Shown here one piece after another: positions 1 to 64,000 of a stretch of 64,000 nucleotides of DNA. Below the pieces are notes generated by a model that did not search any database, was not told the DNA's origin, and saw nothing but the letters and a program-made list of their open reading frames with translations. Location: positions 62,001 through 126,000 of the forward strand of contig OMWJ01000005.1 of assembly GCA_900314725.1 (NCBI GenBank), given 5' to 3'. The position numbers were made by a program, and so were the translations under genes. Source of the DNA: an uncultured Bacteroidales bacterium (GTDB lineage Bacteria > Bacteroidota > Bacteroidia > Bacteroidales > P3). Positions within the stretch are counted from its first letter, which is position 1. Every line of letters begins with the position of its first letter.

Positions 1-761
1 AAGTAGAAAAAATAGGTGATGCTCTTAAAGGAAAAATAGACCTAAAAGAAGGTGATAGAATTGCTACATTAGTTAGTCTTTCTCTTACTCCTTTACGTAT
101 AGATGAGATACTTAAAATAAAAGCAGACGTAGATCAAGTAGATATTAAGGGTAAAGCAATATTATTTGAAAGTGGTATATATGCAAAAATACCAGATGAT
201 ATGCCAGAAAAACTTGCTCTTTCAGCATTAGACGTTGCAGGTGCTCCTGCTCAAACAGCTAAACTTTGTCAATATGGACAAAACGTAGTTATTCTTGGTG
301 CTGGTGGTAAGAGTGGTATGCTTTGCTGCTATGAAGCTAAGAAACGTGTTGGTGTTACTGGTAAAGTTATTGGTTTAACTAATTCAATGAAATCAACAAA
401 CCGTCTTAAAGATTTAGAATTTTGTGATGTAGTTGTTTCTGTTGCAGGTAAGACTCCAGTAGAAATATACGAATTAGTTAGTGAATTAACTAATGGAAAA
501 ATGGCTGATGTAACAATTAACTGTGTTAATGTTCCAGATCAAGAAATGACAGCTGTTTTATGCACAAAGGATGATGGAGTTGTTTATTTCTTCTCAATGG
601 CAACAAGTTTCACTAAGGCTTCTCTTGGAGCAGAGGGTATAGGCTCAGATGTTAATATGATTATGGGTAATGGTTATACAAAAGGACATGCTGAATTTAC
701 TCTACAAGAGCTTAGAGAAAGTCCTAAGTTGAGAAAAATATTTGAGGAATTATATGCTTAA
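1..761 (+). CDS. kdd: L-erythro-3,5-diaminohexanoate dehydrogenase, C-terminal part (cut by window edge)
   Basis: The reading frame is open from base 3 to the stop at 759-761, so the start lies left of the window; the ATG at 201 is internal. The visible 252 residues hold a Rossmann motif (GAGGKSG, near window residues 100-106), followed by the alternating hydrophobic strands of an NAD(P)-binding fold and the C-terminus typical of Kdd. The enzyme oxidatively deaminates 3,5-diaminohexanoate to 5-amino-3-oxohexanoate in lysine fermentation (EC 1.4.1.11). The family assignment is by recognition of the sequence and is supported by kamA, kce and kal elsewhere in the window. A strong terminator follows, so this is the last gene of its transcription unit; the usual neighbours kamD and kamE would be expected upstream but cannot be seen. 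Confidence 0.88.
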   Translation, partial: VEKIGDALKGKIDLKEGDRIATLVSLSLTPLRIDEILKIKADVDQVDIKGKAILFESGIYAKIPDDMPEKLALSALDVAGAPAQTAKLCQYGQNVVILGAGGKSGMLCCYEAKKRVGVTGKVIGLTNSMKSTNRLKDLEFCDVVVSVAGKTPVEIYELVSELTNGKMADVTINCVNVPDQEMTAVLCTKDDGVVYFFSMATSFTKASLGAEGIGSDVNMIMGNGYTKGHAEFTLQELRESPKLRKIFEELYA

Positions 762-789
762 TGCATAATTGTTAATAAAAACTTGTTTG

Positions 790-827
790 AAACCTTTGAA
801 AGCAAATTGGCTTTCAAAGGTTTTTTT
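790..827 (+). terminator. Intrinsic terminator after kdd
   Basis: A perfect 14-bp stem pairs 790-803 with 810-823 around a 6-nt loop and is followed by a T-run. It ends the kdd transcript. Confidence 0.9.
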
Positions 828-849
828 GTATTTTTTTTTTGAAATATTA

Positions 850-879
850 TTTGTAGAATAAAAAATATTTATACTTTTG
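850..879 (+). promoter_or_regulatory. Bacteroidota-type promoter for rho
   Basis: TTTG at 850-853 and TACTTTTG at 872-879 match the -33/-7 pattern TTTG ... TAnnTTTG with 18 bp between them. It lies just after the kdd terminator and about 110 bp before rho. Confidence 0.65.
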
Positions 880-988
880 CAAAGTGATTTTAATAAAAGC
901 GTTCTGCTTTTATAATTTTTCCCAATGATTAAAGTAGATAAATCTGATGCAGACATTCTGCTACGTAAAATAAATAATAATATATTAT

Positions 989-2845
989 ATGTATAATAAA
1001 ACAAACTTGGAGACAAAAACTATGGAGGAACTTCTCTCTATAGCAAAGTCTATGGACATTAAGAAGATTAAACGTTTGAATGAACAAGAACTTATTTATA
1101 AAATATTGGACTATCAGGCGATGAATCCAGATCAAGAAACTTTAGAAAACGAACAACCAGAAAAAAAGAAAAGAGGCCGTCCTCCTAAAACTACTGCTCA
1201 AACAAATACTTTAACTCCAAAACAGGACAATACAATAAAAGAAAATAAACAACAGCGAACTCATCTACGTTCAAGAGTAGAGACTACTTCTCAAAAAATG
1301 GCAAGTTCAACACAATATAAATCTTCTGTTTCTAAAGAGATTAAGAAATCTTTAGTGCAAGATTTAAATACGCAAAAAATACCAGAGATACCTTCTGTTG
1401 AGAATATTGTCATTCCAGATTTTCAACCCAAGGTAATAGTAAATACATCTGCAGAGACTCCGAAAACAGAGAAACAAATTCCTGCATCAACACAGGAAAC
1501 ACAAAATGATTCTAAAAAGAGGACTGTTGGAAGACCAAAGAAAGAGCTTTCTGAAGAGGAAATTATTAATAAGGTAGCAAAAACAAATCTTTTCCCTGTT
1601 GATAATTCAGTAAAGCAAGAAGAACAGGAGTCTCCAAAACCAGTAAAGCAATCTCAAAACAACAATAACCAAAACAATAATCCAAACAATAACAATCCTC
1701 GCAATAATTACAATACCACAGTAGATTTAACAGGTATGGTGGAAGCAGAAGGTGTTTTGGAAATAATGCAAGATGGTTATGGTTTTTTGCGTTCATCGGA
1801 TTATAATTATCTAAACTCTCCTGATGATATCTACATATCACAATCACAGATAAAGTTTTTTGCACTTAAAACAGGAGATACTCTTCAAGGATATATACGT
1901 CCTCCAAAAGATAATGAGAAGTATTTTCCTATGGTTAAATTAGAGTCTGTTAATGGAAGAAAACCAGAAAGCATAAGAGATAGAATTCCTTTTGACTATC
2001 TTACACCTCTATTTCCAGAAGAAAAATTCCGTCTTACAGGACACAAAGCAGAAACACTTTCTACTCGTATAGTTGATTTGTTTGCTCCAATAGGAAAGGG
2101 ACAAAGAGCATTAATAGTGGCTCCACCTAAAACAGGTAAGACAATATTACTAAAAGAAGTAGCTAATGCTATTGCTGCTAATCATCCAGATGTTTATCTT
2201 ATAGTACTACTTATAGATGAACGACCAGAAGAAGTTACTGATATGCAAAGGACAGTAAATGCAGAAGTGATAGCTTCTACTTTTGATGAGCCAGCAGAAA
2301 GACATGTGAAGATTGCTAATATAGTTTTGGAAAAAGCAAAACGAATGACAGAATGCGGACATGATGTTGTAATAGTTTTAGATAGTATAACAAGATTAGC
2401 ACGTGCTTATAATACTGTTGCTCCTGCAAGTGGTAAGGTATTAAGTGGAGGTGTTGAAGCAAATGCTTTACAAAAACCTAAACGTTTCTTTGGTGCAGCA
2501 AGAAACATAGAGAATGGAGGTTCCTTGACTATTATTGCTACTGCATTAATAGAAACAGGTTCAAAGATGGATGAAGTGATTTTTGAAGAATTTAAAGGAA
2601 CAGGTAATATGGAACTTCAGTTGGATAGAAAACTTGCTAACAAGAGAATCTATCCTGCTGTTGATTTAGTTGCATCTTCAACACGTAGAGATGATTTATT
2701 ATTAACTGATAATGTTCTTTCTCGTATGCTTATACTCAGAAACTATATTGCAGATATGAATCCTTTGGAAGCTATGCAACTGATAAAGGACCGTATGAGT
2801 GTAACTCATACAAATGAGGAATTTCTATTGAATATGAATTCGTAA
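989..2845 (+). CDS. rho: Transcription termination factor Rho
   Basis: Hexameric RNA-dependent ATPase that ends transcription. The N-terminal Rho_N helical domain (about residues 1-45) is followed by a long, low-complexity basic and polar insertion (about 50-245) that includes GRPPK-like AT-hook motifs and an Asn-rich run near residues 222-245. Next come the cold-shock-like RNA-binding domain (about 250-330) and the RecA-type ATPase with Walker A APPKTGKT near 378-385 and a [11 protein letters not shown] segment. At 618 residues it is much longer than the 419-residue E. coli protein; such insertions are known in Bacteroidota Rho. The ATG at 989 is chosen because the N-terminus [16 protein letters not shown] aligns with the family start; ATG 1022 is the alternative. 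glyS follows after 30 bp, probably in the same operon. Confidence 0.95.
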
Positions 2846-2875
2846 AATAAATAATGATTATAAGGAGAAACAATT

Positions 2876-4387
2876 ATGGCAAATACAGAAGATTTTTTTA
2901 AGAAAATAACATCACATGCCAAAGAGTATGGTTTTGTATTTCAGTCAAGTGAATTGTATGATGGACTATCAGCAGTTTATGACTATGGTCCAAATGGAGT
3001 AGAACTGAAAAATAATATTAAACAATATTGGTGGCGTTCTATGACACAGATGCACGAAAATATTGTTGGAATTGATTCTGCTGTGTTTATGCATCCTAAG
3101 ATTTGGAAAGCTTCTGGACATGTTGATGCTTTTAACGATCCACTGATAGATAACAAAGACAGTAAAAAACGTTATCGTGCCGATGTTCTAATAGAAGACC
3201 ATATAGCAAAAATAGAAGAAAAAATAAATAAAGAAATCGCTAAAGCAAAGAAACGTTTTGGAGACAACTTCAATGAAGAGCAATTCCTTGCTACAAGTGA
3301 GAGAGTAAAAGGCTACAAAGCTCAAGTTGAAGATATACATCAGCGTTTTGCAGACTTGATGAATGCAAACGATTTGAAAGGCTTGAGAGATTTGATTATT
3401 GAATTGGAAATAGCATGTCCTATTTCTGGTACAAGAAATTGGACGGATGTACGTCAGTTCAATCTTATGTTTGCTACAAAAATGGGAAGTGTAAGTGATG
3501 ATTCAGATACAATATATCTTCGTCCAGAAACTGCACAAGGTATTTTTGTAAATTATCTTAACGTTCAAAAGACAGGTAGAATGAAAATTCCTTTTGGTAT
3601 TGCACAAATAGGGAAAGCATTCCGCAATGAGATAGTTGCACGTCAGTTTATCTTCCGTATGAGAGAGTTTGAACAAATGGAAATGGAGTTTTTCTGCCGT
3701 CCTGGAACAGAAATGCAATGGTTTGAATATTGGAAACAGGAAAGATTGAATTGGCACTTGGCTTTAGGTATTCCAAAAGAGAAGTATCGTTATCATGACC
3801 ACGAAAAACTTGCTCACTACGCTAATGCTGCAACAGATATTGAATTTGAATTTCCATTTGGTTTTAAAGAATTGGAAGGTATTCATTCTCGTACAGATTT
3901 TGACCTTAAACGTCATCAGGAGTTCTCTGGAAAGAAAATACAATATTTTGACAGCGAGATAAACGAGAGTTATATACCTTACTGCGTAGAAACTTCCATA
4001 GGATTAGACAGAACTTTCCTTGCCGTTCTTTCTTATGCTTTCACAGAAGAAACTTTAGAAGACGGCTCTCAACGTGTGGTTTTGAAACTTCCAAAAATGC
4101 TTGCTCCTTATCGTTGTGCTGTTTTGCCATTGGTAAATAAAGATGGTTTGCCAGAAAAAGCAAAGAAGATAGTAGATGATTTACGTTGGTCATTCCGTAC
4201 TCATTATGAAGAAAAAGATACTATAGGTAAGCGTTACAGAAGACACGATGCTATAGGAACTCCTTTCTGTATTACAGTAGATACTCAAACTATGGAAGAT
4301 GATACTGTAACAATAAGAGAAAGAGATACTATGCAACAAGAAAGAGTAAGCCTTGATAATATAAAATCATTTATCTTACAACATTAA
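2876..4387 (+). CDS. glyS: Glycyl-tRNA synthetase (single-chain, alpha2 type)
   Basis: Class II aminoacyl-tRNA synthetase charging tRNA-Gly. The N-terminus reads FVFQSSELYDGLSAVYDYGP, the signature of the homodimeric eukaryote-like GlyRS rather than the GlyQ/GlyS tetramer. Motif 2 is visible as FRNEI near residue 250, a GLDRTFLAVL segment forms motif 3 near 380, and an anticodon-binding domain occupies the last 110 residues. The length of 503 residues is normal for Bacteroidota. An AAGGAG ribosome-binding site lies at about 2861. It is probably co-transcribed with rho and is followed by a terminator. Confidence 0.95.
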   Translation: MANTEDFFKKITSHAKEYGFVFQSSELYDGLSAVYDYGPNGVELKNNIKQYWWRSMTQMHENIVGIDSAVFMHPKIWKASGHVDAFNDPLIDNKDSKKRYRADVLIEDHIAKIEEKINKEIAKAKKRFGDNFNEEQFLATSERVKGYKAQVEDIHQRFADLMNANDLKGLRDLIIELEIACPISGTRNWTDVRQFNLMFATKMGSVSDDSDTIYLRPETAQGIFVNYLNVQKTGRMKIPFGIAQIGKAFRNEIVARQFIFRMREFEQMEMEFFCRPGTEMQWFEYWKQERLNWHLALGIPKEKYRYHDHEKLAHYANAATDIEFEFPFGFKELEGIHSRTDFDLKRHQEFSGKKIQYFDSEINESYIPYCVETSIGLDRTFLAVLSYAFTEETLEDGSQRVVLKLPKMLAPYRCAVLPLVNKDGLPEKAKKIVDDLRWSFRTHYEEKDTIGKRYRRHDAIGTPFCITVDTQTMEDDTVTIRERDTMQQERVSLDNIKSFILQH

Positions 4388-4420
4388 TAGAAGCGAACAA
4401 TAAGCTTTAATTTAGTTTTG

Positions 4421-4460
4421 ACAGCGGTTATTTAAGAAGAATATCCGCTGTTTTTCTTTT
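4421..4460 (+). terminator. Intrinsic terminator after glyS
   Basis: ACAGCGG (4421-4427) pairs with CCGCTGT (4445-4451), with further imperfect pairing inward and a TTTTTCTTTT tail. It is GC-anchored and distinct from the AT-rich repeat that follows. Confidence 0.75.
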
Positions 4461-4464
4461 GATG

Positions 4465-4570
4465 AAAAAAGAGTTGGATTTGAGAAAAAAAAGACTAAGT
4501 CTTTTGCATGTAAACATCAAGACTTTTTGTCTTAAAACCAACTCTTTTTTTGCTAAAAGTAAGACTTTTT
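4465..4570 (-). repeat. Modular intergenic hairpin repeat, copy A
   Basis: The outer arms AAAAAAGAGTTGG (4465-4477) and CCAACTCTTTTTT (4538-4550) form a perfect 13-bp stem. Inside are a palindrome AAAAGACTAAGTCTTTT (4489-4505), the linker word TAAACATCAAGA (reverse complement of TCTTGATGTTTA), and AAGAC/GTCTT arms (4519-4533). It shares these words with five other copies in the window. This copy reads on the minus strand, between glyS and clpB (both plus), and is the most diverged in its linker. Confidence 0.7.
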
Positions 4571-4643
4571 GTCACAATACTGAAATTTGTATGCTTTTTG
4601 CTTAGTTTGACTCTGAAATAGGCTAAATAAAAAAATAGAAATT

Positions 4644-6800
4644 ATGGAAAATATGAACAATAACACAGTAGGTAAGTACCAGAATTTGGAACGTTTTGCT
4701 ATTAATCTTATAGAGAAGGCAAAAGACAATAAGCTTGACCCTGTTATTGGCAGGGATGAAGAAATAAGAAGAGTGCTGCAGATTCTTTCACGTAGGACTA
4801 AGAACAACCCTGTTCTTGTGGGTGAGCCAGGAGTTGGTAAAACAGCCATAGCAGAGGGATTGGCACAAAGAATATTTCATAACGATGTTCCAGAAAACCT
4901 TAAACAAAAGAAACTATATTCATTGGATATGGGTGCATTAATTGCTGGAGCAAAGTATAAGGGAGAATTTGAAGAAAGGTTGAAAGGTGTTGTTAATGAT
5001 GTTGTAAAATCAAATGGAGATGTAATTCTTTTTATAGACGAAATCCATACTCTTGTCGGTGCAGGAGGAGGTGAAGGTGCAATGGATGCAGCTAATATTC
5101 TTAAACCTGCCCTTGCAAGAGGAGATTTACGTGCTATAGGTGCGACAACTTTGGATGAATATCAGAAATATTTTGAAAAAGACAAGGCATTGGAAAGACG
5201 TTTCCAAATGGTTATGATTGATGAGCCGACAGTTGAAGATACTATATCAATACTTAGGGGTTTGAAAGAAAAATATGAGATACATCATCATGTTAGGATA
5301 AAAGATGCTGCAATTATTGCTGCTGCGGAAATGTCCAATCGTTATATAACCAATCGTTTTCTTCCAGATAAAGCCATAGATTTAATTGATGAAGCTGCTT
5401 CAAAGCTAAGAATGGAGATAGATTCTTCGCCTGAGGAGTTGGATGAGGTGGAGAGAAAACTTCGTCAATTGGAAATAGAACGTGTGGCTATAAAGAAAGA
5501 AAAAGATGAACAAAAGGTAGCCCAATTAACCAAGGAAATAGATGAGTTAAAACAAGAAAAAGACAAACTGTCTGCACAATGGAAGAATGAAAAAGTTCTT
5601 GTTGATGCAATATCTGAAGAAGTGAAAAAGATAGAAAACTATAAAACTCTCGCAGAACGAGCAGAACGGGATGGAGATTATGGTAAGGTTGCTGAGTTAC
5701 GTTATTCTAAGATACCTACTGCTGAAAAGGATTTGAAAGATTATCAAGATAAGCTAAAAAATCTTCAGAATGGTAATGCAATGATAACAGAAGAAGTAGA
5801 TGAAAATCATATTGCTGAGGTAGTTTCTCGTTGGACAGGAATACCTGTTACTCGTATGATGACAAGTGAAAAAGAAAAATTACTCAAACTTGAGGATGAA
5901 TTGAAAAAACGAGTGATAGGACAAGACCAAGCAATAGAAGCTATTTCAAATGCCATAAGAAGAAGCCGTAGTGGTTTGAATGACCCTAAAAAACCTATAG
6001 GTTCGTTTGCTTTTCTTGGCTCAACAGGTGTCGGAAAGACGGAGTTGGCACGTGCTTTGGCAGAGTTGTTGTTTGATGATGAGAATCTGATGATAAGGAT
6101 AGATATGTCGGAGTATCAGGAACGTTATTCTGTATCTCGTCTAATAGGAGCTCCTCCAGGATATGTGGGTTATGAAGAAGGAGGACAACTAACCGAAGCA
6201 GTAAGAAGAAAACCTTATTCTATAGTTCTTTTAGATGAGATAGAAAAAGCACATCCTGATGTATTCAATATTCTTTTGCAGGTATTAGAAGATGGACGTT
6301 TGACGGATGGAAAAGGAAGGGTGGTAGATTTTAAAAATACTATAATCATAATGACTTCTAATCTTGGCAGTGAATACTTGCAAGACGCTATTAGTGAAGA
6401 GAAAGAAAACTTTAATTCTCGCTGGATTGAAGCAGAAAAACAAGTACGGGATTTGTTGAAGAAAACAATTCGTCCTGAGTTTTTGAATCGTATAGATGAG
6501 GTTGTGGTATTCCGTCCTTTATTTGCTGAACAGATAAGAGATATAGTAAAGTTGCAAATGCAGAGACTGTTAAACACTTTACAAGAAAAGCATATTACTT
6601 TGGAATATACAACACAAGCTTTAGACTATCTTGCTACAGAAGGCTATGACCCTCTTTTAGGAGCAAGACCAGTTAAGCGAGCAATACAAAAACTTGTAAC
6701 CAATCGTTTGAGTATGCTTCTTATTGATGATAAACTTGTAAATAATAACACCATTTTAATGGATTGTGTAAATAATCAATTAGTTTTTAGAATTAAATAA
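4644..6800 (+). CDS. clpB: ClpB-type protein disaggregase lacking the N-terminal domain
   Basis: Hsp100 AAA+ unfoldase that rescues aggregated proteins with DnaK. AAA-1 has Walker A GEPGVGKT near residue 60 and [13 protein letters not shown] long coiled-coil middle domain covers about 265-390. AAA-2 has Walker A GSTGVGKT near 454, LLDEIEKAH, and a ClpB-like C-terminus ([15 protein letters not shown]). No IGF/IGL ClpP-binding loop is seen between TSNLGS and [12 protein letters not shown], so it is a ClpB rather than ClpA or ClpC. The usual N-domain of about 145 residues is absent: the protein is 718 residues and begins at the linker just before AAA-1. Upstream is only a terminator and a repeat, so this is not a missed start. 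E. coli makes a similar short ClpB from an internal start, but here no long form can be encoded. Confidence 0.88.
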
Positions 6801-6825
6801 GTAAAGAATTAAAATATAGTAGTTT

Positions 6826-6865
6826 AGGAGATGAAATAAAATTCATCTCCTTTTATTTTTTTATT
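6826..6865 (+). terminator. Intrinsic terminator after clpB
   Basis: AGGAGATGAA (6826-6835) pairs with TTCATCTCCT (6842-6851) around a 6-nt loop, followed by TTTATTTTTTTATT. Confidence 0.85.
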
Positions 6866-6926
6866 GGATGTAAATATTTTTTATTTTTTTTGTGTTTTAC
6901 AAATGACTTAATAAAAAGAAAATTAT

Positions 6927-6934
6927 TATATTTG
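6927..6934 (+). promoter_or_regulatory. -7 promoter box upstream of the outer-membrane protein pair
   Basis: TATATTTG matches TAnnTTTG and lies 24 bp before the start codon at 6958. No clear -33 TTTG at the usual distance. Confidence 0.45.
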
Positions 6935-6957
6935 CAAATTCTTAAGAATAAAAGGAT

Positions 6958-7878
6958 ATGAAGAAAAAGCATATAATAATTTTTGTTTTTGCAGGTGTTT
7001 TGTTGTTCAATTTAAATGCACAACGCTATAATCCTGGTGCTATTAGATTATCTCCTAATAAAGACCAAATACGTATAGGTTTAAGGGCTGGACTTAATCT
7101 TAGTGATTTAACTTCTGCTGATGGTTTGGATATATGGAATGGTTTGGCTTACTATAATGAAGCAAATGAATATATAGGTTTAACAGATACTAAACCATTT
7201 AAAATAGGTTTTAATTTTGGTCTTGTTGCTCAAGGAAATTTAACAGGTAATTGGTGGTGGCAAGGCAGTTTTATTTTTACAACAAAAGGATATAAGTTAA
7301 GTACTCAGAATCTTGACATAAAAGCAACAGCTGGTTATATGCAAATACCTTTGGAAATAATGTATAAATTTCCTATTAAGAAAACAAATCTCTTAGTATC
7401 TGCAGGTGTTTTTGCAGGAATAGGTGTGTATGGTTTTACTTATTTTGAAGACCATTATGGAGAAGAGCAATCCCCTCGAATACATCATACTTTTAAACCT
7501 ACTCCAACAATAACAGGAATAGAAGAAAGTAATGAATTAATTGCTTGTGATATAACAGTACATGGAGCCAATGATTATTGGAAAGATGAAGATGATACTT
7601 TTGCTTCAGATGGTACGTGGATATTTGACGGTGGTTTCCAATTAGGTTTAGGTTTTGAATGGTGGAGGTTTCAGTTTATGCTAACTTACCAATATTCCTT
7701 AACTCCTTTCTATGATTATGACTACGATTATTCTTATCGTTACAGACCAAAAGGAATGAATACTAAAAACTCTTTTGATTATTTTGGAATAAAAGACATA
7801 TCTTCTCCTCGCCAACACGTGATTTCGTTTAATATCTCTTATTTCTTTGATAACTTGAAGCATAATATAAGATTATAA
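6958..7878 (+). CDS. Outer-membrane beta-barrel protein (PorT-like family)
   Basis: Residues 1-21 form a signal peptide (MKKK, hydrophobic core, ending NLNAQ). The mature part begins with RIGLRAGLNLSDL, the opening strand of the OMP_b-brl_2/PorT-like barrel family, and alternates amphipathic strands with Gly/aromatic turns to the end. A Tyr/Asp-rich loop (YDYDYDYSYRYR) lies near residues 255-266. The exact role is unknown; members are Bacteroidota outer-membrane proteins without assigned substrates. The stop codon overlaps the next start (TAATG), so the two genes are translationally coupled. Confidence 0.7.
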   Translation: MKKKHIIIFVFAGVLLFNLNAQRYNPGAIRLSPNKDQIRIGLRAGLNLSDLTSADGLDIWNGLAYYNEANEYIGLTDTKPFKIGFNFGLVAQGNLTGNWWWQGSFIFTTKGYKLSTQNLDIKATAGYMQIPLEIMYKFPIKKTNLLVSAGVFAGIGVYGFTYFEDHYGEEQSPRIHHTFKPTPTITGIEESNELIACDITVHGANDYWKDEDDTFASDGTWIFDGGFQLGLGFEWWRFQFMLTYQYSLTPFYDYDYDYSYRYRPKGMNTKNSFDYFGIKDISSPRQHVISFNISYFFDNLKHNIRL

Positions 7879-8378
7879 TGCAAAGGTTTATTTATATATT
7901 GTTGGCTTATCTGTTTTCTTTCTCTACGTTGGAAGCACAGGAAAATAATTCTCTTTTGAATGATGATACAATCTCATTTGAAATACAAAAAGATTGGCTT
8001 TCATTTCATACTTCTGCATTCTTTGGTAAAACATTTTTTAATGAAAATATTTTTGCTACAAACTACGGTTTTGATTATTCTCGTCAATTAAATAATAAGA
8101 CAAAACTGTTTGTTGGTTTTGATATTATGAATGCAGATGTTAAACCAAGAGACCTTGCTCCGCGAAGAAAAAAGACAAGTGCTTCTGCATATATAGGCTT
8201 ACAATACGACTTTAATGAAAAACTTTCTCTTGCAGGTTCTGTATTCTATGATTCTTTTTTCAATACATTAGGAGCAGACATAGACGTTATGTATAAATTC
8301 AATGAAGATACCTACTTCAATTTCTATGCAATGTTTTCCAAAACCTTAGATGACCATTCATTTAAGCCAACTTTTTAA
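7878..8378 (+). CDS. Secreted or outer-membrane protein of unknown function
   Basis: A signal peptide (MQRFIYILLAYLFSFSTLEAQ) is followed by 145 residues rich in alternating aromatic strands (FHTSAFFGKTFF, YIGLQYDFNEKLSLAGSVFYDS, FYAMFSKTLDD), which suggests a small beta-barrel or half-barrel. I do not recognise a named family. The ATG shares a base with the stop codon of the preceding gene, so the two products probably work together at the outer membrane. The protein is short (166 residues) and could be a truncated member of a larger barrel family. Confidence 0.6.
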   Translation: MQRFIYILLAYLFSFSTLEAQENNSLLNDDTISFEIQKDWLSFHTSAFFGKTFFNENIFATNYGFDYSRQLNNKTKLFVGFDIMNADVKPRDLAPRRKKTSASAYIGLQYDFNEKLSLAGSVFYDSFFNTLGADIDVMYKFNEDTYFNFYAMFSKTLDDHSFKPTF

Positions 8379-8406
8379 GATAAATTATTTCCTTTTCAAT
8401 ATTTTA

Positions 8407-8414
8407 TACCTTTG
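8407..8414 (+). promoter_or_regulatory. -7 promoter box for the TonB-dependent receptor
   Basis: TACCTTTG matches TAnnTTTG 33 bp upstream of the ATG at 8447. Confidence 0.5.
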
Positions 8415-8446
8415 TTCGTTATAAATACTGATTAAATTTATTAAGA

Positions 8447-10858
8447 ATGACTAATAAACTAAGATGTGTAGTATTGTTTTTGTTGTTGTTTGTGGGGCAT
8501 ATTGCTATGGCTCAGCAAATAAAGGGAAGTGTAAAAGACAGTAAGAACAAAGCTATAGAAAATGTCAGCATAGGAACACTTAATCTAAAAAACCCAATAG
8601 GAACTTCTTCCAATAACAAAGGAGAATATTCTTTAAAACTAACTCCTAATAGAGAATATATAATAAGATTTTCTTGTATTGGTTACAAAGACTTTGATAC
8701 AACAATAAAGATAGAAGAGCATCGGACGATAATTCTTGACGTTGTTCTTCAAATTGAGAGTACAACACTTGAAGGCGTGGAAATCAAGGGAGATTATTCT
8801 CGTGAAGAAGGAGTAACAAGAATATCTTCCGATTGGGCAAAAAATACAGCAGGTCCAACAGGTGGAGTGGAAAATGTAATAAAAACAATAGAGGGAGTGT
8901 CTTCCAATAATGAACTTTCTTCTCAATATTCTGTAAGAGGAGGAAATTTTGATGAGAATCTTGTATATGTTAATGATATAGAAATATTCCGACCTATACT
9001 TGTTAGAAGCTCTCAGCAGGAAGGCTTGTCTTTTATTAATCCTGATATGATTAGTGATATACAGTTTTCTTCTGGTGGTTTTGCTTCGGAGTATGGTGAT
9101 AAGATGTCTTCGGTTTTAGATATAAAATACAGAAAACCTATGGAGTTTTCAGGAAATGTTTCCATAGGATTATTAGGAGGTAGTGTTTATGTAGCAGACA
9201 AAATAAAGGATAAATTTACTTATCAGTTATCGTATAGAAACAAAACAACGCAATATTTACTAAACTCTTTGGAAACATCAGGCGATTACAATACAACCTT
9301 TCATGATATTCAGGCTTATCTTACTTGGGATATAAACGGAAAAACTGATTTGTCTTTCATTGGCAATCTTTCAGATAATACTTACAAGTTTAAACCCAAG
9401 GACAGAGAGACTGACTTTGGAGACATCAACAATCCTTTGAAGTTTAAGGTCTATTTTGATGGCGAAGAGAGAGATAGGTTTTCTTCACTGTTTGGAGCCT
9501 TGAAACTAAATTATAAGATTAGACAAGATTTACATCTAAAGTTTATCACATCCGCCTTTTCTACAACAGAGAAAGAAACATACGATATTCAAGGACAGTA
9601 TTGGTTAAGCGAATCTTCTGGAGTTGCGAGCGAAGAAGACTTTGATTTGGGAATAGGAACGTATTTAGAGCATGCAAGAAACAATCTTCAAGCACGATTG
9701 TTCAACATTGAACACAAAGGCGAGAAGTATTATGATAACGGGGTTTTGTCTTGGGGAGTGAAATACCAAAGAGAGATAACTTCAGATAAGATAAACGAAT
9801 GGAAAATGGTTGATTCTGCTGATTATTCTATTCCTTCAAATCCTGATGAGATCGGAGTCTATGATACAGTTTCTGCACCTATGCTTCAAAATTGGTATAA
9901 TAGCAAAAACGATATTAACAGCAATCGTTTCACTTTCTTTATTCAGCGTCATATATCTTGGAAGAAAGAATCTGGAACTTATTTTCTTAATGCAGGAATC
10001 AGAGCTCATTATTGGGATTTCAACAAAGAGTTTTTCCCATCACCAAGAGTAAGTTTCTCTTACAAACCTAAGATAAAACAAGATATACTCTTCCGTTTTG
10101 CAACCGGGCTTTACGCACAATATCCTTTCTATAGAGAATATAGAAACCAAATAGGTGAAATAAATAAGGATGTTAAAAGTCAGAAGTCTCTTCATTTTGT
10201 TCTTTCATCTGATTGGAATTTCAAGATAAGGACAAGAAACTTCAAACTTACTTCGTCTTTGTATTACAAACATCTTTGGGATTTGATTCCTTATTATATG
10301 GATAACCTTCGTTTGCGTTATACTGCCGAGAATAATGCCAAAGGTTATGCTGCTGGATTGGATATAAAACTTTTCGGAGAGTTTATTAAAGGAATAGATT
10401 CTTGGTTCACTCTTTCTATTATGCAGACAAAACAAGATATAGAAGGCGATGGTGAAGGCTATATCCCTCGTCCTACCGACCAATTGGTGAATATGAGTGT
10501 TAGTTTCCAAGATTATTTGCCTTCAATGCCTTGGATGAGAGTCTATCTTAACTTTAACTATGGAAGCGGTTATCCGTTCTTTGTTCCAAATACAAATGTT
10601 GTTCTTTCACGTCCTAACTATTTGAGAGCAGATCTTGCATTTACGTTTAGGATAAAAGATGAAGAAGATTCATGGGCAAGCAAAAACTTTCTTAAAGTTA
10701 TAAAACGGATATGGTTAAATGTGGAATGGTTAAATGTATTTAACAATAAGAATATTATTTCCTACACATTTATAAAAGATAACTACAATATCACATATCC
10801 GGTTCCAAATTATCTCACACCGTCTATGCTTAACGCAAAACTAACCTTTGAGTTCTGA
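8447..10858 (+). CDS. TonB-dependent outer-membrane receptor with CarboxypepD-regulatory-like N-domain
   Basis: A signal peptide (residues 1-22) precedes a CarboxypepD_reg-like beta-sandwich (about 23-105: IKGSVKDSKNKAIENVSIGT ... YIIRFSCIGYKDFD). Next is a TonB plug domain (about 125-230: YSVRGGNFDENLVYVNDIEIF) and a 22-strand-type barrel to the C-terminal strand ending LTFEF. Such receptors take up ligands too large for porins using TonB energy. No SusD partner follows, so this is not a SusCD polysaccharide locus; the substrate cannot be told. The gene has its own promoter and is convergent with the toxin-antitoxin pair. Confidence 0.85.
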   Translation: MTNKLRCVVLFLLLFVGHIAMAQQIKGSVKDSKNKAIENVSIGTLNLKNPIGTSSNNKGEYSLKLTPNREYIIRFSCIGYKDFDTTIKIEEHRTIILDVVLQIESTTLEGVEIKGDYSREEGVTRISSDWAKNTAGPTGGVENVIKTIEGVSSNNELSSQYSVRGGNFDENLVYVNDIEIFRPILVRSSQQEGLSFINPDMISDIQFSSGGFASEYGDKMSSVLDIKYRKPMEFSGNVSIGLLGGSVYVADKIKDKFTYQLSYRNKTTQYLLNSLETSGDYNTTFHDIQAYLTWDINGKTDLSFIGNLSDNTYKFKPKDRETDFGDINNPLKFKVYFDGEERDRFSSLFGALKLNYKIRQDLHLKFITSAFSTTEKETYDIQGQYWLSESSGVASEEDFDLGIGTYLEHARNNLQARLFNIEHKGEKYYDNGVLSWGVKYQREITSDKINEWKMVDSADYSIPSNPDEIGVYDTVSAPMLQNWYNSKNDINSNRFTFFIQRHISWKKESGTYFLNAGIRAHYWDFNKEFFPSPRVSFSYKPKIKQDILFRFATGLYAQYPFYREYRNQIGEINKDVKSQKSLHFVLSSDWNFKIRTRNFKLTSSLYYKHLWDLIPYYMDNLRLRYTAENNAKGYAAGLDIKLFGEFIKGIDSWFTLSIMQTKQDIEGDGEGYIPRPTDQLVNMSVSFQDYLPSMPWMRVYLNFNYGSGYPFFVPNTNVVLSRPNYLRADLAFTFRIKDEEDSWASKNFLKVIKRIWLNVEWLNVFNNKNIISYTFIKDNYNITYPVPNYLTPSMLNAKLTFEF

Positions 10859-10883
10859 TTATAGGACCTTTTGGACTTTCTTT

Positions 10884-11222
10884 TTAGAGATTGTTCTTTT
10901 TAATCAATAGTTTCAGTTCTTTATCGCTAATATTAACTGTGTCGGATTTGTCGTATATTGCGACCAATGTAATTTTTGTTTCCTCTATACTAACCAAAAT
11001 AGTGTGAGTTATGACTCTTGCACCGCCACTTTTACCTTTGCCTTTTGAAGTTATTGCAAAGCGTACCTTCCTCAAATTCTTACCAAGCTGAGTACCAATG
11101 AATGGATTTTCTTTCAATTCTTCAAGAAACGCAGAGTAATCTTCCCGCATTGAAGGATAACGCTTTGCCAGGTATTTCAAATCTTTGGCAAAATCGGGAG
11201 TAGCAACAATTCTACAGTTCAT
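10884..11222 (-). CDS. RelE/ParE-superfamily toxin
   Basis: 112-residue protein with the RelE/ParE fold pattern: N-terminal strand (CRIVATPDFAKDLKYLAKRYP), two helices, then basic strands (NLRKVRFAITSKGKGKSGGARVITH) and a C-terminal LVAIYDKSD strand. Toxins of this group act as ribosome-dependent mRNA nucleases or gyrase inhibitors; which one applies here cannot be read from the sequence. Its start overlaps the antitoxin gene by 11 bp, the usual type II toxin-antitoxin arrangement with antitoxin first. Confidence 0.75.
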   Translation of the reverse strand: MNCRIVATPDFAKDLKYLAKRYPSMREDYSAFLEELKENPFIGTQLGKNLRKVRFAITSKGKGKSGGARVITHTILVSIEETKITLVAIYDKSDTVNISDKELKLLIKKNNL

Positions 11223-11445
11223 TAAGTAAATCCTCCGCAGTTATACCTTTCAGTTCTCCGCCTTGCATTTGATGTAGCTGGTTGAAGGCGTGGTCTATCT
11301 TGTCAAGTGCCTGCTTTTTTTCAGCGTTCTTTTGTTCAATAAACAGAGAACGGACGAAATCGAGCATTTTTCTTAACATATCTTCGCTATCCAACATTGG
11401 ATTCATTTCCCTGAAAAGCTCTTCTCTTAATTGTATAGCCTCCAT
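11212..11445 (-). CDS. Antitoxin of the RelE/ParE-type pair
   Basis: 77-residue, helix-rich acidic protein starting MEAIQLREELF and ending in an acidic tail (GITAEDLLNEL) of the kind that wraps the toxin. The ATG at 11445 is chosen over the upstream TTG at 11487 because a -7 promoter box lies at 11465-11472, between the two, leaving only this start on the transcript. It overlaps the toxin gene and would bind toxin and probably its own promoter. No clear DNA-binding domain is visible. Confidence 0.65.
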   Translation of the reverse strand: MEAIQLREELFREMNPMLDSEDMLRKMLDFVRSLFIEQKNAEKKQALDKIDHAFNQLHQMQGGELKGITAEDLLNEL

Positions 11446-11464
11446 AATACTCCATATTTTTTTG

Positions 11465-11472
11465 CAAAGGTA
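11465..11472 (-). promoter_or_regulatory. -7 promoter box for the toxin-antitoxin operon
   Basis: On the minus strand this reads TACCTTTG (TAnnTTTG), 19 bp before the antitoxin ATG. Confidence 0.55.
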
Positions 11473-11555
11473 CGATTTTTTATTCAAATCGCAATATAAG
11501 GAAGATTTTTTTTGTTTTATTTCAGTCTTTTCCTCGGTATTTTCTTTGTAAATAA

Positions 11556-11663
11556 GAAAAAGACTTGATGTTTAGGTGAAAAAGAGTTGATTTTAAATTT
11601 TTAAATCTTGATGTTTAGGGTATAAAGACTTGGTTTTAATTTTTTAAAACCAAGTCTTTTTTT
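11556..11663 (+). repeat. Modular intergenic hairpin repeat, copy B
   Basis: Contains CTTGATGTTTAGG twice (11564-11576, 11607-11619). A 16-bp perfect hairpin, AAAGACTTGGTTTTAA (11624-11639) with TTAAAACCAAGTCTTT (11644-11659), is followed by a T-run. The last 64 nt differ from copy D (35793-35856) at three positions only. The hairpin looks like a plus-strand terminator but sits between two divergent genes with no plus-strand gene before it. Confidence 0.8.
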
Positions 11664-11715
11664 GTTAATATTTAAAAAAAATAATTCAAAATCCGTGCAT
11701 TTGATTTTTTTTTCT

Positions 11716-11723
11716 TATTTTTG
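11716..11723 (+). promoter_or_regulatory. -7 promoter box for the etfBA operon
   Basis: TATTTTTG matches TAnnTTTG, 93 bp before etfB. The leader between them holds a short GC-rich hairpin (GCGTTC with GGACGC, about 11777-11792). Confidence 0.5.
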
Positions 11724-11816
11724 CAAATTGAACATTTAGTGTTAAACAGAAAAATAAGAATACTAACAGCGTGAAGCGTTCTTTATGGACGCAACGCAAC
11801 GAGAAAAATAAGAGTA

Positions 11817-12680
11817 ATGAAAATAGTAGTTTTAGCAAAACAAGTACCTGATACAAGGAACGTTGGTAAAGATGCCATGACTCCAGAGGGTACAGTAAAT
11901 AGACAAGCCTTGCCTGCAATTTTTAATCCTGAGGATTTGAATGCATTGGAAATGGCTTTGGAAATTAAAGACAGAGTACCAGGAACAGAGATAACTGTTG
12001 TTACTATGGGACCTTCTCGTGCAGCAGAAATAATAAGAGATTCTATGTTTAGAGGAGCAGACAATGGAGTTGTTCTTTCTGACAGAAAACTTGCTGCAAG
12101 TGATACATTAGCAACTTCTTACGCTATTTCACAAGCAGTTAGAAAAACAGGAAAATTTGATATAGTATTTGGTGGAAGACAAGCTATAGACGGCGATACT
12201 GCACAAGTAGGACCTCAGACAGCAGAAAAACTTGAAATACCTCAAATAACATACGCAGAAGAATTGGTTGATGTTGATGAAAAGTCCATAACTATCAAAC
12301 GCCGTTTGGAAAGAGGTGTGGAAGTAGTTAAATCTGCTTATCCTCTTTTGATTACCGTGCATTCTTCTGCTAAACCTTGCAGATTCTATAATGCTAAACG
12401 TGTTATGAAATATAAACATGCTTTCTCTGCTTCAGAAGCCAAGGAAAGAAATCTTGATGTAAATGTATGGAATGATTTTCCTTACTTGAAGATAGAGGAA
12501 TGGAGTGCAGCAGATGTAGAGGCTGAGGATAACAGAATAGGTCTTGCAGGTTCTCCTACAAAAGTTAAGAAAATAGATAACGTTGTTCTTACTCAAAAAG
12601 AAAATGTTACCATTGAGCCAACAGAAGAGAACTTGGACAATTTAGTAAAGAACTTAATAGATACACATATAATAGGATAA
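11817..12680 (+). CDS. etfB: Electron transfer flavoprotein, beta subunit
   Basis: 287-residue EtfB beginning MKIVVLAKQVPDT, with the family motif regions ALEMALEIKD (about 45-55), VTMGPSRA (about 62-69) and FGGRQAIDGDTAQVGPQ (about 118-135). It binds AMP or a second FAD and carries electrons between the acyl-CoA dehydrogenase and its redox partner. It is followed after 4 bp by etfA and then an acyl-CoA dehydrogenase, so the three form one operon. In an amino-acid fermenter this set most likely serves crotonyl-CoA reduction; whether it bifurcates electrons to ferredoxin cannot be decided by reading alone. Confidence 0.93.
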   Translation: MKIVVLAKQVPDTRNVGKDAMTPEGTVNRQALPAIFNPEDLNALEMALEIKDRVPGTEITVVTMGPSRAAEIIRDSMFRGADNGVVLSDRKLAASDTLATSYAISQAVRKTGKFDIVFGGRQAIDGDTAQVGPQTAEKLEIPQITYAEELVDVDEKSITIKRRLERGVEVVKSAYPLLITVHSSAKPCRFYNAKRVMKYKHAFSASEAKERNLDVNVWNDFPYLKIEEWSAADVEAEDNRIGLAGSPTKVKKIDNVVLTQKENVTIEPTEENLDNLVKNLIDTHIIG

Positions 12681-12684
12681 AGAT

Positions 12685-13710
12685 ATGGATAATGTATTTG
12701 TTTACTGTGAAATAACAGAAGAAAATCATATTGCAGACGTTAGCCTTGAACTTATAAGTAAGGCAAGAAAACTTGCAGATGAATTAAAAGTAAAAGTTGA
12801 AGCAATAGTTGCTGGTAATAATGTGGCAGATTTAGAAGAAAGTCTTTATCCATACGGTGTTGATATTATCAATTATGCAGAGGATAAACGTTTGTTCCCT
12901 TATCAGACATTGCCTCATTTTTCTATTGTTACTAAACTTATTAAAGAAAAACAACCACAAATAGCCTTGTTTGGTGCAACAAGCGTTGGAAGAGATTTAG
13001 CTCCAAGAGTTGCTTCTTTCCTTCGTTGCGGTTTGACAGCAGACTGTACTTCCTTGGAGATAGGAGAATATGAAGACAAAAAAGAAGGTAAGGTGATAGA
13101 TAATCTTCTTTATCAGATACGTCCTGCTTTTGGTGGTAACATCATAGCAACAATCGTAAATCCTAACACTCGTCCTCAAATGGCAACAGTAAGAGAGGGC
13201 GTGATGAAAAAAGAAGTCTATAATCAAAATCACAAGGGGGAAGTAAATCGTCTTGATGTTAGTAAATATGTGGAAGATTCTGATTTCTGCATAGAAATTT
13301 TGGAACGTCATATTGAGCAACAGAAGGTGAATATAAAAGGAGCTCAGATTATAGTTTGTGGTGGTTATGGTATGGCTTCAAAACCTGATGGTTTCAAACT
13401 TCTACACGAATTGGCAGAAACATTAGGAGGAGAAGTAGGTGCTACACGTGCTGCTGTTGATGCTGGAATGACAGAACATGAACGTCAGGTTGGTCAGACA
13501 GGTGTTACAGTACGACCAAAACTATACATAGGTTGTGGTGTTTCTGGTGCTGTTCAACATAGAGCAGGAATGCAAGAGAGTTCTAAGATAATAAGTATTA
13601 ATACAGATGTTAATGCTCCTTTGAATTCTATTGCAGACTACACAATAACAGGTGATGCTTTTGAGATTATACCAAAATTGATAAAGTATTATAAGAAGAA
13701 TAGTAAGTAA
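12685..13710 (+). CDS. etfA: Electron transfer flavoprotein, alpha subunit
   Basis: 341-residue EtfA. The N-terminal Rossmann-like half (residues 1-190) is followed by the C-terminal FAD domain with the family signature GATRAAVDAG, RQVGQTGVTVRPKLYIGCGVSG and HRAGMQ ... ISINTDVNAPLN (about 250-320). It pairs with EtfB, 4 bp upstream, and passes electrons to or from the dehydrogenase encoded 33 bp downstream. Length and motifs are normal for the family. Confidence 0.94.
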   Translation: MDNVFVYCEITEENHIADVSLELISKARKLADELKVKVEAIVAGNNVADLEESLYPYGVDIINYAEDKRLFPYQTLPHFSIVTKLIKEKQPQIALFGATSVGRDLAPRVASFLRCGLTADCTSLEIGEYEDKKEGKVIDNLLYQIRPAFGGNIIATIVNPNTRPQMATVREGVMKKEVYNQNHKGEVNRLDVSKYVEDSDFCIEILERHIEQQKVNIKGAQIIVCGGYGMASKPDGFKLLHELAETLGGEVGATRAAVDAGMTEHERQVGQTGVTVRPKLYIGCGVSGAVQHRAGMQESSKIISINTDVNAPLNSIADYTITGDAFEIIPKLIKYYKKNSK

Positions 13711-13742
13711 TTTTATTTAAGAATATAAATAATCAAAATAAT

Positions 13743-15470
13743 ATGGCTAATTTTTTTGATGATAATAAGGGTTTGCAGTTTCAGTTGGATAATCCTATGA
13801 TGAAAGAAATCATAAGATTAAAAGAAAGAGACTATGCAGACTATGGTAAATATGATTATGCACCAAAGGATTATGAGGATGCAAAAGATTCTTATAAGAG
13901 AGTTCTTTCTCTTATTGGAGAGATAACAGGAGAAGTTCTTGCAAATAATGCTGAAAGTGTAGATAATCAAGGAGTAAGAATAGAAGATAATGCTATTATA
14001 TATGCAGATGGAACAAAGGAAAACCATAAAGCATTAACAGATGCAGGTGTTTATGGACTAAGTCTTCCAAGACAATATGGTGGCTTGAATTTTTCATACG
14101 TTCCTTACGTTATGGCAGCAGAAATAGTTTCAAGAGGTGATTGTGGTTTTGCAAATATTTGGGGATTGCAAGACTGTGCTGAAACTATTTATGAATTTGC
14201 TAATGATGAGATAAAGAATAAGTATCTTCCAATGATAAATCAAGGATATACTTGTTCAATGGATTTAACAGAGCCAGATGCAGGTTCAGATTTGCAGTCA
14301 GTTCGTTTGAAAGCTACTTTTGATGAAGAAAATAATTGCTGGAGATTGAACGGTGTAAAACGCTTTATCACAAATGGCGATGCTGACATCAAACTTGTTC
14401 TTGCTCGTAGTGAAGAAGGGACAACAGATGGTAGAGGTCTTTCTTATTTTGTTTATGACAGAAGAGACGGAGGAGTAACTATCCGTAGAACAGAAAATAA
14501 ACTTGGTATTCACGGCTCACCAACAGGAGAGTTAGTATTTAATAATGCTCCTGCACAGTTAGTAGGTGAAAGAAAACTTGGTCTTATAAAATATGTTATG
14601 TCTTTGATGAATGGTGCTCGTCTTGGAGTTGGCGCTCAAAGTGTTGGTCTAAGTGAAGCAGCATATAGAGAAGCTTTGCAATATGCTAATGAAAGAGAAC
14701 AGTTCGGAAAGCCTATTATCCAATTCCAGCAAGTAAGAGAAATGCTTGCTAAGATGAGAGCAAAGACAGATGCAACTCGTGCCTTGCTTTACGAAACTGC
14801 ACGTTGCGTGGATATGTATAAGGTTTATGAGGCTATCTCTAAGGAAAGAAAACTTGAACCAGAAGAGAGACAAATCTTGAAAACCTACACTCGTTTGGCA
14901 GATATGTTCACTCCGTTGTTGAAGTTGTTCTCTTCAGAGTATGCTAACCAAAACACATACGATTGTATCCAAGTATATGGCGGAAGTGGTTTTATGAAAG
15001 ACTATCCTTGCGAACGTATGTACAGAGATGCAAGAATTCTAACTATTTATGAAGGAACATCACAACTTCAAGTTGTGGCTGCAATACGTGGAGTTGTTTC
15101 TGGAGGTTATGTTAATAGAATAAAAGAGTATGAGCAAACAGAACTTGCAGGAGCAAATAAAGAAGTCCTACAAGAACTTAGAAACATACTTCTTCCATTG
15201 AGAGAAGACTTTGAAAAGTGCGTTGAAAGAGTAAATTCATTTGGTTCTACAAGTGCAGCGCATGAGTTCAATTCAAGACGTTTAGTTGAAATTGCAGGCT
15301 ATCTTGTAATGGCTCATCTTCTTATTTTAGACACAGACAGAGATGAACAATTCCTTGCTTCTGCTCGCCTGATGACTAAGATGGCACAAGAAAAAATAGC
15401 AGAACGCAAAGCCTTTATCCTAAACTTTGAAGAAAAGGATTTAGAAGACTATCTTGCCTTGACAGAGTAG
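13743..15470 (+). CDS. Acyl-CoA dehydrogenase family protein, probably butyryl-CoA dehydrogenase
   Basis: 575-residue FAD enzyme. The N-terminal and middle domains carry CSMDLTEPDAGSDLQ near residue 165 and NGVKRFITNGDAD near 205. The C-terminal helical domain has the IYEGTSQLQ segment near 435, where the catalytic Glu of short-chain dehydrogenases sits. A further helical extension of about 130 residues follows, so it is longer than the 380-residue clostridial Bcd; related Bacteroidota encode this long form next to etfBA. The operon and the lysine pathway genes suggest it reduces crotonyl-CoA to butyryl-CoA. The substrate is inferred. Confidence 0.88.
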   Translation: MANFFDDNKGLQFQLDNPMMKEIIRLKERDYADYGKYDYAPKDYEDAKDSYKRVLSLIGEITGEVLANNAESVDNQGVRIEDNAIIYADGTKENHKALTDAGVYGLSLPRQYGGLNFSYVPYVMAAEIVSRGDCGFANIWGLQDCAETIYEFANDEIKNKYLPMINQGYTCSMDLTEPDAGSDLQSVRLKATFDEENNCWRLNGVKRFITNGDADIKLVLARSEEGTTDGRGLSYFVYDRRDGGVTIRRTENKLGIHGSPTGELVFNNAPAQLVGERKLGLIKYVMSLMNGARLGVGAQSVGLSEAAYREALQYANEREQFGKPIIQFQQVREMLAKMRAKTDATRALLYETARCVDMYKVYEAISKERKLEPEERQILKTYTRLADMFTPLLKLFSSEYANQNTYDCIQVYGGSGFMKDYPCERMYRDARILTIYEGTSQLQVVAAIRGVVSGGYVNRIKEYEQTELAGANKEVLQELRNILLPLREDFEKCVERVNSFGSTSAAHEFNSRRLVEIAGYLVMAHLLILDTDRDEQFLASARLMTKMAQEKIAERKAFILNFEEKDLEDYLALTE

Positions 15471-15491
15471 GGTAGTTATAATATAACAATG

Positions 15492-15545
15492 ATAGTGTAT
15501 AAGGTTGAATAAACTTTATACACTATTTTTTTTGCTTTTTCTTTT
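15492..15545 (+). terminator. Intrinsic terminator after the etf/acyl-CoA dehydrogenase operon
   Basis: ATAGTGTATAA (15492-15502) pairs with TTATACACTAT (15526-15536), followed by a run of eight T. Confidence 0.85.
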
Positions 15546-15575
15546 AGGAAGGTATTTCTGCCACGGTAAGAGCTT

Positions 15576-15905
15576 CTATTCTTTAACTACAATAGTGAAG
15601 TATTCAATATTTTCGTTGGTGTCGTTGAGCATGGAGTGTTTATGTCCTTTAGGGCAATAATGCACCTGACCTGCAAAAACTCTTTCCTGTTTATCATCAT
15701 AACTAAATATAGCAGAACCTTTAAGCATATAGAGTATTTCACAACCATTAGTATGAGGATGTAATCCACTGCTACAATTAGGAGGAAGAATACTTTTTAC
15801 TATCTTATTATCTTTGTCCTCAAAGCAGCGGTTAAGTACATAACCTTCACCTCCTTTGAATCGTTCTACTTTTTCTTCTTGCAGTTTATTGAAATCTAAG
15901 ACCAT
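15576..15905 (-). CDS. Cupin-domain protein
   Basis: 109-residue single cupin barrel. Motif 1 reads GLHPHTNGCEILYMLKG, giving the HxH...E metal ligands near residues 48-55; motif 2 reads GQVHYCPKGHKH, with a His near residue 86. The fold binds a metal and often a small molecule; the function of this member is unknown. The gene lies downstream of sprA on the same strand with 21 bp between, and converges with the acyl-CoA dehydrogenase operon. Confidence 0.75.
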   Translation of the reverse strand: MVLDFNKLQEEKVERFKGGEGYVLNRCFEDKDNKIVKSILPPNCSSGLHPHTNGCEILYMLKGSAIFSYDDKQERVFAGQVHYCPKGHKHSMLNDTNENIEYFTIVVKE

Positions 15906-15926
15906 AATACTTTTAGTTTTGGAAAA

Positions 15927-18900
15927 TTAGAATACAATCTTAAGTGAAAAACCTCCTTCTGTTGTTGAGTTAGGATAAGAAGATGAGATATAAGGAGAAT
16001 TTATTGTGATGTCAAAGAATGCTTTTAAGACTATTTTCTCCGTCAATGAATATTCACCAGAAAGGTTTAGAGTTGTAATTTTTGTTCCTGCAGATATGAT
16101 ATTGACATTTTGGTCAATCTTTCTAAGTATTGTTTTGTTAGTAGTTATAGAAAAGTCTGCTTTAAGAAGTATATCGCTTTTGAATTGACGAGAGGATTGA
16201 CCTCCTGTACGAATGCTGATGGCAACATCTTTAAATCTGTAACCACCTCCGAAAACAAAACCAAAACGATTTATTTCTGTCAGCTGAGTGTTGGAGAATG
16301 AAAGAGAAAGAGAACGTTCCTTCTTGAACTCAAAGTTGAGTTCTAATGAGTTTTTAAGGAATATTTCAATCTTAAGCAAAGGACTTAATTGTTCAGAGAT
16401 GATTATTTGGTCAATACTCTGTTTTGGAACAAAATTGTCGTTGATTGAGTTTCTTATCCATTCTGTTCCATAGTCATATGTTGAAACATCAGGAACAGAA
16501 GTATTGGTATAGAAGGAAGATATTTTGTAGTTGCACACATAGTTGGAAGAAATAGTTACAGAGTTAGCCCATTTCTTAACCCATTCATTCTTGCCAAGAC
16601 CGGTATAAGTTATTTTGAAGTTTGGCATTGGCATACTGATGAAAGGAGATAGCGATTGTTTTTTAGCATTCTTTCCTGAGTAAGCCGCAAGAAAGGCAGG
16701 TATGAGTACTTGTTGAGATGTTGCACCGTAACCGTCAGGATAATAGTTCCCATTAACGGTATCTAATACAGGGTCGCCAAGATAATCGGAATGATGTTTT
16801 CTGTTCTCTGTTGCCAGACGTTCTGCTATCGTGCTACGGTTTCTTAGGAATTGTTCAAAAGTTTCACTGACGTTTTTGTCATCCATTCCCTTAAACATAG
16901 TACCTAAAGCAAAGAATGAAATTTCATAAGTTCCGTTGCGATAAGGTGTTGTCGGACCTATAATTCTTCCATAGTCAGCATTATATTTGTAGTATGCACT
17001 ATACTGTTCGCTTTCTGTTTTCTTGAATATAACGTCTATATTGAAGTCTTTTATTATTTCAAACTTAGCTGTTGCATTTAAATTCCGACTCATTTTACTT
17101 ACGTATGCGGCATTAAGCATGGTGTCTGTACTAAGCCAGCCTTTGCGAATAGCGTTTGGCATGATGTTCTTTTGAGAGCCAAAAACAAAACCTAATCCTG
17201 GAGCCCAATCACTATTAGGAGTCATTCCCAAGTATTTTGCTCGTGGCATAAAACCAGGAATATAAATACCATTATTAAGAGTGTAGTTGAAGTTTATGGA
17301 TTTTAGACTTGTAGCCAGACGAATTGAAAAATAGCCTAAATCTTTTAACCATTGAAGAGAGCTCTTTGTGCTGTCAGCCGTAGAGTCTGCAGCATCTTTT
17401 TTCTCTTCAGGTTTATTTCTGTCAGGAAGACGAGGTGAAGATGTTATTTTATCCTTATTCTTATTCTTATTCTTATCTCTTGCATCGTAAGCTTTCTTTA
17501 TGAATGGTACTTTATTGTAAATAGTTCCGAAGGTAGCAGTTGAGTTGTAGTTTATTCTGCGGTTGTTTTCTATTGTGTTACCAAGTTGAGCTGTTGCTTC
17601 TGTTGCAGATTGGAATGTATATTCTCCTCTGTAGGTAGTTGTTAGTCTTAACCAAGAAAACATAGGTATTTTATTAAGAGGGACATTAAAGGTTACTTGT
17701 AGGCTTTGGTGATATTGTTGAGCCTTACCTAAATCTCTAATAGATTGCCAAACGCTATCTTTTTTTGCTTTTGTGTCTAAACGCCCTCTTGGTTCTTCTA
17801 TTAGAGCATTTATTCTGGCAGCATATTCTGTACGTATGTTCTGAGTTATATCCCATTTTAAACCGTATTCTCTGTTCCAATAGAAATTCTGATAAAACAT
17901 AGGCTCCATTATAACCAAGCCCTGTGATTTGCTTCTAAGTTTGCTCTCTTGGAAATCTTTCATCATATCACTTCTAAAGGTTATGTTCTTAGGCTTGAAG
18001 TGAAGAGTAAAGTCTCTTAGTATCGCAAAAGATTTATTTTTAAACATAGGTACTTTAGAGAAAGGTTTCCAACCTCGGTCTTGGATGTCGTATTGATAGC
18101 CAAGCATAAGTCTATTTTGTGTTCTTTCATCATATTCCACATCTACGCTTCTGCTGTAGTTTTTTGTATAGGAATAAGAAAGATTAAAATTCTCTATATC
18201 ATAAAAATGTCTGTGCGCAGCAGCATTACCAACACGCTCTTTCCTTACATTCATGAAAGAGAAGTTAGTTATGGTGTTGTAATCTTGAACCATATGACGA
18301 ATAGAGTCTCGTTCTCTTTCTGAACGGTATGATAGTAAATCATCTTTAAGGAACACATCGGGGTCTAAAGGATTGTAACGAGGATTACTTATCGTTTGAG
18401 AGTAATCAAAATGGAAAGGAAGTCTGATACCAAATCTATCAGGGAAGAATTTTCCTATTTCCAAATTTGTTGCAATATCAAAAGTAGAGACGTTATCTTG
18501 AGAAATAGTGGAAATAGTTTGTTCAATAGTTCCAAAACCTGCTGATTTATAAGAACCACTTAAGGCTAAATCTCCAAGATCTGCCAGATTGGTGCGAAGA
18601 GTTCCTCTTGCAGCCCAACCTCTGCTTCTGTCAAAATCTGTTAGACGCAATTCATTAACCCATACTTCTACGCTCTTAGGAAGCATATCATCGCCATCAT
18701 AAAGGTTTTGTTTCTTAGGATTTCTGACACCTATCATAAGAACCTTTACATTGGCAATATTAGGAGAACCGATGACTGTTATTTTTCTTCCATTGATGTA
18801 TTCAGAATAAGGAATGCTTGTAGAATAGTTAGTGTTACCGTTACGAATAAGAGTATTACGATTAGTCTTTACTTTGACAATGGAATCAAGGTCAATAGTT

Positions 18901-21900
18901 ATGTTGTTAGCTTCTGGCCATACAACTTTATTTTCTAACATAGAAGTATGCCAAGGAGTGAAGCTTAATGGAAGTTCATATTCATAATAGTTGGAAGTAA
19001 AGTCTGTTCCCAAACGAACAAAAACAGAAACCTCTCCATCATTATAATCATCAAATTCATTTACTTTCTCACCATGGACAAACATCCTTAGTTTATTGTA
19101 TTGTCGCATGTCAAAATCCATAGTCTTGTATATAGCACGAGCGTCTCCGTCGGCTAAGTTAGTAACCTTAATAGATAATGATTGTTCGTTTTGTTTTACA
19201 TAACTTGTGGTTGAATATTGTTTTTCTCTTTCAATTCCTGGAGGAAGACAATAAGCAACAGGAGAACGTTTTCCATTTTCTTCTATATTTACAGTACCTA
19301 TTGTTAGTGTTGTGTTTTCTGATAGTGTTCCTGTAGGTGTTTCTCCCCAAGCAAGAAGATTATCATTATATTTTCTCCATTCAGCACTTACCAATTCAAA
19401 AGAAGCAAAACGGAGGATAACAGGTTGTTTAAATCCTCTTAGGAAGGTACGAATAAATCTGATACTTTGGAATCCGTCTATTGTTCCAACTTTTCTGTTT
19501 GGCTCCCTAACAGGAATTTTAAAGTGATACCATTTACAATTAGTTGTACCTCCATTGGCTAAGGAAACATTATAGGCCTCTTGTATGTCATCAATATAGT
19601 TCTCTCCTACATTCATGTGCATAGGATCTAATTCTATCACATACTCATAATAGTTTTCTGCTTCGGAAAGAGTGTTGTCTTGATTGATGTCTTCCACATT
19701 AGGTAGGGCAGTAGCTTGTTGTGATTCTCCTGTAGTAGTAACCGAAGAGTTGCCTTCTGGATTGTTGTATCTTTTATATCTATCCGTTATTTTTACATTA
19801 TTTTTGTCATACTCATTAGAACGGAAATACATAAAATCATCTGCAGAAGGGTCTTTTATTAGTTTTTGATAAGCATCAGGTGTTAGTTGGTTTTGATATT
19901 TTTGCAAGAAGTTCTCAAAGAAAGATTGTTCATCCGTTGAATTGATACCGTCATAACCTATATCTTGATATTGACGAGAATTGTTGTCATTTGAGAAAGC
20001 ATTCACAACGGCTTGTAATCGTGGAACACGTCCCCAAATAGTTGTATCTACATCTGTTACAGTAGCAGAAGTAGGCAGACCATTCTCATAACTTTTTCTT
20101 CCGTCTCTAAGAATGTCTTCTGAAATATCTCCGAGATTAAAATAAAGTTTTCCTCCTTCACTGTCAGGTGCTTCAATGAAAGGATCCATGAGCCAAAAAT
20201 CTATAGACTCAATATTTGCTGCTTCAAAATCTGTTGCGTCCAACTTTCTCATTATTCCTCCCCAGCGAGTTTCAGGATTGTTAAGATAGCCGTCAGCATC
20301 TAATCCAAACGACCAAGGAGAAAGAGTGTCGTAGTTATAAGGTCCTCTTTCCTTTGGATAAAAAGCTATATTAAATTCATGTATATTATTCCTTTGTCCT
20401 TGAACAAGTTCTTTGTTGGGATAGACTTCTGATTCAAGAATCTCTCTTGCATACGGCTTACTCTTGTCATCGTTATTGATGTTGCTTGGAGCTGCTCCTG
20501 TGTAGAAATTATCATCTATACTATACCAAGCAATCTTCGCTCTGTTGAATCCGTAAGCAAGACCACTATTTTTAAATGTTTCAGGAAATAGAGTTCCTGG
20601 TGCGTTGAAATCCTGAGGAGTGGAAGCAAGAAACCAAGAATTAACAGCCCTCAAATCATAACTTCTTTTGCTTGTTTCAAAATCGTCAATATAAGAAGTA
20701 CCAGAAGAACCAATTACAGAAGGATTGCCTGGAATAAACTCAGCTATCTCACCTTCAAAATTTAGAGTGGATGGAGCATTTGTGCTATAAAAAGGTAACC
20801 AATCTATAAGCTTAGTGATAAAAGGCACTTGTTTTGTAAGATGTAAGTCCAATCCTATAAGACTATTGCTGATAGGTTCTTCTCCATAATTGACTTTTTG
20901 AGTTATAGGTGTTTCGTGCAAGTGCATAAAGGTTGCTCCTAAGGACAATTCGGGAGAGAAAGTGTAAGTGCCTCTTAAACCTAACATCCACTTAGTAGTC
21001 ATTGAGAAGGTAGAGTTGCTTTCTGTAGAAACGGTGATAGGAGTTCCAGAGGAAAGATAGGCTCCGTTAATTATCTTTACTCGTCCCATAGCATAATCTA
21101 CAGTGTAATCAACACCTTCTTGAAGTTGTATTCCTCCAGCCATAACGGTTACACTGCCTTGAGGAACATTTACAGCACCAAGGCTTATTTCTCCATTAGA
21201 AGAAGATGAACGGTATCGTCCTTCTAAGTAATATTTGTTGTTTTCTGTGTATTGTTCAGCTTGAGAACGAGTGAGAGTATATAGGGAGTCAAAACAATAT
21301 TTGTTAGCAAATTCATCATCATTCAAGGCAGCTCTAAGGTCTTTTCCGAAAGGTTCAACAGTAGGGAAGTAAATCAAACCTTTAGAAGCATTTATCAAGC
21401 CTGCATTTGCAGAAGAAAACTCTACAAAGTCAAAGACACCATCTGGATACATATTCTGTCTTGTATCCATTCTATCTAATCCAAACACTTGAATAAGAGG
21501 TATGGCTCTTAAAGGACCTTCATTAAAGTATCCTGTTTCAATGCCTTCTTCATCACCCAAGTACATGATGTTTAGCCTGAAATCTTCTGAAGTTATCTGC
21601 GAAGAACCAATCCAATAAATGTTCTTCATCATCAACTTCCACATCGGATTTCTTACATTAAGAGTGGAGGATTTAAGTAGTTTTACAACCAAAGTATTAG
21701 GGTCTGTTATACCTTCGTCAGAAAATTCTCCAACTTGATAGACTGTAGTATCTCCAACTATTTGATATTGGAAAGCAACGGCTAAAACTTGGTCGTTAGA
21801 CAAAGCCTGATTCAGGGAAATGAAACCTAATTGAGAGTTGAACGTGTATTCACTTTCAGAAAGTTTTCTTGCACTCTCCACTTTTTCAAAATCCTGTCCA

Positions 21901-23120
21901 GAAACAAAACCCATACCTTGCAGAGTGTTGCCTACTGTGTTTATGTTTCTAAGGTTATTAGGATTGACATTAACTAACAAATCATTAGATAGATAGTTAT
22001 CTGGATACTCCGAACCATAAGGATTGGTAATATAAGGTGTTTGTCCAAAAGGATTCTTTTCTCCTAAATCAGCGAAAGCAACAATATTTCTGTTGTTATT
22101 CACCGCACTTCCAATATTTGTTCTCCAGACCTCTATCTTAGTTATTACAACATTGCTGTTTATGATAGGAAGAGTCTGCATTGCTTTGTTGTAGTTGTCG
22201 TAGAAATACTGAGCAAGAAAGAAGTGCTTGTTTTCGTCATATTCGTCTGCTTTGAAATTAAACTCTTGAGTCTGAGCTCCATTTTGTACTGTTATGCTTT
22301 GGCTTTCACTTTTTTGTTGAGAACCTATAACATCTAAAAGCAAATTACCAAACTTGAGTTTAGCCTTAATGCCAAAAAGATTTTGTACGCCTGTTATAAG
22401 CGTAGTAGGTAAAGGAAAAGACACATTGCCTACCTCCAAAAGTTGCAGAATGTCATCTTCCTTGCCCTCATATTTAAGTTTCAATAACTCTTTTTCAAAG
22501 TCAAACGTAGCACCACTATTATAGTTGAATGTAAAACTTATGGCCGTTCCTATCTGTGCCAAAGCATTAAACTGAATGTCCTCATCAAAATCAAACCTTG
22601 TAACACTTCTTGCATTTTCATTTAAGGAAAGATTCTCATTTTTATTATTAACCAAGGCAAACTTCAAATCCACACCACCTGAAAGCCTTATGTCAATATC
22701 TTGTCCTCCGAATATCTTATCCATCCACTCACTATTTATCCTAAGTTTTGGAATCAAAGACGACAGACTTTCATCATTTTGTAGTAAAAGAGCATTGCCT
22801 GATTTGTTCTTCCAATAGGAATCAATCATTCTATCTAAATCATACTTCTGATATTCTTCAAAAGACAATTTTCTGGTCTCCAAGATAACATCACCAACCC
22901 TTTTAAACTCTATGTATTCATTATTTACAGGGTCATATTCTACTGTGGTTGTTATATTTTGTGGTTCGTTAAGATACAAAGGACTGTCTGAGTTTTCTTT
23001 TACAGGGAAATGAAGAGAGTCTGGATTAGATATAAAACCATTGCAAACGCTTGCAAAAACGTTTGAGCAAGTAAGAATAATCGTAGTTGTTATTAATATA
23101 CAAACTCTTTTTATTGTCAT
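15927..23120 (-). CDS. sprA: Type IX secretion system outer-membrane translocon SprA (Sov)
   Basis: Giant 2397-residue outer-membrane protein with an N-terminal signal peptide (residues 1-23). It contains the repeated SprA core segments, including FNYNSGATFDFEKELLKLKYEG near 205-225, GTSYIDDFETSKRSYDL near 805 and GFRSIRF-like strands. It ends in a long run of barrel strands finishing with FSLKIVF. SprA forms the 36-strand pore through which T9SS cargo with C-terminal sorting domains leaves the cell. Its presence implies a type IX system; gldH in this window is a further component, the rest are elsewhere. ruvA lies 10 bp upstream on the same strand, a pairing seen in other Bacteroidota. Confidence 0.95.
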   Translation of the reverse strand: MTIKRVCILITTTIILTCSNVFASVCNGFISNPDSLHFPVKENSDSPLYLNEPQNITTTVEYDPVNNEYIEFKRVGDVILETRKLSFEEYQKYDLDRMIDSYWKNKSGNALLLQNDESLSSLIPKLRINSEWMDKIFGGQDIDIRLSGGVDLKFALVNNKNENLSLNENARSVTRFDFDEDIQFNALAQIGTAISFTFNYNSGATFDFEKELLKLKYEGKEDDILQLLEVGNVSFPLPTTLITGVQNLFGIKAKLKFGNLLLDVIGSQQKSESQSITVQNGAQTQEFNFKADEYDENKHFFLAQYFYDNYNKAMQTLPIINSNVVITKIEVWRTNIGSAVNNNRNIVAFADLGEKNPFGQTPYITNPYGSEYPDNYLSNDLLVNVNPNNLRNINTVGNTLQGMGFVSGQDFEKVESARKLSESEYTFNSQLGFISLNQALSNDQVLAVAFQYQIVGDTTVYQVGEFSDEGITDPNTLVVKLLKSSTLNVRNPMWKLMMKNIYWIGSSQITSEDFRLNIMYLGDEEGIETGYFNEGPLRAIPLIQVFGLDRMDTRQNMYPDGVFDFVEFSSANAGLINASKGLIYFPTVEPFGKDLRAALNDDEFANKYCFDSLYTLTRSQAEQYTENNKYYLEGRYRSSSSNGEISLGAVNVPQGSVTVMAGGIQLQEGVDYTVDYAMGRVKIINGAYLSSGTPITVSTESNSTFSMTTKWMLGLRGTYTFSPELSLGATFMHLHETPITQKVNYGEEPISNSLIGLDLHLTKQVPFITKLIDWLPFYSTNAPSTLNFEGEIAEFIPGNPSVIGSSGTSYIDDFETSKRSYDLRAVNSWFLASTPQDFNAPGTLFPETFKNSGLAYGFNRAKIAWYSIDDNFYTGAAPSNINNDDKSKPYAREILESEVYPNKELVQGQRNNIHEFNIAFYPKERGPYNYDTLSPWSFGLDADGYLNNPETRWGGIMRKLDATDFEAANIESIDFWLMDPFIEAPDSEGGKLYFNLGDISEDILRDGRKSYENGLPTSATVTDVDTTIWGRVPRLQAVVNAFSNDNNSRQYQDIGYDGINSTDEQSFFENFLQKYQNQLTPDAYQKLIKDPSADDFMYFRSNEYDKNNVKITDRYKRYNNPEGNSSVTTTGESQQATALPNVEDINQDNTLSEAENYYEYVIELDPMHMNVGENYIDDIQEAYNVSLANGGTTNCKWYHFKIPVREPNRKVGTIDGFQSIRFIRTFLRGFKQPVILRFASFELVSAEWRKYNDNLLAWGETPTGTLSENTTLTIGTVNIEENGKRSPVAYCLPPGIEREKQYSTTSYVKQNEQSLSIKVTNLADGDARAIYKTMDFDMRQYNKLRMFVHGEKVNEFDDYNDGEVSVFVRLGTDFTSNYYEYELPLSFTPWHTSMLENKVVWPEANNITIDLDSIVKVKTNRNTLIRNGNTNYSTSIPYSEYINGRKITVIGSPNIANVKVLMIGVRNPKKQNLYDGDDMLPKSVEVWVNELRLTDFDRSRGWAARGTLRTNLADLGDLALSGSYKSAGFGTIEQTISTISQDNVSTFDIATNLEIGKFFPDRFGIRLPFHFDYSQTISNPRYNPLDPDVFLKDDLLSYRSERERDSIRHMVQDYNTITNFSFMNVRKERVGNAAAHRHFYDIENFNLSYSYTKNYSRSVDVEYDERTQNRLMLGYQYDIQDRGWKPFSKVPMFKNKSFAILRDFTLHFKPKNITFRSDMMKDFQESKLRSKSQGLVIMEPMFYQNFYWNREYGLKWDITQNIRTEYAARINALIEEPRGRLDTKAKKDSVWQSIRDLGKAQQYHQSLQVTFNVPLNKIPMFSWLRLTTTYRGEYTFQSATEATAQLGNTIENNRRINYNSTATFGTIYNKVPFIKKAYDARDKNKNKNKDKITSSPRLPDRNKPEEKKDAADSTADSTKSSLQWLKDLGYFSIRLATSLKSINFNYTLNNGIYIPGFMPRAKYLGMTPNSDWAPGLGFVFGSQKNIMPNAIRKGWLSTDTMLNAAYVSKMSRNLNATAKFEIIKDFNIDVIFKKTESEQYSAYYKYNADYGRIIGPTTPYRNGTYEISFFALGTMFKGMDDKNVSETFEQFLRNRSTIAERLATENRKHHSDYLGDPVLDTVNGNYYPDGYGATSQQVLIPAFLAAYSGKNAKKQSLSPFISMPMPNFKITYTGLGKNEWVKKWANSVTISSNYVCNYKISSFYTNTSVPDVSTYDYGTEWIRNSINDNFVPKQSIDQIIISEQLSPLLKIEIFLKNSLELNFEFKKERSLSLSFSNTQLTEINRFGFVFGGGYRFKDVAISIRTGGQSSRQFKSDILLKADFSITTNKTILRKIDQNVNIISAGTKITTLNLSGEYSLTEKIVLKAFFDITINSPYISSSYPNSTTEGGFSLKIVF

Positions 23121-23129
23121 ACAAGACCT

Positions 23130-23720
23130 TTATAAGCGTTTCAATGCCTCTTTTATTAAGTTTTCTACATCCGTTTGGCTGTCTTCCTTTAGAATCTTGT
23201 CTAAGGTTTTTTCTATAATGATTTTGTTGAAGCCTAATGTCTGCAATGCTAATAACGCTTGTTCTCGGTTTTTATTGTCTGTTTGACTTGTGGTGTTGGA
23301 TATTTCAGACGAATAATCCCATTTTTGAACCTTATCTTTTAAATCTACTATAACTCTTTGAGCAGTCTTGTTACCTATTCCTTTTATGGCGTTTATGGAT
23401 TTAAGGTCTTCATCCCTTATAGCTTTGACCAATTCATCTGAGTTGAGAGAAGAAAGTATCACCCTTGCAGTATTAGGTCCAATGCCACTAACACCTATTA
23501 ATAAACGGAACAACTCTCTTTCTTTTTCATCGGCAAAGCCATAAAGCACCTGCATATCTTCTCTTACAATAAAATGAACAAAAACCTTACCCTCTTTCTT
23601 CTCTTTTATCTGAGAATAGGTGTTGAGACTAATCTCTATTTTATAACCCACGCCGTTGCAATCTACAACCACGAAGGACGGATTTATCAAAGCAAACTTA
23701 CCATTCAAATATTCGTACAT
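23130..23720 (-). CDS. ruvA: Holliday junction branch migration protein RuvA
   Basis: 196-residue RuvA. The N-terminal OB domain (MYEYLNGKFALINPSFVVVDCNGVGYKIEIS, about 1-65) is followed by two helix-hairpin-helix motifs (LIGVSGIGPNTARVILS near 87 and INAIKGIGNKTAQRVIVDL near 122). A C-terminal three-helix domain (about 150-196) contacts RuvB. It binds four-way junctions during recombinational repair. It lies immediately upstream of sprA and is probably co-transcribed. ruvB and ruvC are not in the window. Confidence 0.95.
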   Translation of the reverse strand: MYEYLNGKFALINPSFVVVDCNGVGYKIEISLNTYSQIKEKKEGKVFVHFIVREDMQVLYGFADEKERELFRLLIGVSGIGPNTARVILSSLNSDELVKAIRDEDLKSINAIKGIGNKTAQRVIVDLKDKVQKWDYSSEISNTTSQTDNKNREQALLALQTLGFNKIIIEKTLDKILKEDSQTDVENLIKEALKRL

Positions 23721-23929
23721 AATAGTTCTGAAATAGTTATAAAGAAGTAACGGATAAAGATAAAAAAAATTGTATCCTGATTACAGCACATTATTTAAAT
23801 TGATTTTTATTATCATGTTGTCAAGATTGTTTTTATTTTAATCAAACTAAAGTAAAAGATAAATTAGTTTAAGTAAAAATCTGTTTTTATTATATTTATA
23901 AAAATATATTATGTTAATCTCATTTAAAG

Positions 23930-24030
23930 AAAAAAAAGACTTGGTTTTAAAAATTTAAAACGAAGACTTTTTACCCAAAAGACTTAGTTTTTACACCCAA
24001 AAGACTTGATCTTTTTTTTGAAGGATCAAG
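23930..24030 (-). repeat. Modular intergenic hairpin repeat, copy C
   Basis: Arms 23933-23951 and 23954-23972 pair at 17 of 19 positions (GACTTGG against CGAAGAC types). CTTGATC (24005-24011) pairs with GATCAAG (24024-24030). ACCCAAAAGACTT occurs twice in tandem (about 23973 and 23995). It shares arm and linker words with the other five copies and lies between the divergent genes ruvA and the DUF4175 protein. Confidence 0.65.
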
Positions 24031-24031
24031 A

Positions 24032-24075
24032 TAAAAATGATGATGACATATGTATGTTGTTATCATCATTTTTTG
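24032..24075. terminator. Bidirectional terminator-like hairpin in a divergent intergenic region
   Basis: AAAAATGATGATGAC (24032-24046) pairs with GTTATCATCATTTTT (24059-24073), with T-runs on both strands. No gene ends here on either strand, so it would terminate only an unannotated short transcript. The rest of the 453-bp gap, apart from repeat C and the promoter, shows nothing I can name. Confidence 0.5.
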
Positions 24076-24119
24076 TTGTTAAGATTTAATTAAGTTTAAG
24101 ACAAATCCTAAAAATTTTT

Positions 24120-24148
24120 TTTGATTACCAGAAAAAATTGTAATTTTG
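24120..24148 (+). promoter_or_regulatory. Bacteroidota-type promoter for the DUF4175 gene
   Basis: TTTG at 24120-24123 and TAATTTTG at 24141-24148 are separated by 17 bp and lie 25 bp before the ATG. Confidence 0.65.
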
Positions 24149-24173
24149 CAAATAACAAATGAGGTGGTTTTAG

Positions 24174-27100
24174 ATGAGCAACAAAATAATTGACAAGCTT
24201 AATGACTTTATACGTTCTTATTACAAAAATCTCGTAATAAGGGGTTTGATTTATTCGTTGTTGCTTTTGGCTGTTTTTTTTGTTGTGCTTGCCTTAATTG
24301 AAACTTATAGTTGGCAAGGTCAATTGACTCGTACTATTATCTTTTATTCTTATATTACTCTTGCTGTCGGGGTTTTAGTGTTTTGGGTTTTTATTCCTTT
24401 GGCGAAGATATTTTCTATAGGTAAGACGATTTCCTATAGGCAGGCAGCAAAAATAATAGGTGAGCATTTTGTGGAGATAAAAGACAAGTTGCTTAATCTT
24501 TTAGAATTGCAAGAATTAGCTCAAGCAAATGAAGAGAATACAGTAGGCAACACTCTTCTTGCAGCGGCCATAGAGCAGAAGACACTCTCGCTTTCTCCTT
24601 TTTCCTTCCATAAGGCAATAGATAAGACAAAGACAAAGAAATATGCTAAGGTGCTTGTTGGAGTTGTGGCAATTATTGTTGTGTTATCTCTGTGCTTTCC
24701 AAGACTATTTTCTTCAGCTGCAACTCGTTATATTCATCATAATGTTTTCTTTGAAAAGCCAGCACCGTTTAGGTTTATTTTTGATGAAAATGTTAAGGTT
24801 TTGCAGCATAATGATGTGGATATAAAAGTGAGAGTGGAGGGGGATATGTTGCCAGATAAGGTTAATATTTTGATAAATGGGCAGAGTTTAGAAATGAAAA
24901 AGAAAGATAATACTCATTTCCTTTACACTATTTCCCAAATTCAAAAGAGTACTATGGTGCAGTTTGAGGCTGTAGGTGTGGAAAGTAAAATATATACCAT
25001 AAAAGTAAATCCCAAACCCGTACTGACAGACCTTAAAGCCGAAGTTGTTTATCCTAAATATACTCGTTTAAAGAATGAAACTCTTAATAATGTTACTGAT
25101 ATTTCTGTTCCAGAAGGCACGCAAATCAAATGGGTAATAAGAAGTAAAGATACAAAAGAGATTCTTTTCAAGAGTAATGACAATATAGTTAAACTCTCTG
25201 TTTTGAAGGATATAACAAACCATTCTGTAAAATATCTTTCCTCTCAAAGCATTAGCATAAAGATGAAGAACTTTTCTACTCTTTCAGAAGATAGTTTGGC
25301 ATTTTTTGTCAATACCATAAAAGATGAAAGACCGCAGATAGCAGTAATAGAAGAGAAAGAGAGTGATTTGGCAGATAAGGTTTATTTTAGGGGACAGATA
25401 AAAGACGACTATGGTTTCTCACGTTTGGAGTTTCATGTAAAGATAACAAATTCTAATGGCAATACTTATGTGGATAACAAAAAACTTTTGCCTATTACTA
25501 CAAATGAAAATGCTCAGGAGTTCTATTATCTGTTAGATTTAGATGAATACAAGATTAACGCAGGAGATAAGGTGGAGTATTATTTTGAGGTGTGGGATAA
25601 TGATGGTATTCATGGAGCAAAAAACACAAGAAGTCAAAGTTTTAATATAGCAATCCCTGATAGTAAAGAGGTGGAGAAAAAGGTAGAAGACAACACTAAA
25701 GACATCAGCAAACAAACAGACAATGCATTGAAAGAACTTAAGGATTTGCAAAAGAAAATCACTGAACTTACCAAACGTTTGGCAGAGAATAAAGAACTGA
25801 CATGGAGAGACAAACAGGAGTTGGAGAACCTGAAAAACAAGCAAGAGAAGATAAGAGAGAATATTCAGAATATACAAGAAAAGATACAAGAGAACACAAC
25901 CTTAGAGGAAAAGTTTAATAACAATATTGATGAAGACCTGATAAAAAAACAGACGGAAATAGAGAACCTTTTCAAGTCTTTGGAGAATAAGGAACTCAAG
26001 GAATTAATGAAGCAGATAGAACAACTGACCAAGCAGCAGATGGATAAAGATAAGATGAATGAGGGCTTAAAGAATTTGCAGATGCAGAATGATGAGTTGT
26101 CAAAACAATTGGATAAGAATTTGGAACTATATAAGCGTTTGGATGTTGAAAAGAATATTAATGATGTTGTAGATAAGCTTAAAGAGTTGTCAAAAAAACA
26201 AGAATCACTTGCAAAGGAGACCTTGAATAAAAAATCTGACAAGCAAGACCTCTCTAAAAAACAGGAAGAGATAAACAAAGAGTTTAAGGATTTGCAGAAA
26301 AAGATGAATGATATTCAAAAGAAAAATGCAGACTTGGATGATCCTTTTAAGTTCAAGAGAGAGAAAGATAAGGAGAACGCAATAAATAAAGACCTCAACG
26401 ATGCGAAGAATAATATAGATAACAACAAGAATAAGGATGCTGCAAAGCAACAGCGGAATGCCTCAAAACAGATGCAGGCAATGGCTGACAAAATAGAGAA
26501 AGAAATGGACGATAGTCAAGAAGAACAACTTGCAGAAGATATAGATAATGTCAGACAGATACTGAAGAATCTTGTTACCTTATCAAAAGAAGAAGAAGCC
26601 TTGATATACGCTTCTCAAAAAACCGCTGTCAATGACCCTGCTTACCAAAATATAATCAATAAGCAGAATATCATCAAGGAGAGTATGAAAGATATATCTG
26701 ATTCCTTATATAATATTAGCAAACGTCAGCCCCAAGTAAGCAACACTATACACGAAGAGACATATAAAGTAATAGAAAACATCAACGCTTCTCTTGATAA
26801 GCTTTTGAAATACAATCAGAGCTATTACAATTCAATGCATAATACAGGGGCAGCTACTTCTCAACAATATGCTATGACTTCTATGAACAATCTTTCGTTG
26901 CTTTTGGCTGAGAGTCTTGATAATATGAACAAGCAACAGAACCAATCAAAGAAAAAGAATGGAAAAGCTTCTCAACAGTGCAACAATCCATCTTCTTCTG
27001 GAGGTAAAAAGGATATAAAGAATCTCAAACAGATGCAAGAAGCTCTGAATAAAGAGATTCAACGTCTGCAAAAAGAACTTGAAAAGCAGGGCAACAAACC

Positions 27101-27551
27101 ACGAAAGATAGGAGAGGGGAAACAACTGAATGAAGAATTGGCTAAAGCAGCAGCAAGACAAGAGATGATAAGAAAGATGATGGAAGAATATCTTAAAGAA
27201 ATGAAAGACGAGAGTGGAAAGTCAGTTGGAGGAATGAATAAGGTACTGAAGAATATGGAGGATACGGAAAAAGATATTGTAAATAAAAGAATAAATGCTA
27301 ATACAATAAAACGCCAGAACGAAATACTTACTCGTATGCTTGAAAGTGAGAGGGCAGAGAAGAAAAGAGATAAGGATAATGAGAGAAAATCTACCTCAGG
27401 AGTTGATAAAAAACAAAATAATGATAAAAATTTTGAAGCCTTTAATAAGTTGAAAAATAGAGAAATGGAACTCTTTAAGGAGATACCTCCTGTATATTCT
27501 TCTTATTATAAGACAAAAATTAATGAATATTTTTATAACTTTGGGCGATAA
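24174..27551 (+). CDS. DUF4175-family membrane protein with long coiled coils
   Basis: 1125 residues. Two transmembrane segments near the N-terminus (about 22-42 and 54-76) and a third near 160-180 are followed by a region of beta-rich repeats (about 200-490). Residues 495-820 are an almost unbroken Lys/Glu/Gln coiled coil, and a low-complexity, basic coiled-coil tail reaches about residue 1080. The architecture matches the large DUF4175 proteins of Bacteroidota, whose function is unknown. The bulk of the protein would lie in the periplasm. It has its own promoter and overlaps or abuts the next gene, then ybeY. Confidence 0.75.
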   Translation: MSNKIIDKLNDFIRSYYKNLVIRGLIYSLLLLAVFFVVLALIETYSWQGQLTRTIIFYSYITLAVGVLVFWVFIPLAKIFSIGKTISYRQAAKIIGEHFVEIKDKLLNLLELQELAQANEENTVGNTLLAAAIEQKTLSLSPFSFHKAIDKTKTKKYAKVLVGVVAIIVVLSLCFPRLFSSAATRYIHHNVFFEKPAPFRFIFDENVKVLQHNDVDIKVRVEGDMLPDKVNILINGQSLEMKKKDNTHFLYTISQIQKSTMVQFEAVGVESKIYTIKVNPKPVLTDLKAEVVYPKYTRLKNETLNNVTDISVPEGTQIKWVIRSKDTKEILFKSNDNIVKLSVLKDITNHSVKYLSSQSISIKMKNFSTLSEDSLAFFVNTIKDERPQIAVIEEKESDLADKVYFRGQIKDDYGFSRLEFHVKITNSNGNTYVDNKKLLPITTNENAQEFYYLLDLDEYKINAGDKVEYYFEVWDNDGIHGAKNTRSQSFNIAIPDSKEVEKKVEDNTKDISKQTDNALKELKDLQKKITELTKRLAENKELTWRDKQELENLKNKQEKIRENIQNIQEKIQENTTLEEKFNNNIDEDLIKKQTEIENLFKSLENKELKELMKQIEQLTKQQMDKDKMNEGLKNLQMQNDELSKQLDKNLELYKRLDVEKNINDVVDKLKELSKKQESLAKETLNKKSDKQDLSKKQEEINKEFKDLQKKMNDIQKKNADLDDPFKFKREKDKENAINKDLNDAKNNIDNNKNKDAAKQQRNASKQMQAMADKIEKEMDDSQEEQLAEDIDNVRQILKNLVTLSKEEEALIYASQKTAVNDPAYQNIINKQNIIKESMKDISDSLYNISKRQPQVSNTIHEETYKVIENINASLDKLLKYNQSYYNSMHNTGAATSQQYAMTSMNNLSLLLAESLDNMNKQQNQSKKKNGKASQQCNNPSSSGGKKDIKNLKQMQEALNKEIQRLQKELEKQGNKPRKIGEGKQLNEELAKAAARQEMIRKMMEEYLKEMKDESGKSVGGMNKVLKNMEDTEKDIVNKRINANTIKRQNEILTRMLESERAEKKRDKDNERKSTSGVDKKQNNDKNFEAFNKLKNREMELFKEIPPVYSSYYKTKINEYFYNFGR

Positions 27552-27567
27552 TTTACGTATAAGAATT

Positions 27568-27993
27568 ATGATGAAAAAAGATACACTTGAAATAAAAAAT
27601 AATGACGCTTTAAGGGTTGAAGAATTTATTGAAGGGATATGTGCTGACAATCATTTGCATAACTATATGGGTAGTATTTCTGTTGCAATATCAACAGCGT
27701 TAAGTCTGTCGCAAGGAGATATGACACTATGTTTTGAAAAATGTGTTGGTGGTGTATGCTTTACAATAATGACAGAAAAGGGAAATTTCTTTTCTTTGTT
27801 GAATGCAGACAATCAAGACAATGAGTTCTCTTTCCTTTTAAATGCTTTGACTGACGAGATAGAGGTTAAAGACGAAGGCAGGACTTTGGATTTAATATTC
27901 TACGTCAGTGGTGTTGATGAAGAACTTGCGATGAGAAGGAAAGAATTGTTGCACGAATATTCTCTTAACGTACTTAAATTTGTTACAAAATAA
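27568..27993 (+). CDS. Small hypothetical protein between DUF4175 and ybeY
   Basis: 141 residues from the ATG at 27568; the longer frame from 27523 would overlap the DUF4175 gene and add residues without family character. The position before ybeY and the layout (helix VEEFIEGICADNHL, helix ISVAISTAL, then strands) recall the small GHKL ATP-binding proteins found at this place in other Bacteroidota. The N-box Glu/Asn and the DxGxG motif are not recognisable, so ATP binding is doubtful. It lies 5 bp before ybeY and is probably in the same operon. Confidence 0.5.
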   Translation: MMKKDTLEIKNNDALRVEEFIEGICADNHLHNYMGSISVAISTALSLSQGDMTLCFEKCVGGVCFTIMTEKGNFFSLLNADNQDNEFSFLLNALTDEIEVKDEGRTLDLIFYVSGVDEELAMRRKELLHEYSLNVLKFVTK

Positions 27994-27998
27994 GAACT

Positions 27999-28412
27999 AT
28001 GGCGGTAAGTTTTAATTTTGATAATTCTTTCAACCTTAAAGACCGACTTAAAATCAAGCGTTGGATAAAACAAGTAGTTGAAAATGCTGGGTTTAGACTT
28101 GGGAGTGTGTCTTATATTTTCTGTTCTGATGAAAAGATATTGGAAGTAAATAAACAATATCTTAATCATGACTTTTACACTGATATTATCACCTTTGATT
28201 ATGTTGAAAAGGACATAATAAATGGAGATATTTTTATTTCTACAGACAGGGTTAGAGAAAATGCTCAAGAGTTTAATGTTGCTTTTGAAGAAGAATTGCA
28301 TCGTGTTATTATACACGGCATACTTCATCTTTTAGGTCAGCAAGACCATAGCCCAAAGGAAGAAAAACAGATGCGAAAGAAAGAAAACGAAGCCCTGCTT
28401 TTGTTTAAGTAA
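27999..28412 (+). CDS. ybeY: rRNA maturation endoribonuclease YbeY
   Basis: 137-residue UPF0054 metalloprotein with the zinc signature HGILHLLGQQDH near residues 107-118 (H-x3-H-x5-H) and the upstream DIITFDY strand. YbeY takes part in 16S rRNA 3'-end maturation and ribosome quality control. The length is normal. It ends 4 bp from the end of the convergent ABC exporter, leaving no room for a separate terminator. Confidence 0.93.
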   Translation: MAVSFNFDNSFNLKDRLKIKRWIKQVVENAGFRLGSVSYIFCSDEKILEVNKQYLNHDFYTDIITFDYVEKDIINGDIFISTDRVRENAQEFNVAFEEELHRVIIHGILHLLGQQDHSPKEEKQMRKKENEALLLFK

Positions 28413-28416
28413 TGTT

Positions 28417-30213
28417 TTACAATTCTTGCATTGTGTAAAGGTTATAGTATAGACCTTGTTTTTCGTATAATTCTTGATGTGTCCCTTGTTCTTTTATTTC
28501 TCCGTGATCTAAGACAATAATTTTGTCAGCATTCTTTATGGTTGAAAGTCTATGGGCTATGACTATTACCGTTCTGTTTTGAGAAATATTGTCTAAAGCC
28601 TCTTGAACTAAAACTTCACTCTTGTTGTCTAAGGCTGACGTTGCTTCGTCTAAAATTAATATATCTGTATTTCTTAATACCGCACGAGCTATAGCAATCC
28701 TTTGTTTTTGTCCTCCAGATAGTTTATCACCTTTATCTCCTATATTGGTTTCATATTGTTCTGGTAAGGAAACAATAAACTCTTCTGCGTTGGCTATTTG
28801 AGCAGCTTTTTGTATCTGTTCAAAAGAATAAGCGGTATTACCAAAGGCGATATTATTCTTTATGCTGTCATTTACCAATATCGTTTCTTGACTAACTATG
28901 GAAATATTATCTCTTATCTTATATGAACTGATGTCTCTTATTGATACCTCATCAAAGCATATTTCACCACTGTCTGCAAGGTAAAACTTTTCTATTAAGT
29001 CTATCATCGTGGTTTTTCCAGAACCAGAAGGACCAACAATAGCAGTTGTCTTTCCTTTTTCAAACAGGCATGACACGTTTTTCAAAACAGGAACACCCTT
29101 TTCGTAGGAGAATGAAACATTATTAAATGAAATTCCCTTAGTTATCTGTGGAAATTCTTTAGACTTGATAGGTTCTTTTATTGTGTTTTCATCATTTTCT
29201 ATCTCCATAATTCTCTCTATGGAAGCAAGACCTTTCTTTATTTTATATGAGGCAGTGGAAGCATCTTTTGCTGGCTTGATGATTAGGATGAAAAGAATGA
29301 GATAGACAATAAACATGGTGCTTGTAAGTCCATTGCCAGAGATGACCTCATTGCAACCAATCAAAAGAATAACAGCAACTACAATAGAAGATAATACTTC
29401 GCTTAAAGGAGATGCAAATTCTATTCTTCTATAGACGGTGTTTCTTAGAGTGGTGAAATCGTTATTTATTTTTTTGAATATCTTGTTTACATATTCTATG
29501 GCAGTGAGAGATTTTATTATCCTAAGACCTCCTATAGTCTGTTCTATAACTGAGACTATAACGCCATTGGTTTTTTGCAATCGCTTGGAATTAGATTTTA
29601 GTCTGTGAGATAGAGTAGAGGTAACAATAATAACAATAGGAAAAAGAACGATAGTAACGAGGGTAAGTTTCCATTCAATGTAGAAAAGAATACCAAGATA
29701 TAAAATAACAACAACCACAGAGTTGATTATTGTTGCAATGGATTTCAATACTGTTTCGTCATACTCTATAACATCAGAAGATATTCTTGAAAGTAAGTCT
29801 CCTTTTTTGTGTTTGGTAAAAAAAGACAAGTCTCTTGTAACAAAACATTGAAATATATTGTTGCGGATATTTCGTGTTATCTTGTTGCGAGTACAGCCCA
29901 TATAATATTCTGCTAACCATTCAAATAAATCCTTAAGAAAATAGATAACAAGAACGATTATTGTGAAATAAATAAGGGCGTTTTGTTTTCCAAAAGTAAG
30001 GAAATACCCGTAGATATTATTTAGCAGTTTATCCAATTCAGTAACAGAAGCAGAAGAGTCCTCAATAAACAATATCTGTAAGAAATTGTTTAAGGAAAGA
30101 ATTGAACAGATAGAAAACACAGACATCAACATTACCAAGAAGACATAAAGTATATATCTTGGAATGTAAGGTTTTATGTTCTTAAATATGAATTTTCTTT
30201 CTGTTCTTGTCAT
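28417..30213 (-). CDS. ABC exporter, MsbA-like half transporter
   Basis: 598 residues. Six transmembrane helices (about 18-330) form a type 1 exporter domain, followed by a nucleotide-binding domain with Walker A GPSGSGKTT near 392, Q-loop SQET, signature LSGGQKQR near 493, Walker B ILILDEATSALD near 515 and the AHRLST H-loop. Half transporters of this type work as homodimers; in Bacteroidota the common annotation is MsbA-like lipid or peptide exporter. The substrate is not determined. It is followed by no gene on its strand and converges with ybeY. Confidence 0.85.
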   Translation of the reverse strand: MTRTERKFIFKNIKPYIPRYILYVFLVMLMSVFSICSILSLNNFLQILFIEDSSASVTELDKLLNNIYGYFLTFGKQNALIYFTIIVLVIYFLKDLFEWLAEYYMGCTRNKITRNIRNNIFQCFVTRDLSFFTKHKKGDLLSRISSDVIEYDETVLKSIATIINSVVVVILYLGILFYIEWKLTLVTIVLFPIVIIVTSTLSHRLKSNSKRLQKTNGVIVSVIEQTIGGLRIIKSLTAIEYVNKIFKKINNDFTTLRNTVYRRIEFASPLSEVLSSIVVAVILLIGCNEVISGNGLTSTMFIVYLILFILIIKPAKDASTASYKIKKGLASIERIMEIENDENTIKEPIKSKEFPQITKGISFNNVSFSYEKGVPVLKNVSCLFEKGKTTAIVGPSGSGKTTMIDLIEKFYLADSGEICFDEVSIRDISSYKIRDNISIVSQETILVNDSIKNNIAFGNTAYSFEQIQKAAQIANAEEFIVSLPEQYETNIGDKGDKLSGGQKQRIAIARAVLRNTDILILDEATSALDNKSEVLVQEALDNISQNRTVIVIAHRLSTIKNADKIIVLDHGEIKEQGTHQELYEKQGLYYNLYTMQEL

Positions 30214-30235
30214 AAAGTATCAATAAATAATGAAA

Positions 30236-30276
30236 GATAAGGTTGCCTAACATCAGCAAAGTCAAGCAACCTTAAT
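30236..30276 (-). terminator. Terminator between purB and the ABC exporter
   Basis: AAGGTTGC (30239-30246) pairs with GCAACCTT (30266-30273) around a 19-nt loop; on the minus strand TTATCTTTC follows. It probably ends the purB transcript. Confidence 0.55.
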
Positions 30277-30281
30277 GAGTC

Positions 30282-31628
30282 TTAAATTTCAGGGTATATT
30301 CCTATATAATTATGAGGAGTTATTTGTTTCATTCTTTGCTTTATCTCATCGCTGACTTGCAAAGTGTCAATAAACTCATGTATTATTTGTTTATTCATCT
30401 TAGTGTTTTTGCGAGTCAGTTGTTTAAGCGTTTCGTATGGATTAGGATAGTCTATGCTTCTTAGGATGGTTTGCAAGCCTTCAGCCACAACAGCCCAATT
30501 GTTTTCCAAATCTTCTTTCAAAGCAGCTTCATTAAGTATAAGTTTGTTTATACCTTTCTTTAAAGAATCCAAAGCAATTAGAGTGTGAGCTAAAGGAACA
30601 CCAATATTTCTTGACACAGTGCTATCAGTAAGGTCTCTCTGCAAACGAGAGATTGGCATTTTCATACTTAGATGAGTAAGGATAGCATTTGCCATTCCAA
30701 GATTACCTTCTGCGTTTTCAAAATCAATAGGATTAACCTTGTGTGGCATAGCAGAAGAGCCAACCTCACCTTCTTTTATCTTTTGTTTGAAATATTCCAT
30801 AGAGATATATAGCCAAATATCTCTGCAAAAGTCAATAAGTATGGTGTTTATCCTTCTAAGGTTGTCAAAATATGCTGCTAAGTTATCGTAATTTTCTATC
30901 TGTGTTGTGAATAAATCACGTTCCAAACCTAATGAGGCAACAAACTCATCAGCAAAATTCGTCCAATCTATATCAGGGAAAGCAATATTATGAGCATTAA
31001 AGTTTCCTGTTGCTCCTCCAAATTTAGCCGAAAAAGGGATAAAAGAGAAATAAGCTAACTGTTTTTCTAATCTGTAAGCAAAAACTTTTATCTCTTTTCC
31101 TAAACAAGTAGGAGATGCAGGTTGTCCGTGAGTATGAGCAAGCATAGGAACATCTTTCCATTCTGTTGCCTTAGCGTTTATAAGGTCTATAATCTCGTCA
31201 AGCATAGGTAAAAGAACATCATCGTTGCAATCTTTAAGAGAAAGAGGAACAGATGTGTTGTTGATGTCTTGAGAAGTTAAACCAAAATGTATATATTCTT
31301 TATGTTTAGAAATATTTAAAGCGTCAAACTTTTCTTTAATAAAATACTCTACTGCTTTGACATCATGGTTAGTAATCTTTTCTATGTCTTTTACTCTTTG
31401 AGCGTCTTCAACAGAAAAGTTTCTGTAAATATCTCTCAAACTTTCAAATTTGTCTTTATTGAAATCTTTTAGGGCATTCAAAGGAATGTTACATAAAGCA
31501 ATAAAATATTCTATTTCTATTCTAACTCTGTATTGTATAAGTGCTTTCTCTGAAAAATAGTTTTCTAATTTTTCTACTTTATTTCTGTATCTCCCATCTA
31601 TAGGGCTAATTGCTAACAAACTATTCAT
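30282..31628 (-). CDS. purB: Adenylosuccinate lyase
   Basis: 448-residue lyase of the fumarase/aspartase superfamily. The conserved regions are THGQPASPTCLGKE near residue 170 (catalytic His region) and the signature loop GSSAMPHKVNPIDFENAEGN near 293-312. It catalyses two fumarate-releasing steps in purine synthesis and the purine nucleotide cycle. The N-terminus MNSLLAISPIDGRYRNKV is the E. coli PurB subtype. It lies at the end of a minus-strand gene series and is followed by a terminator. Confidence 0.95.
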   Translation of the reverse strand: MNSLLAISPIDGRYRNKVEKLENYFSEKALIQYRVRIEIEYFIALCNIPLNALKDFNKDKFESLRDIYRNFSVEDAQRVKDIEKITNHDVKAVEYFIKEKFDALNISKHKEYIHFGLTSQDINNTSVPLSLKDCNDDVLLPMLDEIIDLINAKATEWKDVPMLAHTHGQPASPTCLGKEIKVFAYRLEKQLAYFSFIPFSAKFGGATGNFNAHNIAFPDIDWTNFADEFVASLGLERDLFTTQIENYDNLAAYFDNLRRINTILIDFCRDIWLYISMEYFKQKIKEGEVGSSAMPHKVNPIDFENAEGNLGMANAILTHLSMKMPISRLQRDLTDSTVSRNIGVPLAHTLIALDSLKKGINKLILNEAALKEDLENNWAVVAEGLQTILRSIDYPNPYETLKQLTRKNTKMNKQIIHEFIDTLQVSDEIKQRMKQITPHNYIGIYPEI

Positions 31629-31689
31629 AATTTACTATGGTTTTATATATTTTATTCAATAACGCAAAACAAAAAGAAAAATTGCTTTG

Positions 31690-32427
31690 CTAAAATTTGC
31701 TGTTTTGCAGAACACCACTGTTGATTAGATTGAAAACATCTTTGTTGTGTAGTGATTTCTTGATGTATTCAATGTGTCTCATATTGTGTAAATCAGAACC
31801 TAATATATCTATGTAGTCTTTTTCTACTAAGTATTTAGCAAACTTCAGCACATGTTTGCCATAAAAGCCAGCCAAGGAAGTAATGTTCATTTGGAAAAGT
31901 ATATTTCTATCCTTCAATTCATCTATTACTTTTTTGTTGAAAGGAAGAAACTCTACGTATCTTTCTGGGTGAGCAAGAATAAGCTTATATCCAGCTATCT
32001 GTAAATCAAAAATCATATCTTTCCAATGAGCAGGAAGAGAGTGAAAAGGAAATTCTATTAACAACCAACCATCATTAAAGCTTTTTAATTTGTCTATTTT
32101 TATTAGATGTCTGAAATACTCGTCCATTGTGTGTTCAGCACCAACCTCAAACTCCATATTCAGTCCTTTTTCATCAGCGGCTATTTCTAATAACTCTAAG
32201 CGTTTGTCAAAAGTATCAGTGTCATTTTCAAAAGAGCCAAAGCGAACGTGTGGTGTTATTATCATTTTACGATAGCCTAAATTGTACATTTCTTCTACCA
32301 ATTGAAGAGAGTCTTCCATAGAACTTGCTCCATCATCTATTCCAGGAATAACATGAGAATGTATATCTGTGTGGAGCCATTCAATATCAGCTTCTCTCTT
32401 TGTTGTATTTCCAAATAACCAACCCAT
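31690..32427 (-). CDS. PHP-domain tyrosine-protein phosphatase (CpsB/CapC type)
   Basis: 245-residue PHP-fold metalloenzyme. The metal-binding motifs are visible in order: HTDIHSHVIPGIDDG (about 19-33), ITPHV near 57, AEHTMDEY near 97, LAHPERY near 152 and LGSDLHN near 210. The IPGIDDG form marks the CpsB/YwqE branch, which dephosphorylates tyrosine kinases controlling capsule and exopolysaccharide synthesis. No kinase or polysaccharide genes are adjacent, so the role here is inferred from the family. rpe lies 20 bp upstream on the same strand. Confidence 0.85.
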   Translation of the reverse strand: MGWLFGNTTKREADIEWLHTDIHSHVIPGIDDGASSMEDSLQLVEEMYNLGYRKMIITPHVRFGSFENDTDTFDKRLELLEIAADEKGLNMEFEVGAEHTMDEYFRHLIKIDKLKSFNDGWLLIEFPFHSLPAHWKDMIFDLQIAGYKLILAHPERYVEFLPFNKKVIDELKDRNILFQMNITSLAGFYGKHVLKFAKYLVEKDYIDILGSDLHNMRHIEYIKKSLHNKDVFNLINSGVLQNSKF

Positions 32428-32447
32428 ACTCTATGATGATTTACTAT

Positions 32448-33095
32448 TTACTTTTTTAACTCTTCTATTGTATTTGCAGGATTGTCAGAAGAGAAAACAG
32501 CACTTCCTGCAACTAAAACATCTGCTCCAGCCTCATAAAGAAGAGATGAGTTTTTTGTATTAACTCCACCGTCTATCTCAATAAGGGTGCTTAGGTTTTG
32601 TTCCTTTATTAACTGTTTTAATTCTTTTATTTTGTTATAAGTGTTTTCTATAAACTTTTGTCCGCCAAAACCAGGATTTACACTCATCAAGCAAACAACA
32701 TCACATAGATAAAGCACGTCTTTTATTAAGGAAACGTTGGTATGAGGATTAAGAACAACACCAGCTTTAAGTCCTAAATCTTTTATGGCAGACAGAGAAC
32801 GATGTAAATGCCTGCAAGCTTCATAATGAACAGTAATAATATCTGCACCGCATTTACAAAAATCCTCAAAGTATCTGTCTGGATCAACAATCATTAGATG
32901 TACATCCAAAGGTTGTGCTGCATATTTTTTGATGTATTTTATCACAGGTTGTCCGAAAGAAATGTTAGGAACAAAAACTCCGTCCATAACATCTACATGA
33001 ACCCAATCGTTTTTGCTGTTGTTCAGCATTTCAACTGCTGCCTTTAATTCTCCGAAATCTGCTGAAAGTAATGATGCTGCAACTAATTTTGTCAT
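32448..33095 (-). CDS. rpe: Ribulose-phosphate 3-epimerase
   Basis: 215-residue TIM barrel with HVDVMDGVFVPNISFG (about 34-49), DVHLMIVDPDRY (about 63-74), SVNPGFGGQKFI near 140 and EIDGGVN near 174. These are the metal and catalytic residues of Rpe, which interconverts ribulose-5-phosphate and xylulose-5-phosphate in the pentose phosphate pathway. Normal length. It lies between the DEAD-box helicase (13 bp upstream) and the PHP phosphatase. Confidence 0.95.
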   Translation of the reverse strand: MTKLVAASLLSADFGELKAAVEMLNNSKNDWVHVDVMDGVFVPNISFGQPVIKYIKKYAAQPLDVHLMIVDPDRYFEDFCKCGADIITVHYEACRHLHRSLSAIKDLGLKAGVVLNPHTNVSLIKDVLYLCDVVCLMSVNPGFGGQKFIENTYNKIKELKQLIKEQNLSTLIEIDGGVNTKNSSLLYEAGADVLVAGSAVFSSDNPANTIEELKK

Positions 33096-33108
33096 ATTGA
33101 TTTATTTT

Positions 33109-34893
33109 TTATCTTTTTCTATTTCTTTTGTCTTTGTTATCTCTTTCCCTTCTTGATTTTCCTTCTTTTCTGTTTCTACTGCCTCTGCTATCTCTTCTTT
33201 CTCTGTTACCTTTTCTTTCTCTTGTGTCAGATGTTTTTCTTTCTTTGTGTTCTATATTGTCTGCAAAATCAACAACTATTTCTTTTCCTTTTATTATTCT
33301 TCCGTCTAAAGCATCTTTTACTGCATCGACACCATCGTTTTTTACCTCTACAAAAGAACATCTGTCAGTAATGTCTATTTTTCCTATTTCTATTCTGCGA
33401 TGAGGAGTATAGTCGTTAATCATTCCTATTATTCTTTGAGGAACAACTTTATCTTTATAGCCAAGGTTAATGCTTAGCGTGCTGAATAGACTTTTGTCAA
33501 AATGTCTTTCTCTCTTTTGTTTGCTTCTTTGGTTATTCTCTCTGCGGATTTTTTCTTTTTCCAAACTTTCATCAATGTTCAAATCCACAGCGTCTCTGTA
33601 ATACGACAACAGTGAAGTGAATTCCAAGGAAACAAAGTGTTTTATCAACTCTTCTCTATCCATCCAAGACAGTTTCTTGCTAATCTCTGGAAGGAATCTG
33701 TCTATCTCTTCATAATCTGTTTCTACGTTTTCCACACGATTAATCATATTGAAGAGTTGTTTTTTGCAGACTTCTTGACCTGTTGGTATCTTAGCTTTGG
33801 ATATTTCTTTCTTTAGTACTTTTTCAAGCTTTTTTATCTTGTGCTTTTCTTTTAGGTTGATAATAGCAATAGATATTCCTTGATTGTCCGCTCTTCCTGT
33901 ACGACCAGAACGATGAACATATTGTTCCAATTCATCTGGAAGTTCATAGTTTATTACGTGAGTAAGATTATTTACATCTAATCCTCTTGCAGCAACATCT
34001 GTAGCCACAAGCATTTGAATATTTCTTAGACGGAAACGACTCATTACATGATCTCTTTGAGCTTGAGACAAATCACCGTGAAGACTGTCTGCATTGTATC
34101 CGTCTTTTATTAGCATATCAGCAACTTCTTGAGTCTCTACCTTAGTTCTACAGAAAATTATTCCATAAATATTAGGATAATAGTCGGCAATACGCTTCAA
34201 GGCAAGGTAACGGTCTTTCTGATGAACTAAGTAATAGAAGTGTTGAACATTATCTGAACCTTGATTTCTTTCTCCTATCTGAATACGAACAGGATTGGAG
34301 ATGTATTCTTTTGCTATTTGTTCAACCTCTTTCGGCATTGTTGCTGAAAAAAGATAGGTATTCTTGTTTTCAGAGGTGGCACTTAATATATTATCCAAGT
34401 CATCTTTGAATCCCATATTAAGCATTTCATCTGCCTCATCTAAAACCATATAATTTATGGACGAAATATCTATTTTCTTTCTTAACAATAGGTCATTCAA
34501 TCTTCCAGGAGTTGCAACCACAATCTGAGGTTTCTTCTTCAGGTCTTTTATTTGGAGTTCTATAGATGCTCCTCCATAAACAGGGACTATTTTTGCTGAC
34601 TTTAGGTATTTAGAGTATTTCTTTAAATCATTTGCGATTTGAATGCAAAGTTCTCTTGTTGGGCAAATAACAAGAGCTTGAACATCTTTGTTGTCAAAAT
34701 CTATTCTGTTTATTATAGGAAGTCCGAAGGCTGCAGTCTTGCCTGTTCCTGTTTGAGCCAAAGCAATAAGATTAATATCGTTGTAAAGTATGGTAGGAAT
34801 AGCTTGTTCCTGCACAGGCATAGGAGTTTTAAATCCTAAATCTTCTATGGCTTTGTTTATTTCTTCTTTAAATCCAAATTCTTTAAAATCCAT
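33109..34893 (-). CDS. deaD: DEAD-box ATP-dependent RNA helicase (DeaD/CsdA type)
   Basis: 594 residues. The Q motif (GFKTPMPVQEQAIP) is followed by Walker A AQTGTGKTAAFGLP near 48, PTRELCIQI, VLDEADEMLNMGF near 153 and SATMP near 183. The second RecA domain has DVAARGLDV and HRSGRTGRA near 330. A DbpA-like RNA-recognition domain (about 455-540) precedes a very basic Arg/Lys/Asp/Ser-rich tail (about 545-594). Such helicases act in ribosome assembly, mRNA decay and cold adaptation. The DbpA-like domain places it nearer DeaD than the short RhlE forms. Confidence 0.9.
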   Translation of the reverse strand: MDFKEFGFKEEINKAIEDLGFKTPMPVQEQAIPTILYNDINLIALAQTGTGKTAAFGLPIINRIDFDNKDVQALVICPTRELCIQIANDLKKYSKYLKSAKIVPVYGGASIELQIKDLKKKPQIVVATPGRLNDLLLRKKIDISSINYMVLDEADEMLNMGFKDDLDNILSATSENKNTYLFSATMPKEVEQIAKEYISNPVRIQIGERNQGSDNVQHFYYLVHQKDRYLALKRIADYYPNIYGIIFCRTKVETQEVADMLIKDGYNADSLHGDLSQAQRDHVMSRFRLRNIQMLVATDVAARGLDVNNLTHVINYELPDELEQYVHRSGRTGRADNQGISIAIINLKEKHKIKKLEKVLKKEISKAKIPTGQEVCKKQLFNMINRVENVETDYEEIDRFLPEISKKLSWMDREELIKHFVSLEFTSLLSYYRDAVDLNIDESLEKEKIRRENNQRSKQKRERHFDKSLFSTLSINLGYKDKVVPQRIIGMINDYTPHRRIEIGKIDITDRCSFVEVKNDGVDAVKDALDGRIIKGKEIVVDFADNIEHKERKTSDTRERKGNRERRDSRGSRNRKEGKSRRERDNKDKRNRKR

Positions 34894-34912
34894 TTCTTTT
34901 GCGATACTTATC

Positions 34913-35623
34913 TTATTTAACCTTGTCTTTATATTGTTTTATGGTGTTCTCCAAACCTAAGTAAAGAGCATCACAAATAAGAGCATGACCTATTGAGACT
35001 TCAAGTAAGTTAGGTATGTTTTGACAGAAGTATTGCAAGTTTTCTAAAGACAAATCATGACCAGCATTTAAGCCTAAACCACATTCTTCTGCTATTTTTG
35101 CAGCATAAACAAATGGTTTTATTGCTTCTTCTTTGTTTTTTGCAAAATCTTCTGCGTAGGATTGAGTATAAAGCTCCACTCTATCAGCACCACATTCTTT
35201 AGCTCCTCGTATCATATCTTCATTAGCATCAACAAACAAAGATACTCTGCAAATAGGTTTCAGTTCTTTTATTATCTTTTGTAGAAATTCCTTGTTTTTT
35301 ATTGTATCCCAACCGTGATTTGATGTCAATTGGTCAGGAGCGTCAGGCACAAGAGTTGCTTGAGCAGGCTTGATGTCCTTGATTATTTGTATGTATCGTT
35401 CGTCTGGATAACCTTCTATGTTGAATTCAGTTGTTACAATTTGTTTTAAATCATAAACATCTTTTTTTGTTATATGTCTTTCATCAGGACGAGGATGTAC
35501 CGTTATTCCTTCTGCACCATATTTTTCGCAGTCTTTTGCTACTTGAATAAGGTCTGGATTATTGCCTCCTCTTGCATTTCTAAGAGTTGCTATCTTGTTT
35601 ATATTAACACTAAGTCTTGTCAT
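34913..35623 (-). CDS. pdxJ: Pyridoxine 5'-phosphate synthase
   Basis: 236-residue TIM barrel beginning [20 protein letters not shown], with HPRPDERHI near 42-50, [21 protein letters not shown] near 98 and the C-terminal [10 protein letters not shown] and [15 protein letters not shown]. It condenses 1-deoxyxylulose-5-phosphate with aminoacetone phosphate to form pyridoxine phosphate. PLP is the cofactor of lysine 2,3-aminomutase encoded nearby. First gene of a minus-strand series with its own -7 box. Confidence 0.95.
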
Positions 35624-35655
35624 TTCTATAGTAAAATGTGTATTAAATCAAACTG

Positions 35656-35663
35656 CAAATTTA
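35656..35663 (-). promoter_or_regulatory. -7 promoter box for pdxJ
   Basis: The minus strand reads TAAATTTG (TAnnTTTG), 33 bp before the pdxJ start. Confidence 0.5.
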
Positions 35664-35748
35664 CATAAAAAATTAGAAATGAGAAATTAGTATTCAGAAA
35701 AAGAAAACAGCACTTGTTTTGCTTGAATACAGCAGCTTTTGTTTTGAT

Positions 35749-35857
35749 AAAAAAACATCAAGAGTTGATGAAAAAAGACTTGGTTTTAAAAATTTAAATC
35801 TTGATGTTTAGAGTGTAAAGACTTGGTTTTAATTTTTTAAAATCAAGTCTTTTTTTA
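35749..35857 (+). repeat. Modular intergenic hairpin repeat, copy D
   Basis: AAAGACTTGGTTTTAA occurs twice (35775-35790 and 35817-35832), and either copy can pair with TTAAAATCAAGTCTTT (35837-35852, one G-U pair). AAACATCAAG (35753-35762) can pair with CTTGATGTTT (35800-35809), while its CATCAA can instead pair locally with TTGATG (35765-35770). A T-run follows on the plus strand. Both neighbouring genes are on the minus strand, so the element is antisense to its surroundings. Confidence 0.8.
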
Positions 35858-35878
35858 CCTAATCTCTATTTAACAAAT

Positions 35879-35916
35879 AAAGAAGGTGTTAAGTAAGAAT
35901 ATTTAACACCTTCTTT
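35879..35916 (-). terminator. Hairpin after the PepSY-like lipoprotein gene
   Basis: A perfect 14-bp stem, AAAGAAGGTGTTAA (35879-35892) with TTAACACCTTCTTT (35903-35916), loop of 10 nt. The T-run on the minus strand is weak (TTATTTG), but the position 25 bp after the gene end fits a terminator. Confidence 0.7.
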
Positions 35917-35940
35917 CCTTAAATATAAAGGATTCAAACC

Positions 35941-36390
35941 CTAATCAACAACTTTATTAAAATTACCTTTTAAATCAAATTGAAGGTTTAGTTTTTCTCC
36001 TGCTTTTTCTATTGGAATCAGGTAAGATTTCTGATTTTTTATATCTGTAATGTAGGCTTGATGTATTTTATATTCAGGATATTCAGCCTTAACATAGTCA
36101 GATATTGCACTTGGAAGATATTCCATAGGTACGACATACATCATTTCAGTTGAGGTACGAGTGAATTTCATTATACAATCGTTATCTTCTGTTTTGAAGT
36201 TAGCGAAATATAGGGTGGAATCCGCCATTTCCCATTTCACATTCTTTACATCAGCATAACGTTTGTGAAAATCCTTAACATATCTTTCAGGTACATCTCT
36301 TTCATCTACAGATTTATAAGTAGATTTCTTTGTTCCTGCACAGCCATAGATAACTAAGCCAGCCAATAATAATAACGTATATTTTTTCAT
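35941..36390 (-). CDS. PepSY-like lipoprotein
   Basis: 149 residues with a lipoprotein signal: MKKYTLLLLAGLVIYGC, lipobox Cys at 17. The remainder resembles the small PepSY-like/DUF2874 proteins of Bacteroidota: pattern VPERYVKDFHKRYADVKNVKWEM, LPSAISDYVKAEYPEYKIHQAYI, ending LQFDLKGNFNKVVD. These are periplasm- or outer-membrane-facing and of unknown function; a protease-inhibitor role has been proposed for the fold. It has its own promoter and a strong terminator, so it is a single-gene unit. Confidence 0.7.
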   Translation of the reverse strand: MKKYTLLLLAGLVIYGCAGTKKSTYKSVDERDVPERYVKDFHKRYADVKNVKWEMADSTLYFANFKTEDNDCIMKFTRTSTEMMYVVPMEYLPSAISDYVKAEYPEYKIHQAYITDIKNQKSYLIPIEKAGEKLNLQFDLKGNFNKVVD

Positions 36391-36421
36391 TGCTTATTTT
36401 AGATTTTGTTATTTTAGATTG

Positions 36422-36429
36422 CAAATTTA
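36422..36429 (-). promoter_or_regulatory. -7 promoter box for the PepSY-like lipoprotein
   Basis: The minus strand reads TAAATTTG, 32 bp before the start codon. Confidence 0.5.
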
Positions 36430-36544
36430 CATCTTTTTATAAAAATAACATACTTTAAATGAATATTTTTTCAAATCAAGGTCTTTCAAATAGAGATTGG
36501 GCAATATGTTGTATAAAAATAGAAAATACGATAGAGAAAAGACC

Positions 36545-37558
36545 TTAGATATTTATGTCTCTTACATTATATATAGGTACGTCTATTTGAGAGCGAAGAG
36601 AAGAAAGCAATTTCTCATTATCAATCTTAAATCCGAGTGGAGAGACAGGATTGACAGTTATTGCAAGCAGTCGGGTAGAGTAGAGATAGAGTATTTTTCC
36701 GCCCAAAGACAAGAACCGTCTTGTATTTAGAGGGGAAGAAAAAATATGGGTAAAGTCTTTTGTTATTAGAGTATAATCTTGAATATTCTTTTTAGAGATT
36801 ATCAGTTCTAAAAGTTTGTCTGTTATCATACCGGGTATGAACAGCGTTTTTGAGACATTGAACAACTTGTCTCTGTACTTGTCAATCATAAGCAGGGACG
36901 GAATTTCCAAATCAACAATCTCATTTGTTGTGTTGTGGATTGCGAATATTCCTTGTGATATGTTGAAAAGTTTTTCTTTTAATTCTTCTTCAATGCAAGG
37001 CAATAAAGTCATATCATAGACAAACTTGGTTTGGTTGCATATCTTCTCTATGTTTGCCGAAAGAACTGCTCCTGTGGAAAGAATCATAGCCTCTGTTATG
37101 GAAGGAGAAGCAAAACTTTTTCTTGATAATGCTCCATCTATAAGGCATATATCACATTTTTGAGACAATTCGTTTATAAGTTCTTTTAGCCAAGCAGTAG
37201 AAGTTGGACCAGAAAGCATAACATTGCCAAAGGAAAGTGTTCTTGCGGTAACCAATCTGCCGAGAGTGGAAGCGTAGTGTGAGATGTTTTCTATCTGAGA
37301 CACTATTTGTCGTTGCTCATACAATTTTTCAGAGGTAACAAATAAGGTATTGGGATAAACAAACACCATTGGTTTGGAAGTAGAGGTAACTTGGTCAATA
37401 GTTTCTCCGTCTATTCCAATAGAAGTTACTGCTATGGATTTATTAAAGGAACGCAGACGAGACAGAACATAATTAAGTGTTTCTGTCTTGCCTGCATTTT
37501 TATCCATACCTACAAAAGAAATACTCTTGTAGTTTAATATGTCTTTAACAAAAGGCAC
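36545..37558 (-). CDS. kamB: P-loop protein downstream of kamA (KamB-like)
   Basis: 337 residues with a Walker A motif GMDKNAGKT at about 17-25 and a predicted Walker B at CDICLIDGALSRKS near 150. The rest is not a family I can name by reaction. Lysine-fermentation clusters of related anaerobes carry an uncharacterised P-loop gene called kamB beside kamA; position and motif fit, and the name is given on that basis from memory. The start is GTG at 37558, directly abutting the kamA stop codon, which implies tight translational coupling. A role in assembling or reactivating the aminomutases is a guess only. Confidence 0.6.
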   Translation of the reverse strand: MPFVKDILNYKSISFVGMDKNAGKTETLNYVLSRLRSFNKSIAVTSIGIDGETIDQVTSTSKPMVFVYPNTLFVTSEKLYEQRQIVSQIENISHYASTLGRLVTARTLSFGNVMLSGPTSTAWLKELINELSQKCDICLIDGALSRKSFASPSITEAMILSTGAVLSANIEKICNQTKFVYDMTLLPCIEEELKEKLFNISQGIFAIHNTTNEIVDLEIPSLLMIDKYRDKLFNVSKTLFIPGMITDKLLELIISKKNIQDYTLITKDFTHIFSSPLNTRRFLSLGGKILYLYSTRLLAITVNPVSPLGFKIDNEKLLSSLRSQIDVPIYNVRDINI

Positions 37559-38812
37559 TTAGCGGTTTTTGTTTCTTTCGTGTCTTTCAAGGTCTTTTGG
37601 TTCCATAGCCATTCTGTCGCCATGTAATAAACCAGCAACACCTTCTCTCTCTATATCTTCACCTTTTAGGAAATCAACATCACATTCTCCTGGAGTATAA
37701 TCCATAGGTTCTGAATAAGTAGTTATAACTCCTTCATAGTTTCTAAGAACCACTTTGCCTGGAGCTTGAGAAATGATGTATTGAGGCATAACAGGAGTCT
37801 TGCCACCACCACCTGGAGCATCGACAACAAAAGTAGGAACAGCATAACCAGAGGTATGACCACGAAGATTTTCCATTATTTCTATACCCTTGCTGACTGT
37901 GGTACGGAAATGTTCCAATCCCATAGATAAATCACATTGATATATGTAATAAGGTCTTACTCTCATTTGAACCAAACGCTGAACAAGTTTCTTCATAACT
38001 CGTGCATCGTCATTAACTCCTCTTAATAATACGCTTTGATTTCCTAAAGGAACACCAGCATTTGCTAACTTAGCACAAGCTTCTGCAGCTTCAGGAGTAC
38101 ATTCATTAGGGTGATTGAAATGAGTATTTAACCAAATAGGGTGATATTGCTTTATCATATTGACAAGTTTGTCTGTTATTCTCATAGGGCAAACAACAGG
38201 AGTACGAGAACCCATTCTTATGATTTCAACGTGAGGTATTGCTCTAAGACGTTTAATGATACTTTCAAGCATTTCATCACTAACCATAAGACAATCTCCA
38301 CCTGACAAAAGAACATCTCTTACTTGAGGAGTACGAGCAATATAATCAATACCTTGTTGAATAAGATCTGTGCCAACGTTAGCATCTTTCTGACCAGCAA
38401 AACGTCTTCTTGTGCAATGTCTGCAATACATAGAACACATGTCTGTTATAAGGAAAAGAACTCTGTCTGGATAACGGTGAGTAATACCAGGTACAGGAGA
38501 ATCTTCATCTTCGTGTAGAGGGTCAAGAAGGTCTGCTGCTGCTTGATGAGTTTCTTTTATAGTAGGAATAGCTTGTCTTCTTACAGGATCATTCGGATTG
38601 TTTGGATCTATAAGAGAAAGATAATAAGGAGTGATTGCCATACGTAAAGTTTTAAGTGCAACTCTAACACCTTCTTCTTCCTCTTCTGTAAGAGAAATAT
38701 ACTGTTTTAATTGGTCAAGTGTTTCAATACGGTTCTTAACCTGCCAATGCCAATCGTTCCATTGTTCATCTGTAACTTGTGGAAACAATTCTTTTCTTCT
38801 ATTTACTTGCAT
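37559..38812 (-). CDS. kamA: L-lysine 2,3-aminomutase
   Basis: 417-residue radical SAM/PLP enzyme converting L-lysine to L-beta-lysine, the first step of lysine fermentation (EC 5.4.3.2). The N-terminus (NRRKELFPQVTDEQWNDWHWQVKNRI) is diagnostic. The cluster motif CSMYCRHC (C-x3-C-x2-C) lies near residue 131, and the PLP-binding segment FVVDAPGGGGKTPVMPQY near 333. Length equals that of the clostridial enzyme. It is first in a two-gene unit with the KamB-like P-loop gene and has its own promoter. kamD and kamE, for the next step, are not in this window. Confidence 0.95.
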   Translation of the reverse strand: MQVNRRKELFPQVTDEQWNDWHWQVKNRIETLDQLKQYISLTEEEEEGVRVALKTLRMAITPYYLSLIDPNNPNDPVRRQAIPTIKETHQAAADLLDPLHEDEDSPVPGITHRYPDRVLFLITDMCSMYCRHCTRRRFAGQKDANVGTDLIQQGIDYIARTPQVRDVLLSGGDCLMVSDEMLESIIKRLRAIPHVEIIRMGSRTPVVCPMRITDKLVNMIKQYHPIWLNTHFNHPNECTPEAAEACAKLANAGVPLGNQSVLLRGVNDDARVMKKLVQRLVQMRVRPYYIYQCDLSMGLEHFRTTVSKGIEIMENLRGHTSGYAVPTFVVDAPGGGGKTPVMPQYIISQAPGKVVLRNYEGVITTYSEPMDYTPGECDVDFLKGEDIEREGVAGLLHGDRMAMEPKDLERHERNKNR

Positions 38813-38858
38813 AATGTCATATATTTTTTTGTTTATTATTCTTTTGTTTTTAATTTTG

Positions 38859-38866
38859 CAAATTTA
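38859..38866 (-). promoter_or_regulatory. -7 promoter box for kamA
   Basis: The minus strand reads TAAATTTG 46 bp before the kamA start; a TTTTG lies 21 bp further upstream (38888-38892). Confidence 0.5.
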
Positions 38867-38920
38867 CTAAAAAAAATAAAGGAGGAGCAAAATAGACTAA
38901 GAAAATTTAATTTATGTGTT

Positions 38921-39958
38921 TTAAGGTAAAGGAGTAAAGCCCTCTCCAAGAGTTTCCGTGTTGCTTATGATAGTTATAAAGCATTTAGGGTCTAATTTTT
39001 TTGCAGAGTACTTTATTTTGTTGTATTCTTTTCTATTTACGGTAGTGTAAATAATGTTTTTTTCAGTTTCAAGATACATACCTCTACCTTTAAGAACAGT
39101 GCCGCTTCGTTCCAAATCTTTTAGTATTAAGCTTTTCATTCCTTCTATGTTGTCGGTAATTATGAGCATGGTCTTATTTACTTTGTTGTCTATAACCAAA
39201 TCAATAACTTTGCTTTCTACAAATATAAGAATAACAGAGAATATAGGCAGACGGATATCTCCAGCAACAGCAAAAGAAGTTACCGCAACAGCAGAATCTA
39301 CTATCATTACCATTGTTCCTAACGGGATATGAGTAGAGCGGTGAAGAATCATGCTAATTACGTCCATGCCTCCTGAAGTTGCACCAGCAGAAAATATCAT
39401 AGCAATAGCAACACCATAACCTAAACCTCCAACAATAGAGTTAAGTAAATAATCTGGTTTAAAATATTGAAGAATTACATCATTTCCCATTCCTCTTACA
39501 GGAAGATAAACTTCTTGCAGTTGAGCAGAGAGAGCAGTGAAAGTATCTACGCTTATGAATTCTCCAGAATGAATTAAAGGAATGTAACCGTATTGAGGAA
39601 TATAAAATACATTTTCTGTTAGAAATGTAAATAGCCAAGTGAATATAACAGATACAAGTGTTTTTATTCCAAGATTTCCTCCGAGAACTACTAAACCTAA
39701 AATAAATAGTGGTAAATCCATGAATATAACTATATCCATAGGCCATCCCCAAAGATTATTAAAAACAGACATTAGACCATAAACACCACCAGGAGCCATA
39801 CCATATGGAACAACCATTAGAAAATCTACTAAGGCAAAGATGAAACAGCCAAAGATTACTTTACCGTATGCAATATACCATTCTTTTGAAAAAGGTTTTT
39901 CTGCGTCTTGAAGAAATTGATTAATCCAATTGTTTAGTTTTTCGTTCTTGATAGTCAT
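38921..39958 (-). CDS. YitT-family membrane protein (DUF161/DUF2179)
   Basis: 345 residues. Five to six transmembrane helices (about 30-260), including the family segment GYGVAIAMIFSAGATSGGMDVISMIL near 190, are followed by a C-terminal soluble DUF2179 domain (about 265-340: RSGTVLKGRGMYLETEKNIIYTTVNRKEYNKIK). The long first helix and the inserted loop near 110-160 are larger than in B. subtilis YitT. Function is unknown; transport is usually assumed. It is transcribed divergently from gldH. Confidence 0.8.
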   Translation of the reverse strand: MTIKNEKLNNWINQFLQDAEKPFSKEWYIAYGKVIFGCFIFALVDFLMVVPYGMAPGGVYGLMSVFNNLWGWPMDIVIFMDLPLFILGLVVLGGNLGIKTLVSVIFTWLFTFLTENVFYIPQYGYIPLIHSGEFISVDTFTALSAQLQEVYLPVRGMGNDVILQYFKPDYLLNSIVGGLGYGVAIAMIFSAGATSGGMDVISMILHRSTHIPLGTMVMIVDSAVAVTSFAVAGDIRLPIFSVILIFVESKVIDLVIDNKVNKTMLIITDNIEGMKSLILKDLERSGTVLKGRGMYLETEKNIIYTTVNRKEYNKIKYSAKKLDPKCFITIISNTETLGEGFTPLP

Positions 39959-39980
39959 ATATTATGTATAATATTTTTTG

Positions 39981-39988
39981 CAAAATTA
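39981..39988 (-). promoter_or_regulatory. -7 promoter box for the YitT-family gene
   Basis: The minus strand reads TAATTTTG, 22 bp before the start codon and divergent from the gldH promoter. Confidence 0.5.
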
Positions 39989-40010
39989 CGTCTTTTTGTT
40001 GGAATTGAAG

Positions 40011-40039
40011 TTTGGTATATAAAATTTGTTGTATTTTTG
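40011..40039 (+). promoter_or_regulatory. Bacteroidota-type promoter for gldH
   Basis: TTTG at 40011-40014 and TATTTTTG at 40032-40039, 17 bp apart. It lies after the TTG at 40026 that would lengthen the reading frame, and so supports the ATG at 40065. Confidence 0.65.
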
Positions 40040-40064
40040 CAAAGTAAAAACAAATTATTATCCG

Positions 40065-40574
40065 ATGAAGAATTTATTTTATCTTATCTTTACTTTTTGT
40101 ATAGCAACAGTCTTGTTTTCTTCTTGTGGAAGAGATAAAGTTTATCAAGAAAGAAAGACTTTTAATGAAAATACTTGGGACAGATTAGGAAAAGGAAAGA
40201 CAATAGAGTTTAAAAACATAGCAATAGAAGACACTTCTGTTGTTTATGATGTTTATGTTACTTTGAGACACACTCCTTATATTAATGAAAGAAAGGTAAA
40301 ATTCTTAATGAAGATAGTTTATCCACAAGGAATAGTAAGAGAAAGTGTGCATACTATTGAACTAAGAGATAAAGATAACAAAGATTGGGTAGGAGATGCT
40401 ATGGGAGATATGATAGATGTGGAAAAACGTTGTCGTGCTTTTGTCTCTTTACCTGAAAAAGGGAACTATACAATAACCATAACAAATCTTGGAACATATA
40501 GTAAGACTGTCGGCTTAATGGATATGGGAATAATAGTGAAGAAATCCAATCTTAAAGAGTACCAAAACGAATAA
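40065..40574 (+). CDS. gldH: Gliding motility lipoprotein GldH
   Basis: 169 residues from the ATG at 40065, chosen because the signal sequence starts there and a promoter overlaps the longer frame. The lipobox FSSC puts the lipidated Cys at about residue 21. The mature part shows the GldH pattern: VYVTLRHTPYINERKVKFLMKIVYPQG, HTIELRDKDNKDWVGDAMGDMIDV and GNYTITITNLGTYSKTVGLMDMGI. GldH is an outer-membrane lipoprotein needed for gliding and type IX secretion-related functions in Flavobacterium. Many non-gliding Bacteroidales also keep it. Confidence 0.88.
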   Translation: MKNLFYLIFTFCIATVLFSSCGRDKVYQERKTFNENTWDRLGKGKTIEFKNIAIEDTSVVYDVYVTLRHTPYINERKVKFLMKIVYPQGIVRESVHTIELRDKDNKDWVGDAMGDMIDVEKRCRAFVSLPEKGNYTITITNLGTYSKTVGLMDMGIIVKKSNLKEYQNE

Positions 40575-40598
40575 TACCTTTTATATATTCCTTTTCTA

Positions 40599-42431
40599 AT
40601 GAGTTATAAAATATTAGAAAATAATCCTAATAAGGAACATATTCAAGCTATTTTAGATACACTCGTTTCTACTCCCGGTGTATATCAATATTTTGATAAA
40701 ACAGGTAAAATAATATATGTAGGAAAAGCAAAAAATCTTAAAAATAGAGTTCTTTCTTATTTCCGTAATGATGTAAAACATACCCTGAAAACTCAGATTC
40801 TTGTTCGTAAGATTGCGGATATAAAGTTTGTTCATGTATCTTCTGAAACTGAGGCTTTGCTTATGGAGAACAATCTTATAAAAAAGTATAAGCCGAAGTA
40901 TAATATAATGCTCAAAGATGATAAAACTTATCCTTGGATTCGTATAACCAACGAAGAATATCCAAGAATCTTTACCACACGTAATGTAATCAAAGATGGT
41001 TCTTCTTATTATGGACCTTACGCAAGTGGAAGGATACTCAAAGAACTTATGGATTTGTTACGTAATGTTTTTTCTTATCGCTCATGTTCTTTAAATCTGA
41101 CAGAAGAAGGTGTAAATCAAGGAAAGTTTAAGCCTTGTCTTAACGCACAAATAGGATTATGTGATAAGCCTTGCATAGGAGAGCAATCAAGAGTTGAATA
41201 TCATAAGATGATAAGTGGAGTACGTCAGGTAATAAGAGGTAATTTTGCGTCCTATCTTAAAGAAATGAAAGCTCAGATGATGTCTTTTGCAGAGCAATTG
41301 AATTTTGAGAAAGCTCAGATAATGAAAGAACGTATCATGCTTTTGGAAAACTATTCTGCAAAAAGCACTATTGTATCTTCTATTTCGCATGACTTGGAAG
41401 TATATTCCTATATTGCTGACGAAGACAAAGTGTTTATCAATATGACAAAGGTTGTGGAGGGTAAGGTTAATATGTCTTTTTCTGTGGAAGTGGAAAGAAA
41501 GTTGGATATTCCAGCAATAGAGGTCTTTACTTCTGCAATTATGCAAAACAGACTCAGATTACAGTGGGAAGCAAAGGAGATAATAGTACCGGAACTTTTA
41601 GATTTGCCAAAAGATTATGTACTTCAAACAGTACCTAATGGAGGAGAAAGAAAAAAACTTTTGGATTTTGCTTCTCATAATGCATTGCTTTATAGAAATC
41701 AAAAGCTAAAAAATGCCAAAATAGTAGATCCTGAACGATGGAGTAATAAGGTAGTATTAGAAATGCAGAAGGATTTACAGTTAGCAAAACCTCCACATCA
41801 TATAGAATGTTTTGATAATTCTAATATACAAGGTACTAATCCTGTTGCAAGTTGTGTTGTGTTTAGAGAAGGAAAACCTTCAAACAAAGAATATAGACAT
41901 TTTAACGTAAAAACAGTTGTAGGACCAGATGATTTTGCTTCTATGCGAGAGATTGTTTTTAGAAGATATTCTCGTTTATCTGCTGAAGGCAAAGAACTAC
42001 CTGATTTAATAGTAATAGACGGAGGGAAGGGACAACTTTCTTCTGCTGTGGAGGCATTAAAAAAAGCAGAAGTATATGATAAAGTTGTTGTCATAGGTTT
42101 AGCAAAACGTTTGGAAGAAATTTATAAACCTGAAGATCCTGTTCCTATTTGTTTAGACAGACGAAGTCATACTCTACAAATAATACAACATATACGAGAC
42201 GAAGCTCACAGATTTGGTATTACTTTTCATAGAGACAAAAGAAGTAAGGCTACTTTTCGCACTCAACTAACAGATATAGATGGAATAGGAGAGAAGACAG
42301 CAAGAGATCTTCTTTTGAAATATTCATCTGTTGAAAAGATAAAAAATGCTACTCTTCAGAGTTTAACAGAATGTATTGGTAAATCCAAGGCAGAAAAAGT
42401 CTATGCTTTTTATCATCAAAACAAAGACTGA
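40599..42431 (+). CDS. uvrC: UvrABC system protein C
   Basis: 610-residue excision nuclease subunit. The N-terminal GIY-YIG nuclease domain (TPGVYQYFDKTGKIIYVGKAK, about 24-100) is followed by a Cys-rich segment (CLNAQIGLCDKPC near 185), the UVR domain (about 200-240), the RNase H-like nuclease domain (HIECFDNSNIQGTNPVAS near 400 and VIDGGKGQL near 473) and C-terminal helix-hairpin-helix motifs (LTDIDGIGEKTARDLL near 560). It makes both incisions in nucleotide excision repair. It is probably co-transcribed with gldH, 24 bp upstream. Confidence 0.95.
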   Translation: MSYKILENNPNKEHIQAILDTLVSTPGVYQYFDKTGKIIYVGKAKNLKNRVLSYFRNDVKHTLKTQILVRKIADIKFVHVSSETEALLMENNLIKKYKPKYNIMLKDDKTYPWIRITNEEYPRIFTTRNVIKDGSSYYGPYASGRILKELMDLLRNVFSYRSCSLNLTEEGVNQGKFKPCLNAQIGLCDKPCIGEQSRVEYHKMISGVRQVIRGNFASYLKEMKAQMMSFAEQLNFEKAQIMKERIMLLENYSAKSTIVSSISHDLEVYSYIADEDKVFINMTKVVEGKVNMSFSVEVERKLDIPAIEVFTSAIMQNRLRLQWEAKEIIVPELLDLPKDYVLQTVPNGGERKKLLDFASHNALLYRNQKLKNAKIVDPERWSNKVVLEMQKDLQLAKPPHHIECFDNSNIQGTNPVASCVVFREGKPSNKEYRHFNVKTVVGPDDFASMREIVFRRYSRLSAEGKELPDLIVIDGGKGQLSSAVEALKKAEVYDKVVVIGLAKRLEEIYKPEDPVPICLDRRSHTLQIIQHIRDEAHRFGITFHRDKRSKATFRTQLTDIDGIGEKTARDLLLKYSSVEKIKNATLQSLTECIGKSKAEKVYAFYHQNKD

Positions 42432-42479
42432 CGATACAATAATTCTATTCTTTTTGTGTTATTTATTATCGAAACAATT

Positions 42480-42551
42480 GCTCTTGTAGTTTAATGGATA
42501 AAATTTCAGATTCCGGTTCTGACGATGAGAGTTCGATTCTCTCCAAGGGTA
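42480..42551 (+). tRNA. tRNA-Arg (anticodon CCG)
   Basis: Folds as a full cloverleaf of 72 nt. Acceptor arm GCTCTTG/CAAGGGT, D-arm GTTT/AAAT, anticodon arm TCAGA/TCTGA with loop TTCCGGT (anticodon CCG), 4-nt variable loop, T-arm GAGAG/CTCTC with loop TTCGATT, discriminator A. The 3' CCA is not encoded. The acceptor stem has two wobble pairs (G1-U72 and U3-G70) and the D-stem is almost all A-U, so it is unusually weak. Confidence 0.9.
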
Positions 42552-42562
42552 CAAACACACTC

Positions 42563-43393
42563 CTAATTCAAAAGCATAAAGTTTCCTTTTTGTGTTACTT
42601 GTTTTCCGTCTTTATTTGTGAAAGTTATGATGTAAACATACGCTCCTGCTTTTCCTAAGGAACCTTTTATCTTTCCGTCCCAACCGTTGTTAATATCTTT
42701 AGAAGAGAAAAGCAAAGAGCCGTTGCGAGAGTATATTTTCATATCGTATGACTTCAAATCTCTGTAAGCAGGTTTAAATACATTGTTAGTAGATTGAGTT
42801 GGAGTGAAGGCAGTAGGAATATATAGTTTATCAGGTAAAGATACTTCTTCCTCCTCTCCATCTATTTTCTTTTCAATTTTCTTTTCTTCAACGATAGGAG
42901 TTTTTGTTGTTTCAGTTGTGTTTGCAGTAGCTGTTTCTTTTTCAACAGTAGTGTTTTCTGTTATTTCTGTCTTATTGTTCAAGACAGAATCCTCTTTATT
43001 AAGATTGTTTTCCATAGGTATTGAAGGAAGATTCTCCCTGTTGGCAATTGTATTTTCAGTCTTAATATCAGAATTCTTTTTATTCTCTCGTTTGACAATA
43101 TTCTCTATTTTTGACAATATGGTCTTGCTTATTTTTGTGCTTTTTACATAGTCAGGTAAAGTGTTGTTAGAAGATGTTGGTTGAGTGTGATTAGGAGCAG
43201 AAACCACAAAAACTACAACAGCCACAATGCCAATAAGTCCAATTATAGATAGAGTTTTAAAAGGGAAAGTTTTCTTAGCAACTTTTCTTCCTATATTTTT
43301 CCATATTTTTTCTTCAGGTTGAGGTCTGTATTCTGAAAGTCTTTCTTTGAAATCTCTCAAACCATTGTCTTTATTCTCATAATACTCATTCAT
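42563..43393 (-). CDS. Membrane anti-sigma factor candidate with C-terminal CHU_C (T9SS type B-like) domain
   Basis: 276 residues. A cytoplasmic N-terminus (about 1-45, EYRPQPEEKIWKNIGRKVAK) is followed by a single transmembrane helix (about 47-66) and a Thr/Glu/Asn-rich linker (70-185). The C-terminal domain (about 190-276) reads LYIPTAFTPTQSTNNVFKP, MKIYSRNGSLLFSS, NNGWDGKIKG and GAYVYIITFTNKDGKQ, the pattern of the gliding-motility-associated CHU_C domain. Its start overlaps the ECF sigma gene by 8 bp, the standard sigma/anti-sigma arrangement. Without a cleavable signal peptide the CHU_C domain would stay anchored in the periplasm. The anti-sigma role is inferred from context and topology. 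Confidence 0.7.
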   Translation of the reverse strand: MNEYYENKDNGLRDFKERLSEYRPQPEEKIWKNIGRKVAKKTFPFKTLSIIGLIGIVAVVVFVVSAPNHTQPTSSNNTLPDYVKSTKISKTILSKIENIVKRENKKNSDIKTENTIANRENLPSIPMENNLNKEDSVLNNKTEITENTTVEKETATANTTETTKTPIVEEKKIEKKIDGEEEEVSLPDKLYIPTAFTPTQSTNNVFKPAYRDLKSYDMKIYSRNGSLLFSSKDINNGWDGKIKGSLGKAGAYVYIITFTNKDGKQVTQKGNFMLLN

Positions 43394-43934
43394 TTACATT
43401 CTCCTTTTCTTTTAGAAAATTACGCATCTTTATCTTTGCACGCATATTAATACTTCTAAGTGTTGAAGCTTTTCGTCCCGTCAATTTTTCTACCTCTTTA
43501 TACGACATATCTTCCATCTCCACCATATTAAACACTATACGTTCCTCATGTTTTAAAGAATATAAGGCATTTAATAAAGTCTGTATGCTAAACCTTTTGG
43601 TATCTACATCAAATTTAAAGTTTTCTTCTTCGCAATCTTCTATATTTTTATCAATAATACTAAATCTCTTTTTCAATTTCAGTTGGTTGAGTATGTTGTT
43701 TATAAAAACACGTCTTAGCCATTTGCTTAAATCATTGACATTCTCAAGGTGTTTAGGCGAAGACAATATTTTTATGAAAGTATCCTGCAAAATATCTTCG
43801 GCATCTTCTTTGTTTTTCATATAACGCAGACAGATTGCAAACATCTCACTTGCATATTCGTCATAAAGAGCTTTTTGGTAGTCTTCGTCTTTTCTTATAC
43901 AGCCTAATATTATGTCCTCTTGAGTATAGTTCAT
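43386..43934 (-). CDS. ECF-family RNA polymerase sigma factor
   Basis: 182-residue sigma-70 family protein. Region 2 (about 22-90) contains YMKNKEDAEDILQDTFIKI; region 4 (about 120-175) contains EERIVFNMVEMEDMSYKEVEKLTGRKASTLRSINMRAKIKMR, a helix-turn-helix for -35 recognition. It is followed with overlap by a membrane protein that is probably its anti-sigma factor. The regulon is not known; the CHU_C domain of the partner hints at an envelope or type IX secretion signal. Confidence 0.88.
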   Translation of the reverse strand: MNYTQEDIILGCIRKDEDYQKALYDEYASEMFAICLRYMKNKEDAEDILQDTFIKILSSPKHLENVNDLSKWLRRVFINNILNQLKLKKRFSIIDKNIEDCEEENFKFDVDTKRFSIQTLLNALYSLKHEERIVFNMVEMEDMSYKEVEKLTGRKASTLRSINMRAKIKMRNFLKEKENVNE

Positions 43935-43968
43935 TTAAATCTATGACAATAAATTTTTAAATTTGTTG

Positions 43969-43976
43969 CAAAATTA
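43969..43976 (-). promoter_or_regulatory. -7 promoter box for the ECF sigma operon
   Basis: The minus strand reads TAATTTTG, 34 bp before the start codon. Confidence 0.5.
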
Positions 43977-44052
43977 GGAGATTTTTTTGTGTTTTTTATT
44001 CTTTTTTCTACGGAAAAGATAACGATTTGATATATTGGGATTTATAGACTCT

Positions 44053-44154
44053 GAAAAAAGTCTTCGTTTTGAGAAAAAAAGATCAAGTCTTTACACCCTA
44101 AACATCAAGATTTAAAAAATTAAAACGAAGACTTTTTTCATCAACTCTTTTTTT
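44053..44154 (-). repeat. Modular intergenic hairpin repeat, copy E
   Basis: A perfect 18-bp inverted repeat (44053-44070 with 44122-44139; arm core GTCTTCG/CGAAGAC) encloses the family linker, which on the minus strand reads AAATCTTGATGTTTAGGG and TGTAAAGACTTG. A further word, AGAGTTGATGAAAAAAG on the minus strand, is shared with copy D. It lies between the divergent sigma factor and DUF349 genes. The 439-bp gap otherwise holds only the two promoters and a palindrome. Confidence 0.8.
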
Positions 44155-44265
44155 ATGGAAAACAGAACAAAATTGTCCGTATGTGATTTGGTTGTAGAAG
44201 TGTTGTGGCTTGTGGTGTAGGGATAAAAAATAATCATTTTTTATTGCTGTATGGAAAAAAAGTTA

Positions 44266-44273
44266 TATGTTTG
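44266..44273 (+). promoter_or_regulatory. -7 promoter box for the DUF349 gene
   Basis: TATGTTTG matches TAnnTTTG, with an ATTG at 44243-44246 as a possible -33, 19 bp upstream. It lies about 100 bp before the start codon. Confidence 0.5.
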
Positions 44274-44334
44274 CAAAAATTTTAAAACAAAACAACAAAA
44301 AAGAAAACTATTTTAATATTAATTAATGAATGAA

Positions 44335-44352
44335 CTTCTGAATATTCAGAGG
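44335..44352 (+). promoter_or_regulatory. Palindrome in the leader of the DUF349 gene
   Basis: TCTGAATATTCAGA (44337-44350) is a perfect 14-bp palindrome lying between the promoter and the ATG at 44374. It could be an operator or a leader hairpin; nothing in the sequence says which. Confidence 0.35.
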
Positions 44353-44373
44353 TGTTAAACAACAAACTAAATT

Positions 44374-46326
44374 ATGGATAATACACAAGAAGTACAGAAT
44401 GTACAAATGCAAGAACAAACTGAAAACGTGCAGAAAGAGGAGCAAGCACAAAACGAATTAACACAACAGACTCCTCAAACCGAACAACCAATGCAGGAAA
44501 CACCTTCAGCAGAGGAACAACCTGTTGAAGAAAAAGAGGATAAAGTATCTCTTGATGCAATAATAGAAGAGTATTCCAAGAAGACAAGAGAAGAACTTGT
44601 TAAGGAATTGCAAAGCATAATCAATAAAAATGATTATGAAGAGTTGAAATCCAGAGTACCTTTGCTGAGAAATACTTTTAAAAATCTTCCTCAACCAGAA
44701 CCTCAGGTAGAAAAGATTACAAAGAAGGTTACTAATGAACAAGGTGAAGAAGAAGAGGTTGTTGAAACCAAGACAATAGAAGATGTTACAGAAGTAAAAT
44801 TCCGTGAATTATACAATCAATATAAGCAAATTCGTCAAGACTATCAACAAAAAGAAGAACAACAAAAAGAAGAAAATCTGAAAAAGAAGCACGCTTTGTT
44901 GGAAGACTTAAAGAAGTTGTTGGATAGCAACCAAACTCTTAAGGAAATCTATGACGAATTCAATAATATTCAAGAAAAATGGAAAGAGATAGGTAATGTG
45001 CCACACGCAGAAGTAAATAATTTGTGGGAGACTTACCATTTCCTTATTGAAAAGTTCTATGAAAAAGTTAAGATAAACAGAGAACTAAGAGACTTAGACC
45101 TAAAGAAAAATTTAGAAAAGAAGTTGATGCTTTGTGAAAAAGTGGAAGAATTGTTGGTAGATGAAGACATAAACAACTCTTTTGCTATTCTGCAAGGCTA
45201 TCATACACAGTGGAAAGAAATAGGTGCAGTTCCTTCTGATAAAAATGATGAGGTATGGGAAAGATTTAAACGTGCTTCTGATGCTATCAATCAAAGAAGA
45301 AGAGAATACTATGAAAAACGAACTGAAGAGTTAGAGGAAAACAAAGCAAAGAAAGAAGCTTTATCTGAAAAAGTTAGCGAGGTAATCTCAAGAGAAATGA
45401 AGACAATGAAAGATTGGAACGCTGCAACAGAAGAGATTAATGCTTTGTTCAATGAATGGAAAACAATAGGACCTATTCCAAAGAAAGACAACGAAACTCT
45501 TTGGACTAAGTTCAAAACAATGATAGATGGTTTCTTTGAAAGTAAAAAAGAGATGCTTGACAAAATGAAGCAAGCGGAAGAAGAAAACTATAACAAGAAA
45601 CTTGCGATATGTGTTAAAGCAGAAGAGATAGCTAAGAGAGAAGATTTTGACGCTGCAACAAAAGAATTGAAAGACTTGCAAGAAGAATGGAAGCATATAG
45701 GATATGTAAGAAAGAACTTATCTGACAAAATCTGGTTGCGTTTCCGTGCTGCTTGTGATGAGTTCTTTAATAGAAAGAGTGAGAGCTATCTTCAAACACA
45801 TAGAGAAGTAGAAGAGAATATTAAAAAGAAGCAAGATCTTATAGAAGAACTAAAAGGTTATCAATTCTCAGAAGATAAGCAACAGAATGTTGATGCTTTG
45901 AAAGATTTTCAAAAACGTTGGTTTGAAATAGGTTTCACTCCAAGAGAAGAGAGAAAGAAACTTCAAGAACAGTGGGATGAAGTTATTAATGCAAATAGAG
46001 ATAAACTTCAAATAAGTGCAGATGAGATAGCTTCAAGAGGAAGAAACAACAGAAATTCTTTTGAAAAATTGAAAGAGCAAGGAGATAACGCCGTAAGAAA
46101 ACGTATCAAATCTCTTGAAGATGAAATAGCACGAGTTGAAAATAATATGGGCTTCTTTGCAAATAGTAAGAATGCAGATGTTCTTAAACAAGAATTTGAA
46201 AAGAAAATTAATAGATTAAGAACTGAAATGCAAGATCTTTCTACTAAATTAAAACAATCTTTAGCACCTAAACAAACTGTTGAAAATGAGCAAAAAGACG
46301 CTCAAGAACAGCCTGTTCAAGAATAA
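44374..46326 (+). CDS. DUF349-repeat protein
   Basis: 650 residues. A Gln/Glu-rich disordered N-terminus (about 1-60) is followed by at least five DUF349 units of about 70-75 residues, each centred on W-K-x-I-G-x-[VIP]-P then a Trp and basic helix (for example EKWKEIGNVPHAEVNNLWETY, TQWKEIGAVPSDKNDEVWERFK, NEWKTIGPIPKKDNETLWTKFK). A coiled-coil tail (about 575-640) ends the protein. The family is widespread in Bacteroidota and Actinobacteria, and its molecular role is not established. Very charged, with no signal peptide, so cytoplasmic. Confidence 0.85.
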   Translation: MDNTQEVQNVQMQEQTENVQKEEQAQNELTQQTPQTEQPMQETPSAEEQPVEEKEDKVSLDAIIEEYSKKTREELVKELQSIINKNDYEELKSRVPLLRNTFKNLPQPEPQVEKITKKVTNEQGEEEEVVETKTIEDVTEVKFRELYNQYKQIRQDYQQKEEQQKEENLKKKHALLEDLKKLLDSNQTLKEIYDEFNNIQEKWKEIGNVPHAEVNNLWETYHFLIEKFYEKVKINRELRDLDLKKNLEKKLMLCEKVEELLVDEDINNSFAILQGYHTQWKEIGAVPSDKNDEVWERFKRASDAINQRRREYYEKRTEELEENKAKKEALSEKVSEVISREMKTMKDWNAATEEINALFNEWKTIGPIPKKDNETLWTKFKTMIDGFFESKKEMLDKMKQAEEENYNKKLAICVKAEEIAKREDFDAATKELKDLQEEWKHIGYVRKNLSDKIWLRFRAACDEFFNRKSESYLQTHREVEENIKKKQDLIEELKGYQFSEDKQQNVDALKDFQKRWFEIGFTPREERKKLQEQWDEVINANRDKLQISADEIASRGRNNRNSFEKLKEQGDNAVRKRIKSLEDEIARVENNMGFFANSKNADVLKQEFEKKINRLRTEMQDLSTKLKQSLAPKQTVENEQKDAQEQPVQE

Positions 46327-46337
46327 AATAATAAAAA

Positions 46338-46389
46338 AAGTTGCAAAAATATTTACCATTATTGAAAATAAGTAGTATTTTTGCAACTT
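46338..46389 (+). terminator. 14-bp inverted repeat: terminator overlapping the rpmE2 promoter
   Basis: AAGTTGCAAAAATA (46338-46351) pairs with TATTTTTGCAACTT (46376-46389). In RNA from the DUF349 gene it is a hairpin followed by a short T-run. Its right arm contains TATTTTTG (46376-46383), the -7 box for rpmE2, and its left arm carries the same box on the minus strand. Confidence 0.55.
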
Positions 46390-46429
46390 GAATTTTTAGA
46401 AAAAGTATAACAAAAAACAATATAAGGTA

Positions 46430-46699
46430 ATGAAGAAAGATATTCATCCAAAGAATTACAGAGTTTGCGCATTCAAAGATATGTCCAATGAACAAGTGTT
46501 TTTGACTCGTTCTTGTGCTAATTCAAAAGAAACTATAGAGATAGACGGAGAAACTTACCCTCTTATTAAATTGGAAATTTCAAATACATCTCACCCTTTC
46601 TTCACAGGAAAGGTTAAACTTGTGGATACAGCCGGTATGGTTGATAAGTATTTGAATAAGTACAAAAATCGTAAGCCAATGGGTAACGTTGCAAAATAG
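46430..46699 (+). CDS. rpmE2: 50S ribosomal protein L31 type B
   Basis: 89-residue L31 of the longer type B form: MKKDIHPKNYRVCAFKDMSNEQVFLTRSC ... ISNTSHPFFTGKVKLVDTAGMVDKY. It lacks the CxxC zinc pairs of type A L31 but has two single Cys (about 13 and 29). Single-gene unit with a promoter overlapping the upstream terminator and its own terminator downstream. Confidence 0.93.
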   Translation: MKKDIHPKNYRVCAFKDMSNEQVFLTRSCANSKETIEIDGETYPLIKLEISNTSHPFFTGKVKLVDTAGMVDKYLNKYKNRKPMGNVAK

Positions 46700-46723
46700 T
46701 TTCTTGCGTAAAACAAAATCAAT

Positions 46724-46771
46724 AACAAGTGTCTTTCGTCTTTAATTGGTGGAAGGTACTTGTTTTTTTAT
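46724..46771 (+). terminator. Intrinsic terminator after rpmE2
   Basis: The segment 46724-46737 pairs with 46751-46764 over 14 bp (three G-U pairs), followed by seven T. Confidence 0.75.
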
Positions 46772-46803
46772 AATCATATTTGAATATCTAAAACGAAGAT
46801 AAA

Positions 46804-48177
46804 ATGAATTTCAAGCAGGCAATAAGTAACTTTCCTTTATTCAAAAGCATATATGAGCAACTTGTTATTAAAACAAGTATGGGAAGAGACTTTCTTTTCT
46901 CTTTGCCTTTTTCAAATAATAAGGAGTATTTAGAAAGACAATATCTGTTAGTAGAGGATTGTCAAAACTTTATTTCTTCTTTGAGTAGTAATGATAAAAT
47001 GCTTTTGGAGTGTGTTCTTTATGATATTCACAACATAAATGGTAGTCTTAATTTGATAGAACAAAAAGAAACGCTTGATGATGTAGGCTTGTTTGAAGTT
47101 AAAGCCTTCTGTTTAGCATGTAAGAAGTTGAAAACAATGATAACACCATTGAAGAGTGAGGAATTTGTTTTCAACGATTTGCAAGAAGTAATCTCTTTGT
47201 TAGACCCTGAAGGCTTAGAAGTCAATCAATTCTATGTCTATCCTGCTTATCATAAAGATTTATCAGAAAAAAGGAAACTTTTTGAGAGCTATAAACAAGC
47301 GGAAGATGCAAGAGCTAATGATGTTTATGAACAGATACTTGATATAGAAAATATAGTAAGAGCAGAACTATGTCAAAAACTTTATCCTTATACTGAAAAA
47401 ATGCGAGAGGATATTCAGCGTCTTGCTCTTTTGGATATTACTATAGCAAAAGCCGAGTTAAACCTTGCACTGAATCTTGTGAAGCCAACGATTGCAACTG
47501 ATTTACAAATAAACTATGATAAAATATTTAATCCTATAATAAAACAAGCTCTTAATAAGCGAGACAAAGATTTTCAAGCAATAGATATTACAATAAATGA
47601 AGAGCCTATACTTATTACAGGAGCGAATATGTCTGGTAAAACAGTTGTATTAAAAACCCTTGCTCTTTCACAACTTATGATACAGTTTGGCTTCTTTGCT
47701 CCTTGTGAAAAATGTAGCGTATCTTTGTTTGAAGACGTCCTGTGTTCTATAGGAGATAATCAAGATGAAAACGAAGGACTTTCATCCTTTGCTTCTGAAA
47801 TTCTGACCTTAAATTCTATTATAAAAAAGGTAAAAGACAAAAAACATTATCTTGTTCTTGTTGATGAATTAGCAAGAACGACAAATCCGATAGAAGGAAT
47901 AAAACTTTTGCAAGGTTTTATATCAACTCTTGCGTTGGGTAGTTCCCTCGCTGTTGTTACTACTCATTATTCCAATATACAAGTTAAATGTCATAGATTA
48001 AGGGTAAAAGGATTTATAGGTAAAAACCTCCTTCCTCCAATTTCAATAGCCAATCTTTCTGATAATATAGATTATTCCTTAGTTGAAGACAATAGTAATG
48101 AAGCTCCAACAGAGGCAATAAATCTATGTAAGTTGTTGGGAATAGATGATGATTGGATAAATGCGACACTGCAATAA
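46804..48177 (+). CDS. kamC: MutS-family ATPase (KamC-like)
   Basis: 457 residues. The helical lever/core region (about 1-250) resembles MutS domain III. The C-terminal ATPase has Walker A ITGANMSGKTVVLKT near 275, Walker B LVLVDELARTTNP near 352 and a TTHYS switch near 382. The N-terminal mismatch-recognition domain and the MutS2 Smr nuclease are absent, so it is not a standard repair MutS. Lysine-fermentation gene sets of related bacteria contain a MutS-like gene named kamC; the size and domain content fit, and I apply the name on that basis from memory. Here it is apart from kamA, upstream of citDEF. Its job is unknown. Confidence 0.6.
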   Translation: MNFKQAISNFPLFKSIYEQLVIKTSMGRDFLFSLPFSNNKEYLERQYLLVEDCQNFISSLSSNDKMLLECVLYDIHNINGSLNLIEQKETLDDVGLFEVKAFCLACKKLKTMITPLKSEEFVFNDLQEVISLLDPEGLEVNQFYVYPAYHKDLSEKRKLFESYKQAEDARANDVYEQILDIENIVRAELCQKLYPYTEKMREDIQRLALLDITIAKAELNLALNLVKPTIATDLQINYDKIFNPIIKQALNKRDKDFQAIDITINEEPILITGANMSGKTVVLKTLALSQLMIQFGFFAPCEKCSVSLFEDVLCSIGDNQDENEGLSSFASEILTLNSIIKKVKDKKHYLVLVDELARTTNPIEGIKLLQGFISTLALGSSLAVVTTHYSNIQVKCHRLRVKGFIGKNLLPPISIANLSDNIDYSLVEDNSNEAPTEAINLCKLLGIDDDWINATLQ

Positions 48178-48196
48178 TAAGTTTTGTGTTAAATAT

Positions 48197-48227
48197 TTTG
48201 TTATGCAAAAAAAACAAAGTAAATTTG
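48197..48227 (+). promoter_or_regulatory. Bacteroidota-type promoter for citDEF
   Basis: TTTG at 48197-48200 and TAAATTTG at 48220-48227, 19 bp apart, 52 bp before citD. Confidence 0.65.
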
Positions 48228-48279
48228 CCACCTATTTTTAAGACTTTCATTCATATTTAAATAAAAAATAGAAAAAATC

Positions 48280-48558
48280 ATGGATATTAAACAAGCTTTC
48301 GCCGGCACTTTGGAATCTGGCGATATAATGATTAAGATTGAGCCTAATGATAAACAAGGGCTTGAGATTAATCTTGAAAGCACCGTTGCTTACCAATTTG
48401 GAGAGCAAATAAAAAGTGTTATTCAAGAAACATTGAAAGGTTTGGACATTAATAGTGCTATTGTTACAGCAACTGATAAAGGAGCTTTGGACTGCACTAT
48501 CCGTGCCCGTGTTACAGCAGCTGCTGTTCGTGCCACAGGAAAAGACGTGTGGGCATAA
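48280..48558 (+). CDS. citD: Citrate lyase acyl carrier protein (gamma subunit)
   Basis: 92-residue CitD. Ser14 in AGTLESGDIMI is the site of the phosphoribosyl-dephospho-CoA prosthetic group. The family C-terminus (DKGALDCTIRARVTAAAVRATG) is intact. CitD carries the acyl group between CitF and CitE in the cleavage of citrate to oxaloacetate and acetate. First gene of citDEF; the genes that make and attach the prosthetic group (citX, citG) and the ligase citC are not in the window. Confidence 0.92.
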   Translation: MDIKQAFAGTLESGDIMIKIEPNDKQGLEINLESTVAYQFGEQIKSVIQETLKGLDINSAIVTATDKGALDCTIRARVTAAAVRATGKDVWA

Positions 48559-48597
48559 GAATTTTTTGTATAATCAATCAAAACAAATCAAAGAACT

Positions 48598-49485
48598 ATG
48601 CAAAGATTAAGAAGAACAATGATGTTTGTTCCGGGCAACAATCCAGCAATGATGTCAGATGCTTTTATTTATGGTCCTGACTCAATAATGCTTGACTTGG
48701 AAGACTCGGTTACAATGGCAGAAAAAGATGCCGCAAGACTTTTAGTTCATAACGCATTAAAGACAATAGACTATGGCAATACTGAAATGGTTGTCAGAGT
48801 TAATCCATTAAATACTCCTTATGGAAAGAAGGATGTTGAAGCTGTTGTAAAGGCTGGTGTTGATGTTATTCGTATGCCTAAAACAGAAACAGCAGAAGAA
48901 GTTCAAGAACTTGAAGCCGAAATAGAAAAAGTAGAAAAAGAATTAGGTTGTCTTGGTAGAACTCAGATAATGGCTGCAATAGAAAGCACAAAAGGAATTA
49001 TAAATGCATACGCTATTGCAACTGCATCAAAGCGTATGATGGGTATTGCTTTAGGAGCAGAAGACTATTGTGCTAATCTGAAAACACAGAGAACTCCTTC
49101 TGGTGATGAACTTCTTTTGGCAAGAGAGACTATAGTTGTTGCTGCTCGTGCTGCTGGTATCTATGCTTTGGATACAGTTTATTCAAATCTTAATGATATG
49201 GAAACTTTCCGCAAAGAAGTAGAACTTATCAAGCGTTTAGGATTTGATGGTAAGAGTATCATAAACCCTCGTCAAATAGAAATTATCAACGAAGTATTTA
49301 CTCCAACAGAAAAAGAAATAGAAAAAGCTAAGACTATTGTTGCAGCAATTAAGGAAGCAGCAGCAAAAGGTTCTGGCGTTATTGCAGTAAATGGTAAGAT
49401 GGTAGATAAGCCTGTTGTTACAAGAGCTGAACATACAATTGAGTTAGCTTTAGCTGCAGGTGTAATAACAAAGGAGGATTTATAA
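48598..49485 (+). CDS. citE: Citrate lyase beta subunit (citryl-ACP lyase)
   Basis: 295-residue HpcH/HpaI-aldolase-fold protein starting MQRLRRTMMFVPGNNPAMMSDAFIYGPDSIMLDLEDSV. The substrate-binding region RVNPLNTPYG lies near 64, and the metal-site segment GIALGAEDYCANLKTQR near 148. It cleaves citryl-ACP to oxaloacetate and acetyl-ACP. It is separated from citF by one base, so it is coupled to it. CitE-like proteins also exist as stand-alone lyases, but the neighbours make the citrate lyase complex the clear reading. Confidence 0.93.
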   Translation: MQRLRRTMMFVPGNNPAMMSDAFIYGPDSIMLDLEDSVTMAEKDAARLLVHNALKTIDYGNTEMVVRVNPLNTPYGKKDVEAVVKAGVDVIRMPKTETAEEVQELEAEIEKVEKELGCLGRTQIMAAIESTKGIINAYAIATASKRMMGIALGAEDYCANLKTQRTPSGDELLLARETIVVAARAAGIYALDTVYSNLNDMETFRKEVELIKRLGFDGKSIINPRQIEIINEVFTPTEKEIEKAKTIVAAIKEAAAKGSGVIAVNGKMVDKPVVTRAEHTIELALAAGVITKEDL

Positions 49486-49486
49486 T

Positions 49487-51022
49487 ATGAGTACATTGAA
49501 AGAAAGAAAAGCCGATATGGAGCAAATTGCTTCTAAAATGGGCAAACAAGTATATAAAGAAGGTGGAAAAAAAGCCACTACTTTCCGTAGAGATTACCAA
49601 AAAGAATCAACAAAATTAGTATCTTTGGAAGAAGCTATCAAACAAAGTGGTTTGAAAGACGGTATGACAATAAGTTTTCACCATCATTTCCGTGGTGGAG
49701 ATAAAGTTGTTAATATGGTTGTTGATAAATTAGCACAAATGGGATTTAAAAATCTTCGTCTTGCTGCTTCTTCTCTACAAGATGTTCATGAACCTTTGAT
49801 TGAACATATCAAGAATGGTGTTATTACTTCTATTTCTACATCAGGTCTTAGAGGTAAGTTAGCAGATGCTATTTCAAGAGGTCTTATGAAAGAGCCTGTT
49901 GTTTTCCGTTCTCATGGAGGAAGAGGTTCTGCTATTGTTAATGGTGATGAACACATAAATGTTGCTTTTATTGGAGCATCATCATCTGACCCATTGGGTA
50001 ATGCTTGTGGTTTCTCAAGAAGTGAAAATGCAAAATCTATCTGCGGTTCTTTAGGTTATGCTATTCCAGATGCACAAAATGCAGATAAAGTGGTTATTCT
50101 TACAGATGATTTAGTGGCGTATCCAAATACTCCTGCATCAATAAGTGAAAGCTATGTTGATTATGTTGTAGAAGTAGAAAGTGTTGGAGATTCTTCAAAG
50201 ATTGCTTCAGGTGCAATACGCGATACAAAGAATCCAAGAGATATTCTTCTTGCAAAACAAGCTGCAAAAGTTATTATCAACGGAGGTTATTTCAAAGATG
50301 GATTTTCTATCCAAACAGGTTCAGGCGGTGCTTCTCTTGCTGCAGTTAAATACATTCGTGAGAGTATGATAGAGAAAGGTATTAAAGCTTCATACGCTCT
50401 TGGTGGTATTACTGCTCACATGGTTAAAATGTTTGAAGAAGGTCTAATAGAAAAACTAATAGATGTTCAATCATTTGATAAAGTTGCAGCAGAGTCTATT
50501 CGTGATCATGAAATGCATAAAGAAGCTTCTGCAAATGAATATGCTTCTGCAGATGAAAAAGGTAGTGCAACTCACTATTTAGATATGGTTATCCTTAGTG
50601 CTTTGGAAGTAGATGTTAATTTCAATGTCAATGTTCTTGTAGGTTCTGATGGTATTATTAGAGGTGCTATCGGAGGTCACCAAGATACAGCAGAAGATTC
50701 AGCACTTTCAATCATCGTTTGTCCTTTATTGAGAGGAAGAATACCTTGTGTTGTAGATGAAGTTACAACATTGATTACTCCAGGTTCAAGTGTAGATGTT
50801 ATTGTTACAGAATATGGTATAGCTGTAAATCCTCGCCGTCCAGAGATAGCAGAACGTTTAAAGAATGCTGGATTAAATATTGTTGATATTCACGATTTAG
50901 CAGCTAAAGCAAAAAGCATTATAGGAAATCCTGCTCCATTGCCATTTGGTGATAAAGTTGTAGGAGTTGTTATGAATAGAGATGGTTCTGTTCTTGACGT
51001 TATAAAGAATATCAATGCTTAA
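49487..51022 (+). CDS. citF: Citrate lyase alpha subunit (citrate:acetyl-ACP transferase)
   Basis: 511-residue CoA-transferase-type protein, with SFHHHFRGGDKVVN near 65, SHGGRGSAIVNGDEHINVAFIG near 142, TGSGGASLAAVKYI near 281 and GAIGGHQDTAEDS near 393. It exchanges acetyl for citryl on the acyl carrier protein. Normal length; last gene of the operon, followed by a strong terminator. Confidence 0.94.
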   Translation: MSTLKERKADMEQIASKMGKQVYKEGGKKATTFRRDYQKESTKLVSLEEAIKQSGLKDGMTISFHHHFRGGDKVVNMVVDKLAQMGFKNLRLAASSLQDVHEPLIEHIKNGVITSISTSGLRGKLADAISRGLMKEPVVFRSHGGRGSAIVNGDEHINVAFIGASSSDPLGNACGFSRSENAKSICGSLGYAIPDAQNADKVVILTDDLVAYPNTPASISESYVDYVVEVESVGDSSKIASGAIRDTKNPRDILLAKQAAKVIINGGYFKDGFSIQTGSGGASLAAVKYIRESMIEKGIKASYALGGITAHMVKMFEEGLIEKLIDVQSFDKVAAESIRDHEMHKEASANEYASADEKGSATHYLDMVILSALEVDVNFNVNVLVGSDGIIRGAIGGHQDTAEDSALSIIVCPLLRGRIPCVVDEVTTLITPGSSVDVIVTEYGIAVNPRRPEIAERLKNAGLNIVDIHDLAAKAKSIIGNPAPLPFGDKVVGVVMNRDGSVLDVIKNINA

Positions 51023-51042
51023 GCAATATTTAAATCAATATG

Positions 51043-51075
51043 AAAGCCACATACTTTTTGTATGTGGCTTTTTTC
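51043..51075 (+). terminator. Intrinsic terminator after citF
   Basis: AAAGCCACATAC (51043-51054) pairs with GTATGTGGCTTT (51060-51071) with a 5-nt loop and trailing T. Confidence 0.9.
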
Positions 51076-51087
51076 ATTTTATATAAC

Positions 51088-51127
51088 AAAAAAATAGGGA
51101 TTAGAAACTATAAGTTGCTAATCCCTA
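51088..51127 (-). terminator. Intrinsic terminator of the atoD-kal-kce operon
   Basis: On the minus strand TAGGGATTAG (51118-51127) pairs with CTAATCCCTA (51095-51104) and seven T follow. Confidence 0.9.
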
Positions 51128-51146
51128 ATTAAGTAATCTATGCTGA

Positions 51147-51977
51147 TTATCTCTTTTTTAGAGAAAGTATTTCTCTTGCTTCATCAGAAGTAGCTATTCC
51201 TCTGCCAAGTTCTTTAGCTAGGCGAACAACCTTATCCACAAGTTCTCCATTACTTTTGGCAAGAACACCTCTTTCTAAATAAAGGTTATCTTCAAAACCT
51301 ACTCTTACATTTCCTCCCATTGCTATACCTGCTGCAGCCATAGGAAAAGCATGTCTTCCTATTCCTGTTACAGTCCAAGTACTTCCAGCAGGAATACCAT
51401 TTACAAGCCAGCAAAGGTTAGGAACAGTTGCAGGAGTACAACCATAAACACCAAGAACAAAGTTAAACTGCATTGGATCTGCAGGAACCTGTCCTTTACG
51501 AGCCATAGTTAAGATAGTATCAAGGTGTCCCATTTCAAAACATTCATACTCTGGTTTGATACCTTTTTCTATCATACGTTTGCCAAAAGCTCTCATTGTA
51601 GGCATTGTGTTATCAAAAATATCATCTCCAAAATTACAAGTACCACAGTCCAAAGTAGCCATTTCTGGAATTGGTGTTGTATCAGTAGATTGTAATCTTT
51701 CATCAGGAGTCATACCTACAGCACCTCCTGTTGAAGGTATAAGTATAACGTTAGGACAAACTTTATAGATTGCCTCTTCACATTCTTGAAAACGTTCTCT
51801 GCTTTGAGTTGGAGTGCCATCATCTTCTCTTACATGTAGATGAACGATAGCAGCACCAGCATCAACAGCACTCTTTGCTTCCTTTACTATTTCCTCAACG
51901 GTGTAAGGAACAGCAGGATTCTGTTCTTTTGTAACTTCAGCACCGCATATAGCAGCTGTGATTATAAGTTTTTCCAT
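51147..51977 (-). CDS. kce: 3-keto-5-aminohexanoate cleavage enzyme
   Basis: 276-residue BKACE-family TIM barrel. The zinc-binding His pair is in AIVHLHVRED (about 44-53). STGGAVGMTPDERLQ near 82, LDCGTCNFGDDIF near 108 and CFEMGHLDTI near 145 complete the active site. It converts 5-amino-3-oxohexanoate and acetyl-CoA to 3-aminobutyryl-CoA and acetoacetate (EC 2.3.1.247). It lies 8 bp after kal and ends the operon. The Kce assignment within BKACE rests on the kal and atoD neighbours. Confidence 0.92.
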   Translation of the reverse strand: MEKLIITAAICGAEVTKEQNPAVPYTVEEIVKEAKSAVDAGAAIVHLHVREDDGTPTQSRERFQECEEAIYKVCPNVILIPSTGGAVGMTPDERLQSTDTTPIPEMATLDCGTCNFGDDIFDNTMPTMRAFGKRMIEKGIKPEYECFEMGHLDTILTMARKGQVPADPMQFNFVLGVYGCTPATVPNLCWLVNGIPAGSTWTVTGIGRHAFPMAAAGIAMGGNVRVGFEDNLYLERGVLAKSNGELVDKVVRLAKELGRGIATSDEAREILSLKKR

Positions 51978-51985
51978 TTCATTTC

Positions 51986-52381
51986 TTATTTGTTAAATCT
52001 TTGTTTGTCTTTAGGAGTAACGCATGTACCACTTGCACGGCAAACAACGATAGGCTCAGCCAAAACTTCAGCAGCAGAATCGTTAATATCTGGACGAGAT
52101 ACAATAACTTTCTTTGCTTCAAAAGTCATCTTGCGTGAAGTGTTTCCTACTTTTGTTATTTCACCTGTTGCTTCAATGTAATCACCTGCAAATACAGGAG
52201 CTAAAAATTCTACATTATCGTATGCACAGAACAAACCTTCATCGCCATCTTGTTTGATAAGTAATTCTGTTGCAACATCACCAAAAAGATTTAACATTCT
52301 TGCACCATCTACAAGATTTCCACCATAATGAGCATCATGAGCACTCATTCTTAGTCTTATTGTACTTGTTATTTTTTCCAT
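51986..52381 (-). CDS. kal: 3-aminobutyryl-CoA ammonia lyase
   Basis: 131-residue hotdog-fold protein starting [30 protein letters not shown], which is the Kal signature. [27 protein letters not shown] (about 60-86) forms the main strand region, and a C-terminal [18 protein letters not shown] segment closes it. It removes ammonia from 3-aminobutyryl-CoA to give crotonyl-CoA (EC 4.3.1.14). It lies between atoD and kce with gaps of 12 and 8 bp. Confidence 0.92.
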
Positions 52382-52393
52382 TTCTTATTATTT

Positions 52394-53038
52394 TTAATCA
52401 ACTTTAACAATATAATCAACGAAAAGATAAGGAGTCTTTACGTTTTCAGGAGCAATCTCTTCTACTTCTTCTTTTACTTCTGCGATAACAAGATCTGCAG
52501 CAGTTGCCATCAAAGGATTGAAGTTCTGAGAAGTACCTCTATAAACCAAATTTCCACTCTTATCACAAATGCTCGCACCTATAAGAGCTACATCTGCACG
52601 TAGAGGTTTTTCCAAAAGATACTCTTTACCATCAACGGTAAGTTTTTGTTTTCCTTCTTCTACTATTGTTCCTAAGCCTGTAGTTGTAAGGAAACCGCCT
52701 ATGCCTGCACCACCGCAACGTATTTGTTCTGCAAGTGTGCCTTGAGGAATAAGTTGCACTTCCATTTCTCCGCTAATCATCTTTTCGCCTGTTACAGGAT
52801 TTGTTCCGATATGAGAAGCGATGACTTTCTTTACACAGTTATTTGCTACCAAATAACCAGAACCGAACTCAACGTAAGAAGTATCGTTGCAGATAACTGT
52901 AAGGTCTTTCTTACCTTGCTTAACCATTTCTTCAATAATTTTATTGGCACTTCCTGCACCTAAGAAACCGCCAATCATTATAGTAGAGCCGTCTTTTATC
53001 ATTGCGGCTGCTTCGCTGATGCTTATTCTTTTACTCAT
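52394..53038 (-). CDS. atoD: Butyryl/acetoacetate CoA-transferase, subunit A
   Basis: 214-residue family I CoA-transferase alpha subunit, with GSTIMIGGFLGAGSANKII near 17, NDTSYVEFGSGYLV near 51, SHIGTNPVTGEKMISGEMEVQLIPQGTLAEQIRCGGAGIGGFLTTTGLGT near 75-122 and YRGTSQNFNP near 166. It pairs with a beta subunit (AtoA), which carries the catalytic Glu. That gene is normally adjacent but is absent here. The enzyme moves CoA from butyryl-CoA to acetoacetate, closing the lysine pathway. First gene of its operon. Confidence 0.92.
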   Translation of the reverse strand: MSKRISISEAAAMIKDGSTIMIGGFLGAGSANKIIEEMVKQGKKDLTVICNDTSYVEFGSGYLVANNCVKKVIASHIGTNPVTGEKMISGEMEVQLIPQGTLAEQIRCGGAGIGGFLTTTGLGTIVEEGKQKLTVDGKEYLLEKPLRADVALIGASICDKSGNLVYRGTSQNFNPLMATAADLVIAEVKEEVEEIAPENVKTPYLFVDYIVKVD

Positions 53039-53084
53039 TTCTATATAGTTTTAATTGTTATTTGCAATACTTTTTATATGACTG

Positions 53085-53092
53085 CAAAAATA
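53085..53092 (-). promoter_or_regulatory. -7 promoter box for the atoD-kal-kce operon
   Basis: The minus strand reads TATTTTTG, 46 bp before the atoD start. Confidence 0.5.
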
Positions 53093-53156
53093 AGCCTTTT
53101 TGCATAATTAACAAAATTTATACTAAGTATTTTTAAGTAAGGAAAAAGAGGAAATA

Positions 53157-53328
53157 CTACTTTTTACCAAACAAATCGCTACTAAATATCCTATCTATCA
53201 TATATAATACAGCAAGGTTTTCAATAGCTGAGAGTTCTTTCTCTTCATTTTTTTTTATAACTTGTATCCCTCTTGTATTAATAACGAAAATTAAACAATT
53301 ATGCGGTAGAGATATTTATATACATCAT
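53157..53328 (-). pseudogene. Frameshifted small fourth gene of the restriction-modification operon
   Basis: The helicase stop codon overlaps an ATGATG (TAATGATG, minus strand), which reads MMYINISTA and then stops. In the neighbouring frame a protein-like stretch runs from 53315 to a TAG at 53157-53159, reading ISLPHNCLIFVINTRG, then IQVIKKNEEKELSAIENLAV and LYMIDRIFSSDLFGKK. Joining the two by a one-base shift gives an uninterrupted protein of about 57 residues beginning MMYINISLPHNC. That the two parts fit so well suggests a recent frameshift or a sequencing error. I do not recognise the family. Confidence 0.45.
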
Positions 53329-55880
53329 TAATACTCTTTGTCAAAATCTTCAGCAGAAATCAGAGTATTATAGCCTCCTATGTTTTCGTTCTCATAACGG
53401 TTTATACCAACATATCGCAAAGAAGAATCTTCGTAACGTTTGAATTTAAATACTGCGTCATTCATAAGACTTTCATTAAATAATCCCATGCTTACAAGTA
53501 AAGAAAAGTCTTCTTTTGTCAAACCTGTAACTTTTTTAAACAGATTTGGTTCAAGTTTATTTATAACATCTTGCAGAGAATATTCTCTAAAATCTGAAAG
53601 ATACATAAATATAGGAATACGCGTGGCGAACTTGATAAGTTTATCTCTAATCTCTTTACGTTTAGATTGATATTCCTTTTCTTCATCCGAAAGTTGTTTC
53701 TTTTCTTTTTTGTCTAAACCCTCTTCTTTGTTTTTCTTTTTTAGATTCTTTACCGATTCTGATTTGTTGATTATTGTTTCTATATGGTCTTTTAAAGGAA
53801 GAGAACGAAAACCCTCTATGTTCATAATAATGTTTATCGCTTCTTCGTTTGCCAATAATCTTTTAAGCATATTATTATCAACATTCACCAATAAAGCACT
53901 TTGCCATCTACGAGCCAATAGAGTAGAAGTTGTACCACTAAGAGCAATATCTAATATTTCTGTTGCATTAACCCTTTTCATTGTGCTACCATCGTAAGCC
54001 AAAACAGGAAGGAAAGAAATAAACTCTGCAACTTTCTTTTCGTGGTTTTGTTCTTCAACGTTTAGTTTATCGCTGTAATCTACAATTTGATTTAATGCAC
54101 GATTAGGAGCAAAATCAAAGATATAACATTCTTTTTTTATTATCTCTTCTTTATTAGGAGAAACATCATCTGGATTTTTTAAAGTCCAAGGACTTTGAAC
54201 TCTGAAAGCTGTTTGGAAATATGTTTCAGCCGAGGTAGTGTTTCTTAGCATAAAAACTCCTGTCCAAGGTTTTATAGTTACTCCTGTAGTTAGTTTTCCA
54301 CACGAAAGAGTAATTGATTTACTTTTCAAAGGATTTTTACCGAAGGCTTTATTAACCGGTCTTATAGCATCAACACCTAAACCTGCATCAACACCAGCAG
54401 CAACTACAATCTTATAATCATGATAAAAAGTATTTTGTCTTTCGTTTAGTAAATTACGCATTGCATAGCAGGAAGCAACATTAGGTAAAAACCAAAGAGT
54501 ATGATTTAAATTGTTCAATAATACCGTATCAGAAAAAGGAAACTTAGGTTTTTTTGCACCTAATTTAAGGTCGTCAAGTGTCGTCTCCAAATAAGAACCA
54601 CGAATAAGGTTAAGCCATTTTTGTACCTCATCTTTATATACAAACTCAGCCTCATCTTTTTCTCCTTCTGCCTTGAAAAATGAGTTTAAGTCAAATTCGT
54701 TATATTCTCCTCCTTCTGCTATTTGTCGTATGTCATCAGGTATTTTGTATGTCATCATCACCATTCTTGGCAAACACAGATAAGGATTTTTCTCATCGGG
54801 ATAGTTTTTTGCCCATTCTTCTTTTGCTTTTTGTTCATCAGAATAAGTCCAATTGAAAATCTGTTCTTCAATAAACTCTCCTGAAAGAATAGCACGAAAA
54901 GGAGTACCAGATAAATATAGATAATGATTTGCTGTTATAGGAATGTTTTCTTCAAAGTCTTCTTCTGTTTGTTTGTTGATGTCATTTTCATATTCTTCAT
55001 ACTTCTTTATTTCTGTATCACTATCAGTATCTTCACCAACAAAGCCGATTGTATCTGTTAAGGCTCTTGCATTCTCTCTCCACGCTCCATAATGGTATTC
55101 ATCAAAAACAATACAATCCCATTGTATTTCATGAACCCATTGATTTCTTTTCTTTATCTTTCCGTTGCTTGTTCCCAAATAATCTTGGAACGAGCCAAAA
55201 CAAACAATAGGTTTCTCTTTGTCTGCATTTTCGTAAGATAGTTCGCTTTGACGAGAAACAAACTGCCAGCCTGAGAAATCAACGTGAGAATTAAGGTCTT
55301 CTTCCCAAGAATTTACAACAGCAGGTTTAAAAGTTAAGATAAGTAATCGTTTCCATTGCATTCTTTCTGCCAACTTATAAGTTGTGAAAGTTTTCCCAAA
55401 TCTCATTTTTGCATTCCAAAGGAAATGCGGAATTCTGCCTGTTTCTCTTTTATAGTTGTTAAAGTAATTAGAGGTCTTTTCTATTGCTTCTTCTTGCTCT
55501 TTTCTTAAAGAGAAACTTTCGCATCTTCCGAATAGATTACTGTTTCCGCTTTTCAAAACAAGTATAGCAGAATGCACATCTTCAACTGAACATTTGAACC
55601 ATTCTCCATTTGGATTATAGAAGTTTTGTTTGCGTAATAGTCTATGAACATCATGATCTGTAAATGATGTTCCATTATATCGCATAGCCGTTTCTTCTAA
55701 AACAATTCTATATGGCTTCTTTTCTGGGCGAAGGGTAGGGTATTGTTGTTTTACTCTTTCTTCTACATTCTTGATAGTGTAGCCCACTTTTAGCAATCCT
55801 TTGTATTGTGGGTTGGTATCTTCATAGGCATATATCTTAGGCGTAGCCTCAGTTTTCAAAGGGAACAATTCATTATTCAT
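53328..55880 (-). CDS. Restriction helicase with N-terminal GIY-YIG-like (T5orf172/MUG113) domain
   Basis: 850 residues. The N-terminal domain (about 14-105) reads KIYAYEDTNPQYKGLLKVGYT, then Arg in VEERVKQQ, then HDVHRLL and GEWFKC, which is the pattern of the GIY-YIG-like T5orf172 nuclease family. A superfamily 2 helicase follows, with a Walker A-like NAKMRFGKT near 156-164, DEYH near 255, LSGTPF near 324 and a late Arg-containing motif (TAFRVQSPW) near 557. The C-terminal 250 residues are helical and highly charged. Together with two adenine methylase genes just upstream it is probably the ATP-dependent restriction subunit. Cleavage by the GIY-YIG-like domain is inferred, not shown. Confidence 0.75.
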   Translation of the reverse strand: MNNELFPLKTEATPKIYAYEDTNPQYKGLLKVGYTIKNVEERVKQQYPTLRPEKKPYRIVLEETAMRYNGTSFTDHDVHRLLRKQNFYNPNGEWFKCSVEDVHSAILVLKSGNSNLFGRCESFSLRKEQEEAIEKTSNYFNNYKRETGRIPHFLWNAKMRFGKTFTTYKLAERMQWKRLLILTFKPAVVNSWEEDLNSHVDFSGWQFVSRQSELSYENADKEKPIVCFGSFQDYLGTSNGKIKKRNQWVHEIQWDCIVFDEYHYGAWRENARALTDTIGFVGEDTDSDTEIKKYEEYENDINKQTEEDFEENIPITANHYLYLSGTPFRAILSGEFIEEQIFNWTYSDEQKAKEEWAKNYPDEKNPYLCLPRMVMMTYKIPDDIRQIAEGGEYNEFDLNSFFKAEGEKDEAEFVYKDEVQKWLNLIRGSYLETTLDDLKLGAKKPKFPFSDTVLLNNLNHTLWFLPNVASCYAMRNLLNERQNTFYHDYKIVVAAGVDAGLGVDAIRPVNKAFGKNPLKSKSITLSCGKLTTGVTIKPWTGVFMLRNTTSAETYFQTAFRVQSPWTLKNPDDVSPNKEEIIKKECYIFDFAPNRALNQIVDYSDKLNVEEQNHEKKVAEFISFLPVLAYDGSTMKRVNATEILDIALSGTTSTLLARRWQSALLVNVDNNMLKRLLANEEAINIIMNIEGFRSLPLKDHIETIINKSESVKNLKKKNKEEGLDKKEKKQLSDEEKEYQSKRKEIRDKLIKFATRIPIFMYLSDFREYSLQDVINKLEPNLFKKVTGLTKEDFSLLVSMGLFNESLMNDAVFKFKRYEDSSLRYVGINRYENENIGGYNTLISAEDFDKEY

Positions 55881-55892
55881 AGTTATTTGTTT

Positions 55893-57392
55893 TTATTCCA
55901 TTGGTTTTATCATTGTTTCTATATATTCTATCTCATAATCACTTAGATTATACTTTTTATATAATTCTTCGTCTGTCCAAGGTTTTGAAAAATCTTGCAT
56001 AGGAATTAGGAAATATGAACTTTTTGTTGTATTTTGACTGATTTTTTTTAAGCCAAGCATAAAATTAAAGAACTTTGTCTGAGAGTATGAGTGAATATTG
56101 ATTGCTATTTGTTCGCTTTCAAGAGGACCAATGACTAAATATGTTTCTGTGCAGCAAGAATTTTTACCAATAATTATTGGTTTAATCCAATCTTTACTCA
56201 TATCTCCAATTCCTATCGCCTTAGGTACAATTATTTTATATTGATTAATTAGGTCAATAGACTTTGTTATATGCTTCTTATCAACGTATCCTTGTTTTTG
56301 ATTCGCATATATTTTTACAGAATTTTCAAATTCTTTTTCAGTAAATTCTTTGAAATCAGATGCAATACCAAAAGGATTTCTAAAGGAAACTATATCGCTA
56401 AATGATTTTTCTTTTTTATTTTGTACTTTTCTTAATATGCTTATTGCTTGATTATGCCTTATAAAGACATCACATCCCTTTTCCAAAAGAGGACGTTTCA
56501 TTGATGAGACTATTTTATTATTTGAATGTTGATAAACTCCACATAAACCTGCATTATCTCTTTCCCATAGAAAATAGCAGACACCTCCTTTTATTTCAAC
56601 TCCTGAGAAACACTCAGATGCATCATTATAATCATGAATTATTCTTAATCTATTATCATTTAACATTTTGTTTCTAAATTCATCAAGTCCCTTTCCTCCA
56701 GCATACCAGCGAGCAGGTATAATCATACATAAAAATCTTGGTTGAAGTTTTTTTGCTTGTTCTACAAATTTATGATAAAGAGGGGTTGCACTGCTTCCTG
56801 TACCTCCTCCATCATTTAACTGATATGGAGGATTGCCTATAATAACATCAAATTTCATATCTTTAAAAAACTTTTCTGGTTCGTAAGTGTGAATAAACTG
56901 ATAAGCATAATTTTCTTTATCTTCATCATTGGAATAAGTATCTTGGTTTGCACCGCAAAACTCACACTTACCATTGATAAAATTGTGTTTAACTCTTTTG
57001 TAAATAATATTGCCTTGTTCATTAGAGAAACAAGTTGCAATACTTTTATCGCTGTTTGCCGTCTTGCAACAATAAACGCTTCTGCGTGAAAGAAGAGAGG
57101 TTAGTTCAGTGATAGCGATGCCGAAGACTTGTTTTGAAAGAATATGGTTGATTCTTTCTTGAGTATCTGGAAATAAAGGTTTAAGTCCTTCGTTTAATCG
57201 TTTGGTTATCTCTCTTAGAAATACTCCCGACTTAGTAAAAGGATCAAGGAAAGTAGCCTTTGGATTTGTCCATAAATCTTTTGGTAACAGGTCTAACATA
57301 TCACTGACAACATTGGGCGGGGTAAAGACTTCGTCATTAGACAGGTTGGCAAGACAATTCAAAATGTCAGGATTATAATTGATTTTCTTCAT
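55893..57392 (-). CDS. Adenine-specific DNA methyltransferase (Eco57I-like), second methylase of the system
   Basis: 499 residues. SAM-binding motif I is FLDPFTKSGVFLREI (about 48-62); catalytic motif IV is DVIIGNPPYQL (NPPY at about 187-190). CEFC (about 143-146), with a CC pair near 108, may bind zinc. The C-terminal half (about 230-499) would be the target-recognition and dimerisation region. N6-adenine methylation is expected from NPPY. Its start overlaps the other methylase gene by 20 bp, and it lies 12 bp before the helicase gene. Confidence 0.82.
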   Translation of the reverse strand: MKKINYNPDILNCLANLSNDEVFTPPNVVSDMLDLLPKDLWTNPKATFLDPFTKSGVFLREITKRLNEGLKPLFPDTQERINHILSKQVFGIAITELTSLLSRRSVYCCKTANSDKSIATCFSNEQGNIIYKRVKHNFINGKCEFCGANQDTYSNDEDKENYAYQFIHTYEPEKFFKDMKFDVIIGNPPYQLNDGGGTGSSATPLYHKFVEQAKKLQPRFLCMIIPARWYAGGKGLDEFRNKMLNDNRLRIIHDYNDASECFSGVEIKGGVCYFLWERDNAGLCGVYQHSNNKIVSSMKRPLLEKGCDVFIRHNQAISILRKVQNKKEKSFSDIVSFRNPFGIASDFKEFTEKEFENSVKIYANQKQGYVDKKHITKSIDLINQYKIIVPKAIGIGDMSKDWIKPIIIGKNSCCTETYLVIGPLESEQIAINIHSYSQTKFFNFMLGLKKISQNTTKSSYFLIPMQDFSKPWTDEELYKKYNLSDYEIEYIETMIKPME

Positions 57393-58014
57393 ATTCTTCT
57401 TGGATTTTTAAGAAATTAGTGATAGGAAAACGTTTTACTTCTTGAGCATCGGGGAAAAGGCTATTGGGATCTGCGGCTAAGAGTTCTTGCATAGTGTAAT
57501 CTATTCTCTTAACCTTATTTTTTGCAATAAAAGACCATTCTGCAAAAACAATATCTTCGCCTTTTGAGGTTTTGAGATTTAAGGCGTCTCCGCAGATAAT
57601 GTTTTTATCCAATAGATATTTGGCTGTAAGGATACATTCTTGCTTTATCCTCTTTTTGTATAAAGAAGTGTAGCATTCTGTGTAAATGCTTAATAAACGT
57701 ATTCTACATTCCTCGCAATTGTCTTCCAAAATATCAATCCCATAAGTAGAGGATATGGCTTGCAGGGAATAAAACTCCCACTCAGATTGGTGTTTAGCAT
57801 ATTTTTCAGAAACAACCTTAAGTTTTCTTTCCAAAATCTTTACCAAGAAATTGCCGTTACCGCATGCAGGTTCTAAGAAACGTGAATCTATTCTCAAGGT
57901 TTCATCTTTTACCAAGTCAAGCATCGCATTAACTTCTCTCTCATTGGTATAGACTTCTCCGTGTTTAGATACTCGTTCTTTGGATTTTATCTGAATATTT
58001 TCCTCTTTGCTCAT
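57373..58014 (-). CDS. Methyltransferase-like protein, first methylase subunit of the system
   Basis: 213 residues with SAM-binding motif I LEPACGNGNFLVKI at about 47-60, preceded by HGEVYTNEREVNAMLDLV, the usual lead-in of N6-adenine methylases. No (N/D)PP(Y/F) motif follows; the corresponding place reads DIVFAEWSFI. It is also short for an independent methylase. It therefore probably acts as a partner of the NPPY-containing protein, or on its own would be inactive. It overlaps the next gene by 20 bp. Confidence 0.72.
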   Translation of the reverse strand: MSKEENIQIKSKERVSKHGEVYTNEREVNAMLDLVKDETLRIDSRFLEPACGNGNFLVKILERKLKVVSEKYAKHQSEWEFYSLQAISSTYGIDILEDNCEECRIRLLSIYTECYTSLYKKRIKQECILTAKYLLDKNIICGDALNLKTSKGEDIVFAEWSFIAKNKVKRIDYTMQELLAADPNSLFPDAQEVKRFPITNFLKIQEEYEENQL

Positions 58015-58169
58015 AAAGTGTTCAACTTTTGAGCATTTACTTTCTTTATTCCAAGAATCAAAAAGGTTTGACCAAGCACAAAAAATGCGGACTTTTTCTT
58101 ATCCGACACTTCAGGTGCTTGGTCAAACCTATGTAAGAAGATAAAATGTCCGCTTATGCAAGCAAACAT
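58011..58169 (-). CDS. Possible 52-residue leading gene of the restriction-modification operon
   Basis: ATG at 58169 to TGA at 58011-58013; the stop overlaps the methylase start as ATGA, the usual mark of translational coupling. The product reads MFACISGHFIFLHRFDQAPE, then VSDKKKSAFFVLGQTFLILG and IKKVNAQKLNTL. The RFDQAP and LGQTF codons are the two arms of a 16-bp inverted repeat (58064-58079 with 58115-58130). I cannot assign a family. It may be a leader peptide, or the reading frame may simply reflect a conserved hairpin DNA element. Confidence 0.35.
   Translation of the reverse strand: MFACISGHFIFLHRFDQAPEVSDKKKSAFFVLGQTFLILGIKKVNAQKLNTL
58064..58130 (-). repeat. 16-bp perfect inverted repeat upstream of the methylase genes
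   Basis: AGGTTTGACCAAGCAC (58064-58079) and GTGCTTGGTCAAACCT (58115-58130) enclose a 35-nt loop with an inner CGGA/TCCG stem; TTTTT follows on the minus strand. The right arm contains TAGGTTTG on the minus strand (58124-58131), which matches a -7 box. It may be a terminator after hepT, a regulatory site, or both. The rest of the 308-bp gap up to 58322 has only short protein-like frames without a start. Confidence 0.6.
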
Positions 58170-58322
58170 TTGCCTGTTATTCTTCCTACATCTTCTTTAG
58201 CGACCAAGCTTTTGAAGTGTTCTTTTTGAATAAATAGCAAACGCTATGATTTATAATATGTTAATTTATTGTTTATCTATATTTTTCTCTTACTTTCTTT
58301 AATGTTTTTTTTAGTTATAAAA

Positions 58323-58658
58323 TTATTCTTTTAATAAATTTTCAATCTCAGTTTTTAGTTTCGGTAAGTGGTTTATAACTATTCCCCATATAATAACATT
58401 AGATACTTTGTCATAACCGTGAATAACATAATTACGAGTATCTATTATTCTTCTTGCATTTGTTATTTGTAAATCTGGTTTTTGTTTCAGTAATTTACTG
58501 ACCGCTTCACCGATTATTTCTATTTGCCTTTCAACCGCCTTTTGCAGCATATCGTTATTTTCATACTCTGTGAAGATTTTCTTATCGCCAAAGTAAGTTT
58601 CAATGCTGTTAATTGCATGAAGTATATCATAAAGATATTTGTTTGAAAAATTATCCAT
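58323..58658 (-). CDS. hepT: HepT-type HEPN toxin
   Basis: 111-residue HEPN-domain RNase. The active-site motif RNYVIHGY (about residues 83-90) matches the RX4HXY form whose Tyr is modified by the MntA partner in characterised systems. The N-terminal helices (YLYDILHAINSIETYFG) are typical of the DUF86 family. Its start overlaps the nucleotidyltransferase gene by 8 bp. Known members cleave tRNA or other RNA when released; the target here is unknown. Confidence 0.85.
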   Translation of the reverse strand: MDNFSNKYLYDILHAINSIETYFGDKKIFTEYENNDMLQKAVERQIEIIGEAVSKLLKQKPDLQITNARRIIDTRNYVIHGYDKVSNVIIWGIVINHLPKLKTEIENLLKE

Positions 58659-58968
58659 AGATATATTTCTTTGTGTTTTCTACTTCTTGAGCAAAAAACG
58701 GATTACATACGCTATCCTCTGTTACAAGATCAATCTCTCTTTCAAACAAGTTTCCCAAAGCATCTTTTAAGTCAAAATAGTAATCTGCTACCTGTAAGAT
58801 AGGTACATTTTCCTTAAAAGAAACAATAAAATCTATATCGCTTTTGTCGGAAAACCTATCTGTAAGAGCAGAGCCAAACACATAAAGTTTATCGACCTTA
58901 TATTTTTCGCAGAGATTATCCAAATCTATTTTCTTTTCACTGATGATGTTCTTTTTTCCCATCTTCAA
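58651..58968 (-). CDS. mntA: MntA-type nucleotidyltransferase antitoxin
   Basis: 105-residue minimal nucleotidyltransferase with YVFGSALTDRFSDKSDIDFIVSF near 29-51: the GS...DxD active site. In characterised MntA/HepT pairs it adds AMP to the HEPN toxin Tyr and so blocks it. First gene of the pair, with its own -7 box; the pair sits directly upstream of the restriction-modification genes. Confidence 0.85.
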   Translation of the reverse strand: MKMGKKNIISEKKIDLDNLCEKYKVDKLYVFGSALTDRFSDKSDIDFIVSFKENVPILQVADYYFDLKDALGNLFEREIDLVTEDSVCNPFFAQEVENTKKYIYG

Positions 58969-58984
58969 TAAATGATTTATTTTG

Positions 58985-58992
58985 CAAAGATA
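58985..58992 (-). promoter_or_regulatory. -7 promoter box for mntA-hepT
   Basis: The minus strand reads TATCTTTG, 16 bp before the mntA start. Confidence 0.5.
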
Positions 58993-59068
58993 TAAAAAAA
59001 ATAGAATTAAATATGCAAATGATTTTAAATTTTTATAACTTGCTATTTATTAATAATTTATATTTGAT

Positions 59069-59165
59069 AAAAAAACATCAACTCTTTTGGGTAAAAAGAC
59101 TTGATGTTTAGGGTGAAAAGAGTTGATCTTTTTTTCTCAAATCCAACTCTTTTTTTACGAAGACT
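59069..59165 (+). repeat. Modular intergenic hairpin repeat, copy F
   Basis: AAACATCAA (59073-59081) can pair with TTGATGTTT (59101-59109). ATCAACTCTTTT (59077-59088) can instead pair with AAAAGAGTTGAT (59116-59127), whose AAAAGAGTTG can also pair with CAACTCTTTT (59144-59153) ahead of a T-run. These pairings exclude one another. It carries the family word CTTGATGTTTAGGGTG and lies between the divergent mntA and the 25-codon gene. Confidence 0.75.
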
Positions 59166-59247
59166 TGGTTTCTACAATTTGGGATGAAAAAGTAAGTTTT
59201 TTTAATAAAATTTTCATACTCTGACACGATTTGGCAGAATGGTAATG

Positions 59248-59255
59248 TAATTTTG
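59248..59255 (+). promoter_or_regulatory. -7 promoter box for the 25-codon gene
   Basis: TAATTTTG matches TAnnTTTG, 42 bp before the ATG at 59298; a TTTG at 59230-59233 is a possible, somewhat close, -33 element. Confidence 0.55.
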
Positions 59256-59297
59256 CAGCCGTATAGTTATAAACAAAAAAAACAGGAGGTAAAAAAG

Positions 59298-59375
59298 ATG
59301 TTAGCAGTAATTTTGATAGTTGGAATGATACTAAACGTTCTTGAAGAAGGATTTAATTCTCATAAGAAGATGTAG
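59298..59375 (+). CDS. 25-residue hydrophobic small protein
   Basis: ATG at 59298 to TAG at 59373. The product MLAVILIVGMILNVLEEGFN ends SHKKM: a single hydrophobic helix (residues 1-15) and a charged tail, as in small membrane proteins. An AGGAGGT ribosome-binding site at 59284-59290, much stronger than most in this window, lies 7 nt before the ATG. A -7 promoter box is 42 bp upstream and a terminator hairpin starts at the stop codon. The complete expression unit is the reason to call it. Function unknown. Confidence 0.55.
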   Translation: MLAVILIVGMILNVLEEGFNSHKKM

Positions 59376-59404
59376 CAGACAAGATTTTTGCGTTTGCTGT
59401 TTTT
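59374..59404 (+). terminator. Terminator of the 25-codon gene
   Basis: AGCAGAC (59374-59380) pairs with GTTTGCT (59392-59398, one G-U pair), followed by GTTTTT. Confidence 0.55.
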
Positions 59405-59933
59405 ACTTTATCTGATAGACCTTGGCGTATAGGGTTTCTTGGATATGCTTGAAAGAGATGTTGTTTTCTTTATCAGCAGGAAAAAGCATAATTTTCATTT
59501 CTACGCCTTCGCTGTCTTTCTCGTAAGGTGGTTGAAAGTAATAGTCGTCTAAAAGTTTAAAACCTAAGCGTTCATAGAAAGTAATCCTTTTTTGGGCTAA
59601 GGGACTTTTGGGCAGTTCTACTTCAAGGATGATGTTTTCTATTCTTTGTTTAAGAAAAGATATATCATTGTTTATAAGTTTTTTTAGAAATTCTGTGCCA
59701 TAACCTTTGTTTCTTTCTTTTGGGGTTATGGCAAGATGTTCTATATAGGTAAAGTCTTTGAAAAACCACAGATTAGCAAAGCCTTTGAAATCCTCGTCAA
59801 AAAATATGGGTACAAACTCAAAAATATCTTCTTCAAGAAGCTTATATATACTTTCCAAGCATCGGCGTTCTTCTTTAGGGAAAGAACTTAGATACAAATC
59901 TTCAGCAATATTAAAATCTTTTCTGCAACTCAT
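59403..59933 (-). CDS. GNAT-family acetyltransferase
   Basis: 176-residue GNAT fold. Motif A reads IEHLAITPKERNKGYGTEFLKKLI (about 78-101) with the acetyl-CoA loop R-x-K-G-Y-G. Motif B is present as LAQKRITFYERLGFKLLDDYYFQPPY near 130-155. The substrate is unknown; related Bacteroidota proteins act on small molecules or protein N-termini. Single gene with its own promoter, convergent with the 25-codon gene. Confidence 0.8.
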   Translation of the reverse strand: MSCRKDFNIAEDLYLSSFPKEERRCLESIYKLLEEDIFEFVPIFFDEDFKGFANLWFFKDFTYIEHLAITPKERNKGYGTEFLKKLINNDISFLKQRIENIILEVELPKSPLAQKRITFYERLGFKLLDDYYFQPPYEKDSEGVEMKIMLFPADKENNISFKHIQETLYAKVYQIK

Positions 59934-59954
59934 AACCTATAAACTAAAACTTTG

Positions 59955-59962
59955 CAAAGGTA
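59955..59962 (-). promoter_or_regulatory. -7 promoter box for the GNAT gene
   Basis: The minus strand reads TACCTTTG, 21 bp before the start codon. Confidence 0.5.
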
Positions 59963-60033
59963 AGAAATTTTGTGATTTTATAAAAAATACGAAAAAATGT
60001 AGTGAAAAATTTCTTTATTTAAATAAATGTGTA

Positions 60034-60041
60034 TAATTTTG
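60034..60041 (+). promoter_or_regulatory. -7 promoter box for gdhA
   Basis: TAATTTTG matches TAnnTTTG, 84 bp before the gdhA start. Confidence 0.55.
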
Positions 60042-60042
60042 C

Positions 60043-60089
60043 ACTCAAAGGAGACGAAGATGGTTTTTTTAACATTTGAGTTGCCTTAG
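60043..60089 (+). promoter_or_regulatory. gdhA leader with hairpin and possible 9-codon upstream frame
   Basis: ACTCAAA (60043-60049) can pair with TTTGAGT (60075-60081). An AAGGAG at 60048-60053 precedes ATG 60060, which opens a frame MVFLTFELP ending at 60089; its codons overlap the right arm. If translated it could influence the hairpin. The start of transcription expected from the -7 box is close to 60048, so the left arm may be only partly transcribed. Confidence 0.35.
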
Positions 60090-60125
60090 GAAAACAAATA
60101 AAATTATTATTAAAACCTTAATATT

Positions 60126-61460
60126 ATGAACGTAGAAAAACTTTTAGCTGATGTTCAAGCTAAAAACCCTAATCAGCCATTGTTCTTACAGGCTGTTACA
60201 GAAGTACTTGAAACTATAAAAGAGTATGTTGAAGCTCATCCTATCTATGATGAACACAAAATCGTAGAAAGAATGCTTGAACCAGACAGAATTTATCAAT
60301 TCAGAGTTGAATGGGTAGATGATAAGGGCGAAATCCAAATCAACAGAGGTTACAGAGTACAGTTCAACAACGCAATAGGACCTTACAAAGGTGGTTTGCG
60401 TTTCCACCCAACAGTAACCCTTGACACATTAAAGTTCTTAGGTTTTGAACAAACTTTCAAAAACTCTCTTACTACTTTGCCTATGGGCGGTGGTAAAGGT
60501 GGTTCAGATTTCGATCCTAAGGGAAAATCAGACAGAGAAATAATGCGTTTCTGCCAAGCCTTCATGACTGAATTGTATAAATATATTGGACCAGACAGAG
60601 ATGTACCTGCTGGAGATATAGGCGTAGGTGGTAGAGAAATAGGTTATCTTTACGGAATGTACAAGAAACTTGCAAGCGAAAATACAGGCGTTCTTACAGG
60701 TAAAGGATCTCAATTTGGTGGTTCTATCCTAAGACCAGAAGCTACAGGTTTTGGTGCTATCTACTTTGTAGAAAATATGCTTAAAGCAAAAGGTGATACT
60801 ATCAAAGGTAAGACTGTTGCTATCTCTGGTTTCGGTAATGTTGCTTGGGGTGCTGTAACAAAAGCTACTGAATTAGGTGCTAAAGTTATCTGTATCTCTG
60901 GACCTGATGGTTACGTTATTGACGAAACAGGTTTCAATCAAGAAAAGATAGACTATATGCTTGAACTTAGAGCTTCTAACAACAACGTTGTTGCTCCATT
61001 CGCAACTAAGTTCCCTTCAGCTAAATTCATTGCTGGCAAGAAACCTTGGGAAGTTAAGGTTGATATCGCTCTTCCTTGCGCAATCCAAAACGAACTTGGA
61101 GCAGAAGATGCTGAAACTCTTGTAAAGAATGGTGTTCAACTTGTATGTGAAGTTTCTAACATGGGATGTAAAGCAGAAGCTATCGCAGTTCTTCAAAATG
61201 CTAAAGTAAGCTTTGCTCCTGGTAAGGCTGCTAACGCTGGTGGTGTTGGAGTATCTGGACTTGAAATGTCTCAAAATGCAGAACACCTTCCTTGGACTGC
61301 TGCTGAAGTTGATCAAAGATTACACGCTATGATGGATTCAATCCATGCTAATTGCGTTAAATATGGTCAAGAAGATGGCTACATCAACTATGTTAAGGGA
61401 GCAAACATTGCTGGATTTATCAAAGTTGCTGATGCTATGATTCAACTTGGCGTTTGCTAG
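60126..61460 (+). CDS. gdhA: Glutamate dehydrogenase
   Basis: 444-residue hexameric GDH of the bacterial small-subunit type. Substrate-binding PYKGGLRFHP lies near 88 and LPMGGGKGGSDFDPKGKSD with catalytic Lys near 118-136. DVPAGDIGVGGREIGYLYG near 161, the Rossmann loop GFGNVAWGA near 235 and NAGGVGVSGLEMSQN near 373 follow. It interconverts glutamate and 2-oxoglutarate plus ammonia. NAD or NADP preference cannot be fixed by eye. In an amino-acid fermenter it would recycle amino groups and reducing power. Confidence 0.95.
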   Translation: MNVEKLLADVQAKNPNQPLFLQAVTEVLETIKEYVEAHPIYDEHKIVERMLEPDRIYQFRVEWVDDKGEIQINRGYRVQFNNAIGPYKGGLRFHPTVTLDTLKFLGFEQTFKNSLTTLPMGGGKGGSDFDPKGKSDREIMRFCQAFMTELYKYIGPDRDVPAGDIGVGGREIGYLYGMYKKLASENTGVLTGKGSQFGGSILRPEATGFGAIYFVENMLKAKGDTIKGKTVAISGFGNVAWGAVTKATELGAKVICISGPDGYVIDETGFNQEKIDYMLELRASNNNVVAPFATKFPSAKFIAGKKPWEVKVDIALPCAIQNELGAEDAETLVKNGVQLVCEVSNMGCKAEAIAVLQNAKVSFAPGKAANAGGVGVSGLEMSQNAEHLPWTAAEVDQRLHAMMDSIHANCVKYGQEDGYINYVKGANIAGFIKVADAMIQLGVC

Positions 61461-61495
61461 TAAGATAAAGGTTATTATATAACTTAAATCTTTTC

Positions 61496-61545
61496 AGATG
61501 GTGAAAGAATTTTTAAACATTTCTTTCACCATCTATTTTTTTTTG
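61496..61545 (+). terminator. Intrinsic terminator after gdhA
   Basis: AGATGGTGAAAGAA (61496-61509) pairs with TTCTTTCACCATCT (61521-61534), followed by a run of nine T after one A. Confidence 0.9.
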
Positions 61546-61576
61546 TAAGGTAAAAGAGAAATAATTTTTTTTGTCT

Positions 61577-62095
61577 ATGAATTTGAGAGAACAACTGTCG
61601 CAAAGAATAGGAGCATTTGAAATAAAACATCTTTCTAAGACGGTTTCAAAGGAAGAACTGCTTTCATTCTCGCTTAGTGAAGAAGAGAGAGTATCGGAAA
61701 ATGCTACTTGGGTATTGACACACTTGCCAAAAAGTGAGGACAAGTGGCTTAATACAAAGAGGGATTTGTTTATAGATTCGGTTATGAAGACGAACAATGT
61801 TACAAAAAAGCGTTTGTATTTGACTCTGTTGGAGCGTTGCAAATATGAAAAGGACGACATAAGAACAGATTTCTTGTATTTCTGCCTTTGGAAAGTTGCG
61901 GATATAGGAGAGACGACAGGCGTTCAATCTCTTTGTATGAAACTGTCTTTTAAACAGTGCTTGCATTATAAAGAACTGCTGTTGGAGTTAAAGGATAAAC
62001 TTATAATGGCTGAACCGATACTGACCTCCATAGCATGCAAACATCAAAGGAAAAACATCTTGAACAAGATAAACCAAATGCTTGAAACCTTTTAG
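61577..62095 (+). CDS. Conserved hypothetical helical protein
   Basis: 172 residues from the ATG at 61577 (a TTG six bases earlier is less likely). It is entirely helical, with repeated patterns such as ENATWVLTHLPKSEDKWL, DLFIDSVMKTNNVTKKRLYLTLLERC and VADIGETTGVQSLCMKLSFKQC, which resemble HEAT or armadillo-like repeats. No catalytic motif is seen. Similar short proteins occur in Bacteroidota without assigned function. It lies after the gdhA terminator and converges with efp. Confidence 0.6.
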   Translation: MNLREQLSQRIGAFEIKHLSKTVSKEELLSFSLSEEERVSENATWVLTHLPKSEDKWLNTKRDLFIDSVMKTNNVTKKRLYLTLLERCKYEKDDIRTDFLYFCLWKVADIGETTGVQSLCMKLSFKQCLHYKELLLELKDKLIMAEPILTSIACKHQRKNILNKINQMLETF

Positions 62096-62102
62096 AAAAA
62101 CA

Positions 62103-62131
62103 AAAGTCTATGAGAATCACTCCCCATAGAC
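62103..62131 (-). terminator. Terminator after efp
   Basis: GTCTATG (62106-62112) pairs with CATAGAC (62125-62131); on the minus strand TTTTGTTTTT follows. Confidence 0.65.
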
Positions 62132-62178
62132 CAAATAAAAAAAATAGGATTATGAAAAATTATGAAAAGTTAATAGAT

Positions 62179-62742
62179 TTATCTGATTCTTTCAGAATAT
62201 TCTGCAGTACGAGTATCTACTTTAATTCTTTCACCTTCATTAATAAATAGAGGTACCTTTATTGTTGCACCTGTATCTACTGTAGCATCTTTCATAGCAT
62301 TTGTGGCAGTGTTTCCTTTTACTCCTGGTTCAGTATAGGTTACTGTCATTTCAACAAAAGGAGGTAATTCGCAAGTAAGAGGAGTTTCTGTGTCAGCATG
62401 TACTATCATTTCAACAGGCTGTCCTTCCATAAGGAATTGAGGAGCATTGATAATATCTTCTTGAATAGTTATTTCTTCCCAAGTCTCTGAGTGCATAAAA
62501 TGATAACCTAAGTCGTCTTTATAAGAAAATGTGTAAGGTCTTCTTTCTACTCTTGCTATATCTAATTTAGTTCCAGAAGGGAAAGTATGCTCTATTGTTC
62601 TACCGGTTTTGAAACTTTTTAGTTTTGTGCGAACAAATGCACTTCCTTTTCCTGGTTTAACATGTAAAAATTCTACAACGGAAAGCAAATCTCCGTTCAT
62701 TTCAATACAAAGTCCATTTTTTATATCAGCTGTTGTTGCCAT
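62179..62742 (-). CDS. efp: Translation elongation factor P
   Basis: 187-residue EF-P with three beta-barrel domains. The domain I loop reads VKPGKGSAF, placing the modifiable Lys near residue 32. Domain II begins near 65 and domain III ends YSERIR, with GDTLPPFVEMTVTYTEPGVKGNTAT-like family sequence near 125-150. It relieves ribosome stalling at proline runs. The kind of lysine modification cannot be told. It probably shares a transcript with the small membrane protein gene 40 bp upstream. Confidence 0.95.
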   Translation of the reverse strand: MATTADIKNGLCIEMNGDLLSVVEFLHVKPGKGSAFVRTKLKSFKTGRTIEHTFPSGTKLDIARVERRPYTFSYKDDLGYHFMHSETWEEITIQEDIINAPQFLMEGQPVEMIVHADTETPLTCELPPFVEMTVTYTEPGVKGNTATNAMKDATVDTGATIKVPLFINEGERIKVDTRTAEYSERIR

Positions 62743-62782
62743 AAATATTTATTTTATTAAGTAATTAAATTATTATTTCTTT

Positions 62783-63007
62783 TTATTGAAGACTATCAAC
62801 AATATCTTGCGTCTTTTCTTTTAGTTTATTGTATTGTTTTTCAAAATATCTTGCCTTGATAGTTTGAGCGATAAGTCTTGTAAACAATAATATTATTAGA
62901 CCAATCGCAATTTGAACAAATTCCCAACCGAAAAACAAATACGAAAAAAATAGGATAACTATTCCTAACAAGGAAACTATATCTAATATTTTTGAAATTG
63001 CAAGCAT
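62783..63007 (-). CDS. Small membrane protein upstream of efp
   Basis: 74 residues with two hydrophobic segments (about 7-25 and 30-49), separated by FGWEF, and a charged C-terminal helix (RYFEKQYNKLKEKTQDIVDSLQ). No family recognised. It has its own -7 box and lies 40 bp before efp on the same strand, so it is probably the first gene of a two-gene unit. Confidence 0.6.
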   Translation of the reverse strand: MLAISKILDIVSLLGIVILFFSYLFFGWEFVQIAIGLIILLFTRLIAQTIKARYFEKQYNKLKEKTQDIVDSLQ

Positions 63008-63036
63008 ATACTTTATGTGATAATTTTTTCAGCGTG

Positions 63037-63044
63037 CAAAGATA
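63037..63044 (-). promoter_or_regulatory. -7 promoter box for the small membrane protein/efp unit
   Basis: The minus strand reads TATCTTTG, 29 bp before the start codon. Confidence 0.5.
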
Positions 63045-63097
63045 ATATATTTTTTTATTCTTGCAAAATATTAGTTCAAAAGCAACTATAAAGATTT

Positions 63098-64000
63098 CTA
63101 TTGGTAGATATTTCTTAAACTATCAAAGATAGCATAGTCTTTTTCTGCTTCTATAGTTTTGCCTCGTTTATGATAGATGTTAGCTCTCATGTGATAGGCT
63201 TCAAAATACGTGCTATCAGCTTTTATTGTTTTGTTGAAACAATCCAAAGCCATATCATAATCCTTTTTATATACATAATTAATATAGCCAACTGCGTATA
63301 TAGCATTAGCATAATCAGGCTTTATTTTTAAAACCTTTTGGTACATATCCAATGCTTGCTGAATGGAATTGTGGTCTTGGTAGAACTGACCTAAGTTATA
63401 CATAGCATTGACATTCTTTGGATTTATATTTATAGTACTTTTGTAGTATTCTATAGCTATAGGGTCGCCTTTTTTTGCATATATATTAGCTAACTCTTCA
63501 AACACAATCTCGTAATCTGATTTATATTCAATGGCTTTTGTGTAGTCTTTTACAGCATTTAAAGTATCGCCAATTTCTTTATAGATCATACCTCTAAGAA
63601 AATACGCTTCGGGTGTGGTTTTATCTAATTTTAAAACCTTATCTATGTTTTCTCTTGAACGATTGTAGTCTCTGATGTCAAAACTTAACTCTGCTATCTT
63701 TAAGTATGCTTCTTTATTTTTGCTGTCGTATTTTATAGCATCGTTAAGAGCGTTGAAAGCTAAGGTGGATTCTCCTCTTGCAAAGAAGATGTCGGCTTCT
63801 AAGATGTAGTAGGTACTATTTTTCTTGTCTAATGAGATTGCTTTTTGAATATTAAACAATGCTTCTTTGGTGTTTTCGTTTTGATAATACACCGTTGCTC
63901 TTTTATAGTATAGCTCAGCGTTATCAGGATCTTTCTTTATGTTTGCATCTAAAAGAGCAATCTTTTCTTCGAAAGAAAGGTTGTTAAACCCTTTCATATT
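63098..64000 (-). CDS. Tetratricopeptide-repeat protein (probably cut by window edge)
   Basis: At least 299 residues made of about eight consecutive 34-residue TPR units (for example NAELYYKRATVYYQNENTKEA, PEAYFLRGMIYKEIGDTLNAV, VNAMYNLGQFYQDHNSIQQAL, FEAYHMRANIYHKRGKTIEAE). The frame is open to the right edge, and the Met at 63997 need not be the start. Related Bacteroidota TPR proteins carry a lipoprotein signal, which would lie outside. TPR arrays bind proteins; the partner is unknown. Confidence 0.8.
   Translation of the reverse strand, partial: NMKGFNNLSFEEKIALLDANIKKDPDNAELYYKRATVYYQNENTKEALFNIQKAISLDKKNSTYYILEADIFFARGESTLAFNALNDAIKYDSKNKEAYLKIAELSFDIRDYNRSRENIDKVLKLDKTTPEAYFLRGMIYKEIGDTLNAVKDYTKAIEYKSDYEIVFEELANIYAKKGDPIAIEYYKSTININPKNVNAMYNLGQFYQDHNSIQQALDMYQKVLKIKPDYANAIYAVGYINYVYKKDYDMALDCFNKTIKADSTYFEAYHMRANIYHKRGKTIEAEKDYAIFDSLRNIYQ

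Follow-up and report, generated by a model that had tools for sequence, protein, structure and literature searches.

Evenly spaced arrays of helically phased words between the genes of an uncultured Bacteroidales bacterium, possible landmarks of its chromosome

Results

Six word arrays in a 64-kb window

The DNA analysed (the window) is a stretch of 64,000 nucleotides of contig OMWJ01000005.1, from an uncultured Bacteroidales bacterium. An initial annotation had described six modular hairpin elements in it, and all six were found at their positions; array coordinates are given below without strand. Array 1 (4465..4570, with words at 4468, 4490, 4512, 4533 and also 4554) stands between co-directional genes for a class II tRNA synthetase (2876-4387) and a ClpA/B-type AAA+ protein (4644-6800). 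Array 2, the cited copy (11556..11663, words at 11559, 11581, 11604, 11624 and 11645), separates the divergent ORFs 11212-11487 (−) and 11817-12680 (+, ETF domain); by eye, Bacteroidota-type −7 motifs (TAnnTTTG) flank it on both sides, outside the array. Array 3 (23930..24030, words at 23935, 23956, 23978 and 24000) also lies in a divergent gap, between 23130-23720 (−, RuvA) and 24174-27551 (+, DUF4175). A single ORF of 2397 aa occupies positions 15927-23120 on the minus strand.

Array 4 (35749..35857) has words at 35774, 35797, 35817 and 35838, preceded at 15 nt by one more flanking word, at 35759, and is placed between the co-directional 34913-35623 (−, PdxJ) and 35941-36390 (−). Array 5 (44053..44154, words at 44057, 44078, 44098 and 44121) likewise carries a flanking word at 15 nt, at 44136, and is bordered by the divergent 43386-43934 (−, sigma-70-like) and 44374-46326 (+, DUF349). 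Array 6 (59069..59171, words at 59073, 59095, 59117, 59138 and 59159) lies between ORFs 58651-58968 (−) and 59403-59933 (−, GNAT). That the copies occur on both strands and between genes, as had been noted, was borne out.

The short words common to the copies occur in the window far above expectation. With up to 3 mismatches, the linker matched 6 times, against 0.06 expected from shuffled sequence; five of the six matches fall within arrays (the 11.6-kb copy has two) and one is a stray at 29273. The 4.5-kb and 23.9-kb copies have no intact linker. For the arm word, 26 matches with at most 2 mismatches compare with 4.1 expected after shuffling. The description of the elements as not tandem holds between copies, but each copy is in itself a tandem array of words with a pitch of 21-22 nt. 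The term hairpin fits only a minority of arrays, the outermost adjacent word pair being well paired in 22 of 52.

A genome-wide family

Of the 1.96-Mb genome, 724 kb (37%) were read as contiguous stretches, and the remainder was checked via model matches. Arrays were detected with a word matrix plus the linker, Markov shuffles serving as control, and genes were called by our own ORF-plus-hexamer prediction. The 724 kb yielded 56 arrays, against 0 in the shuffles, and 55 of the 56 have their centre in a gap between predicted genes. Over the whole genome, 29 linker matches with at most 1 mismatch were scored (0 for the reversed-pattern control), and one arm pattern gave 209 matches against 1 for its control. 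A sequence-only model made from 31 copies gave 139 matches in the 1.96-Mb genome, some of which are both strands of the same site; it carries no structure, since a covariance model aware of structure requires consensus pairs and the alignment offered none. The genome-wide search found further copies, and the family does not look like ordinary terminators. The modular intergenic family proposed by the initial annotation is fully supported, its six copies being part of a genome-wide set. An exact 21-mer scan of GTDB genomes returned no match in a collection that may not include the present record.

Arrays are about 85-135 bp long and hold 3 to 10 words, mostly 4 or 5. Each word is about 15 nt long, degenerate and found in either orientation, with the form AAA-N3-TT-N2/3-TTT (for example AAAGAGTTGGTTTT, AAAGACTTGGTTTT, AAAGTCTTCGTTTT, AAAGACTTAGTCTTT and AAAGACTTGATGTTT). 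The distance from word to word is 21 nt (92 cases) or 22 nt (62 cases); the array edges add a second class, of 15 nt (16 cases). Words are joined by shared linkers of 6-7 nt. The longest A-runs and T-runs form the two ends of the array, and GC letters (GGGTG/ACACCC) often mark the central joint. In the first sample of 38 arrays, 15 were in co-directional, 13 in convergent and 10 in divergent gaps. Once chance matches were removed, decayed single words and partial copies were rare (54-58 clusters with at least 2 words, 55 with at least 3). At four loci (L007, L017, L018 and L029), arrays begin right after a near-identical gene end (...AAAGTTCATTATCAGAAACTTATAAAACAATAA), which resembles a type IX secretion C-terminal signal.

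Arrays are evenly spaced along the chromosome

The 51 intervals between neighbouring arrays had a mean of 11,972 bp and ranged from 4.5 to 24.5 kb, with a CV of 0.385. Random placement among intergenic gaps, simulated under four weightings, gave CVs of 0.81-0.91, and 0 of 4000 draws per weighting reached the observed value. No interval was shorter than 4 kb, against 9-13 expected under random intergenic placement. This evenness was robust to changes of threshold and of word number, except in the most stringent and smallest set (18 arrays) and for single words, whose matches are mostly chance. Two controls looked random: for array-less gaps of more than 200 bp (n=55) the CV was 0.98, with 11 short intervals, and for promoter-like sites it was 0.92. 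Independent re-detection with a dictionary in the same genome gave a CV of 0.36. Outside the 724-kb sample, 1 of 34 intervals between model matches was below 4 kb, against 7.4 expected for random placement, and the CV of these 34 was 0.64, which would be expected of a model that fails to detect some of the arrays. We conclude that the arrays are placed far more evenly than chance, at about one per 12 kb.

Related species share the layout but use other words

The model built on the genome under study (G000) found clear, divergent matches in three congeners, in sequences that have the 21-22 nt pitch with other words. A vocabulary-free search then detected arrays in G001, G007, G008, G010, G012 and G013, as well as in G022, of another genus; the family member G018 was essentially array-free in the same search. 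Congeners carry arrays of the same pitch in different vocabularies: AATCTGCG units in G001, AAAACAAAG in G008 (with AAAACCAAG/AAAACCAAC in G000), ATAATGSCATTAT and AAAACGAAG in G012, and several word types in G013 (A6-CCTGC-T6, GTGTGA, GCAAAACSGTTTTGC and TTTTCTGAA). One word, AAAACGAAG, recurs in six genomes, namely G000, G007, G008, G010, G012 and G022.

Other repeats were seen beside the arrays. Near-perfect palindromes ATAATGSCATTAT at 21-22 nt form arrays apart from the AAAACGAAG type in G012 (L109, L110). A second dispersed palindromic word, GCAAGTCCGACTTGC, adjoins arrays at four loci of G007 (L093, L094, L095 and L097). G015, of another genus in the same family, has long intergenic palindromes made from units of about 11 nt (GTTGTCCA...), half the array pitch (L126 at about 12413, L127 at its start and at about 13394).

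At its lowest threshold, vocabulary-free detection picks up noise when the genome is AT-rich, as are G012 and G022, and a dictionary-based second pass was therefore used to measure spacing. With its species dictionary, G008 showed evenly spaced arrays (mean about 7 kb, CV 0.28-0.38, 0 of 1000 random draws). A non-significant trend to even spacing was obtained for G012 (CV 0.66-0.70, P 0.06-0.09) and G013 (CV 0.71-0.80, P 0.09-0.26), and none by CV for G001 (0.97-0.99). Short intervals were below expectation in G001, G012 and G013.

Array positions turn over

Synteny was compared over 2-38 conserved adjacent gene pairs per species pair, at 56-71% protein identity. Where one species has an array between such genes, another may have almost no gap at all: 228 bp in G012 against −16 bp in G000, 153 bp in G000 against −1 in G012, and 145 bp in G001 against 8 bp in another species. 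Array positions are therefore not conserved, and in the two best cases spacing stays even although positions turn over. Orthologous array-free gaps are thus available, in species that are too diverged, at this level of identity, for target duplications to be read. Inspection of flanks revealed no terminal inverted repeat, leader or tail in G000.

Inverted flanks are present in G013. In L098, L100 and L101 they are TTTTTGCCGATTCAGAAAAG...CTTTTCTGAATCGGCAAAAA, which surround arrays of A6-CCTGC-T6 or A6-GTGG-T6 words and may represent a terminal inverted repeat. A second type of enclosure is seen in L099 and L102; in L102 its two ends are TTGCGAAAGTAAT and ATTACTTTCACAAAGG.

Helical phasing and predicted DNA shape

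Periodicity of A/T-tracts and GC near 11 bp was well above background in four genomes, with periods of 11.2 (G000), 10.7-10.8 (G001), 10.6 (G012) and 11.1 (G013). No 10-11 bp harmonic was found in G008, despite its evenly spaced arrays, and flanking words spaced at 15 nt fall out of the helical phase. A wedge model predicted an end-to-end contraction of 0.866 for the arrays, against 0.927 for shuffled sequence and 0.938 for other intergenic DNA, so that by this one model predicted curvature is raised at arrays. In its simple version, a pure 10.5-bp curvature model is a poor fit, given the 11.2-bp period and the missing harmonic of G008.

Discussion

Relation to known repeats

The searched literature, which covers few subscription papers, yielded no description of Bacteroidota word arrays that are phased and evenly spaced. 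BrickBuilt, a MITE/minisatellite of Porphyromonas gingivalis (PMC4596501), resembles the arrays in several ways: it belongs to a Bacteroidales species, is intergenic, has no Rfam match and consists of tandem 23-nt units (21-22 nt in the arrays) in variable number; predicted long stem-loops are listed among the likenesses. It differs in having 19 copies built on one 23-nt unit, and a leader and tail with IS5-like terminal repeats (PMC4596501), whereas the arrays occur about once per 12 kb, use several words in both orientations, are evenly spaced and have no identified leader, tail or terminal inverted repeat in G000.

BIME-2/REP elements of E. coli (PMC6379681) are, like the arrays, intergenic composites of short palindromic units in alternating orientations, for which a contribution to genome organisation has been proposed. 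REPs differ from the arrays in sequence and in being 20-40 bp palindromes tied to RAYT transposases; REPs are recognised by GTAG or CGTC tags at the base of such palindromes (PMC3733652). The words of the arrays (AAAGASTTGG, AAAGTCTTCG, AAAGACTTAGTCTTT etc.) lack such a tag, and a Y1-type (RAYT/IS200-like) transposase, PF01797, was found in 0 of 14 genus genomes, compared with 5 of 14 control genomes. A RAYT-driven REP or BIME, one form of the REP reading considered at the outset, finds no support on either ground. To our knowledge, even spacing of BIMEs has not been reported.

Two further systems are similar at the level of DNA shape. Phased A-tract clusters of E. coli and cyanobacteria (PMC4132750, PMC516772) share with the arrays a length of about 100 bp and A/T-tract phasing of about 11 bp, and have been suggested to encode, through structure, how the nucleoid folds; they are diffuse and largely also coding, whereas the arrays are discrete, word-based, intergenic and evenly spaced. 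Strong gyrase sites follow, in E. coli, a symmetrical motif of 130 bp whose GC/AT arms are helically phased with a period of 10.75 bp, which suggested indirect readout, and BIME-2 repeats are among the sites of gyrase (PMC6379681). By analogy, this motif would be the closest functional counterpart of the arrays. It differs in belonging to no repeat family of fixed vocabulary, and its period departs from the 11.2 bp of G000 and has no equivalent in G008, which counts against the reading that we favour below.

Alternative explanations

A family of structured small RNAs, which the initial annotation had entertained, is disfavoured. Rfam gave no match at the arrays, and RNAalifold found zero consensus base pairs, an alignment test that is weak alone owing to word shuffling. 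Adjacent words were complementary in 17.7% of pairs, near the 13.2% of pairs drawn at random from the dictionary, and divergent gaps hold arrays too. The same pairing values make it quite improbable that the arrays are bidirectional intrinsic terminators or transcription insulators, in which hairpins of the outer words, with their A- and T-runs, would stop transcription from both sides. Nearly every array does have a left A-run and a right T-run, terminator scoring picks out the cited copy as terminator-like, and convergent gaps are relatively rich in arrays (13, for 20 convergent gaps that measure 120 bp or more). On the other hand, 10 of 38 arrays are between divergent genes, and hairpins are not enriched in convergent gaps: outer words were well paired in 8 of 16 convergent, 8 of 20 co-directional and 6 of 16 divergent gaps. 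The arrays of G001 and some of G013 are all-direct, and therefore unable to form terminator stems. An intrinsic terminator would need a GC-rich stem and a following T-run at every copy, and with a well-paired outermost pair in 22 of 52 arrays, termination as a general function is disfavoured. CRISPR is also disfavoured, as the words vary and invert and the short linkers are shared. DNA uptake sequences with species dialects are a highly improbable reading. Such sequences are, like the arrays, genome-wide short words; dialects and terminator-like pairs are known in Neisseriaceae, and even spacing was claimed by Karlin et al. for those of Haemophilus (PMC3630211, PMC1939737). They are single words of about 9-12 nt, with thousands per genome, and lie largely in coding DNA in H. 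influenzae, where the figure is 65% (PMC1939737). The arrays are far sparser, phased, typically of four words and intergenic only, with several unrelated words per genome, and density, word diversity and layout together led us to disfavour this reading.

The turnover of positions brings up a selfish or non-autonomous mobile repeat, spread in a MITE-like manner or by recombination or gene conversion, whose even spacing would result from the purging of close copies. Arrays are gained and lost, orthologous gaps being tiny in other species, words are shuffled between copies, and some G013 arrays stand between inverted repeats. Simple spread predicts random rather than even spacing, and the missing Y1/RAYT transposase, the rarity of decayed copies, and the lack of any identified terminal inverted repeat or target duplication in G000 make this explanation rather unlikely. 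Somewhat better placed, if still doubtful, are binding-site arrays whose partner would be a protein dedicated to them and specific for their sequence, such as an organiser of the ParB/Noc/MatP kind or another architectural protein, the recognition word drifting into species dialects. Helical spacing would let dimers stack on one face, and even spacing would again imply a chromosomal role. The words are near-palindromic (AAAGACTTAGTCTTT, ATAATGSCATTAT, AAAACGGCGTTTT), the pitch is 21-22 nt throughout, and their strong conservation within a genome, together with the recurrence of AAAACGAAG across species, points to some sequence-specific recognition. The very different vocabularies within one genome (G013), the AATCTGCG units of G001 and the want of a candidate protein argue against it.

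DNA-level landmarks of the chromosome

The reading that we favour, tentatively and with a little less than even confidence, is that the copies are neither genes nor RNAs nor terminators but landmarks of the chromosome acting at the level of DNA, perhaps organisers of supercoiling or of the nucleoid that a gyrase- or NAP-like partner would recognise by their helically phased A/T tracts. Among the four readings first put forward, a REP-like chromosome element or insulator is the best supported, because of the even 12-kb spacing. Since this spacing is independent of gene orientation, it suggests that the DNA itself has a function in the chromosome, and a two-turn pitch with changing words points to shape reading. 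Words that are roughly palindromic, flanked by A- and T-runs and repeated every two helical turns would present themselves on the same face of the helix. Because words differ between species, recognition would pass largely through DNA shape, by phased bending or wrapping. DNA gyrase or a nucleoid-associated protein might wrap or bend the array, or the array might sit at the tip of a plectoneme, phased A-tracts having been located at plectoneme loops (PMC4132750). The result would be about one supercoil anchor per 12 kb. This is near the size of a supercoiled domain in E. coli, for which 400-500 domains are reported (PMC3820752), and therefore about 10 kb each. An even distribution, if kept by selection, would mean that the arrays act in chromosome organisation.

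In a wider and more speculative form, the arrays would be a new class of chromosome-spacing elements: intergenic word arrays phased at two turns, about one per topological domain, kept even by selection while gained and lost at each site, their vocabulary rewritten between species because shape and spacing carry the function. This is a possibility that we put forward with some reserve. Organisation by gyrase or a NAP, a dedicated word-reading protein and a mobile repeat are not mutually exclusive in origin.

What bounds the supercoil domains of bacteria, and whether the genome encodes their spacing, has yet to be settled. If the favoured reading is true, an evenly spaced family near domain size would provide discrete, movable landmarks with which the bounding of domains may be tested, and the arrays would be a repeat family that keeps its layout while replacing its sequence, and that repeat searches based on sequence similarity would miss.
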